A stretch of 64,000 bases of DNA, taken from assembly GCA_016188675.1 (NCBI GenBank), contig JACPHJ010000093.1:1-64000 (forward strand), written 5' to 3'. The position numbers were made by a program, and so were the translations under genes. The notes under the pieces are model-generated. The model ran no database searches, was not told where the DNA came from, and was given only the letters and a program-made list of their open reading frames with translations. This document shows positions 1 to 64,000 of this stretch, one piece after another. Origin of the DNA: Planctomycetota bacterium. Lineage in GTDB: Bacteria; Planctomycetota; Brocadiia; Brocadiales; Brocadiaceae. Within the stretch, counting starts at the first letter, position 1; every line of letters starts with the position of its first letter.

Positions 1-42
1 ATTTAATTTTATTTATACGGGTTATATTATGTATGGCTAGAG

Positions 43-128
43 AATCCCCCTTAGAAAAGGGGGCTTGGGGGTTGTAAAATAGCCTGGGAAAAACACAACC
101 CCCTGAATCCCCCTTTGTTAATGGGGAC
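43..128. repeat. GC-rich palindromic intergenic repeat, copy 1
   Basis: The segment has a CCCCCTT/AAGGGGG hairpin, then GGGGGTTGT pairing with ACAACCCCC about 20 bases on, then a second CCCCCTTTGTTAATGGGG hairpin. The same arrangement recurs at 16893-16986, so it is a dispersed non-coding element. It could act as a bidirectional terminator or be a miniature mobile element. Nothing else is seen in bases 1-171. Confidence 0.75.
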
Positions 129-171
129 TCAAACGGAATAATTTAAGAATCTGAAAATTTTTTTGCAGTAA

Positions 172-1447
<1,276 letters not shown>

Positions 1448-1497
1448 CCGTTTTGGGGAGTCCATAATTAGCGATTAGTTTCAAGGAAGGAACTTGG

Positions 1498-2469
1498 ATG
1501 GCGAAACAACGTAAGCGCGAAACCGATTCTTTTAAACCCTTAGACCTGCGGAGGATTAAAACTTATTCAATAAAGAAGCGAAAGAATCTTTCTAATATTC
1601 ACCTGTTTGCCAAACCCGTCCTGCCTGCCGATGGAATACCTGCCTTTTTCGAATCCTTGCCGGAGATATTGGCCGCATCAAATTTACGGAAGGTGATTGA
1701 AGCGATAACGCAGGCACACCGGAACAAACGTCCCGTAGTAATGGCCATTGGCGCGCATGTAATAAAGTGCGGCCTGTCGCCTTTAATTATAGACCTCATG
1801 AAACGCCGCATAATAACGGCAATTGCCATGAATGGCGCGGGGGCAATCCATGATTATGAAGTATCGCTCATTGGCGCAACCTCTGAGGATGTGGCAGCAA
1901 GCCTGAAAGACGGCAGTTTCGGCATGGTAAGGGAAACTGCGGAAGTCTTTCAAATTGCAGCGGCTAAAGGGACAAAAGAGGGCATAGGTCTTGGGCGGGC
2001 GTTGGGAGAAAAAATAATCAGGGATAAAAATACCTTTGAAGATTTGAGTCTGCTGGTGTGGGGCGCAAGGCTGAACATTCCAACCACGGTTCACGTTGCA
2101 TTGGGAACGGATACGATTCACATGCATCCGAATGTTTCCGGAAGGGATTTGGGGGAATCCAGCCATATTGATTTTAAAATTCTCGCCTCCGTGGTCTCTG
2201 AACTGGAAGGAGGTGCGTGGTTAAATGTAGGTTCTGCCGTCATCATGCCGGAGGTATTTCTCAAGGCGCTTTGCATTGCAAGAAATATCGGTCATAAGGT
2301 TGAAAATTTCGTGACGGTAAATATGGACATGATTCAGCACTACAGGCCGCAAACGAATGTCCTAAAAAGGCCGTCTCCGTATGGATATGCTATTACAGGC
2401 CACCATGAAATTATGCTGCCACTTTTAAGGATGGGTATTCTGGCGAAACTTGGTATAGGAGATGAATAA
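1498..2469 (+). CDS. Deoxyhypusine-synthase-like protein
   Basis: The 323-aa protein resembles the deoxyhypusine synthase family: a Rossmann-type core with GAHVIKCGLSPLIIDLM near residue 83, AMNGAGAIHDYE near 107, and later glycine-rich and TDTIHMHPN segments. Authentic deoxyhypusine synthase uses NAD and spermidine to modify eIF5A and needs an active-site lysine in a conserved C-terminal motif; I do not see that motif here. A bacterial paralogue with a different, uncharacterised reaction is more likely. The basic N-terminus (first ~40 residues) looks like an extension. The ATG overlaps nothing upstream; the next gene starts inside its last codons, so the two are translationally coupled. Confidence 0.6.
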   Translation: MAKQRKRETDSFKPLDLRRIKTYSIKKRKNLSNIHLFAKPVLPADGIPAFFESLPEILAASNLRKVIEAITQAHRNKRPVVMAIGAHVIKCGLSPLIIDLMKRRIITAIAMNGAGAIHDYEVSLIGATSEDVAASLKDGSFGMVRETAEVFQIAAAKGTKEGIGLGRALGEKIIRDKNTFEDLSLLVWGARLNIPTTVHVALGTDTIHMHPNVSGRDLGESSHIDFKILASVVSELEGGAWLNVGSAVIMPEVFLKALCIARNIGHKVENFVTVNMDMIQHYRPQTNVLKRPSPYGYAITGHHEIMLPLLRMGILAKLGIGDE

Positions 2470-3103
2470 AACCAAAAAACTTTTAAAAATATACCAGAAG
2501 ATGTTTGACGCATTAGGCCCCCGGCAATGGTGGCCCGGAGAGACCCCTTTCGAGGTAGTCATCGGCGCTATACTAACGCAGAATACAAATTGGTCTAACG
2601 TTGAAAAGGCCATCAAAAACCTTAAAATGGCTGGCAAGCTTTCTCCGGAAGGAATATATAGATTGAGTGTAACGGAACTGGCAGAACTCATCCGGCCTTC
2701 CGGTTTTTTCAATGTCAAGGCAAAACGTGTCAAGGCATTTATAAATTGGCTATTTTCAAGATATGAAGGTAGTTTGTCTAAGATGTTTGCCAGGGATTTG
2801 GAAATACTCCGGAGCGAATTGCTTTCTGTAAAGGGTATCGGGCCTGAAACGGCAGATTCGATTTTGCTCTATGCGGGGAATATGCCCACATTTGTTGTGG
2901 ATGCCTATACCCACAGGATTTTTTCAAGGCATGAACTTATTCCGGAAGAAAGCACCTATGACGAGATGAAATCTTTCTTTGAAGAAAACCTTCCGAAAGA
3001 CGTACAATTATTTAACGAGTATCATGCGTTATTGGTAAACATCGGAAAGATGTTTTGTAAACCCAGGAAGGTCTGCGATCCGTGTCCGTTAAAAGATATT
3101 TAG
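2462..3103 (+). CDS. Endonuclease III-related DNA glycosylase (HhH-GPD)
   Basis: A 213-aa base-excision repair glycosylase. It shows the helix-hairpin-helix SVKGIGPETA (about 122-131) and the catalytic aspartate in VVDAYT (D147). The lysine of bifunctional endonuclease III (GxGRKTA) is replaced by glutamate (GPETA), as in monofunctional 3-methyladenine-type relatives, so a simple glycosylase without lyase activity is expected. The C-terminus keeps three cysteines of the [4Fe-4S] loop (C199-x5-C205-x2-C208) but stops at KDI, just before the usual fourth cysteine. The gene overlaps the end of the upstream gene by 8 bases. A fragment of a dispersed repeat lies immediately downstream and may explain the shortened end. 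Confidence 0.82.
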   Translation: MNKTKKLLKIYQKMFDALGPRQWWPGETPFEVVIGAILTQNTNWSNVEKAIKNLKMAGKLSPEGIYRLSVTELAELIRPSGFFNVKAKRVKAFINWLFSRYEGSLSKMFARDLEILRSELLSVKGIGPETADSILLYAGNMPTFVVDAYTHRIFSRHELIPEESTYDEMKSFFEENLPKDVQLFNEYHALLVNIGKMFCKPRKVCDPCPLKDI

Positions 3104-3114
3104 TAAAATTCTGT

Positions 3115-3146
3115 CTTTGCCCTCCTTCGTAAGGGGATTGAGGGAA
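3115..3146. repeat. Remnant of GC-rich palindromic repeat
   Basis: TGCCCTCCTTCGTAAGGGGATTGAGGG resembles half of the palindromic elements seen at 43-128 and 16893-16986. It lies between the stop of the glycosylase gene and the start of the dihydroorotase gene. It is only a partial match, so the assignment is tentative. Confidence 0.4.
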
Positions 3147-3173
3147 ATTAAGGTTATTTATGGAGTAACAAAA

Positions 3174-4460
3174 ATGATAAGTAACGAGGTGTTAATAAAG
3201 GGTGGGCATGTTGTGGATCCTGCAACCGGGCTTGATGGCCGTGCAGATATCCTTATCAAGGATGGCAAGATCAAAGCAGTATCAAATGATATTAAGGCAA
3301 ATAATAACACGCAGGTCATCGATGCAGCCCAGAAATATGTAATTCCAGGCTTAATTGACTGTCATGTGCATCTCAGCGAACCCGGCCTGGAGTATAAAGA
3401 AACCATAGAGACAGGCTCACGGGCTGCAGCAAAGGGCGGTTTTACAACCCTGATTTGTGAGCCGAACACCATGCCCCCCATTGATTCGCTTGAAATGGTG
3501 GAATCCTTCATGGAAAGGGTTTGCCAGAAAAGCGTGGTCAACATTTTTACGAAGGCGTGCATTACAAAGGGATTGTTGGGAGAGGAGCTTACTGATATTG
3601 ACAAGTTGGCAACAGACAAACGGGTGCGGGCATTATCTGACGACGGTAATCCGGTATTTTATGAAACATTAATGAAAAAGGCATGCGAGTTGGCCGCACG
3701 GCACAACCTTGTCATAAGCCCCCACTGCGAGGATTCTCAAGTTTCTCTCGACAAGGCAAAAGTGAACAGCAATGTGTCCCATTTTCCCGGCAAGCCATTT
3801 TCCCATGAAACGGACTTTATTATCCGCGAGATAAAATGCGCCGAGCAAGCCAGGGGATGGTTGCACGTTTCACATGTCAGCCAGAAAAGTTCCCTTGAAG
3901 TTATTCAAAAAGCCAAAGAAAGAAACCTTGCCCGGATCACCTGTGAAGCCACGCCGCATCATTTATTATTGGATGAAAATTTCAGGAATGCGAGTGGGAC
4001 TGTACCTAAGACCAACCCCCCACTGCGCACCATCGAAGATAGAGAAGCGCTCCAGAAAGGCCTGTCAAACGGCGTAATTGACGTCATTGCCACAGACCAT
4101 GCGCCACATACCCATGACGATTTGAAAAAAGGAGCCTCAGGTTTTGTAGGACTTGAGAATGCACTCGGTGTTATCCTTACAAAACTTGTCCATCCCGGTA
4201 TTCTACCGTTAAAAGAAGTTGTCCGGAAAATGTCCACCAACCCTGCCCGGATATTTAAGGTCAACGGCGGGAGTTTGGCCGTGGGCATGCCCGCTGATAT
4301 TACGATTGTTGATATGGATAAAGAATGGACGGTTGACGTCGAAGAGTTTGAGTCCAAGGCAAGAAACTGCCCTTTCAACGGCTGGAAGTTGATCGGGCAA
4401 GTTGTAACTACCCTTGTCGGCGGAAGGGTAGTTTTTGATAATTGCCAAATTTTATGTTAA
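3174..4460 (+). CDS. pyrC: Dihydroorotase, class I
   Basis: A 428-aa amidohydrolase, predicted to interconvert carbamoyl-aspartate and dihydroorotate in pyrimidine synthesis. Visible features: metal ligands in DCHVHL (H64, H66), the substrate loop with CEPNTMPP (N98), HCED, LHVSHVS and TDHAPH. The usual substrate arginine of the HLREPG motif is serine here (S68, HLSEPG), a form better known from allantoinases. The remaining motifs favour dihydroorotase. I chose the ATG at 3174, which has GGAG about 9 bases upstream; a longer frame from 3117 would begin inside a repeat remnant. The next gene starts before its stop codon, indicating coupling. Confidence 0.8.
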   Translation: MISNEVLIKGGHVVDPATGLDGRADILIKDGKIKAVSNDIKANNNTQVIDAAQKYVIPGLIDCHVHLSEPGLEYKETIETGSRAAAKGGFTTLICEPNTMPPIDSLEMVESFMERVCQKSVVNIFTKACITKGLLGEELTDIDKLATDKRVRALSDDGNPVFYETLMKKACELAARHNLVISPHCEDSQVSLDKAKVNSNVSHFPGKPFSHETDFIIREIKCAEQARGWLHVSHVSQKSSLEVIQKAKERNLARITCEATPHHLLLDENFRNASGTVPKTNPPLRTIEDREALQKGLSNGVIDVIATDHAPHTHDDLKKGASGFVGLENALGVILTKLVHPGILPLKEVVRKMSTNPARIFKVNGGSLAVGMPADITIVDMDKEWTVDVEEFESKARNCPFNGWKLIGQVVTTLVGGRVVFDNCQILC

Positions 4461-5131
4461 TTATTATAGACGGCTACAATTTCATATTCACTGTCCCGGA
4501 ACTGGAAAGGCACGTGAAAGCAAATCACATTGAACCCGTGCGTGACCACGTGATTTCCCTGCTTTCAAAATATAAGGAGAAAAAACACTGCAATGTGATT
4601 TTAGTGTTTGATGGTAATTATACGGAAGCATCTCTGCCAAAAAAACAAACCTATGCGGGTATTACCGTGATTTATTCGAAATCGGGTATAAGCGCAGATA
4701 CCGAGATAAAAAATATCACAACCCTCTGTCAAAACCCAAAAGATGTATGCGTCATAACCTATGACAACGACATAAAAAGACACGTCAAAAAATGCGGCTG
4801 TCCGATTGTCGAACCAAAAGCAATGTATAAAGAAATTATGGAGGTTTTGGACAAGGATAAAAAAATCAAATCTGACGAGCCTGAAGGAAAACGAAATGGC
4901 CCATCTGAAACCGATGCAAAATACTGGAAAGATATTTTCAAAAACCTCCCTGTTGAAGAACAGAAACCGTGCATTACAAAAACAGATATCCCCCTGGTGA
5001 AAAAGGAAAAAAAAGAAACATCCGATACGGTTGATGAACCAAGTTACAAATACCAGGGAACACCTTCCGATGAGACACAATACTGGGTTCGTGTCTTTAC
5101 AGAAACCAAAACGAATGAACACCAAGATTAA
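4454..5131 (+). CDS. YacP-like NYN-domain protein
   Basis: The 225-aa product starts with a NYN (PIN-like) RNase domain of the YacP/Rae1 type in about the first 120 residues: IIIDGYNF at the N-terminus, VFDGNY, a SADTEI segment and VITYDNDI, which supply the expected acidic residues. YacP relatives act on mRNA or stable RNA. The tail is charged and low-complexity and holds two related short motifs, AKYWKDIFKN and TQYWVRVFTE, of unknown role. The ATG at 4454 overlaps the last codons of the dihydroorotase gene. The VanZ-like gene starts inside its 3' end, so all three are probably translated together. Confidence 0.78.
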   Translation: MLIIIDGYNFIFTVPELERHVKANHIEPVRDHVISLLSKYKEKKHCNVILVFDGNYTEASLPKKQTYAGITVIYSKSGISADTEIKNITTLCQNPKDVCVITYDNDIKRHVKKCGCPIVEPKAMYKEIMEVLDKDKKIKSDEPEGKRNGPSETDAKYWKDIFKNLPVEEQKPCITKTDIPLVKKEKKETSDTVDEPSYKYQGTPSDETQYWVRVFTETKTNEHQD

Positions 5132-5540
5132 AATACACTGGATTTTTAAATGTATTCTGACTGTAGTTTATGCCGGCATCATATACTGGGAATCTTCCCG
5201 GGATACTTCCTCTGTATCACTCCCGTATCATACCGATAAAATCGTCCATTTTGTGGAGTTTGGCTTATTATGTCTCATGACATGCTGGTTGCTTTCCTCC
5301 GCCAGGATTGGAATCAGATGGATTTATAAAATTATTCTCGCAGTCGGCGTTGCTTCCCTTTACGGTATATCAGACGAGTTTCATCAATCCTTTACACCTA
5401 ACCGTTCAGTTGACATATTTGACTGGTTTGCAGACACAACCGGTGCAATTACCGCAGGTTTTTTATGGCAAACAATAACCCGTAAACTACAAACAAAGGA
5501 AAAATCACTTGCAATAGAAAAGACGCTCATCAAGACGTAG
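5115..5540 (+). CDS. VanZ-like membrane protein
   Basis: A 141-aa protein with about four hydrophobic segments and the VanZ-family signature DKIVHFVEFGLL, then YGISDEFHQSF and SVDIFDWFADTTGA. The family is named after VanZ (teicoplanin resistance), but most members have no known function. I place the start at the ATG at 5115 (MNTKIKIHW), overlapping the previous gene by 17 bases, rather than at an upstream in-frame ATG whose product would be hydrophilic shadow sequence. It ends the tight + strand run that began with the DHS-like gene. Confidence 0.8.
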   Translation: MNTKIKIHWIFKCILTVVYAGIIYWESSRDTSSVSLPYHTDKIVHFVEFGLLCLMTCWLLSSARIGIRWIYKIILAVGVASLYGISDEFHQSFTPNRSVDIFDWFADTTGAITAGFLWQTITRKLQTKEKSLAIEKTLIKT

Positions 5541-5633
5541 AAATAAATTAGACCATCTTAATGACTGTATAGATAAAATAAAACCGCGGTCGTTTGCCGG
5601 ACATAGCCTTGTTTATCGGGGAACACTCTACGT

Positions 5634-7724
5634 ATGAAAGAAATGGAAGACGTTAACAAACAACTCCGTCTTGTCGAAGAAAAATATAGAACACTCGCCG
5701 AACAAATCCCCGCCATCACTTACATTGCAGATATTGACGAAGCGGGCAGCGTGCGTTATGTCAGTCCGCAAATTGAGCAGATTCTTGGTTTTTCTCCCGA
5801 AGAATGGCTGGCGGATCCTCAGTTATGGTCTAAACAGCTTCATCCCGACGATCGCGCGCGAGTGCTGGCTGAATATAAATCAAGCTGCGAAAAAGGCCTG
5901 CCGTTTCGCTCGGAATACCGCTGTCTGACTTATGATGGGCGGATATTATGGTGTTACAATAATGCAGTATTGGTGAAAGATGATGCCGGCAAACCTCTTT
6001 TCTTTCAGGGTGTTGTCTCTGATATTACTGAGTATAAACGGGTTACAGAGGAAATACATCTATTTCAGGCAGTAACACTGGCGGTCAGTGAAGCCAGGGA
6101 TTTACATGATGCATTGGTCACTGTAATGCAGAAGATATGCGACCATACAGGCTGGGTGTATGGAGAGACGTGGAAACCTAATCACGATGACACGCTTTTG
6201 GTGAGAGATCGTGCTTGCTATTGCAGCATGGATGGTTTTGAAAAATTCCCCGTGTCCGAAGAATTCACCTTCTCAAAAGGCGTAGGACTTCCCGGTCTGG
6301 TTTGGACTATAAAACATCCCATGTGGGCGCACGATATTACCTCGGATCTGAATTATTTGCACAACCCAATTGTTAGAGAACTTGGGCTAAAGACAGGCGT
6401 TGCCTTTCCTATCATTGTTGATGATAAGGTAGTGAGCATTATCGTATTCTACCATGTAAAGATAGAAAAGAAGAACGAACAGCTCATTGCACTCATTTCA
6501 AAGGTGCTATTGCAAATAGTCTCGATTATCAAACGCATACGGGCCGAAGAAACGCTGAGGAAAAGCGAAGCCGGCCTTGCTAATGCCCAGCGAATTGCCC
6601 ATATGGGAAGTTGGGAATGGGATATTATAACAAATGAGATGCGCTGGTCGGATGAGATTTATCGAATATTTGATTTAACACCGCAGAAATTTGGACCCAC
6701 GCATGAGGCATTTCTGAATACAATTCATCCGGACGACAGAGGGTTGGTTAAGGGCTCCGTAATTAAAGCATTATATGGAAAGGCGCCTTACAGCGTTGAC
6801 TACCGTATAGTCCTGCCGGATGGTTCCGAACGTATAGTCCATGAACAAGCAGAAGTTGTTTTCGATAATGCCGCCAAGGCAATTCAGATGAATGGAACGA
6901 TTCAAGACGTCACAAATATCAGAAAGGCAGAAAAATTATTGCGGGAAAGCGAAGAGAGGTTGAAGTCTATTCTCGATAACGCTCCGGCAATTATCTACAT
7001 TAAAGATCTTCAGGGTAGATATACCTTTATCAACAAACAATTTGAAAAGTTGTTTCATATCAAAAGAGATGAGATAAAAGGGAAAACCCCTTACGACTGC
7101 TTTCCCAAAGAGATTGCAGACTCACATCTGGAAAATGACCGAAAGGTATTTGAGACAAAAGTTCCCATGCAATTCGACGAGGCCGCAACACACAATGATG
7201 GTGGAGTGCATTCATATATTTCAATCAAGTTTCCGCTCTTCGATTCCACTGAAAAAGTTTATGCTGTATGTGGCATTTCGACGAATATTACCGAGCGTAA
7301 GCGGATGGAGGGGTTGATACAAAGAGAAAGGGACAACCTGCAAAAGTACCTTGATATTGCCGCAGTTATGTTTCTGGTGCTCGATACCGATGGAAAAACC
7401 ACGCTTATTAATAAAAAAGGATGTGGAATATTAGGCCGTTCAGAGAGAGAAGTTATTGGTAGAAATTGGATTGATAACTTTGTGCCTAAAAGAATCAGGG
7501 ACGAGATAAAAATACTCTTTAGTAAGGTAATTCACGGCGAGATTGAACCATCGGAATACTTTGAGAGTCCAATTTTGGCCAAAAATGGTGAGGAGAGAAC
7601 GATTGCCTGGCATAGCGCTTTTTTGAAAGATGAAAAGAATACCACCATCGGCGTACTCAGTTCCGGAGTAGACATTTCTGATTTTAAGAAAGGAGAAGTG
7701 GGAAAAGAAAAGAATTTAAAGTAA
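5634..7724 (+). CDS. PAS/GAF multidomain sensor without output domain
   Basis: The 696-aa protein is a chain of sensory domains: PAS about 16-140, GAF about 146-300, PAS about 315-430, PAS about 435-555 and PAS about 560-690. Each PAS ends in a typical SDITEYKR-, QDVTNIRK-, TNITERKR- or VDISDFKK-like PAC segment. It stops about a dozen residues after the last PAC motif, exactly where a histidine kinase, GGDEF or other output module would normally start. No membrane segment is evident, so it is probably cytoplasmic. It may signal through a partner protein or be a truncated kinase. No regulator gene is adjacent. Confidence 0.85.
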   Translation: MKEMEDVNKQLRLVEEKYRTLAEQIPAITYIADIDEAGSVRYVSPQIEQILGFSPEEWLADPQLWSKQLHPDDRARVLAEYKSSCEKGLPFRSEYRCLTYDGRILWCYNNAVLVKDDAGKPLFFQGVVSDITEYKRVTEEIHLFQAVTLAVSEARDLHDALVTVMQKICDHTGWVYGETWKPNHDDTLLVRDRACYCSMDGFEKFPVSEEFTFSKGVGLPGLVWTIKHPMWAHDITSDLNYLHNPIVRELGLKTGVAFPIIVDDKVVSIIVFYHVKIEKKNEQLIALISKVLLQIVSIIKRIRAEETLRKSEAGLANAQRIAHMGSWEWDIITNEMRWSDEIYRIFDLTPQKFGPTHEAFLNTIHPDDRGLVKGSVIKALYGKAPYSVDYRIVLPDGSERIVHEQAEVVFDNAAKAIQMNGTIQDVTNIRKAEKLLRESEERLKSILDNAPAIIYIKDLQGRYTFINKQFEKLFHIKRDEIKGKTPYDCFPKEIADSHLENDRKVFETKVPMQFDEAATHNDGGVHSYISIKFPLFDSTEKVYAVCGISTNITERKRMEGLIQRERDNLQKYLDIAAVMFLVLDTDGKTTLINKKGCGILGRSEREVIGRNWIDNFVPKRIRDEIKILFSKVIHGEIEPSEYFESPILAKNGEERTIAWHSAFLKDEKNTTIGVLSSGVDISDFKKGEVGKEKNLK

Positions 7725-7762
7725 CGGCAGCAAATCTATATGCATCTTGCCATAAATTTTCT

Positions 7763-10699
7763 ATGATTTTAACTGATATGTTTGACATCAAACCCTGTAG
7801 TTGCCTGAAATCTTCACGTGAAATCAAGCAGTGGTACGAAAAGAATTTCTATCTGCTCTCATTGGCTGGATTATGGTTGAAAGGCGGAGAGCCTAATACC
7901 ATGGATCCAGCCCTGTTCGACCAGGCAAAGTTGCGATTCCTGATCTGCCGTTTATCAACGTATCGTGACGTATCAGCCTCCATCTCTCACTCGCTGGTAG
8001 CCCAGATTGCCCAGGAGGTTGAAGGTGTTTTTACGGATTTTGCCTTCCTGCCTCCACCCAGGGATGTGGAGGTAATGACGGCCTCGAACATTCCCCTCTG
8101 GGTAGGCACAACCACGAAAGAACCTCCGTGTACATTTGACGTTCTGGGTATAAGCAACTCCGTTGTGCTTGAGTTGCTGAACCTGCCAAAACTCCTGCAT
8201 TTTTCAGGCATTCCGCTCTTCAAAAACGAACGCCTGATGCGCCAGGATATTCCATTGATTGTGCTTGGCGGGGCCAGTGCGGCAGTAACATCCGTTTTAC
8301 ATGGACCCATAAAAGAGCAGGGATTTGGAAACAACTATGGACTTGTAGATGCCGTGCTTATTGGCGAAGGGGAATATTCGGTAAAACAATTTCTGGAGGT
8401 TGTAAAAAAAGGAAAGTCATTGGGTTTGAGTAAGGTGGAAATTTTAAAAGCCTGTCATGGGAAAGTAGATGGATTTTATGAACCAGACAAGTATGAACAT
8501 CAGTATAAAGTGGTTGTGTATAATCCTTCAGAGTTACAAGGAATAACCGCACATACCCCTCCTCGTTCCCCCAATTTGCAAAGGAGGGAGGGGGAAAGTC
8601 TCTTCTCCAATGAAGAAAAATTAGTGGAGATCGCACCAAAAGAACCGTATGTGTCGTATCCTGTAAAAAGCGCGATTGTATACGACCTGGATCAGGTACG
8701 AGCAATGGAATCAAGCCCCTTATGGTATGAAACGGAAACTATCGGTACGGGAAATCTGCAAATCAGTAACGGTTGTCCCTGCTTCTGTGCCTTTTGCGCT
8801 GAAAGCTGGGAGAGGAAACCCTATCGGGAACGTTCCTTATCAAAACTCCTGGATGCGCTGAGAACGGCAAAAGCGCACCAGGGACTCGACACCATCAACC
8901 TTCTGAGTTTTAATTTTAATACCCATGCGGAACTCTATCCCATGATATTGTCCTTTTATGAGGAAATGGCTAATGTTAGCCTGAAAAGCCAGCGGTTTGA
9001 CCTGTTATCTACAGACCGGTTCCTTGCAGAAATACAGCAAATAATCGGAAAGACCACCGTTAGCTGCGGAATGGAAGGCATCAGCGAGCGGTTACGGCGT
9101 TACCTGCACAAGAATCTTACAGAAGAACAAATCTATAAGGCCTCTGAATTCTTATTTGAGAGGGGGATTAGGGAACTCAAGATTTTTTTAATCGGTACGG
9201 GGCTGGAAGAAGTGGAAGATCTTCAGGAGTTTGGAAGATTTGTAAAGCGCCTTGCAGATTTGAAAAGTATGTCTGATAGCAATGTACGCATTATTTTTAG
9301 TCTGACACCGCTCTATTATCCGCCGCATACTCCTTTGCAGTATCATGCCTGTATTACAGCCATTGAGGATAATAAGAAGTTAAAGAAGGAAATCGAACGT
9401 CTTTGCAAGCTCAACAATATGGAATTCCGGGAAAGCGCTTCACATGAAGAAACATGGCTGATGCAATTATTCGCTATGGGCGATAGACGCCTGACTCCAG
9501 CCCTTATTCGTTCATCTATTACTGACGGGTTTTATTATAATACTATTCCAAAGCAGGTTGTTAAGAACTGGCGTACTTATTTATCCGAATTGGGATTGTC
9601 TGAAGAGAATTATTTCAGAAAAAAGGAAAAAGAGCGCATATTTCCCTGGGATGATATCGATATGGGCATCTCAAAGAAGTTTTTATGGGAAGAATACGAA
9701 CGTTCAATATGTTTTACAGAGCGTGATTACTGCCTGGGGCGTCCCTATATAGATGCCCAATGTCTTGGATGCGGTGCATGTCCGACGGCCGCACATATAA
9801 AAAAGATCACACAGCACAAGATTTCTCAGCCATTTCTTTTGGAAGAAATCAGGCGAATTGCGGATAGTAAACGAAACACCCTCCCTCTGCGGGTGGTCGT
9901 AGAAATCGAACCTGCGATGCGTTTAGCGCCAAAACGACTTATTGGAGTTGCCATCGCGCGCGCCCTCATGCTGGCGATGCCTGAGATTGTCCCGTATTAT
10001 GCATCATTAAATGGACATTTGAGGGATTTCGTTTGTGATAAAACTACCACTGATTTTACTTATGGTATAGATGTCTACCATCTTGCCTTTTTATCAAAGG
10101 ACCATGTAAAAGAATTATTAAACAATGAAGTTCTATCTCAGAGGCTTGAAAATATACAAGGATACTGCCGGGGGTTCAGAATCAGGGAATTTGCTATAAA
10201 CCAGGGTGATATGCCGGATGTAAAATATATCCTCTATAAGATGCATTTTAACAACGATTTTACTGCATCCTTTATAGAACAAAAGACCGGAGAGTATCTT
10301 CATGCCAACTATGTCAAGCATACGTTATTAAAAAAACACGATCGTACGATATTCAGGGTAGATAAAAAAAACAAAAAAAATGCCGTGGTTCTTTATGCAA
10401 AAATTGATGACACAAAACAGGCGAAAGAATCAGATGCGCCTGTTTCCATTTTAATGGCTGTTTCAAGGCGTTTCGATATCCAGACATTTTTGGAAACCTG
10501 TTATGGGTTTGAGAGGAGACGTGAGGCTGTTTGTGCGAAGATAGAAGCTTTAGGGTATTACGGAACTGTTTTGCAAAAGAATGTAAGATGCATTTCATGT
10601 GCCGACTACGTTAATGAAACGTTTCTTGTTGGTCAACCATTAGGGGAAAACCGATGTCTTATGTGTTCCGTTGACAGGAACGAAAATGCGATTCCCTAA
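7763..10699 (+). CDS. Large radical SAM protein, function unknown
   Basis: The 978-aa product has an N-terminal B12-binding-like region (about 1-300, with VLGGASAAVTS and LIGEGEYSV) and a radical SAM core with C338-x3-C342-x2-C345; another cysteine, C340, lies inside the motif. A further cluster motif C667-x2-C670-x2-C673 follows, and a CxxC...CxxC zinc-ribbon-like C-terminus (about 940-968). The segment about 710-780 recalls 'radical SAM-linked' domains. The order resembles the class B (B12/radical SAM) methyltransferase-like families, but the substrate is unknown. Residues about 265-279 (PPRSPNLQRREGES) are encoded by a GC-rich palindrome that looks inserted in frame. ATG at 7763; no convincing Shine-Dalgarno. 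Confidence 0.78.
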   Translation: MILTDMFDIKPCSCLKSSREIKQWYEKNFYLLSLAGLWLKGGEPNTMDPALFDQAKLRFLICRLSTYRDVSASISHSLVAQIAQEVEGVFTDFAFLPPPRDVEVMTASNIPLWVGTTTKEPPCTFDVLGISNSVVLELLNLPKLLHFSGIPLFKNERLMRQDIPLIVLGGASAAVTSVLHGPIKEQGFGNNYGLVDAVLIGEGEYSVKQFLEVVKKGKSLGLSKVEILKACHGKVDGFYEPDKYEHQYKVVVYNPSELQGITAHTPPRSPNLQRREGESLFSNEEKLVEIAPKEPYVSYPVKSAIVYDLDQVRAMESSPLWYETETIGTGNLQISNGCPCFCAFCAESWERKPYRERSLSKLLDALRTAKAHQGLDTINLLSFNFNTHAELYPMILSFYEEMANVSLKSQRFDLLSTDRFLAEIQQIIGKTTVSCGMEGISERLRRYLHKNLTEEQIYKASEFLFERGIRELKIFLIGTGLEEVEDLQEFGRFVKRLADLKSMSDSNVRIIFSLTPLYYPPHTPLQYHACITAIEDNKKLKKEIERLCKLNNMEFRESASHEETWLMQLFAMGDRRLTPALIRSSITDGFYYNTIPKQVVKNWRTYLSELGLSEENYFRKKEKERIFPWDDIDMGISKKFLWEEYERSICFTERDYCLGRPYIDAQCLGCGACPTAAHIKKITQHKISQPFLLEEIRRIADSKRNTLPLRVVVEIEPAMRLAPKRLIGVAIARALMLAMPEIVPYYASLNGHLRDFVCDKTTTDFTYGIDVYHLAFLSKDHVKELLNNEVLSQRLENIQGYCRGFRIREFAINQGDMPDVKYILYKMHFNNDFTASFIEQKTGEYLHANYVKHTLLKKHDRTIFRVDKKNKKNAVVLYAKIDDTKQAKESDAPVSILMAVSRRFDIQTFLETCYGFERRREAVCAKIEALGYYGTVLQKNVRCISCADYVNETFLVGQPLGENRCLMCSVDRNENAIP
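8555..8596. repeat. Palindromic repeat inside a coding sequence
   Basis: CCCCTCCTCGTTCCCCC, a short AATTTGCAAA spacer and GGAGGGAGGGGGA form an imperfect hairpin like the intergenic palindromes elsewhere in this window. It keeps the reading frame of the radical SAM gene and adds about 14 charged/proline-rich residues. In-frame insertion is inferred, not proven. Confidence 0.6.
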
Positions 10700-10872
10700 C
10701 CCGAACGAATCGGAACAGGCAGTGCGGTATTTTTCAGGTAAAACTGATGATACAAATATTTGGTTTTTCAAATTCACTTGTGGTATACTTATCGGTAATC
10801 GAGAATACATACGGTTAATTTCGCAAAATGTTTTAATAAAATTTACGACTTTGAATAGGCGAGGTACATAAG

Positions 10873-12057
10873 ATGCGAAAGGTAGTAATTGCCGTTTTAT
10901 GGATAATAGTTTTCATCGGATGTTCCTCCACATCAAAGAAAACAATCGATACTAAAGGTGTTCCGACCACCTTACTCGGATTGTTACCAAAGCCTGCCGA
11001 AGAGAAACCGATAGAAGAAACTCCCCCTGAAAAGGTCCCAAGCTTTGAACAAAACAGGGTATATAAAGATACAAACGGTTTCCCTGATTATATTATCGGG
11101 GTTGGCGACCTCCTTACAATATCCATGTTGCGGGCGGGCGGACAGGAATCTGTAGATATCAGGGTGCCGCCCAGCGGTAAGATATCTTTTTCCTTTTTGG
11201 ATAATATACAGGTAGTTGGACGAACCACAGGAGAAGTTACTGAGGAAACGGCAAAACTATTGGAGGCCTTTGTTAAAAGGCCGAGAATTACTGTGGTTGT
11301 AAAAGAGTATTACAGCAAAAAGGCTTTTCTTTTAGGGGAAATTGCCAGGATTGAAGGATTGCCTCAGTCGGGCCCCGGCGTGTATCCTTTAAAAGGTAAA
11401 ACAACACTTCTCAACACATTAATATCCATCGGGGGTCATACGCCAAAGGCTGATTTAAGCCGGGTGGAATTAACCAGAGGAGGAAAAATTTATTATATCA
11501 ATCTATATAAAATGCTGACCCAGGGCGGAGAAGGTATGGATATCATTCTCGAAAATGGGGATCGTGTAATTATCCCCGAACTTCCCACCTTCAGAGAGGA
11601 AAAACTTGTAACCAATAGAGTTTATGTCTTAGGAGAAGTAAGTACTCCCGGTCTGATTGAGGTAAAAACAGATATTACCATGCTAGAGGCAATCTCAAAG
11701 GCAGGTGGAGTGAAATTAACCGCAGCAAAGAGCAAGGCGCGGATTGTGCGCGGGGACATAAGAAACCCGGAGATAATTCCTATTGATCTTAAAAGACTCA
11801 TTGACAAATCAGACCTTAGTCTGAACGTAAAACTTCAAAATGGCGATGTTATATATGTGCCCACAACGTTCCTGGGTAAATTCAGCAACTCCTTTAACCA
11901 GATGATACCTATCCTCAATGCATTCACTTATCCGGCTATTTATAGAGACCTCTATACAACCGGGGGAATTGGTGTCCTGGATACGGGTGCGCGTCCAACA
12001 GGTGGAGCAACTGAACGTGGTACAGGGGTAACATCGGAAACCCTCTTGAGCAGGTAA
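10873..12057 (+). CDS. Polysaccharide export lipoprotein (Wza-like)
   Basis: The 394-aa protein starts with a signal peptide and lipobox (VFIGC, lipidated C17), then a polysaccharide export domain (about 70-160; YIIGVGDLLTISM and VRVPPSGKISF-like pattern) and two SLBB-type segments (about 165-215 and 250-320). Wza-type proteins form the outer-membrane channel for capsule or exopolysaccharide. The proline/glutamate-rich stretch 35-60 is probably a linker. A 5-base gap separates it from the Wzc-like kinase, its expected partner. A 170-base gap upstream separates it from the radical SAM gene, and probably holds the promoter. No sugar-transfer genes are adjacent. Confidence 0.88.
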   Translation: MRKVVIAVLWIIVFIGCSSTSKKTIDTKGVPTTLLGLLPKPAEEKPIEETPPEKVPSFEQNRVYKDTNGFPDYIIGVGDLLTISMLRAGGQESVDIRVPPSGKISFSFLDNIQVVGRTTGEVTEETAKLLEAFVKRPRITVVVKEYYSKKAFLLGEIARIEGLPQSGPGVYPLKGKTTLLNTLISIGGHTPKADLSRVELTRGGKIYYINLYKMLTQGGEGMDIILENGDRVIIPELPTFREEKLVTNRVYVLGEVSTPGLIEVKTDITMLEAISKAGGVKLTAAKSKARIVRGDIRNPEIIPIDLKRLIDKSDLSLNVKLQNGDVIYVPTTFLGKFSNSFNQMIPILNAFTYPAIYRDLYTTGGIGVLDTGARPTGGATERGTGVTSETLLSR

Positions 12058-12062
12058 TAAAG

Positions 12063-14474
12063 ATGGCGCAGTACGAACTTAACTTAAGAGATTACTTACG
12101 AGTCCTTCGTAGAAGGAAACTCATCGTCATCTTTGCGGCCGTTTCACTGGGGTTTTTTAGTTTCTTCTTCGCCAGCCTTCAAAAACCCATCCCGCTCTAT
12201 CGGGCAGTATCGAGCGTCAAGGTAGAACAAAGTACCACCGCAGCAGGGTTGTATGCCGAAGCCTTCAACTATGGGGAAACCAGCAATCTCGATACACAAT
12301 CGGCAATTATCAAAAGCATCCCCATTATGGAATTTGTGGCAAAGAAGCTGGGATTAATCGATGAAAAACTGACGCCCGAAGAAATCCGGAGAGAGGCGCG
12401 ATACATTAACCGCGTCCTGGGGATCCGAAATCAGATAAGCACGTCAATAGAAGGTATCACCAGCATCATCGACATTGAGGCGGTGGACAGCGACCCGAAA
12501 TTTGCCCAGAAGCTCGCCAATACCACAGCGGAAGTATATAAAGAACAACATACGCTGGAAAGAAATAAACGGATTATCGAGGCAAAAAAATACATAGAAA
12601 ACCAGCTCGTGGTGGTCGAAGAGAAGCTTAGGGTTACCCAGGAAAACCTGCGGTCGTTCAGGGAAAAAAACCGGCTGGTAACTATCGAGAGCGAGACCGG
12701 TGAAACGCTTCGTTTGCTGAACGAATCCGAGAAAGAATATGCGTACGCAAAACAAGAAAAGGCAGAGATTGAATCCTTAATAAATGAATTAAAGAAGCAG
12801 AAGGCGCTGCCAAAGGAGACGGTTGAAGGGTTTTATGCAGAAAAGGTCGGTCCCATCTTTTCCACCTTAAATACCAAATTGGTGGATTTGTATGCGCAAA
12901 GGGATTTGTTGATGCTGGATTATAACGCAAACCACCCAGAAATCCAGAGGATAGATGTTCAGATTGACAAGGTCATTTCTAATATGATTAACCACCTCAA
13001 TGATCAAATAAAAAGGCTCATCGAAAGAGAACAATTCCTTTCCGACCAGATTGTGAAAATGAAGGAAAAATTCAATGCGCTTCCCCGCATAGGATTTGAG
13101 CTTGAACGGATAGAACACGAGTTAAACATCAATAAAAACCTTTACGCCAGTCTTAAGGGAAAGCACCAGGAAGTCCTGATAAGCGACGCAGAGAAGATAG
13201 AGGAAGTTTCTCTTGTGCGTCCCGCTCTTTTACCCCGTTCCCCGATAAATCCCCCCACCACTACGAGAACGGCGGCAATTGGCACGATAGTAGGCCTGAT
13301 TTTGGGCCTTGTAATAGCCTTCATCTTCGAGACAATGGACACCTCCATTGGCACGATAGAAGACGTTGAGGGTTTTTTAGGGGTGCCGGTACTGGGAGTA
13401 GTTCCTTTTATACGCACAGAAGAGATTGAGGAAACCCTGGTTTCAAAAGAAGGCATGGGAGAAGGAGGCGCATTACCAGAGCGGTATACTCGTTTAATTA
13501 CACACTTCTCCCCCAAATCTACAGTGGCGGAAAGTTTCCGTACTTTGCGTACGGGAGTTAAATTTTTGTGTCTGGAAAAGGGGGTAAAAACCCTGCTTTT
13601 CAGCAGCTCCACTGCCGGCGAAGGTAAATCCACAGCAGCAGCTAATCTGGCAATCACCTTTGCCCAGATTGGAAGCAAGACCCTGTTGGTTGATGTAGAC
13701 TTGCGAAAACCCGTCGTTAACCGGTTTTTCGGGATAGAACGGGAGCCAGGCCTGAGTGACGTTATCCTGGGTAATTACGATTGGAAGGAAACCGTCCGGA
13801 CAGTAACGGATCTCATGATGGGAAAGCTGAGTATGGAAGAGATTATGCTTACGCCCGGATTTGATAATCTCAATATTATTACCAGCGGGAATATTCCCCC
13901 AAACCCTTCGGAAATTCTAAATTCACAGAGGATGACAGAGTTTATAAATCAGGTAAAGGCCGCTTATGATGTCGTCATATTCGACACCACACCCATTTTA
14001 CCGGCAACAGACGCAGCGATTCTGGGTTCAAAGACCGATGGCGTTGTTATAGTGTATCGTGTAGGAAAGATTGCACGGGGCGCCTTAAAGAGGGCAAAGA
14101 CGCAGATGGATCACGTTAAGGCTAATGTCTTGGGAATAGTGTTGAATGGCCTTAAACCCGAAGTCAGCGCTGATTACCAGCATTATGGATATTACAGATA
14201 TTATTCCTATGGAGAAAAGGGTAAAGGCGAAAAGGAAAAGTTGCCGTGGTATAAGAAGATATTTGAAAATGTAAAATCGTTCTTCACAAAATACCTTGAA
14301 AAAACAAAATCATTTAGCGGATTTTTCAGGAAAAAGGAATCTCCGCAGGCTGAAGAATTTCCAGGCGAAAAAACAAGACATTGGCGTTGGTGGATAAAAA
14401 TCGTCCTATTGGCAGTATCCTTAATTGCTTTGATTGTTGGATTGTTGTGGCAGTTCGAAATACTCAGGATATGA
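12063..14474 (+). CDS. Wzc-like chain-length regulator / BY-kinase
   Basis: The 803-aa protein joins a Wzz chain-length domain (first TM about 20-40, long coiled-coil region, second TM about 400-425) to a cytoplasmic bacterial tyrosine kinase domain. The kinase shows Walker A STAGEGKST (about 516-524), Walker A' LLVDVDLRKP (about 541-550) and Walker B VVIFDTTP. A tyrosine cluster at about 700-715 (YQHYGYYRYYSY) is the likely autophosphorylation tail. Beyond it is an unusual extension with basic segments and a third C-terminal TM at about 776-797. It should control polymer length and export together with the upstream Wza-like protein. Confidence 0.9.
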   Translation: MAQYELNLRDYLRVLRRRKLIVIFAAVSLGFFSFFFASLQKPIPLYRAVSSVKVEQSTTAAGLYAEAFNYGETSNLDTQSAIIKSIPIMEFVAKKLGLIDEKLTPEEIRREARYINRVLGIRNQISTSIEGITSIIDIEAVDSDPKFAQKLANTTAEVYKEQHTLERNKRIIEAKKYIENQLVVVEEKLRVTQENLRSFREKNRLVTIESETGETLRLLNESEKEYAYAKQEKAEIESLINELKKQKALPKETVEGFYAEKVGPIFSTLNTKLVDLYAQRDLLMLDYNANHPEIQRIDVQIDKVISNMINHLNDQIKRLIEREQFLSDQIVKMKEKFNALPRIGFELERIEHELNINKNLYASLKGKHQEVLISDAEKIEEVSLVRPALLPRSPINPPTTTRTAAIGTIVGLILGLVIAFIFETMDTSIGTIEDVEGFLGVPVLGVVPFIRTEEIEETLVSKEGMGEGGALPERYTRLITHFSPKSTVAESFRTLRTGVKFLCLEKGVKTLLFSSSTAGEGKSTAAANLAITFAQIGSKTLLVDVDLRKPVVNRFFGIEREPGLSDVILGNYDWKETVRTVTDLMMGKLSMEEIMLTPGFDNLNIITSGNIPPNPSEILNSQRMTEFINQVKAAYDVVIFDTTPILPATDAAILGSKTDGVVIVYRVGKIARGALKRAKTQMDHVKANVLGIVLNGLKPEVSADYQHYGYYRYYSYGEKGKGEKEKLPWYKKIFENVKSFFTKYLEKTKSFSGFFRKKESPQAEEFPGEKTRHWRWWIKIVLLAVSLIALIVGLLWQFEILRI

Positions 14475-14678
14475 AGACAGAAGTAACTCTTTGCTCTCGG
14501 AAGAAAAGCTTACGTAAGCTTTGAATTAAACTCTCAAGACCCACTCATTAGTCCCTCACCGGGATGGGATTTTCATAATTCCTCCTTTGATAGAGGAAGG
14601 GGTGTGTAATAAACTTGCTTCAAATCGTTTCAAATGTAGTTCGTCGTTTGTACACATACAAAAGGAGGGGCTAACTAA
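14475..14678. other. Intergenic region with degenerate repeat
   Basis: Between the BY-kinase gene and the next gene. Bases 14549-14613 contain CCCTCACCGGGATGGGATT and CCTCCTTTGATAGAGGAAGG, which look like decayed halves of the palindromic repeat family. A strong AAAGGAGGGG Shine-Dalgarno sits at 14661-14670, before the next ATG. Confidence 0.5.
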
Positions 14679-15299
14679 ATGGATACTCCGGATGATTGCG
14701 GCAAGGAGAATAAGAATTGGGAGCCAATAGAGAGAAAGGAAGAAGATCGCAGACAGGAAGAACGGCGAACAGAAAGTGACAGAAGACATGGCCTGGGAAA
14801 TAAGAATTGGGACGGCCTTGAAAGAAGAACCTCTGAAGATCGCGGATGGAAAGAACGAAGAGGCCCCGACAGAAGAAGACATCACAGTCGCCGCCGATGG
14901 AGAAGATTTAAAAAAACGGCCATGACATTAATGGTTATCATGGGAATATGTTTCGTTGTAGCCCTGTTACTTACCTATATAACGGGAGGCATTCCAAACC
15001 TTATCGAAAAGATTGTCTCGAAAAATATAGAGAAGGTCATACAGCGGACCACGGCAGAATTCGCAGAGGGGAAATTTAATCCTGAAGCCATTAAAGGACT
15101 GGGCAAAAATATTGATATTGAAAAATTAAAAGGGCAGGCCATGAGAAATTTAGGGGGGTGGGAAGGTGATCGCGGGGAAGGACAATCGCCTGATGAATAT
15201 AAAGGTCAGGAAGACTATATGAAACACATGTCGAGGGACGATCTCGAGAAAAAGAAAGATTACTACAAGGAAAAATACAAAGAATTGTTAAGAAGATAG
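14679..15299 (+). CDS. Charged single-TM protein in EPS cluster
   Basis: I do not recognise a family. The 206-aa product has a very charged N-terminus (Glu/Arg/Asp) with two copies of a motif, ENKNWEPIERKEEDRR and GNKNWDGLERRTSEDR, then a basic stretch HHSRRRWRRFKK, one TM at about 80-104, and a charged C-terminal tail rich in Lys/Asp/Tyr. The basic stretch before the TM suggests the N-terminus stays in the cytoplasm. Excellent Shine-Dalgarno AAAGGAGGGG eight bases before the ATG. Position between the Wzc-like kinase and the ligase/polymerase suggests a role in polysaccharide assembly or its regulation, but that is inference. Confidence 0.75.
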   Translation: MDTPDDCGKENKNWEPIERKEEDRRQEERRTESDRRHGLGNKNWDGLERRTSEDRGWKERRGPDRRRHHSRRRWRRFKKTAMTLMVIMGICFVVALLLTYITGGIPNLIEKIVSKNIEKVIQRTTAEFAEGKFNPEAIKGLGKNIDIEKLKGQAMRNLGGWEGDRGEGQSPDEYKGQEDYMKHMSRDDLEKKKDYYKEKYKELLRR

Positions 15300-15362
15300 T
15301 TACTATTGGTTGAATGGTCGAATTGTACATTAAATCAGGAATTCATATATCCATAGTAAATA

Positions 15363-16832
15363 ATGTCTATCATTTCTACGTTCAAAACAACCAAAGGACA
15401 AGTTGACGTCAGGGTTATAATCCTCTTCGTCTTCATCTTTATCCTTACCCTTGTTTTGGGAAATTTCATAATCAAAACGTCGGCAAACCTTGTATTGGCC
15501 GCAGTGATTGGGATTTCAGTCTTCATACTCTGTTTCATTAGCGTAAAATACGCCCTCTATACCCTGATATTTTCCATGTTACTTTCTCCTGAATTCGGCA
15601 CCAGAACGACGGAGGGTGGAGGGATGACAGTCCGGATGGATGATTTTTTACTGATAATCATTGCGTTTGGTTGGTTTGCAAGAACTGCTATATATAAAGA
15701 GCTGGGGCTGTTTAAGAAAACACCCATGAACAAACCCATCCTTTACTATATGCTGGCCTGCGGCGTATCCACAGCTCTTGGAATGATGTTTGGAAAGGTG
15801 CAACCGTTTAAGGGATTCTTTTTTCTCTTGAAATATCTTGAGTATTTTATTGTTTATTTCATGGCAATAAATTATCTGAACGACCGGAAACAAATCAGGA
15901 ATATGGTTATTGCCATGATCGTTGTATTTGTAATCGTTTGTCTTACCTCCATTGCTCAAATACCACAGGGAGAAAGAATAACCGCTCCATTCGAGGGGAA
16001 AGGAGGCGAGCCCAACACACTCGGAGGATATTTACTTCTGATACTCTCTATTGTCGGGGGACTCCTCATTAATACAGACAAAAACGATTCGTTTAAATAT
16101 AAGGCTTCTCTTGGTTTCATGGCTTTCCTTGCAATTATACCCATATTATTTTCTCAATCCAGAGGCACGTGGACTGCCGTTGTTCCGTGTTACCTCACCT
16201 TTTTAATCATAAGTAAAAGAAGGGCGTTTCTGGGCATAATGCTCGTACTGACCCTCGTATTAGGGCCGTTCTTAATACCAAAGGCCGTTAAGGAACGTTT
16301 TGAATATACCTTCCAAAAACAAAAGGGCTGGGCTGCTAAATACCAGGAAAAAATCGGCGGTGTTACCTTAGACACCTCGACCTCAGAAAGAATAAGCAGT
16401 ATGAAAAAAGCTATGGAGGCATATGTCAAACACCCTGTATTTGGATATGGAATAACGGGCTGGCGTTTTTTGGATGCGCAATATCTCAAAACCCTGGTTG
16501 AGACAGGCATATTGGGCATAACGGCGCTTGGTTTCCTGTTGTATGCGGTTTTAAGAGAGTCGAGAAAGGCTTACAAAGGCACAGAAGACAAGTTTCACAA
16601 AGGGGTATCCATGGGTTTTTTTGCCGGGACAATTGCTATGATGGCCCATGCACTTGGGGCAAATACATTTATAATTGTGCGTATTATGGAGCCCTTTTGT
16701 TTTCTGATGGCTATTGTAGTTTCCATTCATCAAGTTCAGGAAGCAGAGAAACTACAAAAGGGAGAAACGGAAAAGACAAAGAAGGACGCCAAGCCCGCCT
16801 TTACTTCTTCACCGTTTATTTTAAGGCGGTAA
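15363..16832 (+). CDS. O-antigen ligase / polymerase-like membrane protein
   Basis: The 489-aa polytopic membrane protein has about ten to twelve hydrophobic segments and the Wzy/WaaL-type feature of a periplasmic loop after FSQSRGTWTAV (about 257-270), then an 'HPVFGYGITGWRF' segment followed by the final TM helices. The family polymerises or ligates lipid-linked polysaccharides. The C-terminal 30 residues are a charged cytoplasmic tail. Start ATG at 15363 has only a weak Shine-Dalgarno. It follows the Wza/Wzc-type genes and probably completes this export/polymerisation module. Which of ligase or polymerase cannot be decided from sequence alone. Confidence 0.82.
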   Translation: MSIISTFKTTKGQVDVRVIILFVFIFILTLVLGNFIIKTSANLVLAAVIGISVFILCFISVKYALYTLIFSMLLSPEFGTRTTEGGGMTVRMDDFLLIIIAFGWFARTAIYKELGLFKKTPMNKPILYYMLACGVSTALGMMFGKVQPFKGFFFLLKYLEYFIVYFMAINYLNDRKQIRNMVIAMIVVFVIVCLTSIAQIPQGERITAPFEGKGGEPNTLGGYLLLILSIVGGLLINTDKNDSFKYKASLGFMAFLAIIPILFSQSRGTWTAVVPCYLTFLIISKRRAFLGIMLVLTLVLGPFLIPKAVKERFEYTFQKQKGWAAKYQEKIGGVTLDTSTSERISSMKKAMEAYVKHPVFGYGITGWRFLDAQYLKTLVETGILGITALGFLLYAVLRESRKAYKGTEDKFHKGVSMGFFAGTIAMMAHALGANTFIIVRIMEPFCFLMAIVVSIHQVQEAEKLQKGETEKTKKDAKPAFTSSPFILRR

Positions 16833-16892
16833 TTTAATTGTATAGGATGTTTCATTTTAATTAAGTGGATTTCAGGGTGGCATAGAGTAAAA

Positions 16893-16986
16893 AATCCCCC
16901 TTAGAAAAGGGGGCGAGGGGGTTGTAAATAATTCTCATTCAAAGAAAAAACACAACCCCCTGTTTCCCCCTTTGTTAAGGGGGATT
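16893..16986. repeat. GC-rich palindromic repeat, copy 2
   Basis: Same architecture as 43-128: CCCCCTT/AAGGGGG hairpin, GGGGGTTGT and ACAACCCCC arms, then CCCCCTTTGTTAAGGGGG. It lies between the convergent polymerase-like gene and the SLC13-type gene, ending 3 bases from the latter's stop, so it could serve as a bidirectional terminator. Confidence 0.78.
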
Positions 16987-16989
16987 AAT

Positions 16990-18210
16990 TTATACGATCA
17001 GAATAATTATCCCGATAATCGTAGAAACCAGGGTAGTCGTAAATCCCACCTTAAAAAAATCCCAGAATCCTACGTGAACGTATTCCTTCGAAAGTTCCAG
17101 GACAATCATATTCGCCACCGAACCCATAATCGTTAAATTACCTGCAAATGTGCTGCTCATAGCCAGCACATACCACATGGTCTTCGGATCGATAAATTTG
17201 TCAATCCACGTTGCCGACAAAAGAACAAAAGGCACATTCGAAACAAGGTTGGAAGCAATTACGGAAAAGATGCTGAAATGAATAATCTGGCTGGATACCG
17301 TCTTTCCCAAATAGGGTTCAACGGCATTGTGCGTCAGGGTTAAAAAACCTGCCTTATTTATACCGCCAACCACAATGAATAACCCGCTGAAAAACAATAA
17401 CAGCGTCCAATCGACCTTTTCCATCACATGCTGCGGTTTCATTCCGGAAAGTATGATTAATGCAAGTCCGCCTGTTATTGCAGACAATGGAAGGTTGCCT
17501 GTAAAGATAAATCCTAAAAAGATAAAGAACAGCACAACAAGAGATTTTGTGGTAAGTCTTGCGTCAAGTTCTGGTTTTATCAATGCAATCGCATCCAATT
17601 TTTTTAAATTAATATCTTTCCTGAATAAAAGACAAATGATGAATATGTTTGCAATAAGACTCAGGATACCGATTGGTATCAGATGTAATGTAAAATCAAG
17701 ATAGGGTATTTTCGAGAAAACGCCGACAAGCATGTTTTGTGGATTACCCGTCAGGGTGACTACGCTCCCGATATTTGAAGAGGTCGCCAGCGCTATAAGA
17801 AATGGGATTGGATTCAACTTTGTCTGGTTTAAAGCAAGTATCAGAAGCGGGGTAAACATCAAACAGATCGTATCATTCACAAAGAGTGCGGACAGTATCC
17901 CGCTGGAGAAGGACACAAAACACAGCAGGAGAAAGGAATTTCCGGCATGGGTAATCAGCAAATACGAAAGGTATTTGAAACAATTTGCTATCTTGAGATA
18001 TGCGATAACGAGCATCATGCCCAGTAACAGCAAAATGGTATTAAAATCAATAGCCCGGTATGCATCGTCCAGCGTTAACACGCCGGTAATCACCATCAAT
18101 ACAGCGCCCAACAATGCCCCTGAAGGCCTATCCAGCCTGTGCCATTTCATCTTCTGGGCAGAGATGATTATGTAGGTTAGTATAAAAATGAGTAATGATT
18201 TAATAAGCAA
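16990..18210 (-). CDS. SLC13/ArsB-superfamily anion permease
   Basis: The 406-aa protein is almost entirely membrane helices (about 10-11). It carries ion-transporter superfamily features: FVNDTICLMFTPLL and a matching ATSSNIGSVVTLTGNPQNMLVG in the first half, with a related NLVSNVPFVLL and AGNLTIMGSVANMIVLE in the second. Members move arsenite, dicarboxylates, sulfate or Na+ (NhaD). The substrate cannot be read from the sequence. It is shorter than DASS carriers with TrkA_C domains. No neighbour gives a clue. Confidence 0.8.
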   Translation of the reverse strand: MLIKSLLIFILTYIIISAQKMKWHRLDRPSGALLGAVLMVITGVLTLDDAYRAIDFNTILLLLGMMLVIAYLKIANCFKYLSYLLITHAGNSFLLLCFVSFSSGILSALFVNDTICLMFTPLLILALNQTKLNPIPFLIALATSSNIGSVVTLTGNPQNMLVGVFSKIPYLDFTLHLIPIGILSLIANIFIICLLFRKDINLKKLDAIALIKPELDARLTTKSLVVLFFIFLGFIFTGNLPLSAITGGLALIILSGMKPQHVMEKVDWTLLLFFSGLFIVVGGINKAGFLTLTHNAVEPYLGKTVSSQIIHFSIFSVIASNLVSNVPFVLLSATWIDKFIDPKTMWYVLAMSSTFAGNLTIMGSVANMIVLELSKEYVHVGFWDFFKVGFTTTLVSTIIGIIILIV

Positions 18211-18285
18211 TTTTATATCTTAGTAATCCCTGAAATCCTCGTTTTTCTTATGGTTTTCTGTATTAATTTATCGTATAATTCTGCC

Positions 18286-18447
18286 ATGTCAAAAAAATCT
18301 TTGAAAGAAACCAATCCTTATTTAAAAGACCCAAAAAAATATGAAGCCGCGTTAATTACTAATGTGGTAACATCCTCTGCCGTTGAAAGTATTCGCATAA
18401 CACCTGAGCAACTCCTTAAAAAAACTTTTAAGACTCACCGAACTTAG
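18286..18447 (+). CDS. Small conserved protein, possible antitoxin-like
   Basis: A 53-aa protein beginning MSKKSLKETNPYLKDP. Small proteins with this KSLKxTNPYLKDP start are, as I recall, often found as hypothetical proteins next to toxin-type genes; I cannot confirm this. The ATG at 18286 is preferred over the frame starting at 18250. Its 3' end overlaps, tail to tail by 20 bases, a broken Fic gene on the opposite strand. The pairing suggests a decayed toxin-antitoxin-like locus, but the convergent order is unusual for such pairs. Confidence 0.5.
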   Translation: MSKKSLKETNPYLKDPKKYEAALITNVVTSSAVESIRITPEQLLKKTFKTHRT

Positions 18448-18750
18448 CCTTAATAGTCCTTTCTATTATCTTTTTAAACAATCTTTCCATTGGTTTATAG
18501 TCTCTATTCAAACCATTGTTAATCGCCGCAAAATATTCTTTTCTTTTATGTCTGCTTCTGTAAAACGGTGGTTCTTGCCGTACATGCCAAGAAGTTTATC
18601 CGTAGCATCCTTTAAAGCCACAGACTCGGCATCTTCCATTTCCTTCTTTCGCTTAATACTCAACAAGTTTCTTAAAACACGACCACGAGAACCAGATCCA
18701 AACTATGCTTCGGTTAGGGTTGAAGTGTCATAGCGAGCATGTTTTTTCAT
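18428..18750 (-). pseudogene. Fic-family protein, internally deleted remnant
   Basis: Read on the minus strand from the ATG at 18750, the sequence gives MKKHARYDTSTLTEA, an in-frame TAG, then FGSGSRGRVLRN and about 40 residues ending KNHRFTEADIK. Then comes a frame change near 18545 and RKEYFAAINNGLNRDYKPMERLF to a stop at 18428. The ends resemble the N- and C-terminal parts of Fic/DOC-type AMP-transferases, but the catalytic HxFxxGNGR core is missing. Three lesions (nonsense codon, large deletion, frameshift) mark it as dead. Confidence 0.6.
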
Positions 18751-18949
18751 AATGTTATTAACCAGTCAAGGCTATATCTTCTAATGATTGTTTCAAGCTA
18801 AAAGATCAAGATACCTCTAAAATTGAGAAAATGCAAGGATAAGATATGGCTACGCCATCATATAGCAAGTCGTCTTAAATTTTTCATTTATTAAAGGAGC
18901 TAAAAAGGCATCCAATAAAATTACTGAATGCAATGTGATATACAAAGCA

Positions 18950-20215
18950 CTATACGGAATTGGTAACTATTTTCCTGACTTCTTTCACACGTTGGAATAA
19001 GACGGTAGATGTAAAAATTCTCAAGCAGGATGAAATTGCAAAGAGCGTGAGGAGTTGATAACCAAAAGAGCGCGGTATGTGGGTTGCCAGAAAGCCTCCG
19101 AGCAGATTACCCGTACAAATAGCAATGCCATTTATCGTGTTAAAATAAGAAATGCAGCGGGTTCGTTTTTCAGGAGTTACGGAATCATAAATAAAATTGG
19201 AAGAGCATAAATTAAACCCCGCCCAAAATATACCTGCAAATGTTTGAATTGCCAGTATAAAATATATATTTCTAGAAACGAGCCATAAGGCAGGAAGTAT
19301 AGATACTGCCAAACTGCATATCTGTATAATTTTCCGATTCCCAATTGAATCTGCACGACGTCCCCAATAGCTTACGGCCAGTATACTGGCAAGCGGGACA
19401 GTTGTCGTGGCGATCGTATACATAATATAGGAAAAACCGAGGTCTCGGAGCATAAATACCGGGAAAAATGGTGAGGCCAGGAATACTGCAAAACTGAAAG
19501 AACTATGAAACATTACATATTTCCCAAAGTTTCCAACATTCAGTCTTCGCACAAATTGTGAAAATGAAAAATAATGTTCCCGTTTTACCTCAAGAGGCGG
19601 TTCGTACATCCTGTTCAGGAAATAACACGAGACATATCTTGAGAGCAGGGCAACAAGAAATATGATGGTAAAGCCTGTAAGAGATTCTTTTTTGAATAGA
19701 TGCAGGATATAACCAGCCAGAAATGCGCTGATTACCGTTGTCAGACCAACATACCTTCCGCGTTTACTGAAAAACTCCCCCCTCTTTCCTTCGTGCACAA
19801 GGTCTGCCATAAGTGAACCCCAGGGAGGATTAACGAAAGATGCAAACAACAAATACAAGGTGGAAAATAATATAAGCGAATTGACCCTTATGGATTGAGG
19901 CAAATATGGGATCATTGCAACAGGAAGTAACATGAGGGCCTGGAAAAAAACAGAGAGTACGATAACCTTCTTTCTACTTCCAAGCCGCTCCGTAATGTCG
20001 GCAGCCTTGAATTGCACAAGTGAAGGGACTAGCTGGTTAAAGGAACCCAACAAACCAATTTGGAGATTACTGGCGCCAAGGGCGACGGCGAATGGGTTTA
20101 AATAGTTATCCCCAAACCCCGTTGTTGCCGCAAATGCCACACCGTCTTTGATGGAAAGGTTAAGACTTTTTTTGACAGCAATTTCTTCGTGTTGTTTATT
20201 CTGAGATGCTTCCAC
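18950..20215 (-). CDS. MFS transporter
   Basis: The 421-aa product has about 12 hydrophobic segments and major-facilitator-like loops such as ITERLGSRKKVIVLS (between TM2 and TM3) and WGRRADSIGNRKIIQ in the second half. The family moves small solutes by proton or solute coupling. The substrate is unknown. The N-terminal ~15 residues are polar and charged. The glutamate dehydrogenase gene lies 33 bases upstream on the same strand, so the two may be co-transcribed. About 200 bases between this gene and the Fic remnant (18751-18949) hold no gene that I can support. Confidence 0.82.
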   Translation of the reverse strand: MEASQNKQHEEIAVKKSLNLSIKDGVAFAATTGFGDNYLNPFAVALGASNLQIGLLGSFNQLVPSLVQFKAADITERLGSRKKVIVLSVFFQALMLLPVAMIPYLPQSIRVNSLILFSTLYLLFASFVNPPWGSLMADLVHEGKRGEFFSKRGRYVGLTTVISAFLAGYILHLFKKESLTGFTIIFLVALLSRYVSCYFLNRMYEPPLEVKREHYFSFSQFVRRLNVGNFGKYVMFHSSFSFAVFLASPFFPVFMLRDLGFSYIMYTIATTTVPLASILAVSYWGRRADSIGNRKIIQICSLAVSILPALWLVSRNIYFILAIQTFAGIFWAGFNLCSSNFIYDSVTPEKRTRCISYFNTINGIAICTGNLLGGFLATHIPRSFGYQLLTLFAISSCLRIFTSTVLFQRVKEVRKIVTNSV

Positions 20216-20248
20216 AAAAACAGATAGAGTAAATATTGAAAATCTTAA

Positions 20249-21499
20249 TTAAGGGTACAACCCTCGCATCTTTTTCGCTTCGGCCACTCGCCCTATGCCC
20301 AGCATCAATGCGGCAGTACGCATGTCCACGCCTTTCTTATTAGAAAGCGCAAGCACCCTGTTGAACGTACCCACCATAACATCTTTGAGTTTCTTTTGAA
20401 TGTCTTCTTCACTCCAGAAATAATACTGAATGTCCTGTACCCATTCAAAGTACGAAACAGTCACTCCCCCGGCATTGGCAAGGATATCTGGGACGAGAAA
20501 CACCTTTTTATCTTGTAATATCTTGTCGGCCTCTGGCGTTGTCGGACCATTGGCGCCTTCCACGATAATCTTGGCCTTGACTTTGTCAGCATTTTTTTCT
20601 GTAATTTGACCTTCTATTGCAGCAGGCACAATGAGATCGCAATCCAATTCAAAAAGCTCCTCATTTGTTATTACATCCGCCTCTTTCAGGCCGGTAACAT
20701 GCTTGTTTTCTTTAAGATGATGCATAAGGTAGGGAATGAGGATACCTTTGGGATTGTATGCCCCGCCGCTGACGTCGCTCACGGCCACAATATTACAACC
20801 CTGATCGTACAAGTCACGGGCAACGACAGAACCAACGTTTCCCAAACCCTGAATGGCAATGCGTAGACCGCTAAGTTCTTTATATAAAACCCTTGCTGCC
20901 TCCATAACCATATATGAAGCGCCGCGTCCCGTACCCTCAGCCCTCCCCAGCGAACCACCCAATAACAATGGTTTACCGGTAACGACGCCCGGAATAGTAT
21001 TGCCTTGCTGCATACTGTAAGTATCCATCATCCATGCCATGGTTTGTGAATTGGTGTAAAGATCAGGGGCGGGAATATCTTTATCTGGTCCTATGATTTG
21101 AACGATTTCAGTGGTGTAACGCCGGGTCATGCGTTCCAACTCGCTTAGTGACATTTCTTCAGGATCGCATTGAACGCCTCCTTTGGCGCCTCCGTAAGGC
21201 ATGTGCATAAGCGCACATTTCCATGTCATTAACATGGCGAGCGCGGAAACTTCTTCAAGGTCTACGTTAGGATGGTAACGAATACCGCCTTTGGAAGGGC
21301 CTAGCGTAATATCATGTTTTACCCGATAGCCTTTAAATACCTTTGTTTTGCCATTGTCCATTTTAACGGGTACTGAAACAATAAGTGAGCGTTTTGGGAA
21401 TCGCATACGCTCTCTTATTCCGTCTTCTATCTCCAGTATCTCTGCTACGGTATCAAATTGTTTGAGCGCTGTTTCGTAGAGAACATTATTATCTTTCAT
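20249..21499 (-). CDS. gdhA: Glutamate (Glu/Leu/Phe/Val-type) dehydrogenase
   Basis: The 416-aa enzyme interconverts glutamate and 2-oxoglutarate plus ammonium with NAD(P). It shows the catalytic-lysine motif MPYGGAKGGV (about 104-113), GPDKDIPAPD, the Rossmann fold IQGLGNVGSVV (about 216-226), and the C-terminal ANGPTTPEAD and NAGGVTVSYFEW segments. Length and motifs match the hexameric class typical of bacteria and archaea. In an ammonium-using organism it could serve assimilation. Cofactor choice is not certain: an SDVSGGAYN stretch follows the nucleotide-binding strand. The MFS gene follows 33 bases downstream. Confidence 0.92.
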   Translation of the reverse strand: MKDNNVLYETALKQFDTVAEILEIEDGIRERMRFPKRSLIVSVPVKMDNGKTKVFKGYRVKHDITLGPSKGGIRYHPNVDLEEVSALAMLMTWKCALMHMPYGGAKGGVQCDPEEMSLSELERMTRRYTTEIVQIIGPDKDIPAPDLYTNSQTMAWMMDTYSMQQGNTIPGVVTGKPLLLGGSLGRAEGTGRGASYMVMEAARVLYKELSGLRIAIQGLGNVGSVVARDLYDQGCNIVAVSDVSGGAYNPKGILIPYLMHHLKENKHVTGLKEADVITNEELFELDCDLIVPAAIEGQITEKNADKVKAKIIVEGANGPTTPEADKILQDKKVFLVPDILANAGGVTVSYFEWVQDIQYYFWSEEDIQKKLKDVMVGTFNRVLALSNKKGVDMRTAALMLGIGRVAEAKKMRGLYP

Positions 21500-21846
21500 A
21501 GCCTACCTTTCTGGCTTGGATTATTCGCAACTAAAACACCAGACACGAAGTCATTAAAACATTTAAAACCGAAAGTTGTCGGACTATTATATCATACTTT
21601 CCCGGAAAAAAACTATTTTATGGAAAGTTTGAATAGTCCTTTCGCAGTGTCCCTCAGTTAGTAGATATTACCTTCGTTTCCCCTTGGTTTTATAAACTAT
21701 ATAAAAGAGAAAACCGGGTATACTAATTACTTTGAGAACCAGAGAAATAGGCGGCTAGTCCACTAACCCGTGCCAGGATAAAAGAACGAATATCATATGC
21801 CGTTGTGTCTCTTTCCGGCATGCGGAGAGGTAGCAGGGCATAATTC
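21500..21846. other. Intergenic region, no gene seen
   Basis: The 347 bases between gdhA and the 132-aa gene hold the presumed gdhA promoter region. I see no convincing gene, riboswitch or repeat. A short palindrome-like stretch (GCCGTTG..CCGGCATGC) lies near 21800. Confidence 0.4.
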
Positions 21847-22245
21847 TTAAATTAATGAACTGGTTTTTATTTTACGATTTTCCACCATATCATAATTTAT
21901 CTCAGTAACAATATAGTTCCATTCACGTCTACGCAGTTCATTTACAAGTTGTTCGTCACTGAATTGGGACAACGTTGACGGTAAAAGCTTCTTGATGCTG
22001 ATTCCGTGAGCTGCATTGCGGAAAAGGTAAACCTCTCCTTCCAGGGCGAAACTTCGGCAATCTTCGCTGCGGTATAAATTTATACGCCTTTTAATTTCCG
22101 GAAGACCTCGGTTAGTTAAATGTTTATTAATATCTTTGCCGGCGATCAATCCAAGCTGGCGACGCTCCTCTTCGTTCCATTTCTTATTGTCTTTCACTGC
22201 CATCTGAGCGGCTTCTTCGTACGAATTTGCATTGTACAATTTCAT
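21847..22245 (-). CDS. Hypothetical protein, 132 aa
   Basis: I do not recognise this family. The product is soluble, mixed charged, starts MKLYNANSYEEAAQMAV, and includes an NEEERRQLGLIAG segment and an LRRREWNYIVTEINYD stretch near the end. The ATG is preceded by AAAGGAGGG. It follows the SulP gene by 68 bases on the same strand and may share its transcript. No catalytic motif is evident. Confidence 0.65.
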   Translation of the reverse strand: MKLYNANSYEEAAQMAVKDNKKWNEEERRQLGLIAGKDINKHLTNRGLPEIKRRINLYRSEDCRSFALEGEVYLFRNAAHGISIKKLLPSTLSQFSDEQLVNELRRREWNYIVTEINYDMVENRKIKTSSLI

Positions 22246-22313
22246 ATACCCTCCTTTATTGCTAAAAAATTTATTAAAATAAAAGACAGCCGTTAGAATT
22301 TATATCGTCGAAC

Positions 22314-23996
22314 TTACATGACACATGCAGTCCTGTAAGTTTCTAAGGTTTTATTCCCGGAAGCATCTTCGTTGATTTCAAAACCAAGCGTCTCTAACGC
22401 TTCCGTCGTGCTATTAAATACCAGATTTTGCTCTTTTAAGTCATCGTACCATCCGGTTTTGGTCAAAATAGGAATAATAAATGGTCCGGCGCTGGTAAGG
22501 ATAACTTTTTTACCCTGAGCCTTAAAGGTATTAATTACTTCCCCCAAAGCATCCAGGCCGTCTAAATCTATATGGAAGAGATTTCTAAAGTTTATGATCA
22601 CAGTATGAGCGCCATTGATCTTGCTTAAATTCTCAAGATGTGACTGCGAGTTGATGTAGTTCAGTTGACCGGCAAAGCGGTACACGACAACATCGCCGGA
22701 ATGCTTTTCTACCTCGTTAAATTTGATAGTCTGCACTCTGGCAACCATTTTTCTACCCCTATGTATATTTATTTCGGTCTGAGCTCTGGAGAAATGATTA
22801 ACAAAAATTAAAAGCGCAATAATTGCCCCGATCATAATGCCAAATATTGGATCTTCCACCAGGGTCACGCCTGTAACCACAAATGACAAGGCGAAGGCTT
22901 TTTTATCATGCTTATAGATGTGCATGAAGTGCTCGGCGCTGACCATCTGAATAGCCACGGACACTAAAATTGAAGCTACTACGGCCAAGGGAAGATATTT
23001 GAAATATGGTAAAAATATTAGGGAAATAACGCCAATAAGAACACAAGTGACTGCAGCCGAAGTTTTGTGATTTGCTCCACTTTTAATATTTAGCGCTGTC
23101 CGGGCAAGAGCTGCAGTAGCCGGTATACCGCCAAAAATTCCCGATGCTATATTGGCCAGGCCCAATCCCATCATCTCTTTCCTTTGGTTAGATTTTGTAT
23201 TGGTCATGTTGTCCGCTATTTTGGCCGAGATAAGAGTTTCCAGTATGGCAATAACTGCAACGGCAAAAGCGGTTTTAAGCAGGTCAATGTCGATAAAGTG
23301 AGGAGAAAAATTCGGCATCTGGTAAATTTTTGAGCCGATTTCTCCGAACCTGGTGTGCAGGGTTTGAAAATGAGCGCTAATAAATCCGTTTTCAGACAGA
23401 TAACCTAAAAACATCCCGATAGGAGCTACGATAATAGGGCCGGGGACTTTGGGTATTAATTTTGAGAAATAGAAAATTACTGCTATGGCGACCAAAAATA
23501 ACGTAATTGTCCCGGCATCAAACTGACCAATATGCTTAAAGGACTCCATCACATTCTGCAAAAGGTGCTTGTGTACCGGCAAACCTTTCAGTCCCAGCGC
23601 AAAATTCAGTTGGTTTAACCCTATTATCAAAGCAACACCAAGGGTAAATCCGTGCACAACGCTTGAAGGAATAAGGACTATATATTTCTCAAAACGAAGG
23701 GTAAAAAAAACTATGATGATAATTCCGCTTACTATTGCAAGCATCGGCAGGGAAGCATAGCCGTAATTTATAGCAAAAGCAGCCAACATGCCGGAAAGCG
23801 CTCCCGTGGGGCCAACGATATTGTAATTACTGCCTCCGAATATGGCTGCAATAATCCCAGCCCAAACGGCTGTGATTATTCCCATTAAGGGAGAGGCATT
23901 GGCGGCTACTGATAATGATACTGAAAGCGGAATGGAAACCAGCGATACGGCAAGTCCCGATTTCCAGTTGTACTTAACATGAGAAAAAAACTGCAT
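22314..23996 (-). CDS. SulP-family anion transporter
   Basis: The 560-aa protein has about 10-14 TM segments with SulP-type sequence (GGSNYNIVGPTGALSGMLAA near residue 55, and a second-repeat LGLANIASGIFGGIPATAALARTALNIKSG near 280) and a C-terminal STAS domain (about 425-545; VIINFRNLFHIDLDGLDALGE). SulP proteins carry sulfate, bicarbonate or other anions; some bacterial members are Na+/bicarbonate symporters. The nearby DAB genes make bicarbonate worth considering, but the substrate is unknown. I use the ATG at 23996, which has AAGGAGCGC upstream. The 5' end and leader of this gene are present in two further partial copies upstream (24238-24777). Confidence 0.88.
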   Translation of the reverse strand: MQFFSHVKYNWKSGLAVSLVSIPLSVSLSVAANASPLMGIITAVWAGIIAAIFGGSNYNIVGPTGALSGMLAAFAINYGYASLPMLAIVSGIIIIVFFTLRFEKYIVLIPSSVVHGFTLGVALIIGLNQLNFALGLKGLPVHKHLLQNVMESFKHIGQFDAGTITLFLVAIAVIFYFSKLIPKVPGPIIVAPIGMFLGYLSENGFISAHFQTLHTRFGEIGSKIYQMPNFSPHFIDIDLLKTAFAVAVIAILETLISAKIADNMTNTKSNQRKEMMGLGLANIASGIFGGIPATAALARTALNIKSGANHKTSAAVTCVLIGVISLIFLPYFKYLPLAVVASILVSVAIQMVSAEHFMHIYKHDKKAFALSFVVTGVTLVEDPIFGIMIGAIIALLIFVNHFSRAQTEINIHRGRKMVARVQTIKFNEVEKHSGDVVVYRFAGQLNYINSQSHLENLSKINGAHTVIINFRNLFHIDLDGLDALGEVINTFKAQGKKVILTSAGPFIIPILTKTGWYDDLKEQNLVFNSTTEALETLGFEINEDASGNKTLETYRTACVM

Positions 23997-24249
23997 TTTT
24001 GTGCGCTCCTTGGTATTTTCTGGCTGACAGGGCAAGCTTGTCAGATTGAGAATAAATAATTCTTGGGTTAATAAAATTAAATAGTTTAATTTTAATGAAC
24101 AATCTTTAAAACTAAAGACCGTCTCCGGTTGAAAAAATTTACAAATGAAACTCTATAACGGGTAATTAGTTTAACAACGCATTTCAAAGGTAAACTAAAT
24201 CAAGGCGACCGGCTTGAGTTCGGTTGGATTGAACTACAAACGGCTGTGA

Positions 24250-24390
24250 TTATACGCGTCTCGGTACGATTCGTTTGAGAAAAGGGGGAGATTTGGCGGC
24301 TATAACTGATAATATAGAAAGTGAAATGGAAACCAGCGATACGGTAAGCCCCAACTTCCATTTGATCTTAACGTCAGAAAAAAACTGCAT
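24250..24390 (-). pseudogene. Truncated SulP N-terminus, copy 2
   Basis: A 46-codon frame with start at 24390 and GGAGCGC upstream reads MQFFSDVKIKWKLGLTVSLV, close to the SulP N-terminus, then drifts into unrelated residues and stops. It results from the tandem duplication. It could still be translated as a short peptide from the SulP leader. Confidence 0.75.
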
Positions 24391-24653
24391 TTTCGTGCGC
24401 TCCTTGGTATTTTTTGGCTGACAGGGTAAGCCTGTCAGATCGAGAACAAACAACTCTTAGGTTAATAAAATTAAATAGTTTAATTATAATGAACAACCTT
24501 TAAAACTAAAGACCATTTCCGGTTGAAAAAATTTACAAATGAAACTCTATAACGGGTAATTAGTTTAACAACGCATTTCAAAGGTAAACTAAATCAAGGC
24601 GACCGACTTAGGTCTGGTTGGATTGAACTACAAGCGGCTGTGATTAAATCACA

Positions 24654-24764
24654 TCAGGGAGGGGTATCGGCGGCTTCTGCCAATAATTTGGAAAGTAAAA
24701 TCGAAACCAGCGATACGGCAAGTCCCGATTTCCAGTTGTTCTTAACGTCAGAAAAAAAATGCAT
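24654..24764 (-). pseudogene. Truncated SulP N-terminus, copy 3
   Basis: A 36-codon frame starting at 24764 reads MHFFSDVKNNWKSGLAVSLV and stops at 24654. It is the outermost, most truncated copy of the SulP 5' end. It retains the GGAGCGC Shine-Dalgarno. Confidence 0.72.
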
Positions 24765-24988
24765 TTTTATGCGCTCCTTACTCAGTAGTATACAATATTT
24801 AGCGTTATGTTAATTAACAAATACATTATATCATATACCTAGATTTTATAAAAAAACAGCGAAGTTATTCTCCCAAATATATAAACAAATGTCAAGGTAA
24901 TTCTTTTATTGATTCATCGGCTACAATATAATACCCCGCAATCTGGTTTCGGCTTGGATTGCAGGATTTATGTATTGTATTAAAAAAT

Positions 24989-25013
24989 AAAGGCGAACGT
25001 GAGGTTCGCCTTT
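24989..25013 (-). terminator. Rho-independent terminator of the hyf-like operon
   Basis: On the minus strand AAAGGCGAAC, a 5-base loop and GTTCGCCTTT form a perfect 10-bp stem followed by ATTTTTTAAT. It sits about 70 bases after the stop of the fused ferredoxin/NuoB-like gene at 25084, as expected for the end of the operon. Bases 24778-24988 hold no supported gene and are AT-rich. Confidence 0.85.
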
Positions 25014-25083
25014 AGTACGACAATTTAAATTTTGTATCTGGATTGTCTTTGCGGAGGATAAAAAGACTATCAACCTAAAATAC

Positions 25084-25875
25084 TTACTTTTGCACCCTTT
25101 CTAACGCAAGCAGGAATCCATATATAATAGCCTGCGGACGTGGAGGACAGCCAGGGATGTAAGCATCTACAGGGACGACATTATCGATCCCGTTTTTTGT
25201 AGCATAACAATTGCTGAAAATACCACCACTACTTGCGCATGTACCCAAGGCAATGACCATCCTCGGTTCAGGTGTAGCATGATAAGTCTTGATCAGTGCG
25301 GTTTCCATATTCCTTGTCGGAGGTCCCGTAACAAGCAGGCAGTCTGCGTGACGCGGAGAGGCAACAATGTCGATTCCAAACCTCTGTAAATCATGCACGG
25401 GGCTATTGTATAAGGCAACAACTTCCCACTCGCAACCATTACAGGAGCCGGCATCCACTTCACGAACGTGGAGTGAACGTCTGAACACAGAAAATATTTT
25501 TTCTTTTAGTTTTTCTCCGAGTTCTTCAACTGACGCAGTTGTATCAAGCCCTGCCTTAACTAAAAGGTCTTCCTTATTTGTTGCCGCTAGTTCAAAATCA
25601 TTGGTAATCCTGACAGCTTTGTAAGGACACGCTTCCTCGCACATGCCACAGAATACGCATTTAGCATGATCCAACTGCAGGTATCGCTTTCCGTTTTCTT
25701 CAATCCAGGTATACGCATTTGTTGGACATACCTCCACGCACACATTGCACTGCTTACACCTCTCCTTATCTATCTCAATCCTACCCCGAAAACGAAAAGG
25801 AGCGGGTTCCATCTCCTTTGGATATTTTGAGGTAACTACGCCCGTTTGAAAACTTTTTTGAAATTTTGTAAACAT
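25084..25875 (-). CDS. Hydrogenase-4-like ferredoxin + small subunit fusion
   Basis: The 263-aa product joins a 2[4Fe-4S] ferredoxin (C40, C43, C46, C50 and C73, C76, C79, C83) to a NuoB/HycG-type small subunit holding the N2-like cluster cysteines C145, C148, C213 and C243 (SCNGC, GTCASS, PGCPPRP). It thus combines the roles of HyfH/HycF and HyfI/HycG in one chain. It should pass electrons between a ferredoxin-type donor and the large subunit on the cytoplasmic face. No good Shine-Dalgarno precedes the ATG, perhaps because a GxxExxY cassette was inserted just upstream. It is the last gene of the operon. Confidence 0.9.
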   Translation of the reverse strand: MFTKFQKSFQTGVVTSKYPKEMEPAPFRFRGRIEIDKERCKQCNVCVEVCPTNAYTWIEENGKRYLQLDHAKCVFCGMCEEACPYKAVRITNDFELAATNKEDLLVKAGLDTTASVEELGEKLKEKIFSVFRRSLHVREVDAGSCNGCEWEVVALYNSPVHDLQRFGIDIVASPRHADCLLVTGPPTRNMETALIKTYHATPEPRMVIALGTCASSGGIFSNCYATKNGIDNVVPVDAYIPGCPPRPQAIIYGFLLALERVQK

Positions 25876-25884
25876 TTTATGTTA

Positions 25885-26388
25885 GCCCACGAAATACACG
25901 AAAAAACACTAAAAAATTATCTATTTACCTACGGTACGTCCATTGGCCTTTCATCTGTCAAAATAAATCTCTCATATTCTAATTTAGGATAATGACCAAA
26001 ATTAGCGAGTATGCCCAACTTTAATCCAGATGCGTTTAGATAATTAAGAACTTGCGCTTTATGCTCATCCACAAGGTTTGAAACTGCTTTAATTTCAACA
26101 ATTATTTTATCATAACATACAAAATCGGGTTTATACGTTTGCTTTAATTGTTTATCTCTGTATGTGAGCTTTAATTCTTCGCAAGATTCAAACGGAATTT
26201 CTTGCCCTTCAAATTCAATTTCCAGGCATTCGTGGTAAACATTCTCTAGAAACCCACATCCCATTGCTTTGTAAACATTAAAACAAGCCCCCATGATGGC
26301 ATAACTTTCATCAGGATATAAGATTCCAGACATAGTTCAACTTACCCAAAATTTTTCTTTTTCGCGTAATTTCGCGTATTTCGTGGGC
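25885..26388. mobile_element. GxxExxY cassette flanked by inverted repeats
   Basis: GCCCACGAAATACACGAAA at 25885 faces its inverted copy, which reads TTTCGCGTATTTCGTGGGC at 26370-26388. Only one gene lies between. The cassette leaves about 7 bases to the hyfG-like stop and 9 to the hyfHI-like start, so the original gap would have been about 16 bases. No transposase is present. Confidence 0.72.
25929..26333 (-). CDS. GxxExxY protein
   Basis: The 134-aa protein belongs to the GxxExxY (PD-(D/E)XK nuclease-like) family: GFLENVYHECLEIEF near residues 27-41, KPDFVCYDKIIVEIKAVSNL near 68-87 with the expected D and ExK, and HKAQVLNYL. The family is widespread, often in multiple copies, and its role is unknown. 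It lies alone inside an operon for a hydrogenase-like complex, on the same strand, between inverted repeats. It is a passenger, not a subunit, in my reading. Confidence 0.9.
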   Translation of the reverse strand: MSGILYPDESYAIMGACFNVYKAMGCGFLENVYHECLEIEFEGQEIPFESCEELKLTYRDKQLKQTYKPDFVCYDKIIVEIKAVSNLVDEHKAQVLNYLNASGLKLGILANFGHYPKLEYERFILTDERPMDVP

Positions 26389-26395
26389 CATATTC

Positions 26396-27988
26396 TTATA
26401 AATCAGTACAGGAATAACATAACTCGAAACTCTTATTAATCAGAGGAAAATCCGGAACGATGTTGCCGGGAATCGTATAAGGAATAGACGGCCAGTTACA
26501 GAAAGAAGGGGAACGCACCTTATATCGGAATAGCATATTGTTAGGCGCTGTCATGATCCAGTAAATATCTTCGCCCCGGGGAGATTCCACATAGCTCAAT
26601 GCCTGTTTATAAGGTGGAAGTTCCTTCTTCGGGGTTTTTACAGGACCTTCCGGCATTTTATCAAAACACTGTTCAATGATAGAAATGGATTGATAAACCT
26701 CATCGATCCTTACTTTCACCCTTGCACACACATCGCCTTCATCATAATAGACAGGAATATCGAATTCGACTTCATCATAAGCGGCATAGGGGTGATTAAT
26801 TCTGGTATCCCGGCAAATGCCTGATGCCCTTGCAGGCACGCCAACTACGCCAAGCCCTTTGGCATGCTCTAAAGAAAGTATTCCGGTAGTCTCTATTCTG
26901 TCAAGGAAAGAGGACGATTGAAACATAATGTCAGTGAGTTCTTTAAAGTCCTTTTTCACGCGATTCAGCAGGTCTAAAATATACCTTTTCAAGTCGTCAT
27001 TAATATCGAAACGTACACCGCCGATTGTAAGCATACCTCTTAAATAGCGGTTTCCACAAATAGTTTCATTAAGGTGCTGTATATACTCACGAATCCTGAA
27101 ACCATGTGACCCGCACATTAAAAAGGAAGCTCCGACACAAATATTGCCAACATCGCCTATATGGTTGTAAAGTCTTTCCAATTCCAGAATGATAGTTCTT
27201 ATAAATTTTGCGCGCGGCGGTATTTCAATACCCGCTACCTTTTCAATAGCCTGGCTATAGCCGGTCGCATGCGAGGCAGCGCAGACACCACAGATACGCT
27301 CGGCAAGAAACAACGCCTTTGTATAAGGCGTAGCTTCGAAGATTTTCTCTGTGCCCTTATGGGTATAAAATAATTTTGCGTCTAAATAGAGAATTGAATC
27401 CCCTACTGCACTAAATCTGAAATGTCCCGGCTCTATAATACCGGCATGGATTGGACCAACAGGTATCTCAAATACGCCCTCGCCGTTAACCCGAACAAAA
27501 GGCAGTTTTGATTCAAGATGGGGCAGCCTCGTATTCTTATCAAAATCTTTCCTGAGTGGATATGTATTTTCCGGGAAATTGCCGTGTAATACAAGCGTAT
27601 AAGGAGCCGGGTGCCCAACAGGTTCAAGTCCAAACATGTCCTTTATTTCACGCTCATACCAATGAGCGGCAGGAATATATGGGGTAATAGATGGGAAATC
27701 AGGAAACTGTTCGCTTACAGGAACATAAACGATAAAAAATAAATCTTTGTCCGGTAAAGAAAAGACGTAATAAATTGTAAAATTTTTACTGAGGCTTCTT
27801 TCATCATTGCAAATGATGGACGAAAGAGGCGCCTGGAATATTTTGTGGGTATAAGTACAAACATCTACAAGATTATCCTTATTTGTGGAGATGTAGATCT
27901 CATTTTCCAATGCGCCCTTAGCGACCGTTACATTCCCTCTGAACTGATTCAATATATTGTCGAGATAGGGTTGTCTGTTGATACTCAT
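26396..27988 (-). CDS. hyfG: Hydrogenase-4-like large subunit (HyfG/HycE type)
   Basis: The 530-aa protein fuses a NuoC-like N-terminal part (about 1-150; HWYEREIKDMFGL at 109-121) with a NuoD/[NiFe]-hydrogenase large-subunit part. It keeps both nickel-site CxxC motifs: RICGVC (C233, C236) and C-terminal LCYSC (C524, C527). The second lacks the usual Asp-Pro before it (FELCYSC instead of DPCxSC). The chain ends three residues after C527, so there is no C-terminal tail to be removed by a maturation protease. It is therefore probably a group-4-type hydrogenase, but metal loading is unproven. Its ATG overlaps the preceding stop (TAATG), implying coupling. Confidence 0.87.
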   Translation of the reverse strand: MSINRQPYLDNILNQFRGNVTVAKGALENEIYISTNKDNLVDVCTYTHKIFQAPLSSIICNDERSLSKNFTIYYVFSLPDKDLFFIVYVPVSEQFPDFPSITPYIPAAHWYEREIKDMFGLEPVGHPAPYTLVLHGNFPENTYPLRKDFDKNTRLPHLESKLPFVRVNGEGVFEIPVGPIHAGIIEPGHFRFSAVGDSILYLDAKLFYTHKGTEKIFEATPYTKALFLAERICGVCAASHATGYSQAIEKVAGIEIPPRAKFIRTIILELERLYNHIGDVGNICVGASFLMCGSHGFRIREYIQHLNETICGNRYLRGMLTIGGVRFDINDDLKRYILDLLNRVKKDFKELTDIMFQSSSFLDRIETTGILSLEHAKGLGVVGVPARASGICRDTRINHPYAAYDEVEFDIPVYYDEGDVCARVKVRIDEVYQSISIIEQCFDKMPEGPVKTPKKELPPYKQALSYVESPRGEDIYWIMTAPNNMLFRYKVRSPSFCNWPSIPYTIPGNIVPDFPLINKSFELCYSCTDL

Positions 27989-29463
27989 TATGCATTCCTT
28001 ACAATATCGTAGATATTCCGAAGTACTTCACGCAACAAAGGCGGTACGTAAAAACTGATAATCAGAACAAAAAATAAAAGGAAAAGCATAGCTGCTGTGG
28101 TAAATTTACTTGTTTCGCCCTTTGAAATATTCATAGTGGGTGTACCAAAGATCATCCTGTACATATTATAGATAAATCCTATAAAAATAAGTGTAATGCA
28201 TACTATAAGCACGGATGAGAATACAATGATGAATGAATTTCCACTTGCAAAACCACCAGCAAGAACCAAAAACTCACTAACATATATATTGAGAGGGGGA
28301 GTGCCAGTAATGGCAAATACTCCTATTGCCAGGATCGTCCCTGTAACAGGAAGAGTTTTAATGACACCTCTTATATTTTCCATTTCCGTCGTTTTGTATT
28401 TTAAAAATAGGTTTCCTGCGCAGAAAAATAAAAGTGATTTTGCTACGGCATGATTAAATGTATGCAGTTCCGCACCATAAACACTATACATACCGCCAAA
28501 ACCTATTCCAAGAGCAATAAACCCTATGTGCTCTACACTGCTAAAGGCTAACAGGCGCTTATAATCCTTTTGTATAAGAATAAACGGTATCGAAACAATG
28601 ACGGAAATGAGCCCAAAAATCATCAAAAGGGTACACGAATACTCGCTTCCAACACATTTAGATGTAAGGATATGGTATCGAATGATGCCGTACATTGAAC
28701 AATTTATTAACACACCAGAAAACAAAGCACTTATTGGAGAAGGCGCCTGGCTATGTGCATCAGGAAGCCATGTGTGCATTGGAGCCAAACCTGCTTTTGT
28801 TCCATATCCTACCAGAACAAAAAGGAATGCAAGCTTCATTAAACGCGGTTCGAATTTATCAGCCACAGCTCGTAAATCAGACCAGTTCAATGCATATCCA
28901 ATTTCACCAAGAACACCTTTCGCTGAATGATAGGTTAATATAACACCAAAGAGAGCTAACGTAATGCCGACAGAACAGAGTATTATATATTTCCACGCTG
29001 CCTCTTGATGTTGTTTTTTATTGTAAAAACCCACTAAAAACGTAGTTGCTAATGTAGTACCCTCAATGGCAACCCACATAACGCCCAAGTTGTTTATCAC
29101 GCAGACCAACAACATGGTAAAAATAAACATATGGAATAGGAAATAGTACCATTGCAGTTTCTTTTCTGATATTACACCGTCATGTAGTTCTGCCTCCATA
29201 TATCCTGCCGAATACAGGGCTGCCGCAAATGATACAATAGTAACAATCTGCGTTGTGAGAATACTTAACGCATCTACATAAAAGAAATTATTAAATCCCT
29301 GAATTGAATGGTAGGTATATATATTATAATTGAGATATATATTATAGACTAAAGCTATAAAACTACCGGCAATACTTATGTATTTTGACACACTGTGTTT
29401 TTTTATAAAAACACATATAGTAGCTGTTACTACCGGTATAATCAAAAGTAGTAAAATTATCAT
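27988..29463 (-). CDS. hyfF: HyfF-like membrane subunit (NuoN/M/Mrp family)
   Basis: The 491-aa membrane protein has about 14 TM segments and the antiporter-family signature residues: VAIEGTTLATTFLV (TM5 glutamate), GYGTKAGLAPMHTWLPDAHSQAPSPISALFSG (TM7 lysine) and FNHAVAKSLLFFCAGN (TM8 His/Lys). These residues form the proton channel in complex I-like systems. It is a second antiporter-like subunit besides the HyfB-like protein. It is directly adjacent to the HyfE-like gene (TAG then ATG) and overlaps the large subunit gene. Confidence 0.88.
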   Translation of the reverse strand: MIILLLLIIPVVTATICVFIKKHSVSKYISIAGSFIALVYNIYLNYNIYTYHSIQGFNNFFYVDALSILTTQIVTIVSFAAALYSAGYMEAELHDGVISEKKLQWYYFLFHMFIFTMLLVCVINNLGVMWVAIEGTTLATTFLVGFYNKKQHQEAAWKYIILCSVGITLALFGVILTYHSAKGVLGEIGYALNWSDLRAVADKFEPRLMKLAFLFVLVGYGTKAGLAPMHTWLPDAHSQAPSPISALFSGVLINCSMYGIIRYHILTSKCVGSEYSCTLLMIFGLISVIVSIPFILIQKDYKRLLAFSSVEHIGFIALGIGFGGMYSVYGAELHTFNHAVAKSLLFFCAGNLFLKYKTTEMENIRGVIKTLPVTGTILAIGVFAITGTPPLNIYVSEFLVLAGGFASGNSFIIVFSSVLIVCITLIFIGFIYNMYRMIFGTPTMNISKGETSKFTTAAMLFLLFFVLIISFYVPPLLREVLRNIYDIVRNA

Positions 29464-30129
29464 CTATTCCTTGAGCTCCTTTAAGAAGTCAGTATCAATG
29501 GTGTCAAAGGATTCCTTGATTCTATATACATAAATCCCCATAATAATTACGCTCACCAGGATATCGAAAAACAATCCTAATTCTACAATGAGCGGCATAC
29601 CGTAAGACGTGGACAATGCGGCGAAAAACATACCGTCTTCCATCGTAATAAGTCCAAGAATTTGGGTAATAGCCTGCTTTCTGCTTATCATGACGTAGAA
29701 GCCAAGAAGAGTAATGGAAAGCGCGATGGGTAAGCAGTGCCGCATGAAGGTATTTTCAAATTGGATAATATTTTGTGTAGAATAAAAAGCAATAAGGATA
29801 ATACCGCAAGCCAGTAAAAGAGATAACGTATAGTTAATATAAGATTCCTGCTCTTTTTTGATATTAATTTTTTTGACGATATAGAAAAGAAAACCAGGGA
29901 TAACGATTACTTTTAGTGCCAATGAGATGACGGTAGTAATATAAATATGGTGGATACCGGAAAAACAGGCAATCAGACCGCTTGTCAACGTTAATATAAA
30001 AGATCGAAAGGCATAAGCCCATATACAATTCCTTAATCTGCTTGTGCCAACGAGTACTATTGAAGCCATAAGCATCAAAACTGCAAGAATATCAATCGTC
30101 CTGGAATTTACAATAATCTGTTGCGTCAT
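29464..30129 (-). CDS. hyfE: HyfE-like membrane subunit
   Basis: The 221-aa protein has about six TM segments. Its order and size match HyfE, which joins NuoK-like helices with extra helices and is found only in hydrogenase-4-type complexes. It includes a buried glutamate in LGLITMEDGMFFAAL (about 150-165) and another in VELGLFFDILV, as expected for the K-like helices. It lies between the HyfC-like and HyfF-like genes with 6-base or zero spacing. Confidence 0.84.
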   Translation of the reverse strand: MTQQIIVNSRTIDILAVLMLMASIVLVGTSRLRNCIWAYAFRSFILTLTSGLIACFSGIHHIYITTVISLALKVIVIPGFLFYIVKKINIKKEQESYINYTLSLLLACGIILIAFYSTQNIIQFENTFMRHCLPIALSITLLGFYVMISRKQAITQILGLITMEDGMFFAALSTSYGMPLIVELGLFFDILVSVIIMGIYVYRIKESFDTIDTDFLKELKE

Positions 30130-30135
30130 TATTTA

Positions 30136-31086
30136 TTACCTTACTACATACAGCGATATAATAGCCAGAATAGATAAAATAAATGCTGTGCCTAAAAGGT
30201 TTGGGATTCGAAACAACCTGAGCTTTGCAAAAGACATTTCTACTATAACAATCAAAAAGGCAAAAAAACCAATTTTAACAACATAAAGGGCAACTGCGAT
30301 TATTAAGCCGGGAAAGGTAAGGCCGTCTGCAATACCCCACGGTAAGAATGTATTAACCAGTATCGTTAGCAACAAAAGCAATTTCATTAAAGATGCCCAC
30401 TCTGTCACCGCCAAATAGCGCCCGGAAAACTCAAGGACCATTCCTTCGTGTATCATTGTCAGTTCAAGATGAGTAAACGGATTGTCAACAGGAATTCTGC
30501 CTGCTTCTGCGATAATAACAACGACGAATGCGGCAAAAGCCAGGATAAGTGACGGGTTCAGCAGGAGAATGCTATCATTAAGCAGTGTATTTGTTATATT
30601 ACTTAAATTGGTAGAACCGACTGTTAAGGCAACGGTAAATATCGACAGTATCATGGCAGGCTCAGCCATGGAAGATACCATCATTTCCCTACTTCCACCC
30701 ATACCACCAAATGCACTGCCGGTATCAAGTGAAGTTAAAACAAGGAAAAACCTTGCCAGTGCAAATAAATATATGATAAGTATTATATCGCCGGTAAAAT
30801 TCAGTGGGACTTGGGCTGACAAGACAGGTACGAGTAATGAGATTATTAAAATCGAAACAAACGTTACATATGGCGTTGCTCTAAAAATCCAGGAGGACGT
30901 TTCAGAAACAACAGCATCTTTCTGGAGCAATTTTACCAGATTATAGTAAGGCTGAAAAATGCTGGCGCCTCTTCGGCACTGCAGCCTCGCCTCAATTTTA
31001 TTAATAAACCCCTTTACAAGAGGCGAAAATCCTACGATAACAACAAGCTGGAGAATAGGAAGAATAATATTTGAAGTCAAGAGCAT
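30136..31086 (-). CDS. hyfC: HyfC/HycD-like membrane subunit (NuoH type)
   Basis: The 316-aa polytopic protein corresponds to HyfC/HycD, the NuoH-like subunit that links membrane and peripheral arms. It has the GFINKIEARLQCRRGASIFQPYYNLVKLLQKD-like first loop, RIPVDNPFTHLELTMIHE near 185-202 and EFSGRYLA, which are hallmark H-type loop motifs. About eight TM segments. It lies 6 bases from hyfE-like and 15 bases from the hyfB-like gene. Confidence 0.88.
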   Translation of the reverse strand: MLLTSNIILPILQLVVIVGFSPLVKGFINKIEARLQCRRGASIFQPYYNLVKLLQKDAVVSETSSWIFRATPYVTFVSILIISLLVPVLSAQVPLNFTGDIILIIYLFALARFFLVLTSLDTGSAFGGMGGSREMMVSSMAEPAMILSIFTVALTVGSTNLSNITNTLLNDSILLLNPSLILAFAAFVVVIIAEAGRIPVDNPFTHLELTMIHEGMVLEFSGRYLAVTEWASLMKLLLLLTILVNTFLPWGIADGLTFPGLIIAVALYVVKIGFFAFLIVIVEMSFAKLRLFRIPNLLGTAFILSILAIISLYVVR

Positions 31087-31101
31087 ATTCTTGTTAATGT
31101 A

Positions 31102-33135
31102 TTATTTTCCGACAAATATAATCAAAATTATCAGTGTTATAAAGATATAGGTAAGGTAAATATGAATACTGCCTGTATGTACCCACCTTACCTTGGTAGA
31201 TATATCCAAAACAAACCGGGAGACAGGGCCGTAAAAATACCTTTCGAATATCGGTGAAACCTCACTAATATAGGAAATAGACTTAACAAAATAATTAGGG
31301 ACAGAATATTCGGTACTTACTTCGCGCCGAGGCCTGTATAAATTACTAAAGATCGTTTTAAATGGTCTTGTAAAGGCAGTGGCAGTGTATTCCAGTCTGG
31401 GCTCAGGGGATCTTCCACATGTCCAGGTTTCATAGGATTTTCTTATAAACCCTGGTCTTATTAAAGTCAGTGCACCAAATGTTATTGCCAAAAGAATCAA
31501 GCCAAAAACGGCTGCGCTTTTCGACGATAGTTCCGTAAAATTGGTACTGACGGTCTTCATTTGCAACCAATCATAAGAAGTAAGCGCATTCACAATATTT
31601 ATGCCAAGAATTTGCGTGTTCACACGGTTGATAGCAACCATAATCGTTGAAGGGAAAAGGCCCATAAATACACAAAGCCCGGCCAAAAGTCCCATACTCA
31701 CATACATAACAACAGGGACTTCTTTGGCATGTTTTGCATGTTCTGTGCGGGGCATCGCAAGAAATGAAATCCCAAACGCCTTAATAAAACAGGTAGCGAC
31801 CAATGCGCCTGTTAAAGCAACGACAGCGCCGCAAATTATAGTTACTATTTTTATGATAACAGATGGGATGTTAAAACCATTTAACAGTGACTGGAATATA
31901 AACCACTCGCTTATAAATCCATTTAAAGGCGGTATGGCGGAAATGGATAATGCAGCAATAAGGAATAGTGGTGCAGTGATCTGCATCCGTTTTATTAACC
32001 CACCCAATTCCTCAATATTTTTTGTATGTGTTGCATAATAAATATTTCCTGCACCACCAAAGAGTAAACTTTTAAATACGGCATGATTTATTAAGTGATA
32101 AAGCCCAGCCATCAGTGCCAGAGAGGATAATGCCATCAGATTGTATGACTTAAAAATCATTGATAATCCAATACCAATAATGATGATACCATTATTTTCT
32201 ATACTACTGTATGCAAGTAAGGTCTTTATGTCCCTTTCCATAAGGGCATAAAGAATACCCAGTATAGCAGAAGAAGCGCCAACCATAAGAACCACGACCC
32301 CCCACCACGGCGGGCAAGGCGCTAAAAACTCAAAATAGAATCGTATAAAACCATAGATAGCCGTTTTAATCATCACGCCGGACATAACCATCGAAACATT
32401 GCTGGGAGCGGCAGGATGCGCCATGGGAAGCCAAAGATGTAACGGGAAAATGCCTGCCTTGATGCCAAAGCCAATTATCACCAAAAAGAACACTATGTTT
32501 TTGTATATCATTGGCATGCTGCCGCCGATACGCCTGAAATCATCAAAACCAAAATCCCACGTCCCTACATGAGCAAACATTATGAAAAAGGCACTAGCTA
32601 GAAGCGCCGAACCAACATGCGCCATGATAATATAAGTAAAACCTGCCTTCATATTAGCAGGATTTTCATGCTCAAAAATCACAAGGAAGAAAGATACTAT
32701 TGTCATCAACTCCCATACAATCATAAACACTACCGCATTATTAGCAGTAACCACAAGGAGCATAGAGACAAGGAAGAGATTGTAGAGGAATCCCAAAAAT
32801 CGGGTATCACGTTTGTTAATGTATAATTGTGTATAACCTATTGAGTAAATGGCAGCTACAAAACTGATGGATGATATGGCAAGAATAAAATACGAGGAAA
32901 CAGAGTCTATTAAAAAATTATATTTAATAATGGCGTGATAGATTGAGAAATCAAGACGTACCGTAGCGCCGGTAGAAAGCAAGATTACCGCCGTTGCAAT
33001 ACTAAAACAGGAGGCAATAGCAGCTAAAACAAGCGATATGAAATTTCCAATCCTCTGCCACTTGGATAAACATAAGGCAAACAGGCCACCCGCAAGATAC
33101 AAAACTAAAGATACGATAAACAGATGTTCAGCCAT
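31102..33135 (-). CDS. hyfB: HyfB-like antiporter-type membrane subunit
   Basis: The 677-aa protein has about 14-16 TM segments and belongs to the NuoL/Mrp family: FMIVWELMTIVSFFLV (TM5 glutamate), GFGIKAGIFPLHLWLPMAHPAAPSNVSMVMSG (TM7 lysine), YSSIENNG and LYHLINHAVFKSLLFGGAGN (TM8 His/Lys). A C-terminal soluble/amphipathic region (about 560-650) resembles HyfB. It is preceded by a 163-base gap that contains a possible promoter, so the hyf-like genes may be transcribed separately from dabAB as well. Confidence 0.88.
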   Translation of the reverse strand: MAEHLFIVSLVLYLAGGLFALCLSKWQRIGNFISLVLAAIASCFSIATAVILLSTGATVRLDFSIYHAIIKYNFLIDSVSSYFILAISSISFVAAIYSIGYTQLYINKRDTRFLGFLYNLFLVSMLLVVTANNAVVFMIVWELMTIVSFFLVIFEHENPANMKAGFTYIIMAHVGSALLASAFFIMFAHVGTWDFGFDDFRRIGGSMPMIYKNIVFFLVIIGFGIKAGIFPLHLWLPMAHPAAPSNVSMVMSGVMIKTAIYGFIRFYFEFLAPCPPWWGVVVLMVGASSAILGILYALMERDIKTLLAYSSIENNGIIIIGIGLSMIFKSYNLMALSSLALMAGLYHLINHAVFKSLLFGGAGNIYYATHTKNIEELGGLIKRMQITAPLFLIAALSISAIPPLNGFISEWFIFQSLLNGFNIPSVIIKIVTIICGAVVALTGALVATCFIKAFGISFLAMPRTEHAKHAKEVPVVMYVSMGLLAGLCVFMGLFPSTIMVAINRVNTQILGINIVNALTSYDWLQMKTVSTNFTELSSKSAAVFGLILLAITFGALTLIRPGFIRKSYETWTCGRSPEPRLEYTATAFTRPFKTIFSNLYRPRREVSTEYSVPNYFVKSISYISEVSPIFERYFYGPVSRFVLDISTKVRWVHTGSIHIYLTYIFITLIILIIFVGK

Positions 33136-33207
33136 AGAACTGATTATCCGGGATTAATTACACTTGTAATTTTTCGAAGCGCACAACCGCCGAAGCAAAG
33201 GATGATC

Positions 33208-33236
33208 ATTTTACACTCAAATATTTCCCTGTTCAA
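33208..33236 (-). promoter_or_regulatory. Candidate sigma70-type promoter before hyf-like genes
   Basis: On the minus strand TTGAAC, a 17-base spacer and TAAAAT end about 73 bases before the hyfB-like ATG at 33135. The match is moderate. It would allow hyf-like genes to be expressed without dabAB. Confidence 0.4.
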
Positions 33237-33298
33237 ACAAAATTTCTTAAACAGTTTGCCTCTTGCTTCAGTAAAAAGCAACAGGCGCTGTCAAACGA

Positions 33299-35260
33299 CT
33301 ACGACGACCGGTATGCCATCTCATAAACTGATTTTGAATGCGGTCCGAGGAACACGCGCGCGTACATCCGGATGAGGGACAGTCCGTCAATGACGTAGCT
33401 CAGCGAAACCATTATGGCCAGTATAACCTGGTCTTCACGGATGTGGATAAAGATCAGGTCTTCCCCCACAAAGGTCGGCGAGATCGGAAAACCTGATACC
33501 CCCAGACATGCCAGCAGAAAAACAAAGGCAAATTTCGGATGGCGGTACGAATGACCGTGAAACTGGTCCATGTCAATGCTGCCTTCGTGAATGCGCAGCC
33601 ACCGGAGACAAAAGAACCCTACGATTCCTGCCACGACAATACCGCTTAAATAAAGACGATCCTCATTAAAATAGAACCGTTCATTGACTGAAATAGACAG
33701 CGCAATCCAAAAGTGGTGCATCATCACCAGCATCCAGCTCAAACGCGCCATTTTTCTTTCGGCAAACGATTTCAACACCATAATCAGGGCGATGGAACAG
33801 AACAGGTAAGGAAGAGATTTTTCAACGGGTTCCGGAAGCAGTTCCCTGAAGTAAATAAGAGCCACGCCTGCGAGATAAGCCGGGATACCGAAATAGACAA
33901 TCCGACTGAGAGTAAGAAAATCCAACCTTTTTCCCAACCGCTTTAATGGATTCCACATATAACGATACATCAGTGAATCAAGGTTCCATTCTTTCAGACA
34001 CCACATATATATGGTATATTCAATCTTTTTGGGAAGAGAATCTTCGTAAGTGTGCACGCGGGGTTTGAAGTTGTAGAACTGTTCCCGTATCAGGTAACTC
34101 ACCACCGAAGGAGAAACTAAAAGCTGGTACGCCCGCAGGAAGGCGTTTCCGGCAAAGTGAACAAGGGCAACCTCCTCTAAACCAGCAGCTATTTCAATGA
34201 ACATAATCCCAATTTGTGCAGCAGAAGCGTAAGCAATCTGGGTTTTTATCGTTGACTGCACCCGAGCAATCCCCGTTGCAATGATACTGGTCGTTAATCC
34301 GATTACACCGATAATAATCCGAACGGCTAATTGATGCTCCCAAAATGGCATCGTACGCAGCAGTACAAATACGCCTATGTGAACGGAAAGACTACCGTAA
34401 AAAATGGCGCTGGATGGAGTGGGACCTTCCATGGCGCGCGGCAGCCACGAGGTAACCGGCAGTTGCGCCGACTTTGCTATCGCTGACATCAATATCGTCA
34501 GGGAGATAAATAAGCCCATAAGTGTGTTCGTTTGGAGGTGTGCGTTTACCAATTCATGATTACTCAACTGCAAAAAGGATACATTGCCGTGCCATAGGTG
34601 ATGGCTCAGCCACATGGCAAGTATCAGCCCTATGTCGCCAAGGCGATAAACGGAAACTACTTTTACGGCATTTTTTGCGGGCAGATAGCGGTCACGGTAA
34701 AAGGCAATCAGCAGGAAGGAAGAGATGCCCAGCATTTCCCACCCGATAAAAAGCGTTTCCATGTTGCCGGAGAAAACGACAATATTGTACCCTAGGTAAA
34801 ATAGGAGAATCGTACTGAAGAACCTTTTATAGCCTTCTTCACGATGCAAGTAATAGCGGCTGTAAGCGGCAACCTGGAAAAGGACGATGTCGCCCACTAT
34901 CAGGTAGGTAGCTGTAACTTTGTCAAAATAAAAACTAAAATAAAATGAGTATTTGGAAGTTTGGTAGAGCACCCATCCCGGCAGGTCCAGGATAGGATAA
35001 TGCTGTACAAGCCAATATATAATAAATCCGGCAGCGGTCAGCAAATGCAAACCTACGGTGGTGAAAGCTACGCAGGAAATAACCTTTTCATTTTTCTTCG
35101 GAATTGACCAGCTTACCAGAAATCCTAATATCGGGAGCAGAATAAAATACGGAAGGAACATTGCCATGTCTCCCGTTTTATACATCGTCGATATATAAGA
35201 TGATAAACTTTCATTCGGTATTTGAGGTGATTGCATAGTTCCATTCTCCACGGAAATCAT
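33299..35260 (-). CDS. dabB: DabB-like proton-translocating subunit, copy 1
   Basis: The 653-aa protein is a NuoL-family membrane protein of the kind found next to DabA: about 13-14 TM segments, IGWEMLGISSFLLIAFYRDR near 172-191 (TM5 glutamate) and SWLPRAMEGPTPSSAIFYGSLSVH near 275. In characterised DAB systems, DabB is thought to bring in cations (H+ or Na+) to energise DabA. Several possible ATGs lie near the N-terminus. It follows dabA copy 1 by 60 bases and precedes the hyf-like genes by 163 bases. Confidence 0.86.
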   Translation of the reverse strand: MISVENGTMQSPQIPNESLSSYISTMYKTGDMAMFLPYFILLPILGFLVSWSIPKKNEKVISCVAFTTVGLHLLTAAGFIIYWLVQHYPILDLPGWVLYQTSKYSFYFSFYFDKVTATYLIVGDIVLFQVAAYSRYYLHREEGYKRFFSTILLFYLGYNIVVFSGNMETLFIGWEMLGISSFLLIAFYRDRYLPAKNAVKVVSVYRLGDIGLILAMWLSHHLWHGNVSFLQLSNHELVNAHLQTNTLMGLFISLTILMSAIAKSAQLPVTSWLPRAMEGPTPSSAIFYGSLSVHIGVFVLLRTMPFWEHQLAVRIIIGVIGLTTSIIATGIARVQSTIKTQIAYASAAQIGIMFIEIAAGLEEVALVHFAGNAFLRAYQLLVSPSVVSYLIREQFYNFKPRVHTYEDSLPKKIEYTIYMWCLKEWNLDSLMYRYMWNPLKRLGKRLDFLTLSRIVYFGIPAYLAGVALIYFRELLPEPVEKSLPYLFCSIALIMVLKSFAERKMARLSWMLVMMHHFWIALSISVNERFYFNEDRLYLSGIVVAGIVGFFCLRWLRIHEGSIDMDQFHGHSYRHPKFAFVFLLACLGVSGFPISPTFVGEDLIFIHIREDQVILAIMVSLSYVIDGLSLIRMYARVFLGPHSKSVYEMAYRSS

Positions 35261-35320
35261 TCCGGACGAGATTCATAGCAAAAAATTCCCAACATTGCTC
35301 TGTCAAAAAAATATATAAAA

Positions 35321-37819
35321 CTACTTTAATACATAGACGGGTAAATTATCAATATTCGCTTCTATCAGCGGCGTTACATCCGAAACCGTTTCGATTGTTT
35401 GCCTGAGTGGCTTGTACGGAATGAATGCCCCCTCCTTAAATCGGAAAAGTTCCTGCGTTTCCGGATTAATAACAACCAGTCGCACCCATTCATTGATAAA
35501 CCATTCATAGGTCGCCGCCACTGCTTGAATTGTTTTCAGCACAACATGGGGGAAATGCTCTACGATGACCAGGAGACGGACGGGGTCATGCACCTCAATC
35601 ATTTGGCTGGGGAGTCCTGGACGCAAATCCCCGTCAGCGCCATTAGCAACGCCAAACAATCCCATGACATTGTGGGGAAGTTTTGTCCCTGCGCCCAATT
35701 TCTGGTTATCCACCCGTGAGAAAAAATATTCAAGGTTAATGCCGCCGCACACGGGGGCAACGGCATTTAAAATATTAAGCAGGTATTTCCCCTCCGGATC
35801 GACCCGGTAATCAAGTGAGTTCATAAATGCCCGCCGGTCTAAAAACAGGTGCGATATCAGCGACCTTCTGCCGACAACGCACAGTGCGTTCGTGGCATGG
35901 TTTAGTTCCGGACGCGGTTCGAACAGAGATACTGATCGCCGTAAAATTTTTTTATGGATGGTTTTCGGATGCAGTCTGGTGTTAATGGAAACAAACCTTC
36001 TCGATCGTTCCTTGGCATTGATGTCCAGCGCCTTATTAAAGGTTTTCAGGTTGATTTGATGTCGTTTCTGGTTGCCAGGCGACAGAATGCCTTCATCAAA
36101 AAAACCAATTTCGTCGCGGGTGGTATCATGCAGACCGCCCACAAACTGTGTCTCAGGCGGTATGGCAATTCTCCGTATGCCCAGAATCTTTCTCACTTCA
36201 GGGTGATTAAGTATATGGCACATCACTCGTGAGTTGACAGAGCCTGCCCTTCCAGAGCAAGCGCCACAATCATAAGCTGCAAAGTGTGGATTATTCACAC
36301 TGCTTGAACCATGACCGATAATATACACGATCGGGGCAAAATTTTTCACCAGTCCAATGCTTTTTAGAAGTCCTTCGGCACGGTTTGCCATCTCTTCGAA
36401 TGTGTATCCTACTTGCAGGCCGTTTTCCTTGTTATCCGGATGGGTATTTTCGATTATAAGCTTTGAAAACTTGTCCATGTGGCGGAAGGAGTATGATGCA
36501 GCAGGTCCCATCGTTGGCCTGAAAATGTTGAAAAATAAACGAACCGCCGACCAGAACCCAATCGTATGGGCAATCAGCGCCCCGCCAAAAAAAGAATGGG
36601 CATATTTGGAAAAATACACGTCCTTCTTCCGTTCGCTTTTGCTCTCAACCTGCTTGATTAAATATTTAGGCGTCACGGGCCATGGGCACAGCTTTGTATA
36701 GAACTTTCCACCTTCGGGCTGGTAGAAAAACTCCACGCTGAAGAATCCGGCCGACGCAAAGGTTTCACTGTCGGGATCCATTTTTTCAATGTAACGACGG
36801 AACGAGCACTCCCGGTCGTCGATGCAAAAAACCGCCTGGAAACTGGCGTAATTTACCCTGTTTTCTTCATGTTTTTTTGCGATGAGACCTGAGAGGACGT
36901 CGTCATAATAGCTCCATTCGAACGCCTCCTGCCAGATTTGTCTGATTTCATGCAGTTCACGTTCCGGGATCTCTGCGAAGAGATCGACAGGCTTTTCCAT
37001 AAGGCTTTTTCTGAGTGGCTGCCAGTTTTTGCCAAAGCGAAAATCAAGCGCATCTATTTCCAGCAGGAGTTCAAATATAATCAGTTCTTTGAGGGTAATT
37101 TGCTTTCGGTCCAGCAGAGTTTGCGGTACATCCTCCACTGTGGAAACCATTCCTGACCAACCCTGGTGAGCAAACTGCTGGTCAAATAAGTATTGCTTGT
37201 AAAGCGATTTGTCTCCAACCAGAATGTCCAGCAATGCTTCGATGGTACATTCACTTTTCAGTAACAGTCTTCTGGGCCAGTCTGTTCTAAAAAAGCTGGT
37301 AAAACTGATTCGTTCCATTTCTTTGATGGAGGCGAGGAAACCCTCATGCCAGACGGGAAACTTCCATATCGAAATGCCCTGGTCCAGGTAACTGCAAAGG
37401 ACGCGGAAGAGCAAAGGATGCACCAGCGAATCCAGGTCTATCTTGTAATGCCTTTTCCAGTTGGCGCGCAAGGAGCCTATCCGTGGCGACGGGAGTTCGC
37501 CGTATTGCTTGAAAATCGCATACTCCTTCCATTCCTGCATAAGGGCAACGCCCTTTCGTTCGGCAATCACTTGTTCAAGCACGTCTTCCCGGATGCGGCC
37601 CGATTTGTAAAGGGATCGGAATTCGTCAATGGAGAGACTGACGTTATAACCGAAGATTTCCGAAGCGCGGCTTGCGCCGTCGTGGAATTTCAGGTTCTGA
37701 AATCCGTGCAGTGTATTATGATGGATAAAGTCTTTTAAAGGAGACTGAGCTGGTAAATAGTGCTTCAGCTCATGGACTACTGCATGTTCATCGAAAGAAG
37801 AATCGTGTGGTTTCGTCAT
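35321..37819 (-). CDS. dabA: DabA-like inorganic carbon uptake protein, copy 1
   Basis: The 832-aa protein belongs to the DabA (formerly DUF2309) family, a peripheral subunit distantly related to beta-carbonic anhydrases. Zinc-site residues are present: C332 and D334 in FCIDDRE, H503 in IGHGSSS, and C518 in YDCGAC. The H-to-C spacing (15 residues) equals that of the studied DabA from Halothiobacillus. DabA-DabB pairs drive one-way hydration of CO2 to bicarbonate in the cytosol using an ion gradient. It is the first gene of the long minus-strand run dabA-dabB-hyf, and starts 692 bases from a divergent dabA paralogue. Confidence 0.92.
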   Translation of the reverse strand: MTKPHDSSFDEHAVVHELKHYLPAQSPLKDFIHHNTLHGFQNLKFHDGASRASEIFGYNVSLSIDEFRSLYKSGRIREDVLEQVIAERKGVALMQEWKEYAIFKQYGELPSPRIGSLRANWKRHYKIDLDSLVHPLLFRVLCSYLDQGISIWKFPVWHEGFLASIKEMERISFTSFFRTDWPRRLLLKSECTIEALLDILVGDKSLYKQYLFDQQFAHQGWSGMVSTVEDVPQTLLDRKQITLKELIIFELLLEIDALDFRFGKNWQPLRKSLMEKPVDLFAEIPERELHEIRQIWQEAFEWSYYDDVLSGLIAKKHEENRVNYASFQAVFCIDDRECSFRRYIEKMDPDSETFASAGFFSVEFFYQPEGGKFYTKLCPWPVTPKYLIKQVESKSERKKDVYFSKYAHSFFGGALIAHTIGFWSAVRLFFNIFRPTMGPAASYSFRHMDKFSKLIIENTHPDNKENGLQVGYTFEEMANRAEGLLKSIGLVKNFAPIVYIIGHGSSSVNNPHFAAYDCGACSGRAGSVNSRVMCHILNHPEVRKILGIRRIAIPPETQFVGGLHDTTRDEIGFFDEGILSPGNQKRHQINLKTFNKALDINAKERSRRFVSINTRLHPKTIHKKILRRSVSLFEPRPELNHATNALCVVGRRSLISHLFLDRRAFMNSLDYRVDPEGKYLLNILNAVAPVCGGINLEYFFSRVDNQKLGAGTKLPHNVMGLFGVANGADGDLRPGLPSQMIEVHDPVRLLVIVEHFPHVVLKTIQAVAATYEWFINEWVRLVVINPETQELFRFKEGAFIPYKPLRQTIETVSDVTPLIEANIDNLPVYVLK

Positions 37820-37858
37820 ACTGGCAAATAATATTTACGTATAGGAATTTCAATCATT

Positions 37859-37886
37859 GTAAAGGCAATTCATCAATTGCCTCTAC
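37859..37886. repeat. Near-perfect palindrome GTAAAGGCAATT...AATTGCCTCTAC
   Basis: A 12-base arm with one mismatch and a 4-base loop (CATC). It lies about 40 bases before the dabA copy 1 ATG on the minus strand. It could be a hairpin in the dabA leader, a regulator site or a dispersed repeat. Confidence 0.6.
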
Positions 37887-37913
37887 ATACACAATAAAAA
37901 AGTTGTCGAAGTC

Positions 37914-38050
37914 CTAATTTAGATGACAAACAGATTCTTCGTGGAGTTTACACTGAACAAAGTGAATGTGATCAGAATGACAAACGGCGTCATTTTGAGG
38001 AGGTAACACGGCAGAAGAATCTCTCACTTTGAAATTCCTATATGTCAAGT
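37914..38050. repeat. Dispersed repeat-like stretch in dabA gap
   Basis: The segment translates on the minus strand as RDSSAVLPPQNDAVCHSDHIH, close to the 'SERSEES'-type pseudo-ORF repeats often seen between genes. AGAAGAATCTCTCACTTTG at about 38011 is typical. It is not a gene. Only one copy was found in this window. Confidence 0.45.
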
Positions 38051-38511
38051 CATTGGTTCTAAAAAAGGTTTTTTCAATAAATTTGGATATTAAAGGGTAA
38101 ACAGGAGTCATGGTTTATTATGCCATGCCGTTCATCGCAATTAAGTTCATTACTATAGCAAAAACAAAAAAAAATTACAAGTCTTTAAATAATTCTTGCA
38201 TTTTAAATTTATTCATGTTTATAATTTTGTATTTAGAATGCGGTGAATTATAAATGATCAGCAAATGCTTTCTCTTTTGGCCTTGCACAAACAAAGGCGC
38301 CAAGGGTTTATTATAAATAAAAAATAAATATATGTATGGTTTTGTTAAAAAGTGAATTTTTGCGGGGGTATTTTTTGTCTCTCCCCGCTGCAACAGCAAC
38401 CTTTTCTTATTATGACGCGAAGGGCTTGCGGTATTTGGGCGATTTGTTGTCTTGTCATCAGTTTGAATTCTTTGATGAAACTGGGTATTTTTTCTCTCAT
38501 AAGCAAGAATA

Positions 38512-41178
38512 ATGTCTGACAAGGTTAAACATGCAATCGAACACGCAAAGCACCTGATGCCTGATCAAGGCCCGCTTCCATTCTTTGTTCATCACAACAC
38601 CATTCACCACTTCGAGAGATACGACTTTTTTGAAGGCGTTAAAAAGGCGGGACGTGCATATGGCGCCAAGGCCTTTATGTCCGAAGAAGAGTTTCTCCTG
38701 GCGTTTGAACGGGGACGCATCTCAGCGAATGTCCTTTTGAAGAATATCAGGGAATATATTGAACGTCATCAGCTTGCTATTCAGCCTGAAGTACTTTTTA
38801 GCTTAATGACAGAGAAGCCCCACAACCGTCCGGTGCCGGACGCGCGGATACTGCAGTTTGTTAATAACACTGCTTATCAGCGTCCCGGCTATTACAGGGA
38901 GGCGATTCAGGCTGCCCACAATATTGACATTGACGAGCTGAATATTGACATTGACGAGCTGACAGGACCTATTTTCTTTAAGTTTATGTCTTCGTATTTT
39001 GACTTCGGCCTTGCTTACTGGCCCATGCCGCACCGGGAGAAGGGGTTGTGGCGTTGCTTTTGTGACTTTTACTCGAAAAGCGGTTTCTTAAGTACAAAAT
39101 TTGTTAAAACCTTAAAAGAAATCATCGCCTTAGTGAGGCAGTATCAATGCAGCGATGCCACGTCGTTTCTGCTTCAAGTACTGGCTATTCCCAATGTACA
39201 ACTTGATGATTATATCTTCCGCACACTCTATCGTTACAAGGGATGGGTCGGCACTATAAAAGCGCTGGAATCCACGGTAGAGTGGGTTCCAAATCATGAT
39301 ATAAAAGCTGAGTTTGCTGAGGTCGTTACTGTCATTCTCGTTCTGGAGTTAGCAGCCATTGAATCCATCCGCGCGATACCGACCTTGGAAATACCCGTCT
39401 TTAAGCCGGAGCCTTTGTATGACCCGTATTTTGTAGCCTCTATTGTGAACGCCCTGGGCATTAATAATAACGCTCCGTTTCCCAAAGAGGTTACCCAGTT
39501 TACCGATGAAAATCGCCAGGAGATTTGGCAGCGCGCCTATGAGGACACCTTTTACAATCAGTTCCTTACCGCATACAGGCAGTGTGCTGTTGTGGCGAAG
39601 CCAAAGTACAAACTCCGGAATTACCAGGTATTTTGCTGTATTGATGACCGTGAAGAATCTTTCCGCCGCCATCTGGAGCAGATAGACCAGGGCGCAGAAA
39701 CTCTCGGCGCAGCAGGGCATTTTGGACTTGACATGAGATTCAAGGCCGCGCCAGAGAAGCACTACCGCAAGATGTGCCCTCATCCTTTAGTAACGCCATC
39801 GGTGCACGTCTACGAAAAGGTGGTAAAATTAGAAGATGCCATGCCAAAAAAACTTCAGTTCTACGGAAGAGTGCAGTGGGCGATTACACAGGCATCCAAA
39901 ACCCTTTTCGGGAGTTTTGTTCACACGATTTTCAGTGGTCTTGTCAATCTCCTTCCGTATATAATGGATATCCTTTTTCCCAAGTACAGCTCCAAGCTGC
40001 GACGGTATCTGGCTGCCCACGAACCCAAAACACAATTGATTTATAAAAAGGAAACTCATGAAAACGAAAACGGATGGAGTCTGGAAGACCGCATTGCCCG
40101 TGCAACGGCAATACTCAAAGGCGCCGGGTTTTCGGACAATTTTTCGCCCTATGTGTTTGTGCTGGGACATGGCTCCAGCAGTCTTAACAACCCCCACGAA
40201 GCCGCCCACGACTGCGGGGCATGCGCCGGCGGGCGCGGAGCTCCTAACGGACGCCTTTTTGCGACTATTTGCAACGAACCGGAAGTGCGCGCAGGCCTGG
40301 CTAAAAACGGCATAAACATCCCGGATTCAACAAGGTTTATAGGCGGATATCACAACACATGCAGCGACGATGTCCTCCTTTTCGATCTTCCTAACCCTAT
40401 AGAGCCACGCCTGCAAAAGTATATAGACGCCCTCCGCCGTGCGGCCGCTCTGGACGCAAAAGAGCGGTGCAGGCGCTTTGACGAGGTTAAAACCGACCTG
40501 TCAGAAAAGGCATTCGCCGATTATGCACACGGGCGGGCAATGGATTTTACCCAGCCGAGACCCGAATACGGTCATTGCACCAATGCAATTGCCATTGTAG
40601 GCCCGAGGTATCTGACGAGAAACCTCTTCCTGGACAGGCGTTCATTTTTGATTTCCTATAATTATAAGGTGGACCCTGCCGGAAAATCCCTGAGAAACAT
40701 CCTCGGAGCGGTAGGTCCGGTATGCGCGGGAATCAACCTTGAGTATTATTTTAGCTTTATTGACAACGAGCACTACGGCTGCGGCACCAAGCTGCCCCAT
40801 AATATTACCTCACTTTTGGGAGTAATGAACGGTCATCTCAGCGACCTGCAGTTGTGCTTACCCTGGCAGATGGTTGAGGTGCACGAACCTGTCAGGCTGA
40901 TACTGCTTGTTTGCTGCAGGCTGGAGATAATGGAAACCATCCTCGGCGAGGCATTCGGATATACCGCTCAACCCGGGCACTTTCAGTGTCTCGTGAAACA
41001 CAACTGGATTACCCTCGCGGTTCACGATCAGAATCAGGAAGAGATATTCCTGTGGAAAGGCGGAAAGGACGGCAGATTTGTACCTTTTGATGAAACGGCA
41101 GATGTTCCTGTATACGAGAGCGACGATCCGCGGTTTTTCCTTGAACAGGAGCATCTATTATTCGGGCAAATTATCTAG
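38512..41178 (+). CDS. dabA: DabA-like inorganic carbon uptake protein, copy 2
   Basis: The 888-aa protein is a second DabA family member with the zinc residues C376 and D378 (CIDDRE), H553 (LGHGSSS) and C568 (HDCGAC). Sequence similarity to copy 1 is evident at the motifs but low elsewhere, so the two pairs diverged long ago or came separately. Residues 137-150 are a perfect NIDIDEL duplication caused by a 21-base tandem repeat. The ATG at 38512 has no strong Shine-Dalgarno. DabB copy 2 starts 9 bases downstream. No hydrogenase-like genes follow this pair. Confidence 0.92.
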   Translation: MSDKVKHAIEHAKHLMPDQGPLPFFVHHNTIHHFERYDFFEGVKKAGRAYGAKAFMSEEEFLLAFERGRISANVLLKNIREYIERHQLAIQPEVLFSLMTEKPHNRPVPDARILQFVNNTAYQRPGYYREAIQAAHNIDIDELNIDIDELTGPIFFKFMSSYFDFGLAYWPMPHREKGLWRCFCDFYSKSGFLSTKFVKTLKEIIALVRQYQCSDATSFLLQVLAIPNVQLDDYIFRTLYRYKGWVGTIKALESTVEWVPNHDIKAEFAEVVTVILVLELAAIESIRAIPTLEIPVFKPEPLYDPYFVASIVNALGINNNAPFPKEVTQFTDENRQEIWQRAYEDTFYNQFLTAYRQCAVVAKPKYKLRNYQVFCCIDDREESFRRHLEQIDQGAETLGAAGHFGLDMRFKAAPEKHYRKMCPHPLVTPSVHVYEKVVKLEDAMPKKLQFYGRVQWAITQASKTLFGSFVHTIFSGLVNLLPYIMDILFPKYSSKLRRYLAAHEPKTQLIYKKETHENENGWSLEDRIARATAILKGAGFSDNFSPYVFVLGHGSSSLNNPHEAAHDCGACAGGRGAPNGRLFATICNEPEVRAGLAKNGINIPDSTRFIGGYHNTCSDDVLLFDLPNPIEPRLQKYIDALRRAAALDAKERCRRFDEVKTDLSEKAFADYAHGRAMDFTQPRPEYGHCTNAIAIVGPRYLTRNLFLDRRSFLISYNYKVDPAGKSLRNILGAVGPVCAGINLEYYFSFIDNEHYGCGTKLPHNITSLLGVMNGHLSDLQLCLPWQMVEVHEPVRLILLVCCRLEIMETILGEAFGYTAQPGHFQCLVKHNWITLAVHDQNQEEIFLWKGGKDGRFVPFDETADVPVYESDDPRFFLEQEHLLFGQII
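38920..38961. repeat. Exact 21-bp tandem duplication in dabA copy 2
   Basis: AATATTGACATTGACGAGCTG occurs twice in a row, in frame, giving NIDIDELNIDIDEL. The two copies are identical, so the duplication is recent or maintained by slippage. Confidence 0.95.
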
Positions 41179-41187
41179 GAGTACGGT

Positions 41188-43218
41188 GTGAACGAAAAAA
41201 TTCTGATTACCTACCTCGTATATTATTTCACACTGTTCCCGATAACCAAGATATTCTTTGTAAATGTCCACAATTTTATCAGAAAGCAGGAGCACGACGA
41301 GTATTGGATTCGCAAGGTGGTCCTGTGGGGAAACGTTAGTGACTTTATCCACGTCGCAGTTGCCCTGTGTTTTTTGGGGTTTACCGATATTACTGTAGAG
41401 ATTAAATCCTTCTGCTTCCTTGGTTGGCCATTCATTGTGCATTGGAACACCCTTACGTTTGTATTTCTGGCATTCACAACCACAATCATTGCAACTATAG
41501 GCCATTTTTCCCTGTTTTATCTGCATCGTGATGCGTATTATCATAAGTTCTTTTCACTCTATTTCATTTTCCATCTGGCTATAAAACTTATAGTTCTCAG
41601 TTCAGGCTCCACCTTTTTCTTTATGGGGTGGGAGCTTCTTGGGTTTTCCTCAGTGCTTCTGATAGCTTTTTATGAACACCGCCCCAATCCGCTTAAAAAC
41701 GCCATGCGGGTGCTGTTTATTTACGAGACTGGAGATATCTTTTTGCTTGCCCTGATATCGCTGCTGCTCTTCTTCCACATCGAAGACATGACCCGTCTGG
41801 CGTTGATTCAGAAGCACGGTTACGCTTGGGCAATGGTCTTGCTGATTATAGCATGCTTCTTTAAGTCGGGTATTTTTCCATGGACATGGCTGCCGAGGGC
41901 AATGGAGGGACCTACTCCGTCCAGTGCGGCTTTCTACGGTTCATTGTCAACTCATATCCCTATTTTTCTCCTCTTGCGCTTCTGGCCCAGTGAGTGGTCT
42001 CTTCCGGGGTATTGGCCTGAAGTATGGACGATCTCGCATCCGGCAAATGCCATTGCCGCTGCCGTTGCCATTTGCGCGTTTTCGGCCTTCATTACAACCC
42101 ACATGAGCCGGCAGCATGCCGATGCCAAGAATACCATTGCGTATGCCACCATGACGCAGTTAGCTATTATCTACATCGAAATATTCTTCGGACTGCGGAC
42201 GCTGGCGTTAATCCACGTGGTGTCACACGGCATATATCGCACATTTGAGTTCCTGCGCACCCCGTCATTGCTGCATTTTTATCATACCATGGAGACACGG
42301 CTTCCCAAGATGACAAACACCGGGAAACACTTTAATACGCTGCTTCCTGAAGGATTAAGAAACTGGCTCTATGCGCTCTCGATCAAGGAGTTTGGCTTTT
42401 TCCTGCGGACATTCGACTTTATTGACGGGTTTCTTGGTTTAAAATTTCTCCGCTTCGACGGGAAAGCAGTGAGACGTTTCGCCTGGGTGGTTGCTGCCGG
42501 TTGGTCAGCCTTTAGTGTAGTAATGTTCCTTCTAGACAGAAACACTTTTAATGTGGAATCTGCTGCTAACGCCAGAGGAGATGCCGTTACGGCATTAATT
42601 ATCAACTGGAAATATTTTAACGCCAAAGATGAGATATTGCTGGCGCTGGCAGTCGGTTTCAGCGTGCTGACCTTCTGCAATATCAGGAAAGTAAGGATGT
42701 TTTTTGTGACCCTCACGTGCTCTGCGGCCACGGTTGGAATAGAACATTCTCTGCTCCTGCTGAGGCATTTGGACGCATCTGGCCAGCTCTACTGGATCGC
42801 AGTAACTGTCCTTGCCGTTGCATTTGCGGGGCTTGCCTATTACTCAGTATACAATTTTACCCATGGCAGTGAAAATTATTCAAGTTATACAGCCGGGCTT
42901 TCCCGTTCTACCCTTGCAAATTTATTGCTGTTCATAGCCGCTCTCTCCATTGTTGGCGTGCCCGGACTCGGCATTGTGGTGGCATGGGAATACCTTCATC
43001 ACTATACGGCACAGGTTGCGCCGCTTATGGTAGTAAAGGGATTTTTTATCATTAAGTTAGATACCCTGCTGGTCTTCCTGTTTTACTTCAGCAACTTCCT
43101 CGGTTTTCCCGAACACAAGGTGCAGGTATTGCATCACTACAAGCGTGACACCCTCCATCTCCGCTGGGCGCAAAAGCACTCGGAGGCGTACCCCGGTTCC
43201 TTAGAGCGAAGTCTGTGA
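41188..43218 (+). CDS. dabB: DabB-like proton-translocating subunit, copy 2
   Basis: The 676-aa NuoL-family protein has about 14-15 TM segments and the same landmarks as copy 1: FFMGWELLGFSSVLLIAFYEHR near 151 and FKSGIFPWTWLPRAMEGPTPSSAAFYGSLSTH near 228. It should form the ion-conducting partner of DabA copy 2. GTG start at 41188 with TAGGAG upstream. The two genes together form a self-contained DAB unit, transcribed away from the hyf-linked pair. The C-terminus ends in a charged tail. Confidence 0.88.
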   Translation: MNEKILITYLVYYFTLFPITKIFFVNVHNFIRKQEHDEYWIRKVVLWGNVSDFIHVAVALCFLGFTDITVEIKSFCFLGWPFIVHWNTLTFVFLAFTTTIIATIGHFSLFYLHRDAYYHKFFSLYFIFHLAIKLIVLSSGSTFFFMGWELLGFSSVLLIAFYEHRPNPLKNAMRVLFIYETGDIFLLALISLLLFFHIEDMTRLALIQKHGYAWAMVLLIIACFFKSGIFPWTWLPRAMEGPTPSSAAFYGSLSTHIPIFLLLRFWPSEWSLPGYWPEVWTISHPANAIAAAVAICAFSAFITTHMSRQHADAKNTIAYATMTQLAIIYIEIFFGLRTLALIHVVSHGIYRTFEFLRTPSLLHFYHTMETRLPKMTNTGKHFNTLLPEGLRNWLYALSIKEFGFFLRTFDFIDGFLGLKFLRFDGKAVRRFAWVVAAGWSAFSVVMFLLDRNTFNVESAANARGDAVTALIINWKYFNAKDEILLALAVGFSVLTFCNIRKVRMFFVTLTCSAATVGIEHSLLLLRHLDASGQLYWIAVTVLAVAFAGLAYYSVYNFTHGSENYSSYTAGLSRSTLANLLLFIAALSIVGVPGLGIVVAWEYLHHYTAQVAPLMVVKGFFIIKLDTLLVFLFYFSNFLGFPEHKVQVLHHYKRDTLHLRWAQKHSEAYPGSLERSL

Positions 43219-43371
43219 AAAGAAGCCCGTCCTTATGGCTTCTTTATACACAAGGATATGTTTTCTACAAGATTACAGGTGGTCTACATGCCAGGGGAAT
43301 TGACAATGATACTTCTGTCTGCTTTTCTGTAATACCTGCGTATAAATAATTCGACATACAAATGAGGGGGT

Positions 43372-43866
43372 TTACGGAAGGCGCTTGACCATGACGCAGG
43401 CGTCTGTGCCGTCATGGTAAAAATGGGGAAGAATATCGGACATCACTTGATATCCCAGCCGCTCGTAAAACGCCCGCGCTACGTTGTTGAGCGTGCACAC
43501 TTCTAACCTGATTTTCTTGATGTCTCGCAAGCAAAACTCTTCTTCCAGGAGTTGAACAAGGCGGGTGGCAACGCCGCTTTTGCGATGTCCGGCAAGAACG
43601 CATAAGGAAAATATCCTGCCCACGGACGTGCTATTTTCCTTTTTTGTAGTACCGACGATATTGCCAATAATTTTCCCTGTTGGCTCTGTTGCCTTAAAAA
43701 TAGCAGTGTTGGCGCTAACTAATAAATTTTTTATCAGGCGCCGGTTGAACGCCTCTGTTGGAAAACAATCCTTTTCCAGTTGCTCAATAGCCAAAAGGTC
43801 CAAAAGGTTTGCCTTGCAATAATTCACCAAAGGATTATTTACCGTAAATAGTGAATTTCTTTGCAA
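43372..43866 (-). CDS. GNAT-family acetyltransferase
   Basis: The 164-aa protein has the GNAT fold: a first beta-strand/helix region with LLAIEQLEKDCFPTEAF, a central beta-strand (GRIFSLCVLAGHRKSGVATRLVQLLEEEF near 92-120) containing the RKSGVA acetyl-CoA loop, and NNVARAFYERLGYQ at about 135-148. It resembles the RimI/ribosomal-protein acetyltransferase branch, but the substrate is not known. Its ATG lies inside the 3' end of the upstream DUF2156 gene (32-base overlap), so the two are coupled. Confidence 0.85.
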   Translation of the reverse strand: MQRNSLFTVNNPLVNYCKANLLDLLAIEQLEKDCFPTEAFNRRLIKNLLVSANTAIFKATEPTGKIIGNIVGTTKKENSTSVGRIFSLCVLAGHRKSGVATRLVQLLEEEFCLRDIKKIRLEVCTLNNVARAFYERLGYQVMSDILPHFYHDGTDACVMVKRLP

Positions 43867-44851
43867 GGAAACAAGGATGATAAGACATCTTTGCCCTTCT
43901 CAGGCCTTCTATTCCCCAGTCTTCGCCCGCGTTGATGTATTCTACATCAGAAAAGTCGCTTGCACAAAATTGCTGGTAAATAAACTGAGGCATGCCGTGG
44001 AAGTTGTTGTTGGTCTTCTCTATTAAGACGGAAGCGGTATTGGTTGTAATGCGTTCCCCTAAAGTAATACCCTCGATTTGGCCGTTTATTGCAATAATTG
44101 CCCCACTCAATCCCAACTCTTCAGAAAAGATAATTGCGCATTTGGCAGCTTCTGCTTCATGGATAAGGCTATACTGGTAATGGGGTTCGTTGTGGTTAGA
44201 AACATTCGATTCGTGAATCTTTTCCCGTTTCCATTGGTCTATCATCAGAAGGGCATCTGCAATATGTTTTGGATAGAACTTCTCAAAAGAAGCGTCGTAA
44301 TGCTTTTTGAAAAAGTTTATCTCGTTTCTCTTCTTTTCGTATTTTCTGCCGGTGAGTTTTACAAGGTCGGTTGTTTTATATATGTAATCGGGATAACCTT
44401 CGATAATACGGTAGGAATTGTTATCAAGAAATTTCAGGAAGTCTTCATAAACATAATTGACATACGATTCAAAGCCACTGGAATCGTTAATTTCTCGCAT
44501 TACGGAAAAGCATTCACGCAGGGTGTTGTGAATGTCGTTTTTCCCAAGCGGCGGGAGCATCATACACATCCCCTTGGAGGTTACTCCAAAGAGACAAAAG
44601 TTGTTATTAATTATTTTCCATAATAATTCTATCGAGCCTTTCCAGATATAATTGTTCGCAAAAGAATAATCACATAAATTTATGCCTTCTTCTGTTACAT
44701 ATTTGTCAAAGAGTTTTTTGTCTTCAATTTTTAACCTGTTTAAATCATACTGCTTACATTTTTCTTCGATACTACTACTACGGTCTATTGTTTTCGAGAG
44801 ACTAGTTTCAATAAGTTGTAAAATGGTTTCTCTCCTAATGTGGTATTGCAC
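43835..44851 (-). CDS. DUF2156 / LPG-synthase C-terminal-like protein
   Basis: The 338-aa soluble protein resembles DUF2156, which is related to the catalytic domain of phosphatidylglycerol lysyltransferase (two GNAT-like halves). Hallmarks: a KLTGRKYEKKRNEINFFKKHY segment near 168 and YINAGEDWGIEGLRRAKMSYHP near 309. The family may transfer aminoacyl groups from tRNA to lipids or peptides, but no membrane domain is present here. It pairs with the overlapping GNAT gene, suggesting a two-acyltransferase unit. The substrate is unknown. Confidence 0.78.
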   Translation of the reverse strand: MQYHIRRETILQLIETSLSKTIDRSSSIEEKCKQYDLNRLKIEDKKLFDKYVTEEGINLCDYSFANNYIWKGSIELLWKIINNNFCLFGVTSKGMCMMLPPLGKNDIHNTLRECFSVMREINDSSGFESYVNYVYEDFLKFLDNNSYRIIEGYPDYIYKTTDLVKLTGRKYEKKRNEINFFKKHYDASFEKFYPKHIADALLMIDQWKREKIHESNVSNHNEPHYQYSLIHEAEAAKCAIIFSEELGLSGAIIAINGQIEGITLGERITTNTASVLIEKTNNNFHGMPQFIYQQFCASDFSDVEYINAGEDWGIEGLRRAKMSYHPCFLAKKFTIYGK

Positions 44852-45141
44852 TGAACCCGACCTCGCGGCGGAGGTTCAAGGTCTAGTGCAAACCATTGTA
44901 GAATTGTGGCAGACATCCCCTGTGGATGCCTGAACCGATAGTTGCCGATTCGCACAGAGACAATCTTTGCCTTCAAATACATAAATTTTCTTATCAAGTT
45001 TCTCATAAAAAATTGCCTTACGGTAAATTCTCTTAAATTTCGCTGAATTATACAATATGTAGGTAGATTTTCAAGTAATTATTACAATATATTGATAAAT
45101 TTTTTATGTGGCAATAGAAACTTTTAGAATTATTAAATTGC
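44852..45141. other. Intergenic region with no clear gene
   Basis: It lies between the DUF2156 gene and the gap promoter. It contains a short GC-rich patch near 44860-44900, but I find no convincing gene, RNA or repeat. Confidence 0.4.
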
Positions 45142-45169
45142 TTGACAAATTGCCTCTGTTTGCTAGAAT
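45142..45169 (+). promoter_or_regulatory. Sigma70-type promoter of gap
   Basis: TTGACA, a 16-base spacer and TAGAAT, about 94 bases before the gap ATG. AAGGA lies 9 bases upstream of the ATG. This is the best promoter match seen on the + strand besides the XRE gene promoter. Confidence 0.7.
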
Positions 45170-45239
45170 ACCTTGTCTTTTTTTCATTTATTTTATTTTG
45201 TACTTTGATGAGGTTTTGTTGCTCCTCAGTATTATTTAA

Positions 45240-46265
<1,026 letters not shown>

Positions 46266-46293
46266 CTTTATTTCTATAATTTTGCCTATTTAT

Positions 46294-47490
46294 ATGGATA
46301 AATTATTTATAAAAGATATTGATGTGCGAAAAAAGAGGGTCATGGTTCGAACGGACTACAATGTGCCATTAGATGAGGACGGGAATATTACCGACGATAC
46401 AAGGATACGGGCAACCTTGCCAACCATCAATTATTTGTTGGACGAAGATGCGAAGGTAATTATTGTTTCTCATTTAGGCAGGCCGGAGGGCAAAGCAAGT
46501 CCTAGGTATAGTCTGAAGCCGGTTGCACGGAGATTACAGGGTTTCCTCAAGGAAAGGGCAAATGTAATTATGTCGGATGATTGCATTGGTCCAAAGGTTA
46601 AAAAGCAGATTGAGGAGATGCGCTGTGGAGATGTAATTGTGCTTGAAAATCTGAGATTTTACCCCGGAGAAGAAAAAAACGACCCCTCTTTTGCAAAAGA
46701 ATTGGCCAGCCTCTGCGATGTGTTTATACAGGATGCATTTGGTAACTGCCACAGGAAACACGCCTCAATGATTGGTATCGACGGCTTTGTTCCGGCTGCC
46801 GCTGGATTCCTGCTCAAGAAAGAAATAGATTATTTTGAGAAGGCGGTCAATAACCCTATGCGGCCGGTTGTCGCGCTGTTAGGTGGTGCAAAGGTTTCTG
46901 ACAAGATAAAGATTATCGAAAATCTGGCAAAAAAAATGGACAAAATCCTTATTGGCGGGGCCATGGCATTTACCTTCCTCAAGGCGCAGAGCTTTGGCGT
47001 GGGACAATCACTTGTCGAAGATAGTATGCTTGATGTGGTGAGAAATTTAATGGATATTTCCAAAAGAAACGGGACAAAATTGTATTTACCCGTTGATTTT
47101 GTTGTTGCAGAAAAATTCGATAGCCGCGCGGAAACGAAGGTCGTCCCCTTCCAGGAAATTCCGGAAAAGTGGATTGCCCTTGATATCGGTCCGGCTACCA
47201 CAAAACTGTTTACTGAGGCGCTTCAGGACGCAAAGACAATTTTATGGAACGGTCCTATGGGGGCATTCGAATTTGATGCTTTTAGCCGCGGAACGTATGC
47301 TATGGTGGACGTAGTTACCGGTTCTCATGCCTCAACCATCGTAGGCGGCGGCGACACAGACATGGCATTTCATAAATCGGGAAAGACACATGAGGTATCG
47401 TTTATTTCCACGGGCGGTGGCGCATTCCTGAAGTTATTAGAAGGTGGTAACCTTCCAGGGGTCGCTTCGTTATTGGATAAAAAAACATAA
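46294..47490 (+). CDS. pgk: Phosphoglycerate kinase
   Basis: The 398-aa enzyme interconverts 1,3-bisphosphoglycerate and 3-phosphoglycerate with ADP/ATP. Hallmarks: MVRTDYNVPLDEDG near the N-terminus (usually RVDFNVP, so a conservative variation), SHLGRPEG, FGNCHRKHASM (usually FGTAHRAHAS), ALLGGAKVSDKI near 196 and the glycine-rich VGGGDT. I use the ATG at 46294; an in-frame TTG at 46282 is possible. It follows gap by 28 bases, so co-transcription is likely. Confidence 0.96.
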   Translation: MDKLFIKDIDVRKKRVMVRTDYNVPLDEDGNITDDTRIRATLPTINYLLDEDAKVIIVSHLGRPEGKASPRYSLKPVARRLQGFLKERANVIMSDDCIGPKVKKQIEEMRCGDVIVLENLRFYPGEEKNDPSFAKELASLCDVFIQDAFGNCHRKHASMIGIDGFVPAAAGFLLKKEIDYFEKAVNNPMRPVVALLGGAKVSDKIKIIENLAKKMDKILIGGAMAFTFLKAQSFGVGQSLVEDSMLDVVRNLMDISKRNGTKLYLPVDFVVAEKFDSRAETKVVPFQEIPEKWIALDIGPATTKLFTEALQDAKTILWNGPMGAFEFDAFSRGTYAMVDVVTGSHASTIVGGGDTDMAFHKSGKTHEVSFISTGGGAFLKLLEGGNLPGVASLLDKKT

Positions 47491-47494
47491 AAAT

Positions 47495-48193
47495 ATGCAG
47501 CCGAAAATTAAGATTGCAGCGTCTATTCTCGCCGCCAATCCGGTGCGTTTAGAAGAGGAAATCAGGAAGATAGAAATGGCCGGCGTTGATTTGATCCATA
47601 TTGACGTTATGGACGGCCATTTTGTTCCAAACATCACTATGGGACCTTTTATCGTAGAAGGTATAAAACGCATTACGAAAATACCTTTGGATATTCACCT
47701 GATGATTGAACATCCTGAACGTTATGTGAAAACATTTGCAGAAGCAGCCGGGAAGGGCGATATTATTACGTTCCATATAGAAACTACAAAAACCCCCAAA
47801 GAGGTTATTTCACTAATTAAGAATGCGGGATTAAAGGCCGGCATCTCTCTTAATCCGGACACTCCGGCTGAATCGGTTGAAAACCTCCTGGATGCTGTCG
47901 ACATGGTGCTTGTCATGTCCGTAAATCCCGGTTTTGCCGGGCAAAGATTTATATCAACGGCTTTACCGAAAATTGCGAGACTGCGCAGTATTGCGCCTGA
48001 TGCACTGGATATAGAAGTGGATGGTGGTATTACAACAGAAACCATTTCTCAGGCAGTTCGGGAAGGGGCCAACGTCATAGTTGCTGCATCGGCAATCTTC
48101 AAAACAAACGATCCGTGTGACGCTATTAAAATCCTCAAACAAAAGGCAGAGCGGGCAATTAAAGAAGAATGTCATAATAAAGTGAACGCTTGA
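47495..48193 (+). CDS. rpe: Ribulose-phosphate 3-epimerase
   Basis: The 232-aa TIM-barrel enzyme interconverts ribulose-5-phosphate and xylulose-5-phosphate. It contains HIDVMDGHFVPNITMGP (metal ligands His, Asp), DIHLMIEHPERYV, VMSVNPGFAGQRF and EVDGGI near 177-182. The ATG at 47495 lies 4 bases after the pgk stop. An in-frame upstream start would overlap pgk and is not needed. Together with gap and pgk it forms a sugar phosphate cluster. Confidence 0.95.
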   Translation: MQPKIKIAASILAANPVRLEEEIRKIEMAGVDLIHIDVMDGHFVPNITMGPFIVEGIKRITKIPLDIHLMIEHPERYVKTFAEAAGKGDIITFHIETTKTPKEVISLIKNAGLKAGISLNPDTPAESVENLLDAVDMVLVMSVNPGFAGQRFISTALPKIARLRSIAPDALDIEVDGGITTETISQAVREGANVIVAASAIFKTNDPCDAIKILKQKAERAIKEECHNKVNA

Positions 48194-48302
48194 ATTTTAC
48201 AGCAAACAACAAAAACAACTTATTTTTAATGACTTTATCCCATTGTAAAAAATAACTTGTTTTTTATTTAAAAACTTATAAACTATTTAAAGGTATTTGC
48301 TA

Positions 48303-49115
48303 TTGGTTTTTTTTAGAAAAAAAAAGGACATGCCCGATGGCCTGTGGACACGATGTGACGGCTGTAAGGGCATGGTGTATAAAAAAATTGTTGAAGAAAG
48401 GTTGTTCGTTTGCCCAGAATGCAACTATCACTTTCGGGTATTCAGCAGAGACCGGTTAAAACTCCTGCTTGATGAAAACAGCTTCGAAGAGATGTGGGGC
48501 AACATGGTGCCATGCGATCCTTTAAATTTTAAGGACCGGATAACTTATCCGGAAAGGGTAGCCGCAGACCAGCAAAAAACGGGATTAAAAGAGGCTGTAC
48601 TTGTTGGCAAAGGAAAGATCAACGGCAGAGAGGTGATGGTTGGAATCACAGACTCGTCTTTTATTATGGGAAGCATGGGTTCTGTGGTTGGAGAAAAGAT
48701 TGCGAGGCTTGCGGAAAAGGCCGCAGAGCTTTGCTTGCCTTTAATCATCATTTCTGGTTCAGGCGGTGGCGCTCGCATGCAGGAAGGCGTGTTTTCCCTG
48801 ATGCAGATGGCAAAGACAAGCGCCGCCATAGCACGGTTTCAGGAATCGGGCGGTTTATATATATCAATACTAACAGACCCGTCTCTGGGTGGGGTCATGG
48901 CAAGTTTTGCTTCTCTGGCAGATATTATGATCGCTGAGCCAAAGGCACTGATAGGCTTTGCCGGTCCCAGGGTTATCCAGGAAACGATAAAACGCGCCCT
49001 TCCAAAGGGTTTTCAGACAGCCGAATTTTTACTGGAGCACGGTTTTCTGGATATGATTATCCATCGGCAGGATATGAAGAAAGAGTTATCGCGGTTAATT
49101 AATTATTTGCAATAA
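48303..49115 (+). CDS. accD: Acetyl-CoA carboxylase carboxyltransferase subunit beta
   Basis: The ~270-aa protein has the N-terminal AccD zinc-ribbon (C-DG-C and C-PE-C, within about the first 40 residues) and the carboxyltransferase domain with SGSGGGARMQEG near 156-167 and LTDPSLGGVMASF. It makes malonyl-CoA for fatty acid synthesis in a complex with AccA. The start is uncertain: TTG codons at 48297 and 48303 are possible, and I prefer 48303 for its spacing from AAAGG. The 103-base gap after rpe is AT-rich. tRNA-Asn follows 13 bases downstream of the stop. Confidence 0.93.
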   Translation: MVFFRKKKDMPDGLWTRCDGCKGMVYKKIVEERLFVCPECNYHFRVFSRDRLKLLLDENSFEEMWGNMVPCDPLNFKDRITYPERVAADQQKTGLKEAVLVGKGKINGREVMVGITDSSFIMGSMGSVVGEKIARLAEKAAELCLPLIIISGSGGGARMQEGVFSLMQMAKTSAAIARFQESGGLYISILTDPSLGGVMASFASLADIMIAEPKALIGFAGPRVIQETIKRALPKGFQTAEFLLEHGFLDMIIHRQDMKKELSRLINYLQ

Positions 49116-49128
49116 TTTATAAAAAGGT

Positions 49129-49203
49129 TCCCCTGTAGCTCAATGGTAGAGTAGCCGGCTGTTAACCGGTTGGTTGTAGGTTCGAATCCTACCGGGGGAG
49201 CCA
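49129..49203 (+). tRNA. tRNA-Asn (GTT)
   Basis: It folds as a cloverleaf: acceptor TCCCCTG pairs with CGGGGGA, D stem GCTC/GAGT, anticodon stem GCCGG/CCGGT with loop CTGTTAA (anticodon GTT), T arm TAGG-TTCGAAT-CCTA, discriminator G and encoded CCA. The 3' end overlaps the last codons of a serine recombinase gene on the opposite strand. Confidence 0.95.
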
Positions 49204-50667
49204 ATTTGTATGAGAAAGCCCTTTGGTGATTATGCTGAAGGGCTTTTTGTATGTAGGGCAAAGACTTACGTCATTTAGTGTGTAGTTCGAAGCTATAAAT
49301 TTTAAGATTTTAGCCTTGTCTTCATAATTTGCTCTAACATATTGTGAATAAAGCATTTTTGAAAGTTCGAAGGTTTTGTAACCGAATTCAAAAAAATCAC
49401 AGCCTATTACATGTATTCCGCCCATTTGTGATTCAATTCCAGCAATTTGATTTTGATATTCCATCTCTTTTGTACTGAAAATTTCCTCACCAATTTCTCC
49501 ATCAAATTTAGAATCGTATAATTTACTCAGTCGATTTTTTACTTTAGCATGTTGCTTCTTAAGAGCACTATGTCTGTTTTCTTGTAACTCGAGATTATTT
49601 CTCTTATATTCTTTCAAACCTTCAATCAGCCATTCGGCTTTTTCATTATCTAGCGTGACCATCTTTATCAATTCTTCAAACATTATTGCTAATTTTTCTT
49701 CTCTTATATATCCGTTTCCATTATGATTTTGTCTGCCTTTAGAAAAAGTGCAGTGGTAATATATATAATTTTTGCCTTTTTTTCTTTTTTCTTCACCGAG
49801 AACTTTACATCCGCATACACCACAAATTATCATATTATTAAAATGGAAATTTTTCCTGTTTGAATAGGGATGAAAGTTACCCGTTAAAACATTCCGCACT
49901 TTTCCAAAGAGGTCTTTTGTTATTAGTGGAGTATGACTTCCTTGATACAATTTACCTTTCCATTTAAAAACTCCGTAATAAAACGAATTTCCTAAAAAAT
50001 GATGAAGTGAACTTTCACCTATCCGATTATTAGTCCGGCCTCTTAGGCCATCATCGTAAAGTTTATCAGCAAGCATTTTAAGTGAATAAAAACCTGTGGA
50101 CATAAGGGAAAATGCCTCTTTAATGAACGGTGCTGTTCTCTCATCTTCTTCAATTAGACCGGTTATTAGATTGTTCTTGTAGCCTAAAGGAGCATTCGAA
50201 GGATATAATCCTTGTTCTGCCTTTTCAAGCATACCCATCTTGGTTTTTCTTGATATATCATTAGACATTTTCTTCGCTACTGCAACTTCCATGTCAAGCA
50301 TAAATTCATCATCGGAGCTTGAGTTTTCGTTAAGCATCTTGTTGGTCCGAGAAAAATGAATTACTTTATTATGATTGTGAATTAATTTATAAATTTTAAG
50401 TTTATCAAAATCATTTCGCGCCATTCGGTCAGTAATGTCGAAAATGATATGTTTTATCTCACTGTGTGCTTTTGCATATTCAATCATCTGATTAAAAGCA
50501 CTTCTTTCTTCGCGCCATGCTGATTCAGATATTCTCCACTTTCTTTCGATTTTGAGATTATTTCGAAAAGCATAATCAAATCCAAGTTTTTCTTGAGCAT
50601 CTAGAGAATATCCTTCTTTTTCCTGTTCTTTGCTCGAAACCCGTATATACAAAAGTGCCTTTTCCAT
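49189..50667 (-). CDS. Large serine recombinase (integrase type)
   Basis: The 492-aa protein has an N-terminal resolvase domain (YIRVSSKEQEKEGYSLDAQ with the active-site serine, residues about 6-24, and DRMARND near 90), a Recombinase domain, a zinc ribbon starting IICGVCGCK, and a coiled-coil segment. Such enzymes insert and excise phages, ICEs and other elements. I use the ATG at 50667 because AAAGGGG precedes it; a longer frame begins at 50742. The last codons (NWLPR and stop) are formed by the complement of the tRNA-Asn 3' end. The target site and partner factor are unknown. Confidence 0.9.
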   Translation of the reverse strand: MEKALLYIRVSSKEQEKEGYSLDAQEKLGFDYAFRNNLKIERKWRISESAWREERSAFNQMIEYAKAHSEIKHIIFDITDRMARNDFDKLKIYKLIHNHNKVIHFSRTNKMLNENSSSDDEFMLDMEVAVAKKMSNDISRKTKMGMLEKAEQGLYPSNAPLGYKNNLITGLIEEDERTAPFIKEAFSLMSTGFYSLKMLADKLYDDGLRGRTNNRIGESSLHHFLGNSFYYGVFKWKGKLYQGSHTPLITKDLFGKVRNVLTGNFHPYSNRKNFHFNNMIICGVCGCKVLGEEKRKKGKNYIYYHCTFSKGRQNHNGNGYIREEKLAIMFEELIKMVTLDNEKAEWLIEGLKEYKRNNLELQENRHSALKKQHAKVKNRLSKLYDSKFDGEIGEEIFSTKEMEYQNQIAGIESQMGGIHVIGCDFFEFGYKTFELSKMLYSQYVRANYEDKAKILKFIASNYTLNDVSLCPTYKKPFSIITKGLSHTNWLPR

Positions 50668-50787
50668 ATTTCTTGTGCCCCTTTCACTTTTTATATTGAA
50701 TTCAGTAAGCTTCTCATCGCATTCTTTAAATCCGGTTTTCACTTTTATATCGTTTTCTCTATAAATTTCAATTGTATTTTAAAAAAT

Positions 50788-50976
50788 TTAGTTCCAATTA
50801 TTACCATATAGTCTTTCTTCCACACTGCTTTTTTGTTCAAGTTCAAGTAAAAATGAATACAAACCGATCATATTTTCTGCTATTTCTCTTGCGTCTTCCA
50901 TTGAAAGTGGAGTAAGGCTGTGTAGTTGCCAAACTTTAATTGTTTTTTCTAAGTATTCTTTTGAGAACTTTGCCAT
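50788..50976 (-). CDS. Small mobile-element protein, 62 aa
   Basis: The 62-aa protein has an alpha-helical composition with PLSMEDAREIAENMIGLYSFLLELEQ near residues 23-48. Similar small proteins occur beside site-specific recombinases in integrative elements. Its function is unknown. It overlaps the 3' end of the next upstream gene by 41 bases, and the recombinase gene begins about 120 bases downstream. Confidence 0.6.
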   Translation of the reverse strand: MAKFSKEYLEKTIKVWQLHSLTPLSMEDAREIAENMIGLYSFLLELEQKSSVEERLYGNNWN

Positions 50977-51145
50977 TTATTATACCTGCAAATAAGACAC
51001 TGATGATCTGAAAACTAAATTTTGGATTAGGTAGATAGTCTAAATCGGAGAAATTGCCAACTTCACACCTATTTCCATTCTTTGTCTTGACAAGATAATA
51101 TCTTTCTCCGGCGAACCGCATCGACACATTTTTTTTCAAATTCAC
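50936..51145 (-). CDS. Hypothetical small basic protein, 69 aa
   Basis: The 69-aa frame starts with GTG at 51145, overlapping the stop of the upstream frame (GTGA), as in a coupled pair. It contains RFAGERYYLVKTKNGNRCEVGNF and a hydrophobic patch near FQIISVLFAGII. I do not recognise the family. Confidence 0.45.
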   Translation of the reverse strand: MNLKKNVSMRFAGERYYLVKTKNGNRCEVGNFSDLDYLPNPKFSFQIISVLFAGIINGKVLKRILRKNN

Positions 51146-51525
51146 TGAATAACCTTATCATTTCCAACGTCAAATTGCGTCTTCAACCTTTGCACTTCAT
51201 CCATGAAACGTTTGCGGTCGACACCTAACGATGATAATAGGTCTTGTAGATTCTTTCGCTTTATAGCGATTTGACACTCGAAGCCCTTTAACGAATACCC
51301 CGCCCGACTGCAATGTCCTGCCAAACAACAATGGCTTCCATGCGCCCTTCTTCCAGGATGCTTCGCTCCAAGCCTTCGCACTCTTCTTGTGAAAGCGGCG
51401 GTATTAACGACTGGAATTCTTTTTTTATTCTCAGGGATACAATCCTCCTTTCCTTTAAATGAATTTTTGGTTTTTTCCTCTACATCATTTTGCTTACAAT
51501 GCAAAATGTGCTCTCGGATTCCCAA
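51142..51525 (-). CDS. Low-confidence ORF with frameshift-like middle
   Basis: The 127-codon frame ends SLGVDRKRFMDEVQRLKTQF and overlaps the next start codon, so its 3' half looks real. The middle, rich in Arg/His/Gly, is encoded over a stretch whose alternative frame reads like a ParB-type domain (51288-51443). The complete product is probably a chimera created by a frameshift. No function is assigned. Confidence 0.3.
   Translation of the reverse strand: MGIREHILHCKQNDVEEKTKNSFKGKEDCIPENKKRIPVVNTAAFTRRVRRLGAKHPGRRAHGSHCCLAGHCSRAGYSLKGFECQIAIKRKNLQDLLSSLGVDRKRFMDEVQRLKTQFDVGNDKVIQ
51288..51443 (-). pseudogene. ParB-like N-terminal fragment
   Basis: In a second minus-strand frame the sequence reads LIPPLSQEECEGLERSILEEGRM and VVWQDIAVGRGIR, resembling the N-terminal domain of ParB-type partition or regulatory proteins (LxPPLSxEExxxLxxSIxxxG). 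It stops at 51288, and no start codon or remaining domain is in frame. It lies inside the frame of the preceding entry, so a frameshift or deletion destroyed an original ParB-like gene. Confidence 0.55.
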
Positions 51526-51781
51526 TCCCCCGTCTTTTTGGATTGTGCCCTAATCGATACTGATGAAGAGTGCATATACAATCATCGTTGAGCAATTTAC
51601 CGTCACACGCCTTCACGCCATGTGTGCTTTGTTCAGGAACACAAGAAATGCAATGTTCCTTAATTTTCTGCAAAGAGGTTAGGGCCTCAGCGTTGAGACT
51701 ACAGATTTTTGATGTACACACGAATCTGCTTCCATTTTTGCAAAAACTACATTCCCACAGAATTGCCTTTTTTGGTGTCAT
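51494..51781 (-). CDS. Cys-rich small mobile-element protein
   Basis: The 95-aa protein has many cysteines (CSFCKNGSRFVCTSKIC, HCISC, CDGKLLNDDCIC) and ends with LHQYRLGHNPKRRGIG, close to the small proteins ending YPYRFGKNP that occur in phage-like and conjugative elements. A zinc-binding role is likely. It lies upstream of the ParB-like remnant. Confidence 0.55.
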   Translation of the reverse strand: MTPKKAILWECSFCKNGSRFVCTSKICSLNAEALTSLQKIKEHCISCVPEQSTHGVKACDGKLLNDDCICTLHQYRLGHNPKRRGIGNPRAHFAL

Positions 51782-51815
51782 ATCCAGGATCAGTCTTTGT
51801 TTAAAATCTTTTTAG

Positions 51816-52216
51816 AAACGAACTCTCGGCACATTTGTCACTCTTAAAACCTTCGAATTCTATCAGAGGTATCCAAACGCTTACACGAGCCGTTTCCATG
51901 AGAAAATTCATTAAAATTTATATTGATTACAAATCCGGATGCCGTTTCGTATAATATTTCCAAGAGCTGACTATTTATTTGAAAATATACTAGCCTTGAT
52001 AGCCAACCAGTTAAAATTCTCTTAATTATTTATCTGTACAATCATTATTTATTTTAATACCGCGGCTTTAATAATAAAAAAGAGAGCGTCGGGCTGTCGA
52101 CGCAGTCGATAGCAGTTAATATCTTTTTTTTCATTCTTATTACATTATTGTTTGTGTCCTCCAGTAATTCGTAAGCTTTTCACCACTATTTCGCCGACTT
52201 TTCACCAAAGGTTATT
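51816..52216. other. Gene-free stretch in integrated element
   Basis: I see no gene here. It contains a CGTCG/CGACG hairpin near 52088, AT-rich blocks and a repeated CTTTTCACCA motif near 52178 and 52197. It leads into the dyad at 52217. It might be a control or origin region. Confidence 0.4.
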
Positions 52217-52255
52217 ATATTTATGTAAGTATCGTAATTACGTATACATAAATAT
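52217..52255. promoter_or_regulatory. Large nested dyad
   Basis: ATATTTATGTA (52217-52227) and TACATAAATAT (52245-52255) are perfect inverted repeats; between them lies the palindrome CGTAATTACG (52233-52242). It lies 64 bases from the 3' end of the zinc-finger/winged-helix gene, within the AT-rich gap. It could be an operator, an origin dyad or a recombinase binding site. Confidence 0.65.
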
Positions 52256-52318
52256 ATCTTAAGGATCTTTCTACAATGCCATTTTTACTTAAACCTTCCC
52301 TGAACTTTGCATTTGTCT

Positions 52319-53014
52319 TCATTCTTGGGAACAATAATTATTTGGTTCCTGGTAAAAATCATATTTGGGTATGCGAATATGTGTGCCGTAAGTATCCTTC
52401 AAAACCTCGATACGGCCCATCTCCTTCAATTTCCGTAACATTCGGGAGACTTTTGATTGTGACCATTTTGTGAGTCGACCGCGATTTCCAATGTAGTGGT
52501 TGTCTTTGATTATATCGTCAATGCTGGTGACGTGTTCACCACGATATATTACAAATTCTGGGTATTTCAACGGCCCGCGGCTATGCCTAGCCTTCCCGAT
52601 AAGGTATAAAAATAATTTGAGAAGGTGCGGGTCACTCCTCCAAATATCCGAATTGTGTATTTTCCTCGCAACTAAGTAATAACCTCCTGGTATTCTCACT
52701 TTTGGTTTTAATGGATTTTCTTGCTGGTTTCCGTTATCCAATTCGTATTTTTTAAGGGTTTCCGATATTTCCGTATTGTCCATTCCATGGTGGTCTCTAA
52801 GAAAAGTATATGGGTTGCCTCTGACTCCATCTTTATCGAAGGCGTTGCAGTACTGGCAATAGTATAACCCACGTTTATTAATGTATAATTTACTTTCGCC
52901 ACAATCCGGACACACCGCCAGGTACTCACCACTTCCATTGGGTTCTGTTTCTAATACCTCGATGTCGAAATCCAGAAAAAATCTTAGTACCGCGCTGTCT
53001 TCGCTTTTTATCAT
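52319..53014 (-). CDS. Zinc-finger/winged-helix replication-type protein
   Basis: The product (231 aa from the ATG at 53014; preceded by AAGGAGG) has an N-terminal CPDC...CQYC zinc-binding segment like primase/helicase-loader types, with GNPYTFLRDHHGM following. The C-terminal half includes VTSIDDIIKDNHYIGNRGRLTKWSQSKVSRMLRKLKEMGRIE, a winged-helix DNA-binding pattern typical of phage replication proteins. It may initiate replication or regulate the element. It is divergent from the XRE gene across a shared 271-base region. Confidence 0.65.
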   Translation of the reverse strand: MIKSEDSAVLRFFLDFDIEVLETEPNGSGEYLAVCPDCGESKLYINKRGLYYCQYCNAFDKDGVRGNPYTFLRDHHGMDNTEISETLKKYELDNGNQQENPLKPKVRIPGGYYLVARKIHNSDIWRSDPHLLKLFLYLIGKARHSRGPLKYPEFVIYRGEHVTSIDDIIKDNHYIGNRGRLTKWSQSKVSRMLRKLKEMGRIEVLKDTYGTHIRIPKYDFYQEPNNYCSQE

Positions 53015-53210
53015 CACTTCCTCCTTAGTTTTGCGTTGAGATTTTTTCACCTATCATAAAGTTAGCATCCTTTTTTAGAAATTTTGTTTATTCTTCCTTT
53101 CACGATGAAAACTTACTGGACATAAATTTGCTCTCCAAAAATTTATATGGCCGGGAAAGCTTGGCCAGCACACACCAGCCAAAACAGCTTATATTATTCG
53201 TAATTACACT

Positions 53211-53239
53211 AATATATAAAGTATATTTGGCATTGTCAA
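53211..53239 (-). promoter_or_regulatory. Sigma70-type promoter for the replication-type gene
   Basis: On the minus strand TTGACA, a 17-base spacer and TATATT. Its -35 is 10 bases from the -35 of the oppositely oriented XRE promoter. The leader to the ATG at 53014 would be about 190 bases. Confidence 0.7.
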
Positions 53240-53244
53240 GAAAA

Positions 53245-53278
53245 ATAAGTTGACATGACTTATCTAATAAGTTAATAT
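53245..53278 (+). promoter_or_regulatory. XRE gene promoter with overlapping operator
   Basis: TTGACA (53250), a 17-base spacer and TAATAT (53273-53278). Three half-sites lie across it: ATAAGT at 53245, ACTTAT at 53258 and ATAAGT at 53267. The last two make a perfect 6-bp inverted repeat spaced by CTA, inside the spacer. The predicted transcription start (53284-53286) coincides with the ATG at 53285, so the mRNA may be leaderless. Autoregulation by the XRE protein is inferred. Confidence 0.72.
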
Positions 53279-53284
53279 CGTTCT

Positions 53285-54127
53285 ATGAAAAATTTGCCAT
53301 TATTTGTTCGCATGATAAGAGAATCGCAAGGAATCACACAGAAAGAGATTGCAGAAGCAGCAAAAATAAGCCAGTCTGCTATCGCTCAGTACGAAAAATT
53401 ACAGGCGGCATTATCTCTTGAAACCTTGTTAAAAATTGCACCATTGTTGAATTTAAACCCAGAATACATTAGGACGGGAATTGGAAATCCATTTAAGCAA
53501 GCTGACGAAAAAAAGATAATAAAGATGTTTATGCCGGAGAATCCTTTGGGTGAAATCGATTTTTCCCTTATCGATTTTATTGCCGAAAGCAATCAAGAAG
53601 CCACTTTTCTTTTATTACACCCAGTCTGGAACCAATTAAAGAGCGATATTTTTAAAAAAATACATTCTATGCCAGTGTCGAAGAAATATGCGTATTGTTA
53701 TGCATTGTTAGTTGAAGATGGTGACAATAATAAGTTTCTATTCAGGAGAAAAAACAAAGGGAAAATATTGGAAAGTGAACCTGACTGGTTTATTAGGTTT
53801 GATAGATTAAATAAAGAACCTGGAAAATACTTTGAGATAAGAATAATTAAACTCACAAAGCATCTTTTCAATACAATTGAGAACTGGTCATATATCGACA
53901 ACAACGAATTAAGTAGACTTCTCAAATCTGATGCTCTTTTTAGATACAGAATATTTCTTACAAGATTAATTAAAGAAATCTGGTCACACAAAACAATGAA
54001 AAAGAATAAAAAAGAGGGCGGAAAGATATTGGAAATTATTATGAAGTTACAGTACGAAGATATTGATCGCTTGATTGCACTTTTGATACCCGAGTTTGCA
54101 GAAATTATTAAAAAACACTTACACTAA
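53285..54127 (+). CDS. XRE-family regulator, 280 aa
   Basis: The N-terminal ~60 residues form an XRE-type helix-turn-helix: RESQGITQKEIAEAAKISQSAIAQYEKLQ near 13-41, then SLETLLKIAPLLNLNPEYIRTG. The rest (about 70-280) is unrecognised, mostly helical and Lys/Ile/Glu rich, without the S24 peptidase domain of CI/LexA repressors. It probably represses the divergent zinc-finger/winged-helix gene and itself through the ATAAGT/ACTTAT sites. It could be an element lifestyle switch. Confidence 0.78.
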   Translation: MKNLPLFVRMIRESQGITQKEIAEAAKISQSAIAQYEKLQAALSLETLLKIAPLLNLNPEYIRTGIGNPFKQADEKKIIKMFMPENPLGEIDFSLIDFIAESNQEATFLLLHPVWNQLKSDIFKKIHSMPVSKKYAYCYALLVEDGDNNKFLFRRKNKGKILESEPDWFIRFDRLNKEPGKYFEIRIIKLTKHLFNTIENWSYIDNNELSRLLKSDALFRYRIFLTRLIKEIWSHKTMKKNKKEGGKILEIIMKLQYEDIDRLIALLIPEFAEIIKKHLH

Positions 54128-54395
54128 AAACAATCTTAAGCTGCACCCATAAATAATGGATATGTATAAGAGATAGAGTATGAAAAAAAAAGGCACATAC
54201 TTATGGTAAGATCGTTAGAAGCAAATTTTGAATAATGGGCTCCCAGAAGATGTAAAGGTTATCCAGTTGTTGGTTCCATATAGTTTCCTACCTCTGCCCT
54301 TTCCCACCTCATTACTCAGTATTTTCTGAAAAGCTAATTTAATGATACAAGCAAAAACATTTCCTCATCAATCTCAAAATACTACGTAACTAATT
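54128..54395. other. Gene-free stretch
   Basis: The 268 bases after the XRE gene hold no gene or repeat that I can support. Confidence 0.4.
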
Positions 54396-54848
54396 TTAGT
54401 CCTGAAGATTCTCTCCAACCCCTTTCTTAAATTTACTTTGTAATGTGTGCAACTGCTGCGTCAGTCGATTTTCATATCTTGTTATTTTGGCCAAATAATT
54501 GCTTTTCAGCAAACCATCCCACCGGACGCCTTCTATTTCTGTATATTTTTCAATAATTGCCTGTTCTGCTGTCCTGCCGCGCCGCAACATCCAAATACAG
54601 TGTGCTATTCTGCCAGCTATTTCTTCCCCGATTGCATTTTGCGGACACAATTTATCCCTAATTTGAGTAGTAAGTTTCTTGAACTCTTCCTCATTTTCGC
54701 CAGGTAGCATGATTGGAAGAGACGATGTCATTCCATGCTTAATCGAGTTGAACCGTGTGAGTAAAGTATTGTGCGGTCCCGTGCTTTTCCCCAAGGCTTT
54801 CTTCGAGTTTGCTCTGTTTGCTATTAGTCGCTTTTCTGTTATTTCCAT
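54396..54848 (-). CDS. Conserved 'RAN..K..GKSTGP' protein
   Basis: The 150-aa protein starts with NRANSKKALGKSTGPHNT, has NSIKHGMTSSLPIMLPGENEEEFKKL and ends with a helical region (RRGRTAEQAIIEKYTEIE, ITRYENRLTQQL). I recall this pattern (RANAQKSTGPRTxEGKxRSSxNAxKHGL) as a common uncharacterised family, frequent in planctomycetes and near transposons. Its function is unknown. Confidence 0.72.
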   Translation of the reverse strand: MEITEKRLIANRANSKKALGKSTGPHNTLLTRFNSIKHGMTSSLPIMLPGENEEEFKKLTTQIRDKLCPQNAIGEEIAGRIAHCIWMLRRGRTAEQAIIEKYTEIEGVRWDGLLKSNYLAKITRYENRLTQQLHTLQSKFKKGVGENLQD

Positions 54849-55412
54849 ACTAAATGCCTCCTAAAAATATTAGTCTGTCATGATATTTGAAGAACTTTCT
54901 ATAAAATATAATCTTTTTCCGTCATTTGGCAAAACGAAGTCCATCGATAGTTATTTCGTCTCTTGGTTTAAATTGTTATTCTATGCTTTCGATGATCAGG
55001 AACCAATATGGATTATCCTAAGAGTCGATGACGCATCTTCTGGCTTTTACAAAGGGTGTCTGTTAAACCGACACCCATTATGATTCTGTTTGTTAAGACT
55101 GTCCCTGCCGCATACTTCTTTTCCAATGTGATTCCCACTGCAAAACCTATATTTCACAGTGAGGTTAGACACCGTAAATCAACCAGTTTAAAAGCCGTCA
55201 AATCCTGTAGTTTCATGTAATAATTAAGATGTAGTAGGAAAATACATCATCTGCATTTTTCAGGAAAGGAGTCAATATGAATTGATTTGTAGCGCAATGT
55301 GGTTGTGAACATTCCTGTGCACGGGTTTGAAATTTTAGACATTAAAATATGGAAGGAAATGGTGGCAATTTTATTAGGCAAAATCTATCTTTACAAGGAG
55401 GGAATCTATATA
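54849..55412. other. Region without a supported gene
   Basis: A 67-codon frame at 54880-55083 (+) starts MIFEELSIKYNLFPSF, but it lacks a Shine-Dalgarno and a recognisable domain, so I do not call it. The rest is AT-rich noncoding sequence. Confidence 0.4.
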
Positions 55413-55751
55413 ATGAAAGAATCTCCAAAGTGGTTTGTATATCGCCTTGATCCCAGAGATTTTTTTGAAGAAGCGACCCTATACGTTTCGGATTGGATAG
55501 ACAAGGAGATTACGATCCCGCCGCACGTGGCTAAGACAGATAAATGGTCAGAATTTCTATCGGCTGTTTCCACTGTGACTCGTCATAGATTATGGGAGTG
55601 GGATTTTACTACTGAACCGTGTGTAGGATACGACGTTAATTCAGATAGTTATTATTTTATATTTAAAATGCTTAACAACGGTTCAACTTTCGTCGTATCA
55701 AAAGATAAAGTTGTGACAGACAAAAACATTATACTCGATGTTATGCCTTGA
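55413..55751 (+). CDS. Hypothetical 112-aa protein
   Basis: The 112-aa soluble protein begins MKESPKWFVYRLDPRDFF and is unrecognised. A strong AAGGAGGG lies about 10 bases before the ATG. Its last codons overlap the truncated end of the IS256-like remnant on the other strand, so the natural C-terminus may have been altered by the insertion. Confidence 0.5.
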   Translation: MKESPKWFVYRLDPRDFFEEATLYVSDWIDKEITIPPHVAKTDKWSEFLSAVSTVTRHRLWEWDFTTEPCVGYDVNSDSYYFIFKMLNNGSTFVVSKDKVVTDKNIILDVMP

Positions 55752-56271
55752 AACAATATTTTACCAACTCATGAGAAAGGTCTCGATTCCTCCACTTCTC
55801 AACCCCCTCCGTTAACGCTACATTCGCCTTACTCACCTCCCCGTGGCTAAGACTCCTCCCCAATAGCCTGCGGCTTATCAAACTCAAGGTGCGGGTACTC
55901 ACCCCTGTCAAAAATATCAATCCCATGTCCTCTCGTATCTGATCCTCATATTGACGACTCCTCGGCAATACGGACGTCTTAAACTCGCCTTTGCGGTCTC
56001 TGGGGACTTTGACCGCAACCTCTCCTATGCCTTTCAGGGTAAATCGCCGCTTATACCCTCCATTCCGGTGATTTACTTCGTCTCCACTCCTCCTCTCGTA
56101 TCGCTCTCGTCCTATATAAAACGTCAATTCCGCTTCCATTAGCTCACTCAAATATTGCCCTACACTCTCCCTGACATTGTAACGTACCCTACTAAAAAAC
56201 TTACCAGGCGTTTCTACTAACCCCTTGATATACTCCTTAACTTCTGCTACATTAACGCTAAATTCTATCAT
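55741..56271 (-). pseudogene. IS256-family transposase, N-terminal remnant
   Basis: The 176 residues match the N-terminal DNA-binding half of IS256-type (Mutator-like) transposases: ELTFYIGRERYERR, NHRNGGYKRRF, VKVPRDRKGEF and TGVSTRTLSLISRRLLG. It stops at LVKYCFKA near the start of the usual DDE domain, so all catalytic residues are lost. The ATG has AAGGAAGGAG upstream. GTGTAAATTTAGGAT on the same strand near 56350 may be part of the left end. Confidence 0.85.
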
Positions 56272-56433
56272 GGCGTATTCTCCTTCCTTGGTTTATTGTT
56301 ATTTTAATCTCACAACTCCAAGTATAAAGGTGAATGCGCCTTTTTTCTACCCTATCCTAAATTTACACAATAGATATTATACTGCCCAAATTCCTGTGCT
56401 ATCATAACTTATCTTGAGATAGTTAAAATGAAT

Positions 56434-56474
56434 AGGCTGGCCACTTATAAGTATGACAAGAAAGTGGCCAGCCT
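56434..56474. terminator. Strong hairpin AGGCTGGCCACTT...AAGTGGCCAGCCT
   Basis: A perfect 13-bp stem with a 15-base loop, followed by TATTTATAGG. It lies between the IS256-like and ISL3-like remnants and could be a terminator for either direction or part of an IS end. Confidence 0.6.
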
Positions 56475-56620
56475 TATTTATAGGAATAACAAAGCAATCA
56501 TTTTAATTGGGTCATCGTGGAAATGAGTGGGTAAAATGTGAGGGGAAATGTTTGCGATGAGGCATAAAATAAGGGAAGAAACGAGTTGAAGGGGATGGAA
56601 AAAGATGGCATGATACAACG

Positions 56621-57460
56621 ATGGGAAAAAAGAAGCGGCTTCTGGATAAATATCATTTCCCTGGATTTCGTCCGAATGCCGAGATAAAGGGGATATTTGG
56701 AGATGCAAAAGCACATGTTATTCGACTTGTGCGAACTCAAAAAAACGGTGTGCGGTTGTTGTGGTGCGGCGCACCGGAGCTATTACGACAAGAAGATGCG
56801 GATTTATCCGGAGATTCGGCGCCTTCAGTGTCGGAGATGCGGGAAGGTGAAACGGGAGATGTCGGTCCATGGCGATACAGGATGTACCAAAGAATTGAAA
56901 TTGGATTGGCATTCCGTGAAAGAATTGGTCAAGCAATACATGGAGAAGCAGCTTCAGAGGACGGGAGCTCCTGCTCCCGGAGTAATAGGGATAGACGAGG
57001 TATCATAGGGTATATGTATCGGATCGTGGTAAGCGATTTGGAGAGGAAGCGTCTGTTATGGTTTGGAGGCAAGGACAGGTCGGAAGATAGTCTGGAAATG
57101 TTTTATGAGTGGTTGCAAATATATTTTGGTACTCATGATGAAAAGTTAGTGAGGAAGTTTGGGCATCTTTACGATTCACTGTATCTCTCCGGTTTTTTTG
57201 GACTTATCCGTAATGATAATATGGTAAAATTTCTAATAAAGGATGTAAAAGATTTCATTGATGAAGTCGCCACGCCGAAGAAAACCAGAAAAGCGGTTGG
57301 CTTTCTAGAATCCATTGAACGGTTAAGGGCAAACATTGACCCTGAAACGTTTAGCCAAATCTGCAAGGATTATGAGCCGATTGACAAACTTCACGACCAT
57401 ACGAAACAGGTTGAGCTTTATAACAGACTAAAAAATGCTGCGGTTCTTGCATTGGCGTGA
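56621..57460 (+). pseudogene. ISL3-type transposase remnant with frameshifts
   Basis: Segment 56621-56750 reads MGKKKRLLDKYHFPGFRP... as in ISL3 N-termini. From a seven-A run at about 56739 the match continues in another frame (CELKKTVCGCCGAAHRSYY, RLQCRRCGKVKREM, APGVIGIDEVS with the first catalytic Asp region). It then returns to the first frame near 57000 for RIVVSDLERKRLLWFGGKDRSEDSLEMFYEW. Residues after about 57120 (LVRKFGHLYDSLYLSGFF to VLALA) do not look like ISL3 and may belong to another gene. So it is a decayed, chimeric frame, not a functional transposase. Confidence 0.75.
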
Positions 57461-57501
57461 TAAGAAGGATATGTTCAACTAACAAGCTAGTCCTAAAACA
57501 A

Positions 57502-57522
57502 GCGAGGTTTGAAAAACCTCGC
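57502..57522 (+). terminator. Hairpin GCGAGGTTT...AAACCTCGC
   Basis: A perfect 9-bp stem with a 3-base loop (GAA) 42 bases after the chimeric frame ends. It is followed by CTGTTATCC, not a long T-tract, so termination is likely but not certain. Bases 57523-57887 hold no supported gene. Confidence 0.5.
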
Positions 57523-57887
57523 CTGTTATCCTAAAGTTGTCCAATTTTTACCATTATTTTGAAGCATTTTTTTATGTCAAAACGTGTTTTTTACCATTTC
57601 ATCCGAAGAAACACTACGTTTGCGAGGAATCAAACACTTTTACAGCAAATATTTACGAAAAATCGCACTGTCGGGACGTACTATCCCTTTATCCGCATCC
57701 TTTACGCTTCGTTTTCCTGCTTCTTACAGACATCGCCGTGATATTTACTCCTCACTCACGCACATTTGAGCCGTCGGATTCGTTCCCACGTCTGAAAAAA
57801 ATCTTTCAGCCAATCATTGTATCCAAGCAAAGGTATAAATCGCCGTGAGACCCTTGATTTTACAGGAGTGCATTTTGAAAAATGGCT

Positions 57888-59694
57888 TGTAGTGCCGACC
57901 TACCCTATTGACGCCCCCGATAAAAACTGGGAAAATGTTATCATGTTTTTACGGGAGAAATCACGGACGAAGGATGGGAAAACGCACCGTTATTGGAGCG
58001 TGGTAGAGAACCGTCGAGTCCTCGGAGGAGGAGTGGTACAGAGGCAGGTTCTTTACTTGGGGGAACTCAATGATAACCAACGGGCGGGATGGGTTCGGAC
58101 GATAGAGGCGTTTTCGGATGACCGTGAAGAATTGCCCATACTGGACTGCGAGACCATCCGTGTGCGGTTGGACAAAATTGAATTACGCCGTCCCCGTGAA
58201 TGGGGCGCGTGCTGGTTGGGATTGTATGTGTGGGATCTTCTGGAACTGGATACATTTTGGAAAGGACGTTTGCCGTCAAGCCGTAAGGGGACAAACTGGC
58301 TGAGTATTCTCAAAGCGTTGAGCTGTTACCGGCTGATCGATCCGGGAAGTGAATTTCGTTTTCACCGTGAGTGGTATTTGCACAGCGCTATGGGTGATTT
58401 GCTGGGAGAGGATTATTCGCTGGCATAGAAGGATAAGCCGTATCGTTGTTTGGATTTGTTGCTCAGGCATCGTGATGAGCTGTTTGGCTTTTTAAAAGGG
58501 CAATGGGGTAATCTGTTTAGTGCGAAGTATGATGTGCTGCTTTATGATCTGACGAGTACGTATTTTGAAAGCGATCCGCCGGAGGTGGGGTCGGGTAGTA
58601 AAAAACGTTTTGGGTATAGCCGGGACAAACGTTCCGATTGTGTTCAAGTGGTTGTGGCATTGGTGTTGACGCCGGAAGGTTTTCCTGTGGCTTACGAAGT
58701 ATATCCTGGCAATACAAGAGATACCGCGACACGGGAGGAATTTCTGGATCGGATTGAAAAACAGTATGGGAAATTCCAACGCACCTGGCTCATGGATCGC
58801 GGTATCCCGACAGAGAATACGCTGGAAAAGATGCGTTTGAGGGGGATTGATTATTTGGTTGGCACCCCCAAGGGACATTTGACCCCGTGTTGAAAAACAA
58901 TTGCTCGAACAGCCCTGGATGCAGGCACGTGAAAGTGTCCGTGTTAAAATGCTTCAGCAAGAGTCAGAGTTCTACGTTTATGTGGAAAGTCATGACCGGG
59001 TAGCCAAGGAACGTTCCATGCGTCGCCGCAGACTCAAACGGCTGTGGGCAAGCCTGCACGAACTTCGCAATCGAAAGAACATTACCCGTGACGACCTGCT
59101 GATGCATATAGGGGCATTAAAGAAAGAGGCCGGGCGGGACTTTGGGCTGGTTCGTATCTCTCTGCCAAATCCGCAGGAACCGGTGAATGAACACACGTTC
59201 CATTTCGAACTGGACCGCGAACGCCAGCGCAGAACGCTGCGACGTGAGGGACGCTATCTGCTTCGTTCCAACATGCAGGCCGCTTCGCCTGAAACCGTCT
59301 GGGAATCGTATCTGCTTTTGACCCGCATTGAACAAGCATTTAAGGATTTGAAGGGGGTTCTTTCCATCCGTCCCATCTGGCACCAACTGGGGAAGAGAAT
59401 CGAAGCCCATATTTTTGTTTCCTTTTTAGCGTATTGTCTTCACACAACGTTGAGAAATCTTGCACGGAGATGAGCCGCAGGGCTTACGTCCGACGCGATT
59501 TTGAAAAAACTTTCGCACATTCAAATGATTGATATTCATTTACCGGCCACAGATGACCGTCACATTGTCATGAGCCGCTATACCCAGCCGTACAAGGATG
59601 TTTCTCTCCTTTTAGCTCAAATGGGATTGTCCCTCCCGATCAACCACCGCCAAAGGTTTATGCCCCAGGGCAGACTGGGCTGTAGTGCCGACCT
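57888..59694. repeat. Direct repeat TGTAGTGCCGACCT flanking an IS remnant
   Basis: TGTAGTGCCGACCT occurs in the same orientation at 57888-57901 and 59681-59694, close to both ends of the IS1634-like transposase remnant. Direct, not inverted, orientation argues against IS ends; it may be a target-site or older repeat duplicate. Confidence 0.6.
57943..59690 (+). pseudogene. IS1634-type (IS4 superfamily) transposase remnant
   Basis: Starting with MFLREKSRTKDGKTHRYWSV, the frame shows the DDE parts LLYDLTSTYFES, LMDRGIPT and LLLTRIEQAFKDLKG in order. It is broken by a TAG at 58426-58428, a frameshift near the CCCC run at about 58885, and a TGA at 59471. After that it continues in frame as LTSDAILKKLSHIQMIDIHLP to about 59660. 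Three lesions make it inactive. Confidence 0.88.
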
Positions 59695-59734
59695 TTCAAT
59701 CCGAACCTGCATTGCTCCGGATAATCAAAATCTC

Positions 59735-60970
59735 TTAGCTGATGTCGGTCCCCGCTCCGTTATAAATTTTCTTGTACACCGCTACGGTCTTCTCTGCGAT
59801 CTTTTCCCAGTTGTATCCTTCTCTTATCATATTTATCTGCCGTGTTTTTCCCTCATTCGATAATGGTTTGATAATAAACTCTTTGATTTTTACTGCAAGT
59901 GATTCGACGTGTCCAGCCTTAAAAAATCTATCATTGCTCAATTCCACTTCTCTATTGGCCGGTATATCAGACACAATGCATGAGAGTCCATAACCCAAAG
60001 CCTCCAATAAAACTATTGGCAATCCTTCATAATATGAAGGTAGTACAAAAAGTCCAGCTTGGCTGTAAATCTCTTGCAGAGGGTCTCCGGTCAGAAAGCC
60101 CGTCAATACAATATTACTGTTTTGATTGGCTTTTTCTTTTAGTTCAAGGCTATATTTATCCTCGTGGTCTGCCCTGCCCACAATAACCAGTTTCCAGCCC
60201 TCAATTAATAGTTGTGAATTTTGAGTTTCAGGTTTCGAATTTCGAGTTTCAAGTTGCAGTTGGTTAAACGCTTCAATGAGGTCGTGAAACCCCTTTTCGG
60301 GTACAAAGCGTCCTACGGATAATATATATTTTCCTTTGGCTAAACCATATCTTCTCAGTATCGTTTCGTTTTGTAAAATCTGTGGTATGATTACGCCATT
60401 GGGAATAACGGATGCATCCCTGTTATATTTTTCCTTTATGCGGCCTGCAATCGTTTCAGAAATGCATATTATCTGGTTAGCCCAGATGGTTCCCAATCTT
60501 TCTCCGAGTCTTAAAATACTCTTTGCTAATTTATTCCATTTCTTTCTTTCATAATCTGGACCGTGATTGGTCATAACAACCTTTATACCAAAGAGTCTGG
60601 CAAGTGGTGTGAAAAGAGACGGGCCTATTGCATGGATATGTAAAATATCCGGGGAATACTTTTGGGCAGCAAAAATTCCGATAAAGGTATGCAAAAATGC
60701 CTCAAGGAATTTATTCTTCAGACAGGACAAAGGAATTAACCTAATCCCTTTGTATTCCTTAATTGTCAAATCGACATACGGTTTTCTTGTAAAAACGATT
60801 ATATCGTAGCCTTTTTCAACCAACTTCGGATAGAGGTTTTCGCAATGAGTTTCAACTCCGCCTTGAACATGTGGAAACCCACGCAAGCCGAGTACTGCAA
60901 TTTTAAAACTTGTATTTTGGATTGAGGATTTGGAGTTCAATGGACTTATAGCGCTATAGTTACCGCTCAA
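59735..60970 (-). CDS. GT4-family glycosyltransferase
   Basis: The 411-aa protein is a GT-B, family 4 glycosyltransferase: N-terminal KIAVLGLRGFPHVQGGVETHCENL, central ILSVGRFVPEKGFHDLIEAF, and C-terminal ILPSYYEGLPIVLLEALGYG with the donor-binding glutamates. It probably transfers a hexose from a nucleotide sugar during surface polysaccharide synthesis. Two stretches look repeat-derived: residues about 10-22 (LNSKSSIQNTSF) and an internal LETRNSKPETQNSQ. Start ATG at 60970. Confidence 0.85.
   Translation of the reverse strand: MSGNYSAISPLNSKSSIQNTSFKIAVLGLRGFPHVQGGVETHCENLYPKLVEKGYDIIVFTRKPYVDLTIKEYKGIRLIPLSCLKNKFLEAFLHTFIGIFAAQKYSPDILHIHAIGPSLFTPLARLFGIKVVMTNHGPDYERKKWNKLAKSILRLGERLGTIWANQIICISETIAGRIKEKYNRDASVIPNGVIIPQILQNETILRRYGLAKGKYILSVGRFVPEKGFHDLIEAFNQLQLETRNSKPETQNSQLLIEGWKLVIVGRADHEDKYSLELKEKANQNSNIVLTGFLTGDPLQEIYSQAGLFVLPSYYEGLPIVLLEALGYGLSCIVSDIPANREVELSNDRFFKAGHVESLAVKIKEFIIKPLSNEGKTRQINMIREGYNWEKIAEKTVAVYKKIYNGAGTDIS
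60208..60258. repeat. Repeat-derived insert in glycosyltransferase gene
   Basis: The stretch encoding LETRNSKPETQNSQ reads on the minus strand as near-repeated GAAACTCGAAATTCGAAACC and GAAACTCAAAATTCACAAC units. A related peptide start (NSKSSIQNT) occurs at 60905-60945. It lies in a loop before a beta-strand. Confidence 0.65.
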
Positions 60971-61049
60971 AACTTTATATTACGATGATTCCTTTTCTTC
61001 TTCACCTGTTCCAGAAAGCCCTTTGTTGCAAAGTGGCTTATCAACATCT

Positions 61050-61151
61050 TTACAATTTCCATATTTCCATACTTTTGATTACCGCTTTTACCTTATCTTC
61101 CAGTTCTTCAAAAACATCTCGTTCTTTCCGTTTCTTTCCCATTCCTTTCAT
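61050..61151 (-). CDS. Possible 33-aa basic peptide
   Basis: A short frame reads MKGMGKKRKERDVFEELEDK and ends KSMEIWKL. Helical, highly charged. No Shine-Dalgarno is clear. It lies between the radical SAM and GT4 genes. Support is weak. Confidence 0.2.
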   Translation of the reverse strand: MKGMGKKRKERDVFEELEDKVKAVIKSMEIWKL

Positions 61152-61228
61152 CAGGCATTAATTAAGCCTCTCCAACCATAAAAACTTATTTTCTTTAGAT
61201 ATGTCTTGCCAACCATCGGATAATTCTA

Positions 61229-62260
61229 TTACACAATCGCCCTGGAATTACTAACTTCTATAACTTCTTTTCCTAGAGCGAGCTTTATCTTATTAACTAA
61301 TATCCACAATAGAGGGATAATTGGACGTTTTTTGAGGTAAGGAGAAACCGTACAAATCATCCAGCATTGATGGGGACATTTTTTAGCAAAAATTCGCGAA
61401 TTGTCTGCTTCGGTACTTTTCCAAATTATTTCAAAATCACTATCCACTATATTACCCATCAGCTTATTTGCAATATTGCATGAAAATATATTACCAAATG
61501 GGTCCATATAAAAAAGAACATCCGCCGCACCACAGTAAAGGGGGCGCTTTTTGTATACCTCTCTAAAATAAATTCCGTACTCATAATACGCTCTGGCAAG
61601 AAGATTTGGGTCCCACGTTTGCAGATGTTTTTTTACCAGATAGTTTAACTGTTGTCCGAGCAGTTCCAAATCATTTATTTCTTTATTGCCTTGAGTAAAA
61701 TATCCTTCAATTTCAGAATTATGAGCAACACCGCAAAAAGTAAAATTTACTTTCTTTTGCTGAGTTAAGTAATAAATAGCCAATAATTGGTCTAAGTTTG
61801 TATTTGTTGCAGTATAGGATAACCCTGCGTCTTTTACGCCTAAGTCCAATGCAATATTAAGCGAGGACATAACACGATCAAACGCTCCTTCTATGCCTCG
61901 CATTTCCTGGTGTATTTTGCCAATACCATCAACCGAAAAGCGGATACTTACCTCAGGATTAACCTTTAAAACTTTTGGAAGCGATTTTTTAACTAAGGCA
62001 GGGGATAATCCATTTGTAGAAAATACCAATCTGGCATTTGGACATCTCTTTGTTATGACTTCAACTACTTCAGGCAAATCATTTCTAAGAAATGGTTCCC
62101 CTCCGCTGATGTTTATATTCTTTAAAGAAGTTGGGAGTCTTGCATAATCCCTAGGCTCTAACGCCGCAGATTGACTCGAATTTGACTTCCATATATCGCA
62201 CATAACACAGCGGGCATTGCAGCGATAAGTAACAGCTAGTACAGCATCCGTTGGTTTCAT
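61229..62260 (-). CDS. Radical SAM/SPASM protein
   Basis: The 343-aa protein has the radical SAM CNARCVMC (C14, C18, C21), the ISGGEPFLR motif near 51-59 and the SPASM-type cysteines in the second half (YCGAADVLFYMDPFGNIFSCN and CPHQCWMIC). Such proteins modify peptides, sugars or cofactors; some act in polysaccharide clusters. The specific role is unknown. Its ATG has AGAAGGT upstream. It lies between two glycosyltransferases on the same strand. Confidence 0.83.
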   Translation of the reverse strand: MKPTDAVLAVTYRCNARCVMCDIWKSNSSQSAALEPRDYARLPTSLKNINISGGEPFLRNDLPEVVEVITKRCPNARLVFSTNGLSPALVKKSLPKVLKVNPEVSIRFSVDGIGKIHQEMRGIEGAFDRVMSSLNIALDLGVKDAGLSYTATNTNLDQLLAIYYLTQQKKVNFTFCGVAHNSEIEGYFTQGNKEINDLELLGQQLNYLVKKHLQTWDPNLLARAYYEYGIYFREVYKKRPLYCGAADVLFYMDPFGNIFSCNIANKLMGNIVDSDFEIIWKSTEADNSRIFAKKCPHQCWMICTVSPYLKKRPIIPLLWILVNKIKLALGKEVIEVSNSRAIV

Positions 62261-62660
62261 AAAGTTTTTCTACCTTCTCTTTATTTATGAGTAAATAAGA
62301 TTTAATAAAGAATTTTATCCATTCTTTACTATAGTTGTAAATCCATGAAATCGAGTATACCCTAAAGGATTAACCCTTTAGCATATATCCTCAATATCGG
62401 TTCTGCCCGGAATGGTCATGCCAAGCGAGGTCGGAGCATCACAACGGAGTCGGTGAAGAGGAAAAGTTGCCGAAGGCCTGATTTGGAAAAGAAAAGTTGG
62501 TAGTGTAAAAACTGTCCAAAAAACAGGTAAAAAGCGGAATACGAGGCTTCTTAAAATTTATCTCTGAAGATAGTGCATTTCCCAATGAGCTAAATTGTTA
62601 CCATTTTTATGTTTGTTCACACGTTTCTCCAGGAGAAATTCGATAATATCCTTTTTACGT
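62261..62660. other. Gene-free region between radical SAM and GT4 genes
   Basis: I see no gene, RNA or repeat that I can support in this 400-base stretch. It is moderately AT-rich, with a GC-rich patch near 62405-62485. Confidence 0.4.
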
Positions 62661-63908
62661 TCACTGAAGTCGTTGTTTTCCCATCGCTGACTGATAGATG
62701 TTCATTAATCCCTGGTAATATTTTTCTGCGTTAAAATTTTGTTCTGCAAATAATCTGGCATTTTTCCCCATCTCAGCAACTTTAACAGGGTTCTCAAACG
62801 CATGTCTAATCTTTTCGGCTAAATCACTGGCATTTCCAGACTCAAAAGTTAATCCCGTTTCTCCGTTTCTCACCAACTCAGGAATACCACCGATCTTTGC
62901 CCCGATAACTGGTTTTCCAAGCGCAAATGCCTCAATGACCGACATAGGATTATTCTCATACCACTCGGATGGGAGCACAACTGTCTTACTCCTTTTTATC
63001 TCACGGTACAATTCGTCACCCTTTCGATAGCCGAGGAATCGAACATTTTTAACGCCCTCTTTTTTGGCCCACTCTTCCAGGTTCTTTCTCAATGGGCCAT
63101 CTCCGATTATTTTAACCTCAATATCCTGCCCGATTTTTTTTGCCGCTTTCAGCAATGTCCACAATCCCTTTTCAATCGTGAGCCTTCCAAAATAGGCAAT
63201 GGAGTTTTCCCAGCCATTTTCTTGAGTATTAATTCTTTTAAACTTATCGGTATCAATAAAATTAGGCAGATGGACAATTTCCTTTGCAAATCCCATTTCG
63301 TGTAATTTCTCCTTCAAGAAAAGGCTGGGAGAAACGAAGACATCCACGTTGTTATATATAGCAAGTATTTTGTGGTGCAGGAACATTTCGAGAACAGCAA
63401 GGACGCTTTTTGTAAATGATCCCTTGACGCATCTGTTTTTTATTGCAAGAAAATATTCCCCGTTATTGCACGCCTCGCAAGGTCTTTCGTGTGCCAGCAT
63501 GGAATATGATGCGCACACCATCTTGTAATCGTGCAGGGTCATTATTACTGGGATATTTCCTTTTTTCAATTCATGAAGGATGGAAGGAGAAATCTGATGA
63601 TGGATATTGTGAAGGTGTGCAATATCTGCGGGGTACTTGTCTAATAACAGAGACAATTGTTTCCTTGCCTCAAGTGAGTAGAGAATCCTTCCGGCATCTT
63701 TCATCTGCTTTATCAGACCGTTGCCGTTAGTAAGATCTACATAAGGCATAAAATAACTGTTGGTTTCACAAGGTACATTATCAGGGTGATGCATTGAGAA
63801 GAAAGAAGACGAGTGACCGTGTGATTCCAGTATTCTTGCCGTTCCGAAATAGACCGCTTCACTGCCACCGCGCAAATAATGAAATTTGTTAATATGAAGA
63901 ACATTCAT
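62661..63908 (-). CDS. GT4-family glycosyltransferase
   Basis: The 415-aa GT-B glycosyltransferase has an N-terminal HINKFHYLRGGSEAVYFGTARIL, a central AYFGRLTIEKGLWTLLKAAKKIG and the C-terminal VLPSEWYENNPMSVIEAFALGKPVIGAKIGGIPELV signature with the donor-site glutamates. It resembles Wbdd/RfaB-like enzymes that act on surface sugars. A CEACNNGEYFLAIKNRC cysteine-containing segment near 142-158 is common in a subset of GT4 enzymes. The window ends 92 bases after its start codon. Probably part of the same polysaccharide locus as the preceding two genes. Confidence 0.86.
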   Translation of the reverse strand: MNVLHINKFHYLRGGSEAVYFGTARILESHGHSSSFFSMHHPDNVPCETNSYFMPYVDLTNGNGLIKQMKDAGRILYSLEARKQLSLLLDKYPADIAHLHNIHHQISPSILHELKKGNIPVIMTLHDYKMVCASYSMLAHERPCEACNNGEYFLAIKNRCVKGSFTKSVLAVLEMFLHHKILAIYNNVDVFVSPSLFLKEKLHEMGFAKEIVHLPNFIDTDKFKRINTQENGWENSIAYFGRLTIEKGLWTLLKAAKKIGQDIEVKIIGDGPLRKNLEEWAKKEGVKNVRFLGYRKGDELYREIKRSKTVVLPSEWYENNPMSVIEAFALGKPVIGAKIGGIPELVRNGETGLTFESGNASDLAEKIRHAFENPVKVAEMGKNARLFAEQNFNAEKYYQGLMNIYQSAMGKQRLQ

Positions 63909-64000
63909 TTCTAAAATATGATGATAAAATCCATTGTAAATCCGAGTAGCTTGTTTGCAATTATCTTGTAATTATTGATTCCAGTCTTCATCAAAAGGCT

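What the first reader, a model, noticed from the sequence alone, without database searches (positions are those of the whole stretch)
23865..24777. SulP gene start and leader triplicated in tandem
Three partial copies, about 373-395 bases apart, each carry a SulP start codon with GGAGCGC upstream and 20 or so matching codons. Only the last is attached to the full gene. The two outer copies give short peptides. Repeated leaders may add regulatory sites, produce leader peptides, or mark recombination that changes gene expression.
Basis: seen in the sequence. Interest (0 to 1): 0.6.

Follow-up and report, generated by a model that had tools for sequence, protein, structure and literature searches.

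The report
Anion-transporter gene start copied twice
In a group of bacteria related to anammox species, the first part of an anion-transporter gene and its ribosome-binding site has been copied twice in front of the intact gene; the array is old and shared across genera, and at least one copy seems to be kept as a very short membrane peptide of unknown use.

Summary
On the minus strand two truncated copies of the SulP start (A, 36 aa, from 24764; B, 46 aa, from 24390) precede the full SulP gene (23996-22314). Each has AAGGAG and an ATG. The repeated unit is 374 or 394 bp and includes a ~250-bp spacer. It is not an assembly artefact or a recent slip: 6 of 62 genomes of the order, in three genera, carry it or its remains. 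Four have two short copies plus SulP, one has two copies but has lost SulP, and one has a decayed copy and a broken SulP. Copies group by type (A, B, SulP), so the three-part array appears to predate the split of the genera. B shows protein-level constraint (omega 0.42, p = 0.005 against 1), and A is suggestive (0.48, p = 0.08). SulP's own start gives 0.145. A TTGACA-type promoter precedes the first copy. Best reading: an ancient partial tandem duplication kept as two short upstream ORFs on the SulP mRNA, B probably a translated one-helix membrane peptide derived from SulP's first helix. The main rival is slowly decaying relics with gene conversion between copies. Regulation of SulP is inferred, not shown.

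The parts
22314..23996 (-). full-length SulP gene (560 aa; SulP permease domain and STAS domain)
   Evidence: ORF; Pfam PF00916 E 1.6e-57 and PF01740 E 1.4e-11; PDB relatives 7lhv, 5da0, 6ki1
24006..24011 (-). AAGGAG ribosome site of SulP
   Evidence: sequence
24014..24249 (-). spacer 2 between B and SulP
   Evidence: 89-90% identical to spacer 1
24024..24044 (-). hairpin CTGACAAG-CTTGC-CCTGTCAG upstream of the SulP ribosome site
   Evidence: sequence; consensus fold; covariation not above shuffles
24250..24390 (-). truncated copy B: 46-aa ORF, SulP-like for 32 residues, then own tail KSPPFLKRIVPRRV
   Evidence: omega 0.42 on six B copies
24400..24405 (-). AAGGAG ribosome site of copy B
24408..24653 (-). 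spacer 1 between A and B (hairpin at 24438-24418)
24654..24764 (-). truncated copy A: 36-aa ORF
24774..24779 (-). AAGGAG ribosome site of copy A
24867..24895 (-). sigma-70-like promoter TTGACA-17-GAGAAT upstream of copy A; TTGACA kept in four of five compared arrays
   Evidence: consensus matches only
24988..25014 (-). terminator-like hairpin that ends the preceding hydrogenase-type operon

Best explanation
An old partial tandem duplication of the SulP 5' end (ribosome site, start codon, first ~44 codons) plus a ~250-bp spacer. It arose before the split of the genera that carry it and was inherited, with exchange of pieces between copies. A promoter ahead of the first copy most likely makes one transcript: short ORF A, spacer, short ORF B, spacer, SulP. 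The short ORFs use the same kind of ribosome site as SulP. B (and perhaps A) is translated into a one-helix membrane peptide made of SulP's N-terminus and first membrane helix; B ends in its own basic tail. Its most likely role is to tune SulP output or assembly, either by being translated in the long leader or by the peptide itself in the membrane. Shown: anatomy, distribution, sharing of types across genera. Supported by statistics: protein-level constraint on B. Inferred: the single transcript, translation, and any effect on SulP.
For: Two short copies plus SulP in 4 genomes (G000, G028, G030, G011), two copies without SulP in G002, one decayed copy in G008; 6 of 62 genomes of the order in all. 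The start-segment tree separates SulP starts (support 0.88), A-type (0.81) and B-type copies (0.84; 0.86 with G000_2 included). B: omega 0.42, LRT p 0.005; first 46 codons of SulP 0.145. On non-overlapping tree paths A+B have 29.5 silent changes against 18.4 expected in frame (p 0.0005); the other two frames show no excess (p 0.77, 0.98). B's tail, absent from SulP, gives 5 silent to 3 replacing changes, 2.5 silent expected (p 0.05). The six B ORFs carry one indel, of exactly 3 nt, while 9 spacers carry 15 distinct gap intervals, none a multiple of three. In G002 both B ORFs stay open although SulP is gone and the spacer behind the second has drifted most (55-68% identity to the others). B folds as one long helix, residues 2-33, in a single-sequence model (mean pLDDT 78.8); hydropathy maximum 2.2 over 19 residues.
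Against: Few sequences (six B, four A) and 36-46 codons. A alone is not significant by LRT (p 0.08; count test 0.024); B without its tail p 0.027 by LRT but 0.08 by the count test. Conversion from SulP could carry silent-biased changes into the copies, except in B's tail. G028_1 against G002_1 shows 3 replacing and 1 silent change. A ends at different stops (36 aa in G000 and G030, 61 aa in G011). In G008 copy and SulP decay together, and 27 of 33 genomes of the family show no array. No expression data; no RNA element found.
Confidence: 0.42

Rival explanations
1. Neutral relics. The copies are leftovers of a partial duplication that decay slowly; gene conversion among them and with SulP keeps them alike and lends them SulP's silent-biased changes.
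For: Omega of A and B is about three times SulP's. Types are reshuffled (AA in G030, BB in G028 and G002) and spacers are as alike within G000 and G030 as between them (89-93%). The G008 copy has lost its start. Restricted to 6 of 62 genomes.
Against: Frame-specific silent excess in B, including the tail that SulP lacks; six B ORFs open over three genera with only a 3-nt indel; SulP starts form a group of their own in the tree, so conversion with SulP is not frequent.
Confidence: 0.38
2. The ~900-nt leader acts as RNA: spacers and hairpins before each ribosome site control SulP, and the peptides are incidental or only matter through being translated.
For: Spacers differ less than SulP four-fold sites: G000-G028 spacer 2 0.15 against 66/214; G000-G011 0.23-0.29 against 76/207. 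A hairpin can be drawn before the ribosome site in 9 of 10 spacers. The spacer that no longer faces SulP in G002 diverged most.
Against: No Rfam family at threshold; hairpin covariation no better than shuffles (86/500); spacer 1 of G028 lost the hairpin although its SulP is intact.
Confidence: 0.15
3. The copies are small toxic membrane peptides of type I toxin-antitoxin style in tandem, like the Ldr repeats of E. coli.
For: Tandem ~400-bp repeats, 36-46-aa peptides with one hydrophobic helix and, in B, a basic tail.
Against: The peptides are plainly SulP N-termini. Antisense promoter-like matches in the spacers vary in type, are missing in two of nine, and the count of promoter-like matches in the window stretch (6 against 3.7 expected, sd 1.9) is near chance.
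Confidence: 0.03
4. Assembly artefact.
For: The sequences are mostly draft genomes; one relative's contig title gives coverage 3.6.
Against: Separate assemblies of several species show it, one on a 439,645-bp contig; copies in the window differ by 11-28%.
Confidence: 0.01

Closest known systems
Partial tandem gene duplication leaving copies of a gene's 5' end (general evolutionary process)
   Same: Segments of gene start plus flank in direct repeat, exchange between copies, decay in some lineages
   Different: Two extra copies are present in all five arrays that still have a complete upstream part, over three genera, with a frame-specific silent excess
Upstream ORFs or leader peptides of bacterial operons (recalled class)
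   Same: Short ORFs with good ribosome sites ahead of the main gene, probably on its transcript
   Different: The peptides are copies of the downstream protein's own N-terminus; no attenuator was found
LDR/Ldr-Rdl tandem repeats of E. coli (type I toxin-antitoxin; passages of PMC4147584 read)
   Same: Tandem repeats, each with a small peptide (35 aa in Ldr)
   Different: Here the peptide descends from a transporter's first helix; no consistent antisense RNA signal
SulP/SLC26 anion transporters (solved relatives 5da0, 6ki1, 7lhv)
   Same: The full gene is an ordinary member by domains
   Different: Its 5' end is present three times

Membership tests
SulP/SLC26 transporter (full gene) | Sulfate_transp domain above Pfam's cut-off | tested here: met
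   195.5 bits against 23.2
SulP/SLC26 transporter (full gene) | C-terminal STAS domain | tested here: met
   44.5 bits against 22.6
SulP/SLC26 transporter (full gene) | anion transport | not testable with these tools
   needs assay
Partial tandem duplication | direct repeats including part of a gene, attached once to the whole gene | tested here: met
Functional upstream ORF / leader peptide | start with ribosome site, open frame, ahead of gene on same strand | tested here: met
Functional upstream ORF / leader peptide | protein-level constraint | tested here: inconclusive
   B p 0.005, A p 0.08; six and four sequences only
Functional upstream ORF / leader peptide | translated and affects the downstream gene | not testable with these tools
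   needs ribosome profiling or fusions
Type I toxin-antitoxin | antisense RNA antitoxin gene | tested here: inconclusive
   antisense promoter-like matches in 7 of 9 spacers, of varied type; promoter-like count near chance
Riboswitch or known leader RNA | match to an Rfam family at its gathering score | tested here: not met
   only match is 33.7 bits against 100, outside the repeats

The most novel reading that the evidence does not exclude
A transporter gene has spawned, by tandem copying of its own start, two dedicated micro-proteins made of its first membrane helix, encoded on its own mRNA and kept by selection; B, with its basic tail, would insert next to SulP and control its assembly or activity, and has outlived SulP in one lineage.
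Probability: 0.25. Interest if true: 0.6.

Novelty: new variant of a known kind. Interest (0 to 1): 0.36.

Why it matters
If B is translated and useful, the locus shows in several stages (A-B-SulP, A-A-SulP, B-B-SulP, B-B without SulP, decayed copy with broken SulP) how a small membrane protein can arise by duplicating the start of the gene it later serves. If not, it is still an example of a partial tandem array that has resisted both collapse and expansion across genera.

Tried and rejected
Origin of B's tail: an 18-nt identity with the antisense strand of a hyfE-like hydrogenase gene appeared in two genomes of genus g2, but the window's own hyfE-like gene has no such match within 4 mismatches and the paralogue on G002's array contig has 3 mismatches; I treat it as probably chance.

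Array elsewhere: no further copy in the window's genome; a profile of the units run on 91 fetched loci (other SulP genes, hyfE and GDH neighbourhoods with up to 1.5-kb flanks, array loci) found it only in the known six genomes.

RNA element: Rfam, consensus folds of 5 and 10 spacers, pair counts: no supported structure. Internal promoters: no sense match shared at one place across genomes.

Literature: searches. Searches returned no paper; one returned one off-topic listing; two returned listings and abstract starts without an evident case; 51 led to passages of PMC4147584. I therefore know of no report of this array, within those searches of an open-access library.

Dropped or chosen rows: G030_2 counts as A although it looks chimeric by eye (B-like first third, A-like rest); one codon gap was inserted in G011_2. 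One search used 3 of 15 B pairs, 2 of 6 A pairs and 2 of 10 SulP pairs, chosen as non-overlapping tree paths. The fold used 5 spacers; one search used the 10 of A3 (the drifted G002 spacer 2 left out). Alignment A2 holds 12 of 15 starts (the three G030 starts left out).

Full report
Observation. On the minus strand the SulP gene (23996-22314, 560 aa) is preceded by two truncated copies of its own start. Direct-repeat search gives three copies of 149 nt at 24779-24631, 24405-24257 and 24011-23863, spacing 374 and 394, and two copies of the start-plus-spacer stretch at 89% identity; TRF reports the array with score 1250. No other repeat of 60 nt or more was found in the window. Each copy has AAGGAG about nine bases before an ATG.

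Anatomy. In reading order: terminator-like hairpin after the hydrogenase-type operon (25014-24988), promoter-like TTGACA-17-GAGAAT (24895-24867), copy A (36 aa), spacer 1, copy B (46 aa), spacer 2, SulP. A and B follow SulP for about 32 codons. At the DNA level likeness resumes at about SulP codons 38-44 and then stops. B has an insert that gives a tail KSPPFLKRIVPRRV; A stops at PP. Spacers end in a hairpin and the ribosome site. The gene is SulP by Pfam (PF00916, PF01740) and by solved relatives.

Distribution. Searching 33 genomes of the family with a unit gave matches in 6; searching 62 genomes of the order with the peptide alignment gave the same 6, and the close SulP is in 5 of 62. G000, G028 and G030 are one genus, G002 a second, G008 and G011 a third. 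G000, G028, G030 and G011 have two short copies and SulP. G002 has two B-type copies and then, without SulP, the small gene that follows SulP elsewhere. G008 has a copy without its start and a SulP broken by frame changes and a deletion. A glutamate-dehydrogenase-type gene lies downstream in all six (Pfam for the window's).

Age and exchange. In the tree of start segments, SulP starts, A-type copies (G000_1, G030_1, G030_2, G011_1) and B-type copies fall apart, with supports of 0.81 to 0.88. A-B-SulP in both G000 and G011 suggests that the array predates those genera. A-A in G030 and B-B in G028 point to exchange. One anomaly: copy 1 of G028 and of G002 differ at 4 of 138 sites in the ORF and 52 of 222 in the spacer, while the neighbouring dehydrogenase genes differ at 94 of 182 four-fold sites. 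Either a segment passed between lineages or this stretch is under strong constraint; I cannot decide.

Selection. Codon model: omega 0.42 for B (LRT 8.0, p 0.005), 0.48 for A (p 0.08), 0.145 for the first 46 codons of SulP. Count test on non-overlapping paths: silent excess in frame (p 0.0005 for A+B; 0.0095 for B, 0.024 for A), none in the other frames. B's tail alone p 0.05, its first 32 codons p 0.08. Indels: one 3-nt gap in six B ORFs against 15 gap intervals in nine spacers. These results favour a translated B, but the sample is small and conversion is a confounder.

Mechanism. The promoter-like site before copy A keeps TTGACA in four of five arrays (G002 has TTGAAT); sense matches inside spacers do not recur at one place across genomes. 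So one long transcript is the simplest picture. B folds as one helix (residues 2-33, mean pLDDT 78.8, single sequence) and is rich in basic residues at the end (net +5 to +7 for the whole peptide). Its likely fate is a small membrane peptide; control of SulP translation or assembly is my inference. Against it stand the rival of neutral relics, nearly as likely, and that of an RNA leader.

Verdict. A real, old, shared partial tandem duplication with suggestive evidence for a kept micro-protein. Moderately interesting, not a new kind of system.

Noticed in passing
window 25885-26388: A PDDEXK_3 (GxxExxY-type, name recalled) gene at 25929-26333 sits between two hydrogenase-type genes, flanked by 31-nt inverted repeats 84% complementary. 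In G030 (L051) the two hydrogenase ORFs are only about 90 bp apart (5823/5912), so the gene looks like an insertion into the operon.
   Followed up: partly
window 21663-21801: Fragments 78-79% identical to a hyfE-like hydrogenase gene of G001 lie between the 132-aa gene and the dehydrogenase gene; in G002 a near full-length second copy of that gene is in this place (L052 1627-2349). The array neighbourhood thus also holds a decayed duplicate of an operon gene.
   Followed up: partly
L050 313-520 and the first copy in L052: About 200 nt of array copy 1 is 96% identical between two genera whose flanking dehydrogenase genes are far more diverged: possible exchange between lineages.
   Followed up: partly
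L053 136-2698: In G011 two ORFs that look (by eye, no family search) like a group II intron reverse transcriptase and a REP-type transposase lie just upstream of the array.
   Followed up: no
window 21847-22245: 132-aa protein between SulP and the dehydrogenase, with relatives in the other array loci, without a Pfam match.
   Followed up: no

Follow-up and report, generated by a model that had tools for sequence, protein, structure and literature searches.

The window (64,000 nucleotides; contig C173 of the 3.6-Mb draft genome G000 of an anammox planctomycete, Brocadiaceae) carries two dabA-dabB pairs transcribed away from each other (Table 1). By the DAB/DAC criterion, a full-length PF10070 DabA encoded beside a NuoL-like DabB, both pairs are DAB systems: DabA1 and DabA2 matched PF10070 over their full length, with 705 and 650 bits, and DabB1 and DabB2 both matched PF00361. 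The two divergent pairs proposed by the sequence-only reading were thus borne out, with protein similarity far beyond chance; the interval considered there, 35321-43218, begins at DabA1 and omits DabB1 (33299-35260). No DabA other than DabA1 and DabA2 was found in the G000 genome. On the plus strand just past DabB2 (45264-49115) there are genes for GAPDH, PGK and ribulose-phosphate epimerase and an accD-like gene.

Table 1. Features of the two-pair DAB locus and the adjoining hyf cluster (positions in the window).
Feature	Position	Strand	Remarks
SulP-STAS anion transporter	22314-24035	-	same strand as hyf, downstream of it
hyfHI fusion	25084-25875	-	2x[4Fe4S] + NuoB-like
GxxExxY (PDDEXK_3) gene	25929-26333	-	inside hyf cluster, between hyfG and hyfHI
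hyfG	26396-27988	-	NuoCD/large-subunit-like; both CxxC motifs (RICGVC, LCYSC)
hyfF	27988-29463	-	
hyfE	29464-30129	-	
hyfC	30136-31086	-	NuoH-like
hyfB	31102-33135	-	hydrogenase-4 subunit B, above NCBIfam cut-off
dabB1	33299-35260	-	NuoL-like membrane partner; E175 (NuoL E144), Y288, N372, R376
dabA1	35321-37819	-	DabA, Bacteroidota-type; zinc site C332/D334/R336/H503/C518; His641 at Leu658 position
Intergenic region between dabA1 and dabA2 start codons	37820-38511		692 bases exactly
Repeat segment	37834-38048		20-nt inverted ends
Conserved upstream element of dabA2 (~100 nt)	around 38100-38240		80-95% identical, eight anammox genomes
dabA2	38512-41178	+	DabA, anammox-type; zinc site C376/D378/R380/H553/C568; His688 at Leu658 position
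dabB2	41188-43218	+	NuoL-like membrane partner; GTG start; E149 (NuoL E144), E180 (NuoL R175), Y250, R351

The pairs had been described as clearly different outside their motifs, and they are: DabA1 and DabA2 are 32% identical, and DabB1 and DabB2 are 34% identical over 324 residues only, i.e. half their length. In trees of 53 DabA and 53 DabB proteins, pair 1 of the Brocadiaceae forms one clade (support 100) that is nested within Bacteroidota in both trees and adjoins the loci L053 and L056 (support 99 for DabA and 98 for DabB), with the caveat that Bacteroidota bins may contain mis-binned contigs. Pair 2 forms a separate clade (100 for DabA and 99 for DabB) that includes G038, an outer member of the order. 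The DabA and DabB trees agree and therefore the two proteins of each pair share a common history, which answers the question of co-evolution that the sequence-only reading had left to phylogeny. A recent duplication of one pair, as the adjacency of the two copies might suggest, is refuted by the low identities and by the separate clades in both trees, and its probability is practically nil.

Pair 1 was found in six of the 33 Brocadiaceae genomes. Five of these, from three genera, have the pairs in the divergent arrangement (G000, G017, G020, G024 and G027, the call for G027 being based on a DabA1 fragment at a contig edge). The sixth, G007, has both pairs in a rearranged, convergent orientation. 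Its DabA1 (L043:7376-9431) is a decayed copy, broken into two pieces with the zinc His/Cys segment lost, beside a DabB1 that is still open. Pair 1 is therefore dispensable in G007.

The DabA2 proteins of the six carriers form one clade (support 100), which excludes every sampled DabA2 from genomes lacking pair 1. In the rpoB tree, the same six genomes are scattered over several genera and a single clade was rejected (p-AU 2e-83). This disagreement suggests that the two-pair block has probably spread horizontally among anammox genomes; in the simplest reading, the block would have been put together once and spread afterwards.

The start codons of dabA1 and dabA2 are exactly 692 bases apart, and this gap had been read as a shared control region. 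When the five divergent gaps were aligned, overall conservation was weak. The conserved element of about 100 nt always lies upstream of DabA2 and is also present in G026, G029 and G030, all of which lack DabA1. Most of the repeat segment (about 200 bases) is missing from the other four divergent loci, and portions of it recur at 22 further sites in the genome, marking them as dispersed repeats; a guessed consensus of this repeat was without match. Matches to sigma-70 promoters in the gap were at chance level (3 observed, 3.1 expected), as were terminators, and no Rfam element was found in the 30-46 kb region of the window. Because the element also occurs in DabA1-less genomes and most of the repeat segment is missing from the other divergent loci, the gap reads as mainly the upstream region of DabA2 itself with an inserted, window-specific repeat. 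The length of the gap therefore stands, but its description as a shared control region fits poorly. Coordinated control of the two pairs from it is possible.

For comparison at the residue level, the DabA2 and DabB2 sequences of Halothiobacillus neapolitanus were taken from alignments to PDB 9rd0 and aligned with the proteins of the trees; the numbering of that organism is used below. Among DAB pumps, only its DAB2 has had its structure solved (PDB 9rd0; PMC13144422), and like both window pairs DAB2 consists of two subunits, DabA and a NuoL-like DabB. C351, D353, R355, H524, C539, H585 and D590 are kept in all 53 aligned DabAs. The window proteins thus share with DAB2 the Cys2His zinc site, the Asp353-Arg355 dyad, His585 and Asp590, and the zinc residues reported earlier for both are indeed in place (Table 1).

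Two further residues are prominent in the published account of DAB2. Leu658, which stands where beta-carbonic anhydrases have their transition-state-stabilising residue (Gln/His), was reported to be strictly conserved in 150 homologues, and the finger residue Glu444 to be essential, with E444A and E444Q inactive (PMC13144422). Position 658 is histidine in all pair-1, pair-2 and Bacteroidota DabAs, and leucine in the long-form and outgroup proteins. In both window DabAs this histidine lies in a gapless RPExxH motif (Table 1), and it is the canonical beta-carbonic-anhydrase residue. The position of Glu444 is occupied by His in pair 1, mostly Gln in Bacteroidota and Ile/Met in pair 2, with no acidic residue nearby; the register is uncertain here, such that DabA2 of the window has Ile, or His in another register. 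The window DabAs also differ from DAB2 at Trp656 (Leu/Tyr) and Ser356 (Glu).

Both window DabBs had been said to keep NuoL-type proton-path motifs. This holds for the equivalents of Asp178, Lys229, Lys305 and His334, and along the proton path S256, K310 and H339 are kept as well, but H260 is changed to Tyr, S316 to Ala and K347 to Arg in both proteins, H343 to Asn in DabB1 and R182 to Glu in DabB2. Across the alignment, DabBs encoded downstream of dabA ('dabA-first') have Glu in place of Ile151, as does NuoL (Glu144), with Tyr at 260, Arg at 347 and mostly Ala at 316; position 343 is Asn in the pair-1 and Bacteroidota DabBs. Up to four proton-path residues are thus changed in dabA-first DabBs.

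The window order is dabA-first, unlike that of DAB2. Among loci where both gene order and position 658 were readable, His was found at 117/117 dabA-first loci, which partly overlap and so do not represent 117 independent proteins, and which are biased toward DabA1 relatives; Leu was found at 9/9 dabB-first loci. An MpsB-type protein on a Staphylococcus pettenkoferi plasmid, in dabB-first order, has the Leu motif RPEWGLA. By gene order and residues, both window pairs and their Bacteroidota relatives belong to a dabA-first subtype of DAB. A search of openly licensed papers turned up no description of the residue signature. In the 'clade C' of the COGNAT survey of YbcC/NuoL, ybcC (dabA) lies upstream of a nuoL-like gene, and genes of the SulP and NuoM types are nearby (PMC5700660); the window matches this order and these neighbours. 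The clade C passages of that survey hold no established function, residue signature, full hyf clusters or anammox two-pair block; relative to these passages, what is new here is the residue-level signature, the order and neighbours having been described already. AlphaFold2 models of DabA1 and DabA2, built on shallow alignments, reached pLDDT values of 72 (moderate) and 57 (poor); confidence around the active site was low, and the models were too weak to place the histidine. The top Foldseek matches of the weak DabA1 model were to the beta-carbonic anhydrase CsoSCA and were not significant (E 0.02-0.03).

The sequence-only reading had noted that hyf genes follow only one of the pairs. In the window they do follow DabB1, but this position was seen there only: in relatives, hyf lies after DabB2 (G011, G022, G027) or divergent from DabA2 (G007). 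Hyf as a partner specific to pair 1 was therefore rejected. G018 has a HyfHI remnant behind DabB2. DAB and HyfG are both present in 11 genomes of the class and are neighbours in six of them (G000, G007, G011, G022, G027 and G053); they lie apart in G016 and G025, and three more genomes are too fragmented to judge. Other genomes, G015 among them, have hyf without DAB. The GxxExxY gene, which is PD-(D/E)XK nuclease-like, was also present in the hyf clusters of G025 and G027, with none seen in G011, G015, G016 or G022. In Bacteroidota, hyf adjoins 4/77 DabA1-like loci (L053, L055, L063 and L072); the Runella locus L055 has dabA-dabB-hyfB-C-E-F-G-HI as in the window, followed by the start of a SulP-like gene. 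At genome level, DAB and Hyf showed no enriched co-occurrence, with one case in 296 sampled Bacteroidota, namely the centre genome.

The hyfBCEFG-HI set resembles group 4 [NiFe] hydrogenase/Hyf. Brocadiaceae HyfGs form a close family of their own with both CxxC motifs, and all four Ni-site cysteines (RICGVC, LCYSC) were present in every full-length member examined (about 15 or more); sister HyfGs in other families, including dab-linked ones, have lost them. The dab-linked Bacteroidota HyfGs are without the cysteines and only 28-31% identical, and acquisition of hyf together with DabA1 from Bacteroidota was accordingly not supported. Unlike the situation for group 4 [NiFe] hydrogenases, neither HypD nor a full HypF was found in G000, G022, G027 or the complete genome G015, and HyfG and HypD were unassociated across 33 genomes (7/17 vs 7/16). 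Since these maturation proteins are missing though the HyfG cysteines are kept, Hyf in such genomes probably does not mature into a [NiFe] hydrogenase. A second hyfG-hyfHI, with a 91% identical HyfG, is present on another contig of this bin, 3 kb long (L268, G000:C32), and may come from a second strain or from contamination (bin contamination 5%).

We consider it likely that the locus is a mobile cassette of two DAB systems, with pair 2 resident, pair 1 derived from Bacteroidota and both using a dabA-first coupling chemistry. Pair 2 would be the anammox-type DAB of the lineage; pair 1 would have been acquired intact from Bacteroidota and set head-to-head by the upstream region of pair 2, and the combined block would then have been passed between anammox genera. 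Each pair would most likely form one complex in which the zinc-containing, beta-carbonic-anhydrase-like DabA hydrates CO2 to bicarbonate, an activity that we infer, and in which ion flow through the NuoL-like DabB, with a putative coupling ion and direction, drives or gates this hydration. Because the finger Glu is missing and His stands at the Leu658 position, the predicted coupling chemistry of the dabA-first systems must differ from that of H. neapolitanus DAB2. Alternatively, His/Gln/Ile at the finger and Arg/Asn/Tyr in DabB could mean that proton coupling has been lost. The published DAB mechanism cannot hold family-wide as stated, because the dabA-first subtype is without Leu658 and Glu444. 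In anammox bacteria, CO2 fixation proceeds through the Wood-Ljungdahl pathway. The presence of two putative bicarbonate-accumulating pumps on a transferable block in these organisms suggests selection for the supply of dissolved inorganic carbon.

Other readings of the same data were weighed against the mobile cassette. That the two DABs differ in affinity or ion and are controlled alternately or jointly from one shared promoter region is a tentative possibility that we would not favour. Five genomes from three genera retain the divergent layout, and the differences between the pairs at H343 (N/H) and R182 (R/E) of DabB and at the finger of DabA (H/I) mean that kinetics or coupling may differ. 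Some regulatory division of labour is conceivable. Against a shared promoter, however, the conserved element is present also where DabA1 is not, most of the gap is unconserved between carriers, the promoter signal is at chance with no Rfam element, and the pairs in G007 are convergent instead. Bicarbonate symport or Na+-coupled transport of the MpsAB kind, in place of proton-driven CO2 hydration, would agree with the changed proton-path residues and with the SulP neighbours at 50/77 Bacteroidota loci. We regard it as quite improbable, since the zinc site and the Asp-Arg dyad are invariant and the S. pettenkoferi MpsB-type protein has the DAB2-type motif and order rather than dabA-first features.

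Cyanobacterial NDH-1MS links complex-I-like membrane subunits with a CO2-hydration protein. The DAB pairs resemble this vectorial carbonic anhydrase in both components (see also PMC13144422), but the carbonic anhydrase subunit of NDH-1MS is unrelated and its ferredoxin drive is established, whereas here the link to a redox complex is one of genomic position. By analogy, a non-hydrogenase Hyf could feed redox or conformational energy to CO2 hydration by DabA/DabB. The neighbourhood of hyf and DAB in 6/8 class genomes with a judgeable position, the window's gene order in Runella and hyf beside dab at L053, L063 and L072 are consistent with this, as are the independence of HyfG from Hyp maturation and the complex-I Glu144 of dabA-first DabBs, which is absent from DAB2. 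However, the six Planctomycete cases cannot be counted as independent, hyf occurs without DAB in G015 and others, it adjoins only four of the Bacteroidota DAB loci and its single co-occurrence there is the centre genome, and Glu144 is present in hyf-less Bacteroidota too. A redox drive thus seems unlikely. An equally doubtful extension is that dabA-first DABs constitute a distinct type of energised carbonic anhydrase, whose catalytic His is near-canonical and whose gating is complex-I-like; in anammox bacteria and some Bacteroidota this type would work with a non-hydrogenase, complex-I-like Hyf, and redox state, not the proton-motive force alone, would drive or regulate the hydration of CO2. 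The Hyf linkage may offer a starting point for explaining the Hyf-like complexes that occur in autotrophs of the nitrogen cycle. In G035, from another family of the same order, two different hyf clusters lie in tandem (L278:582-15155).
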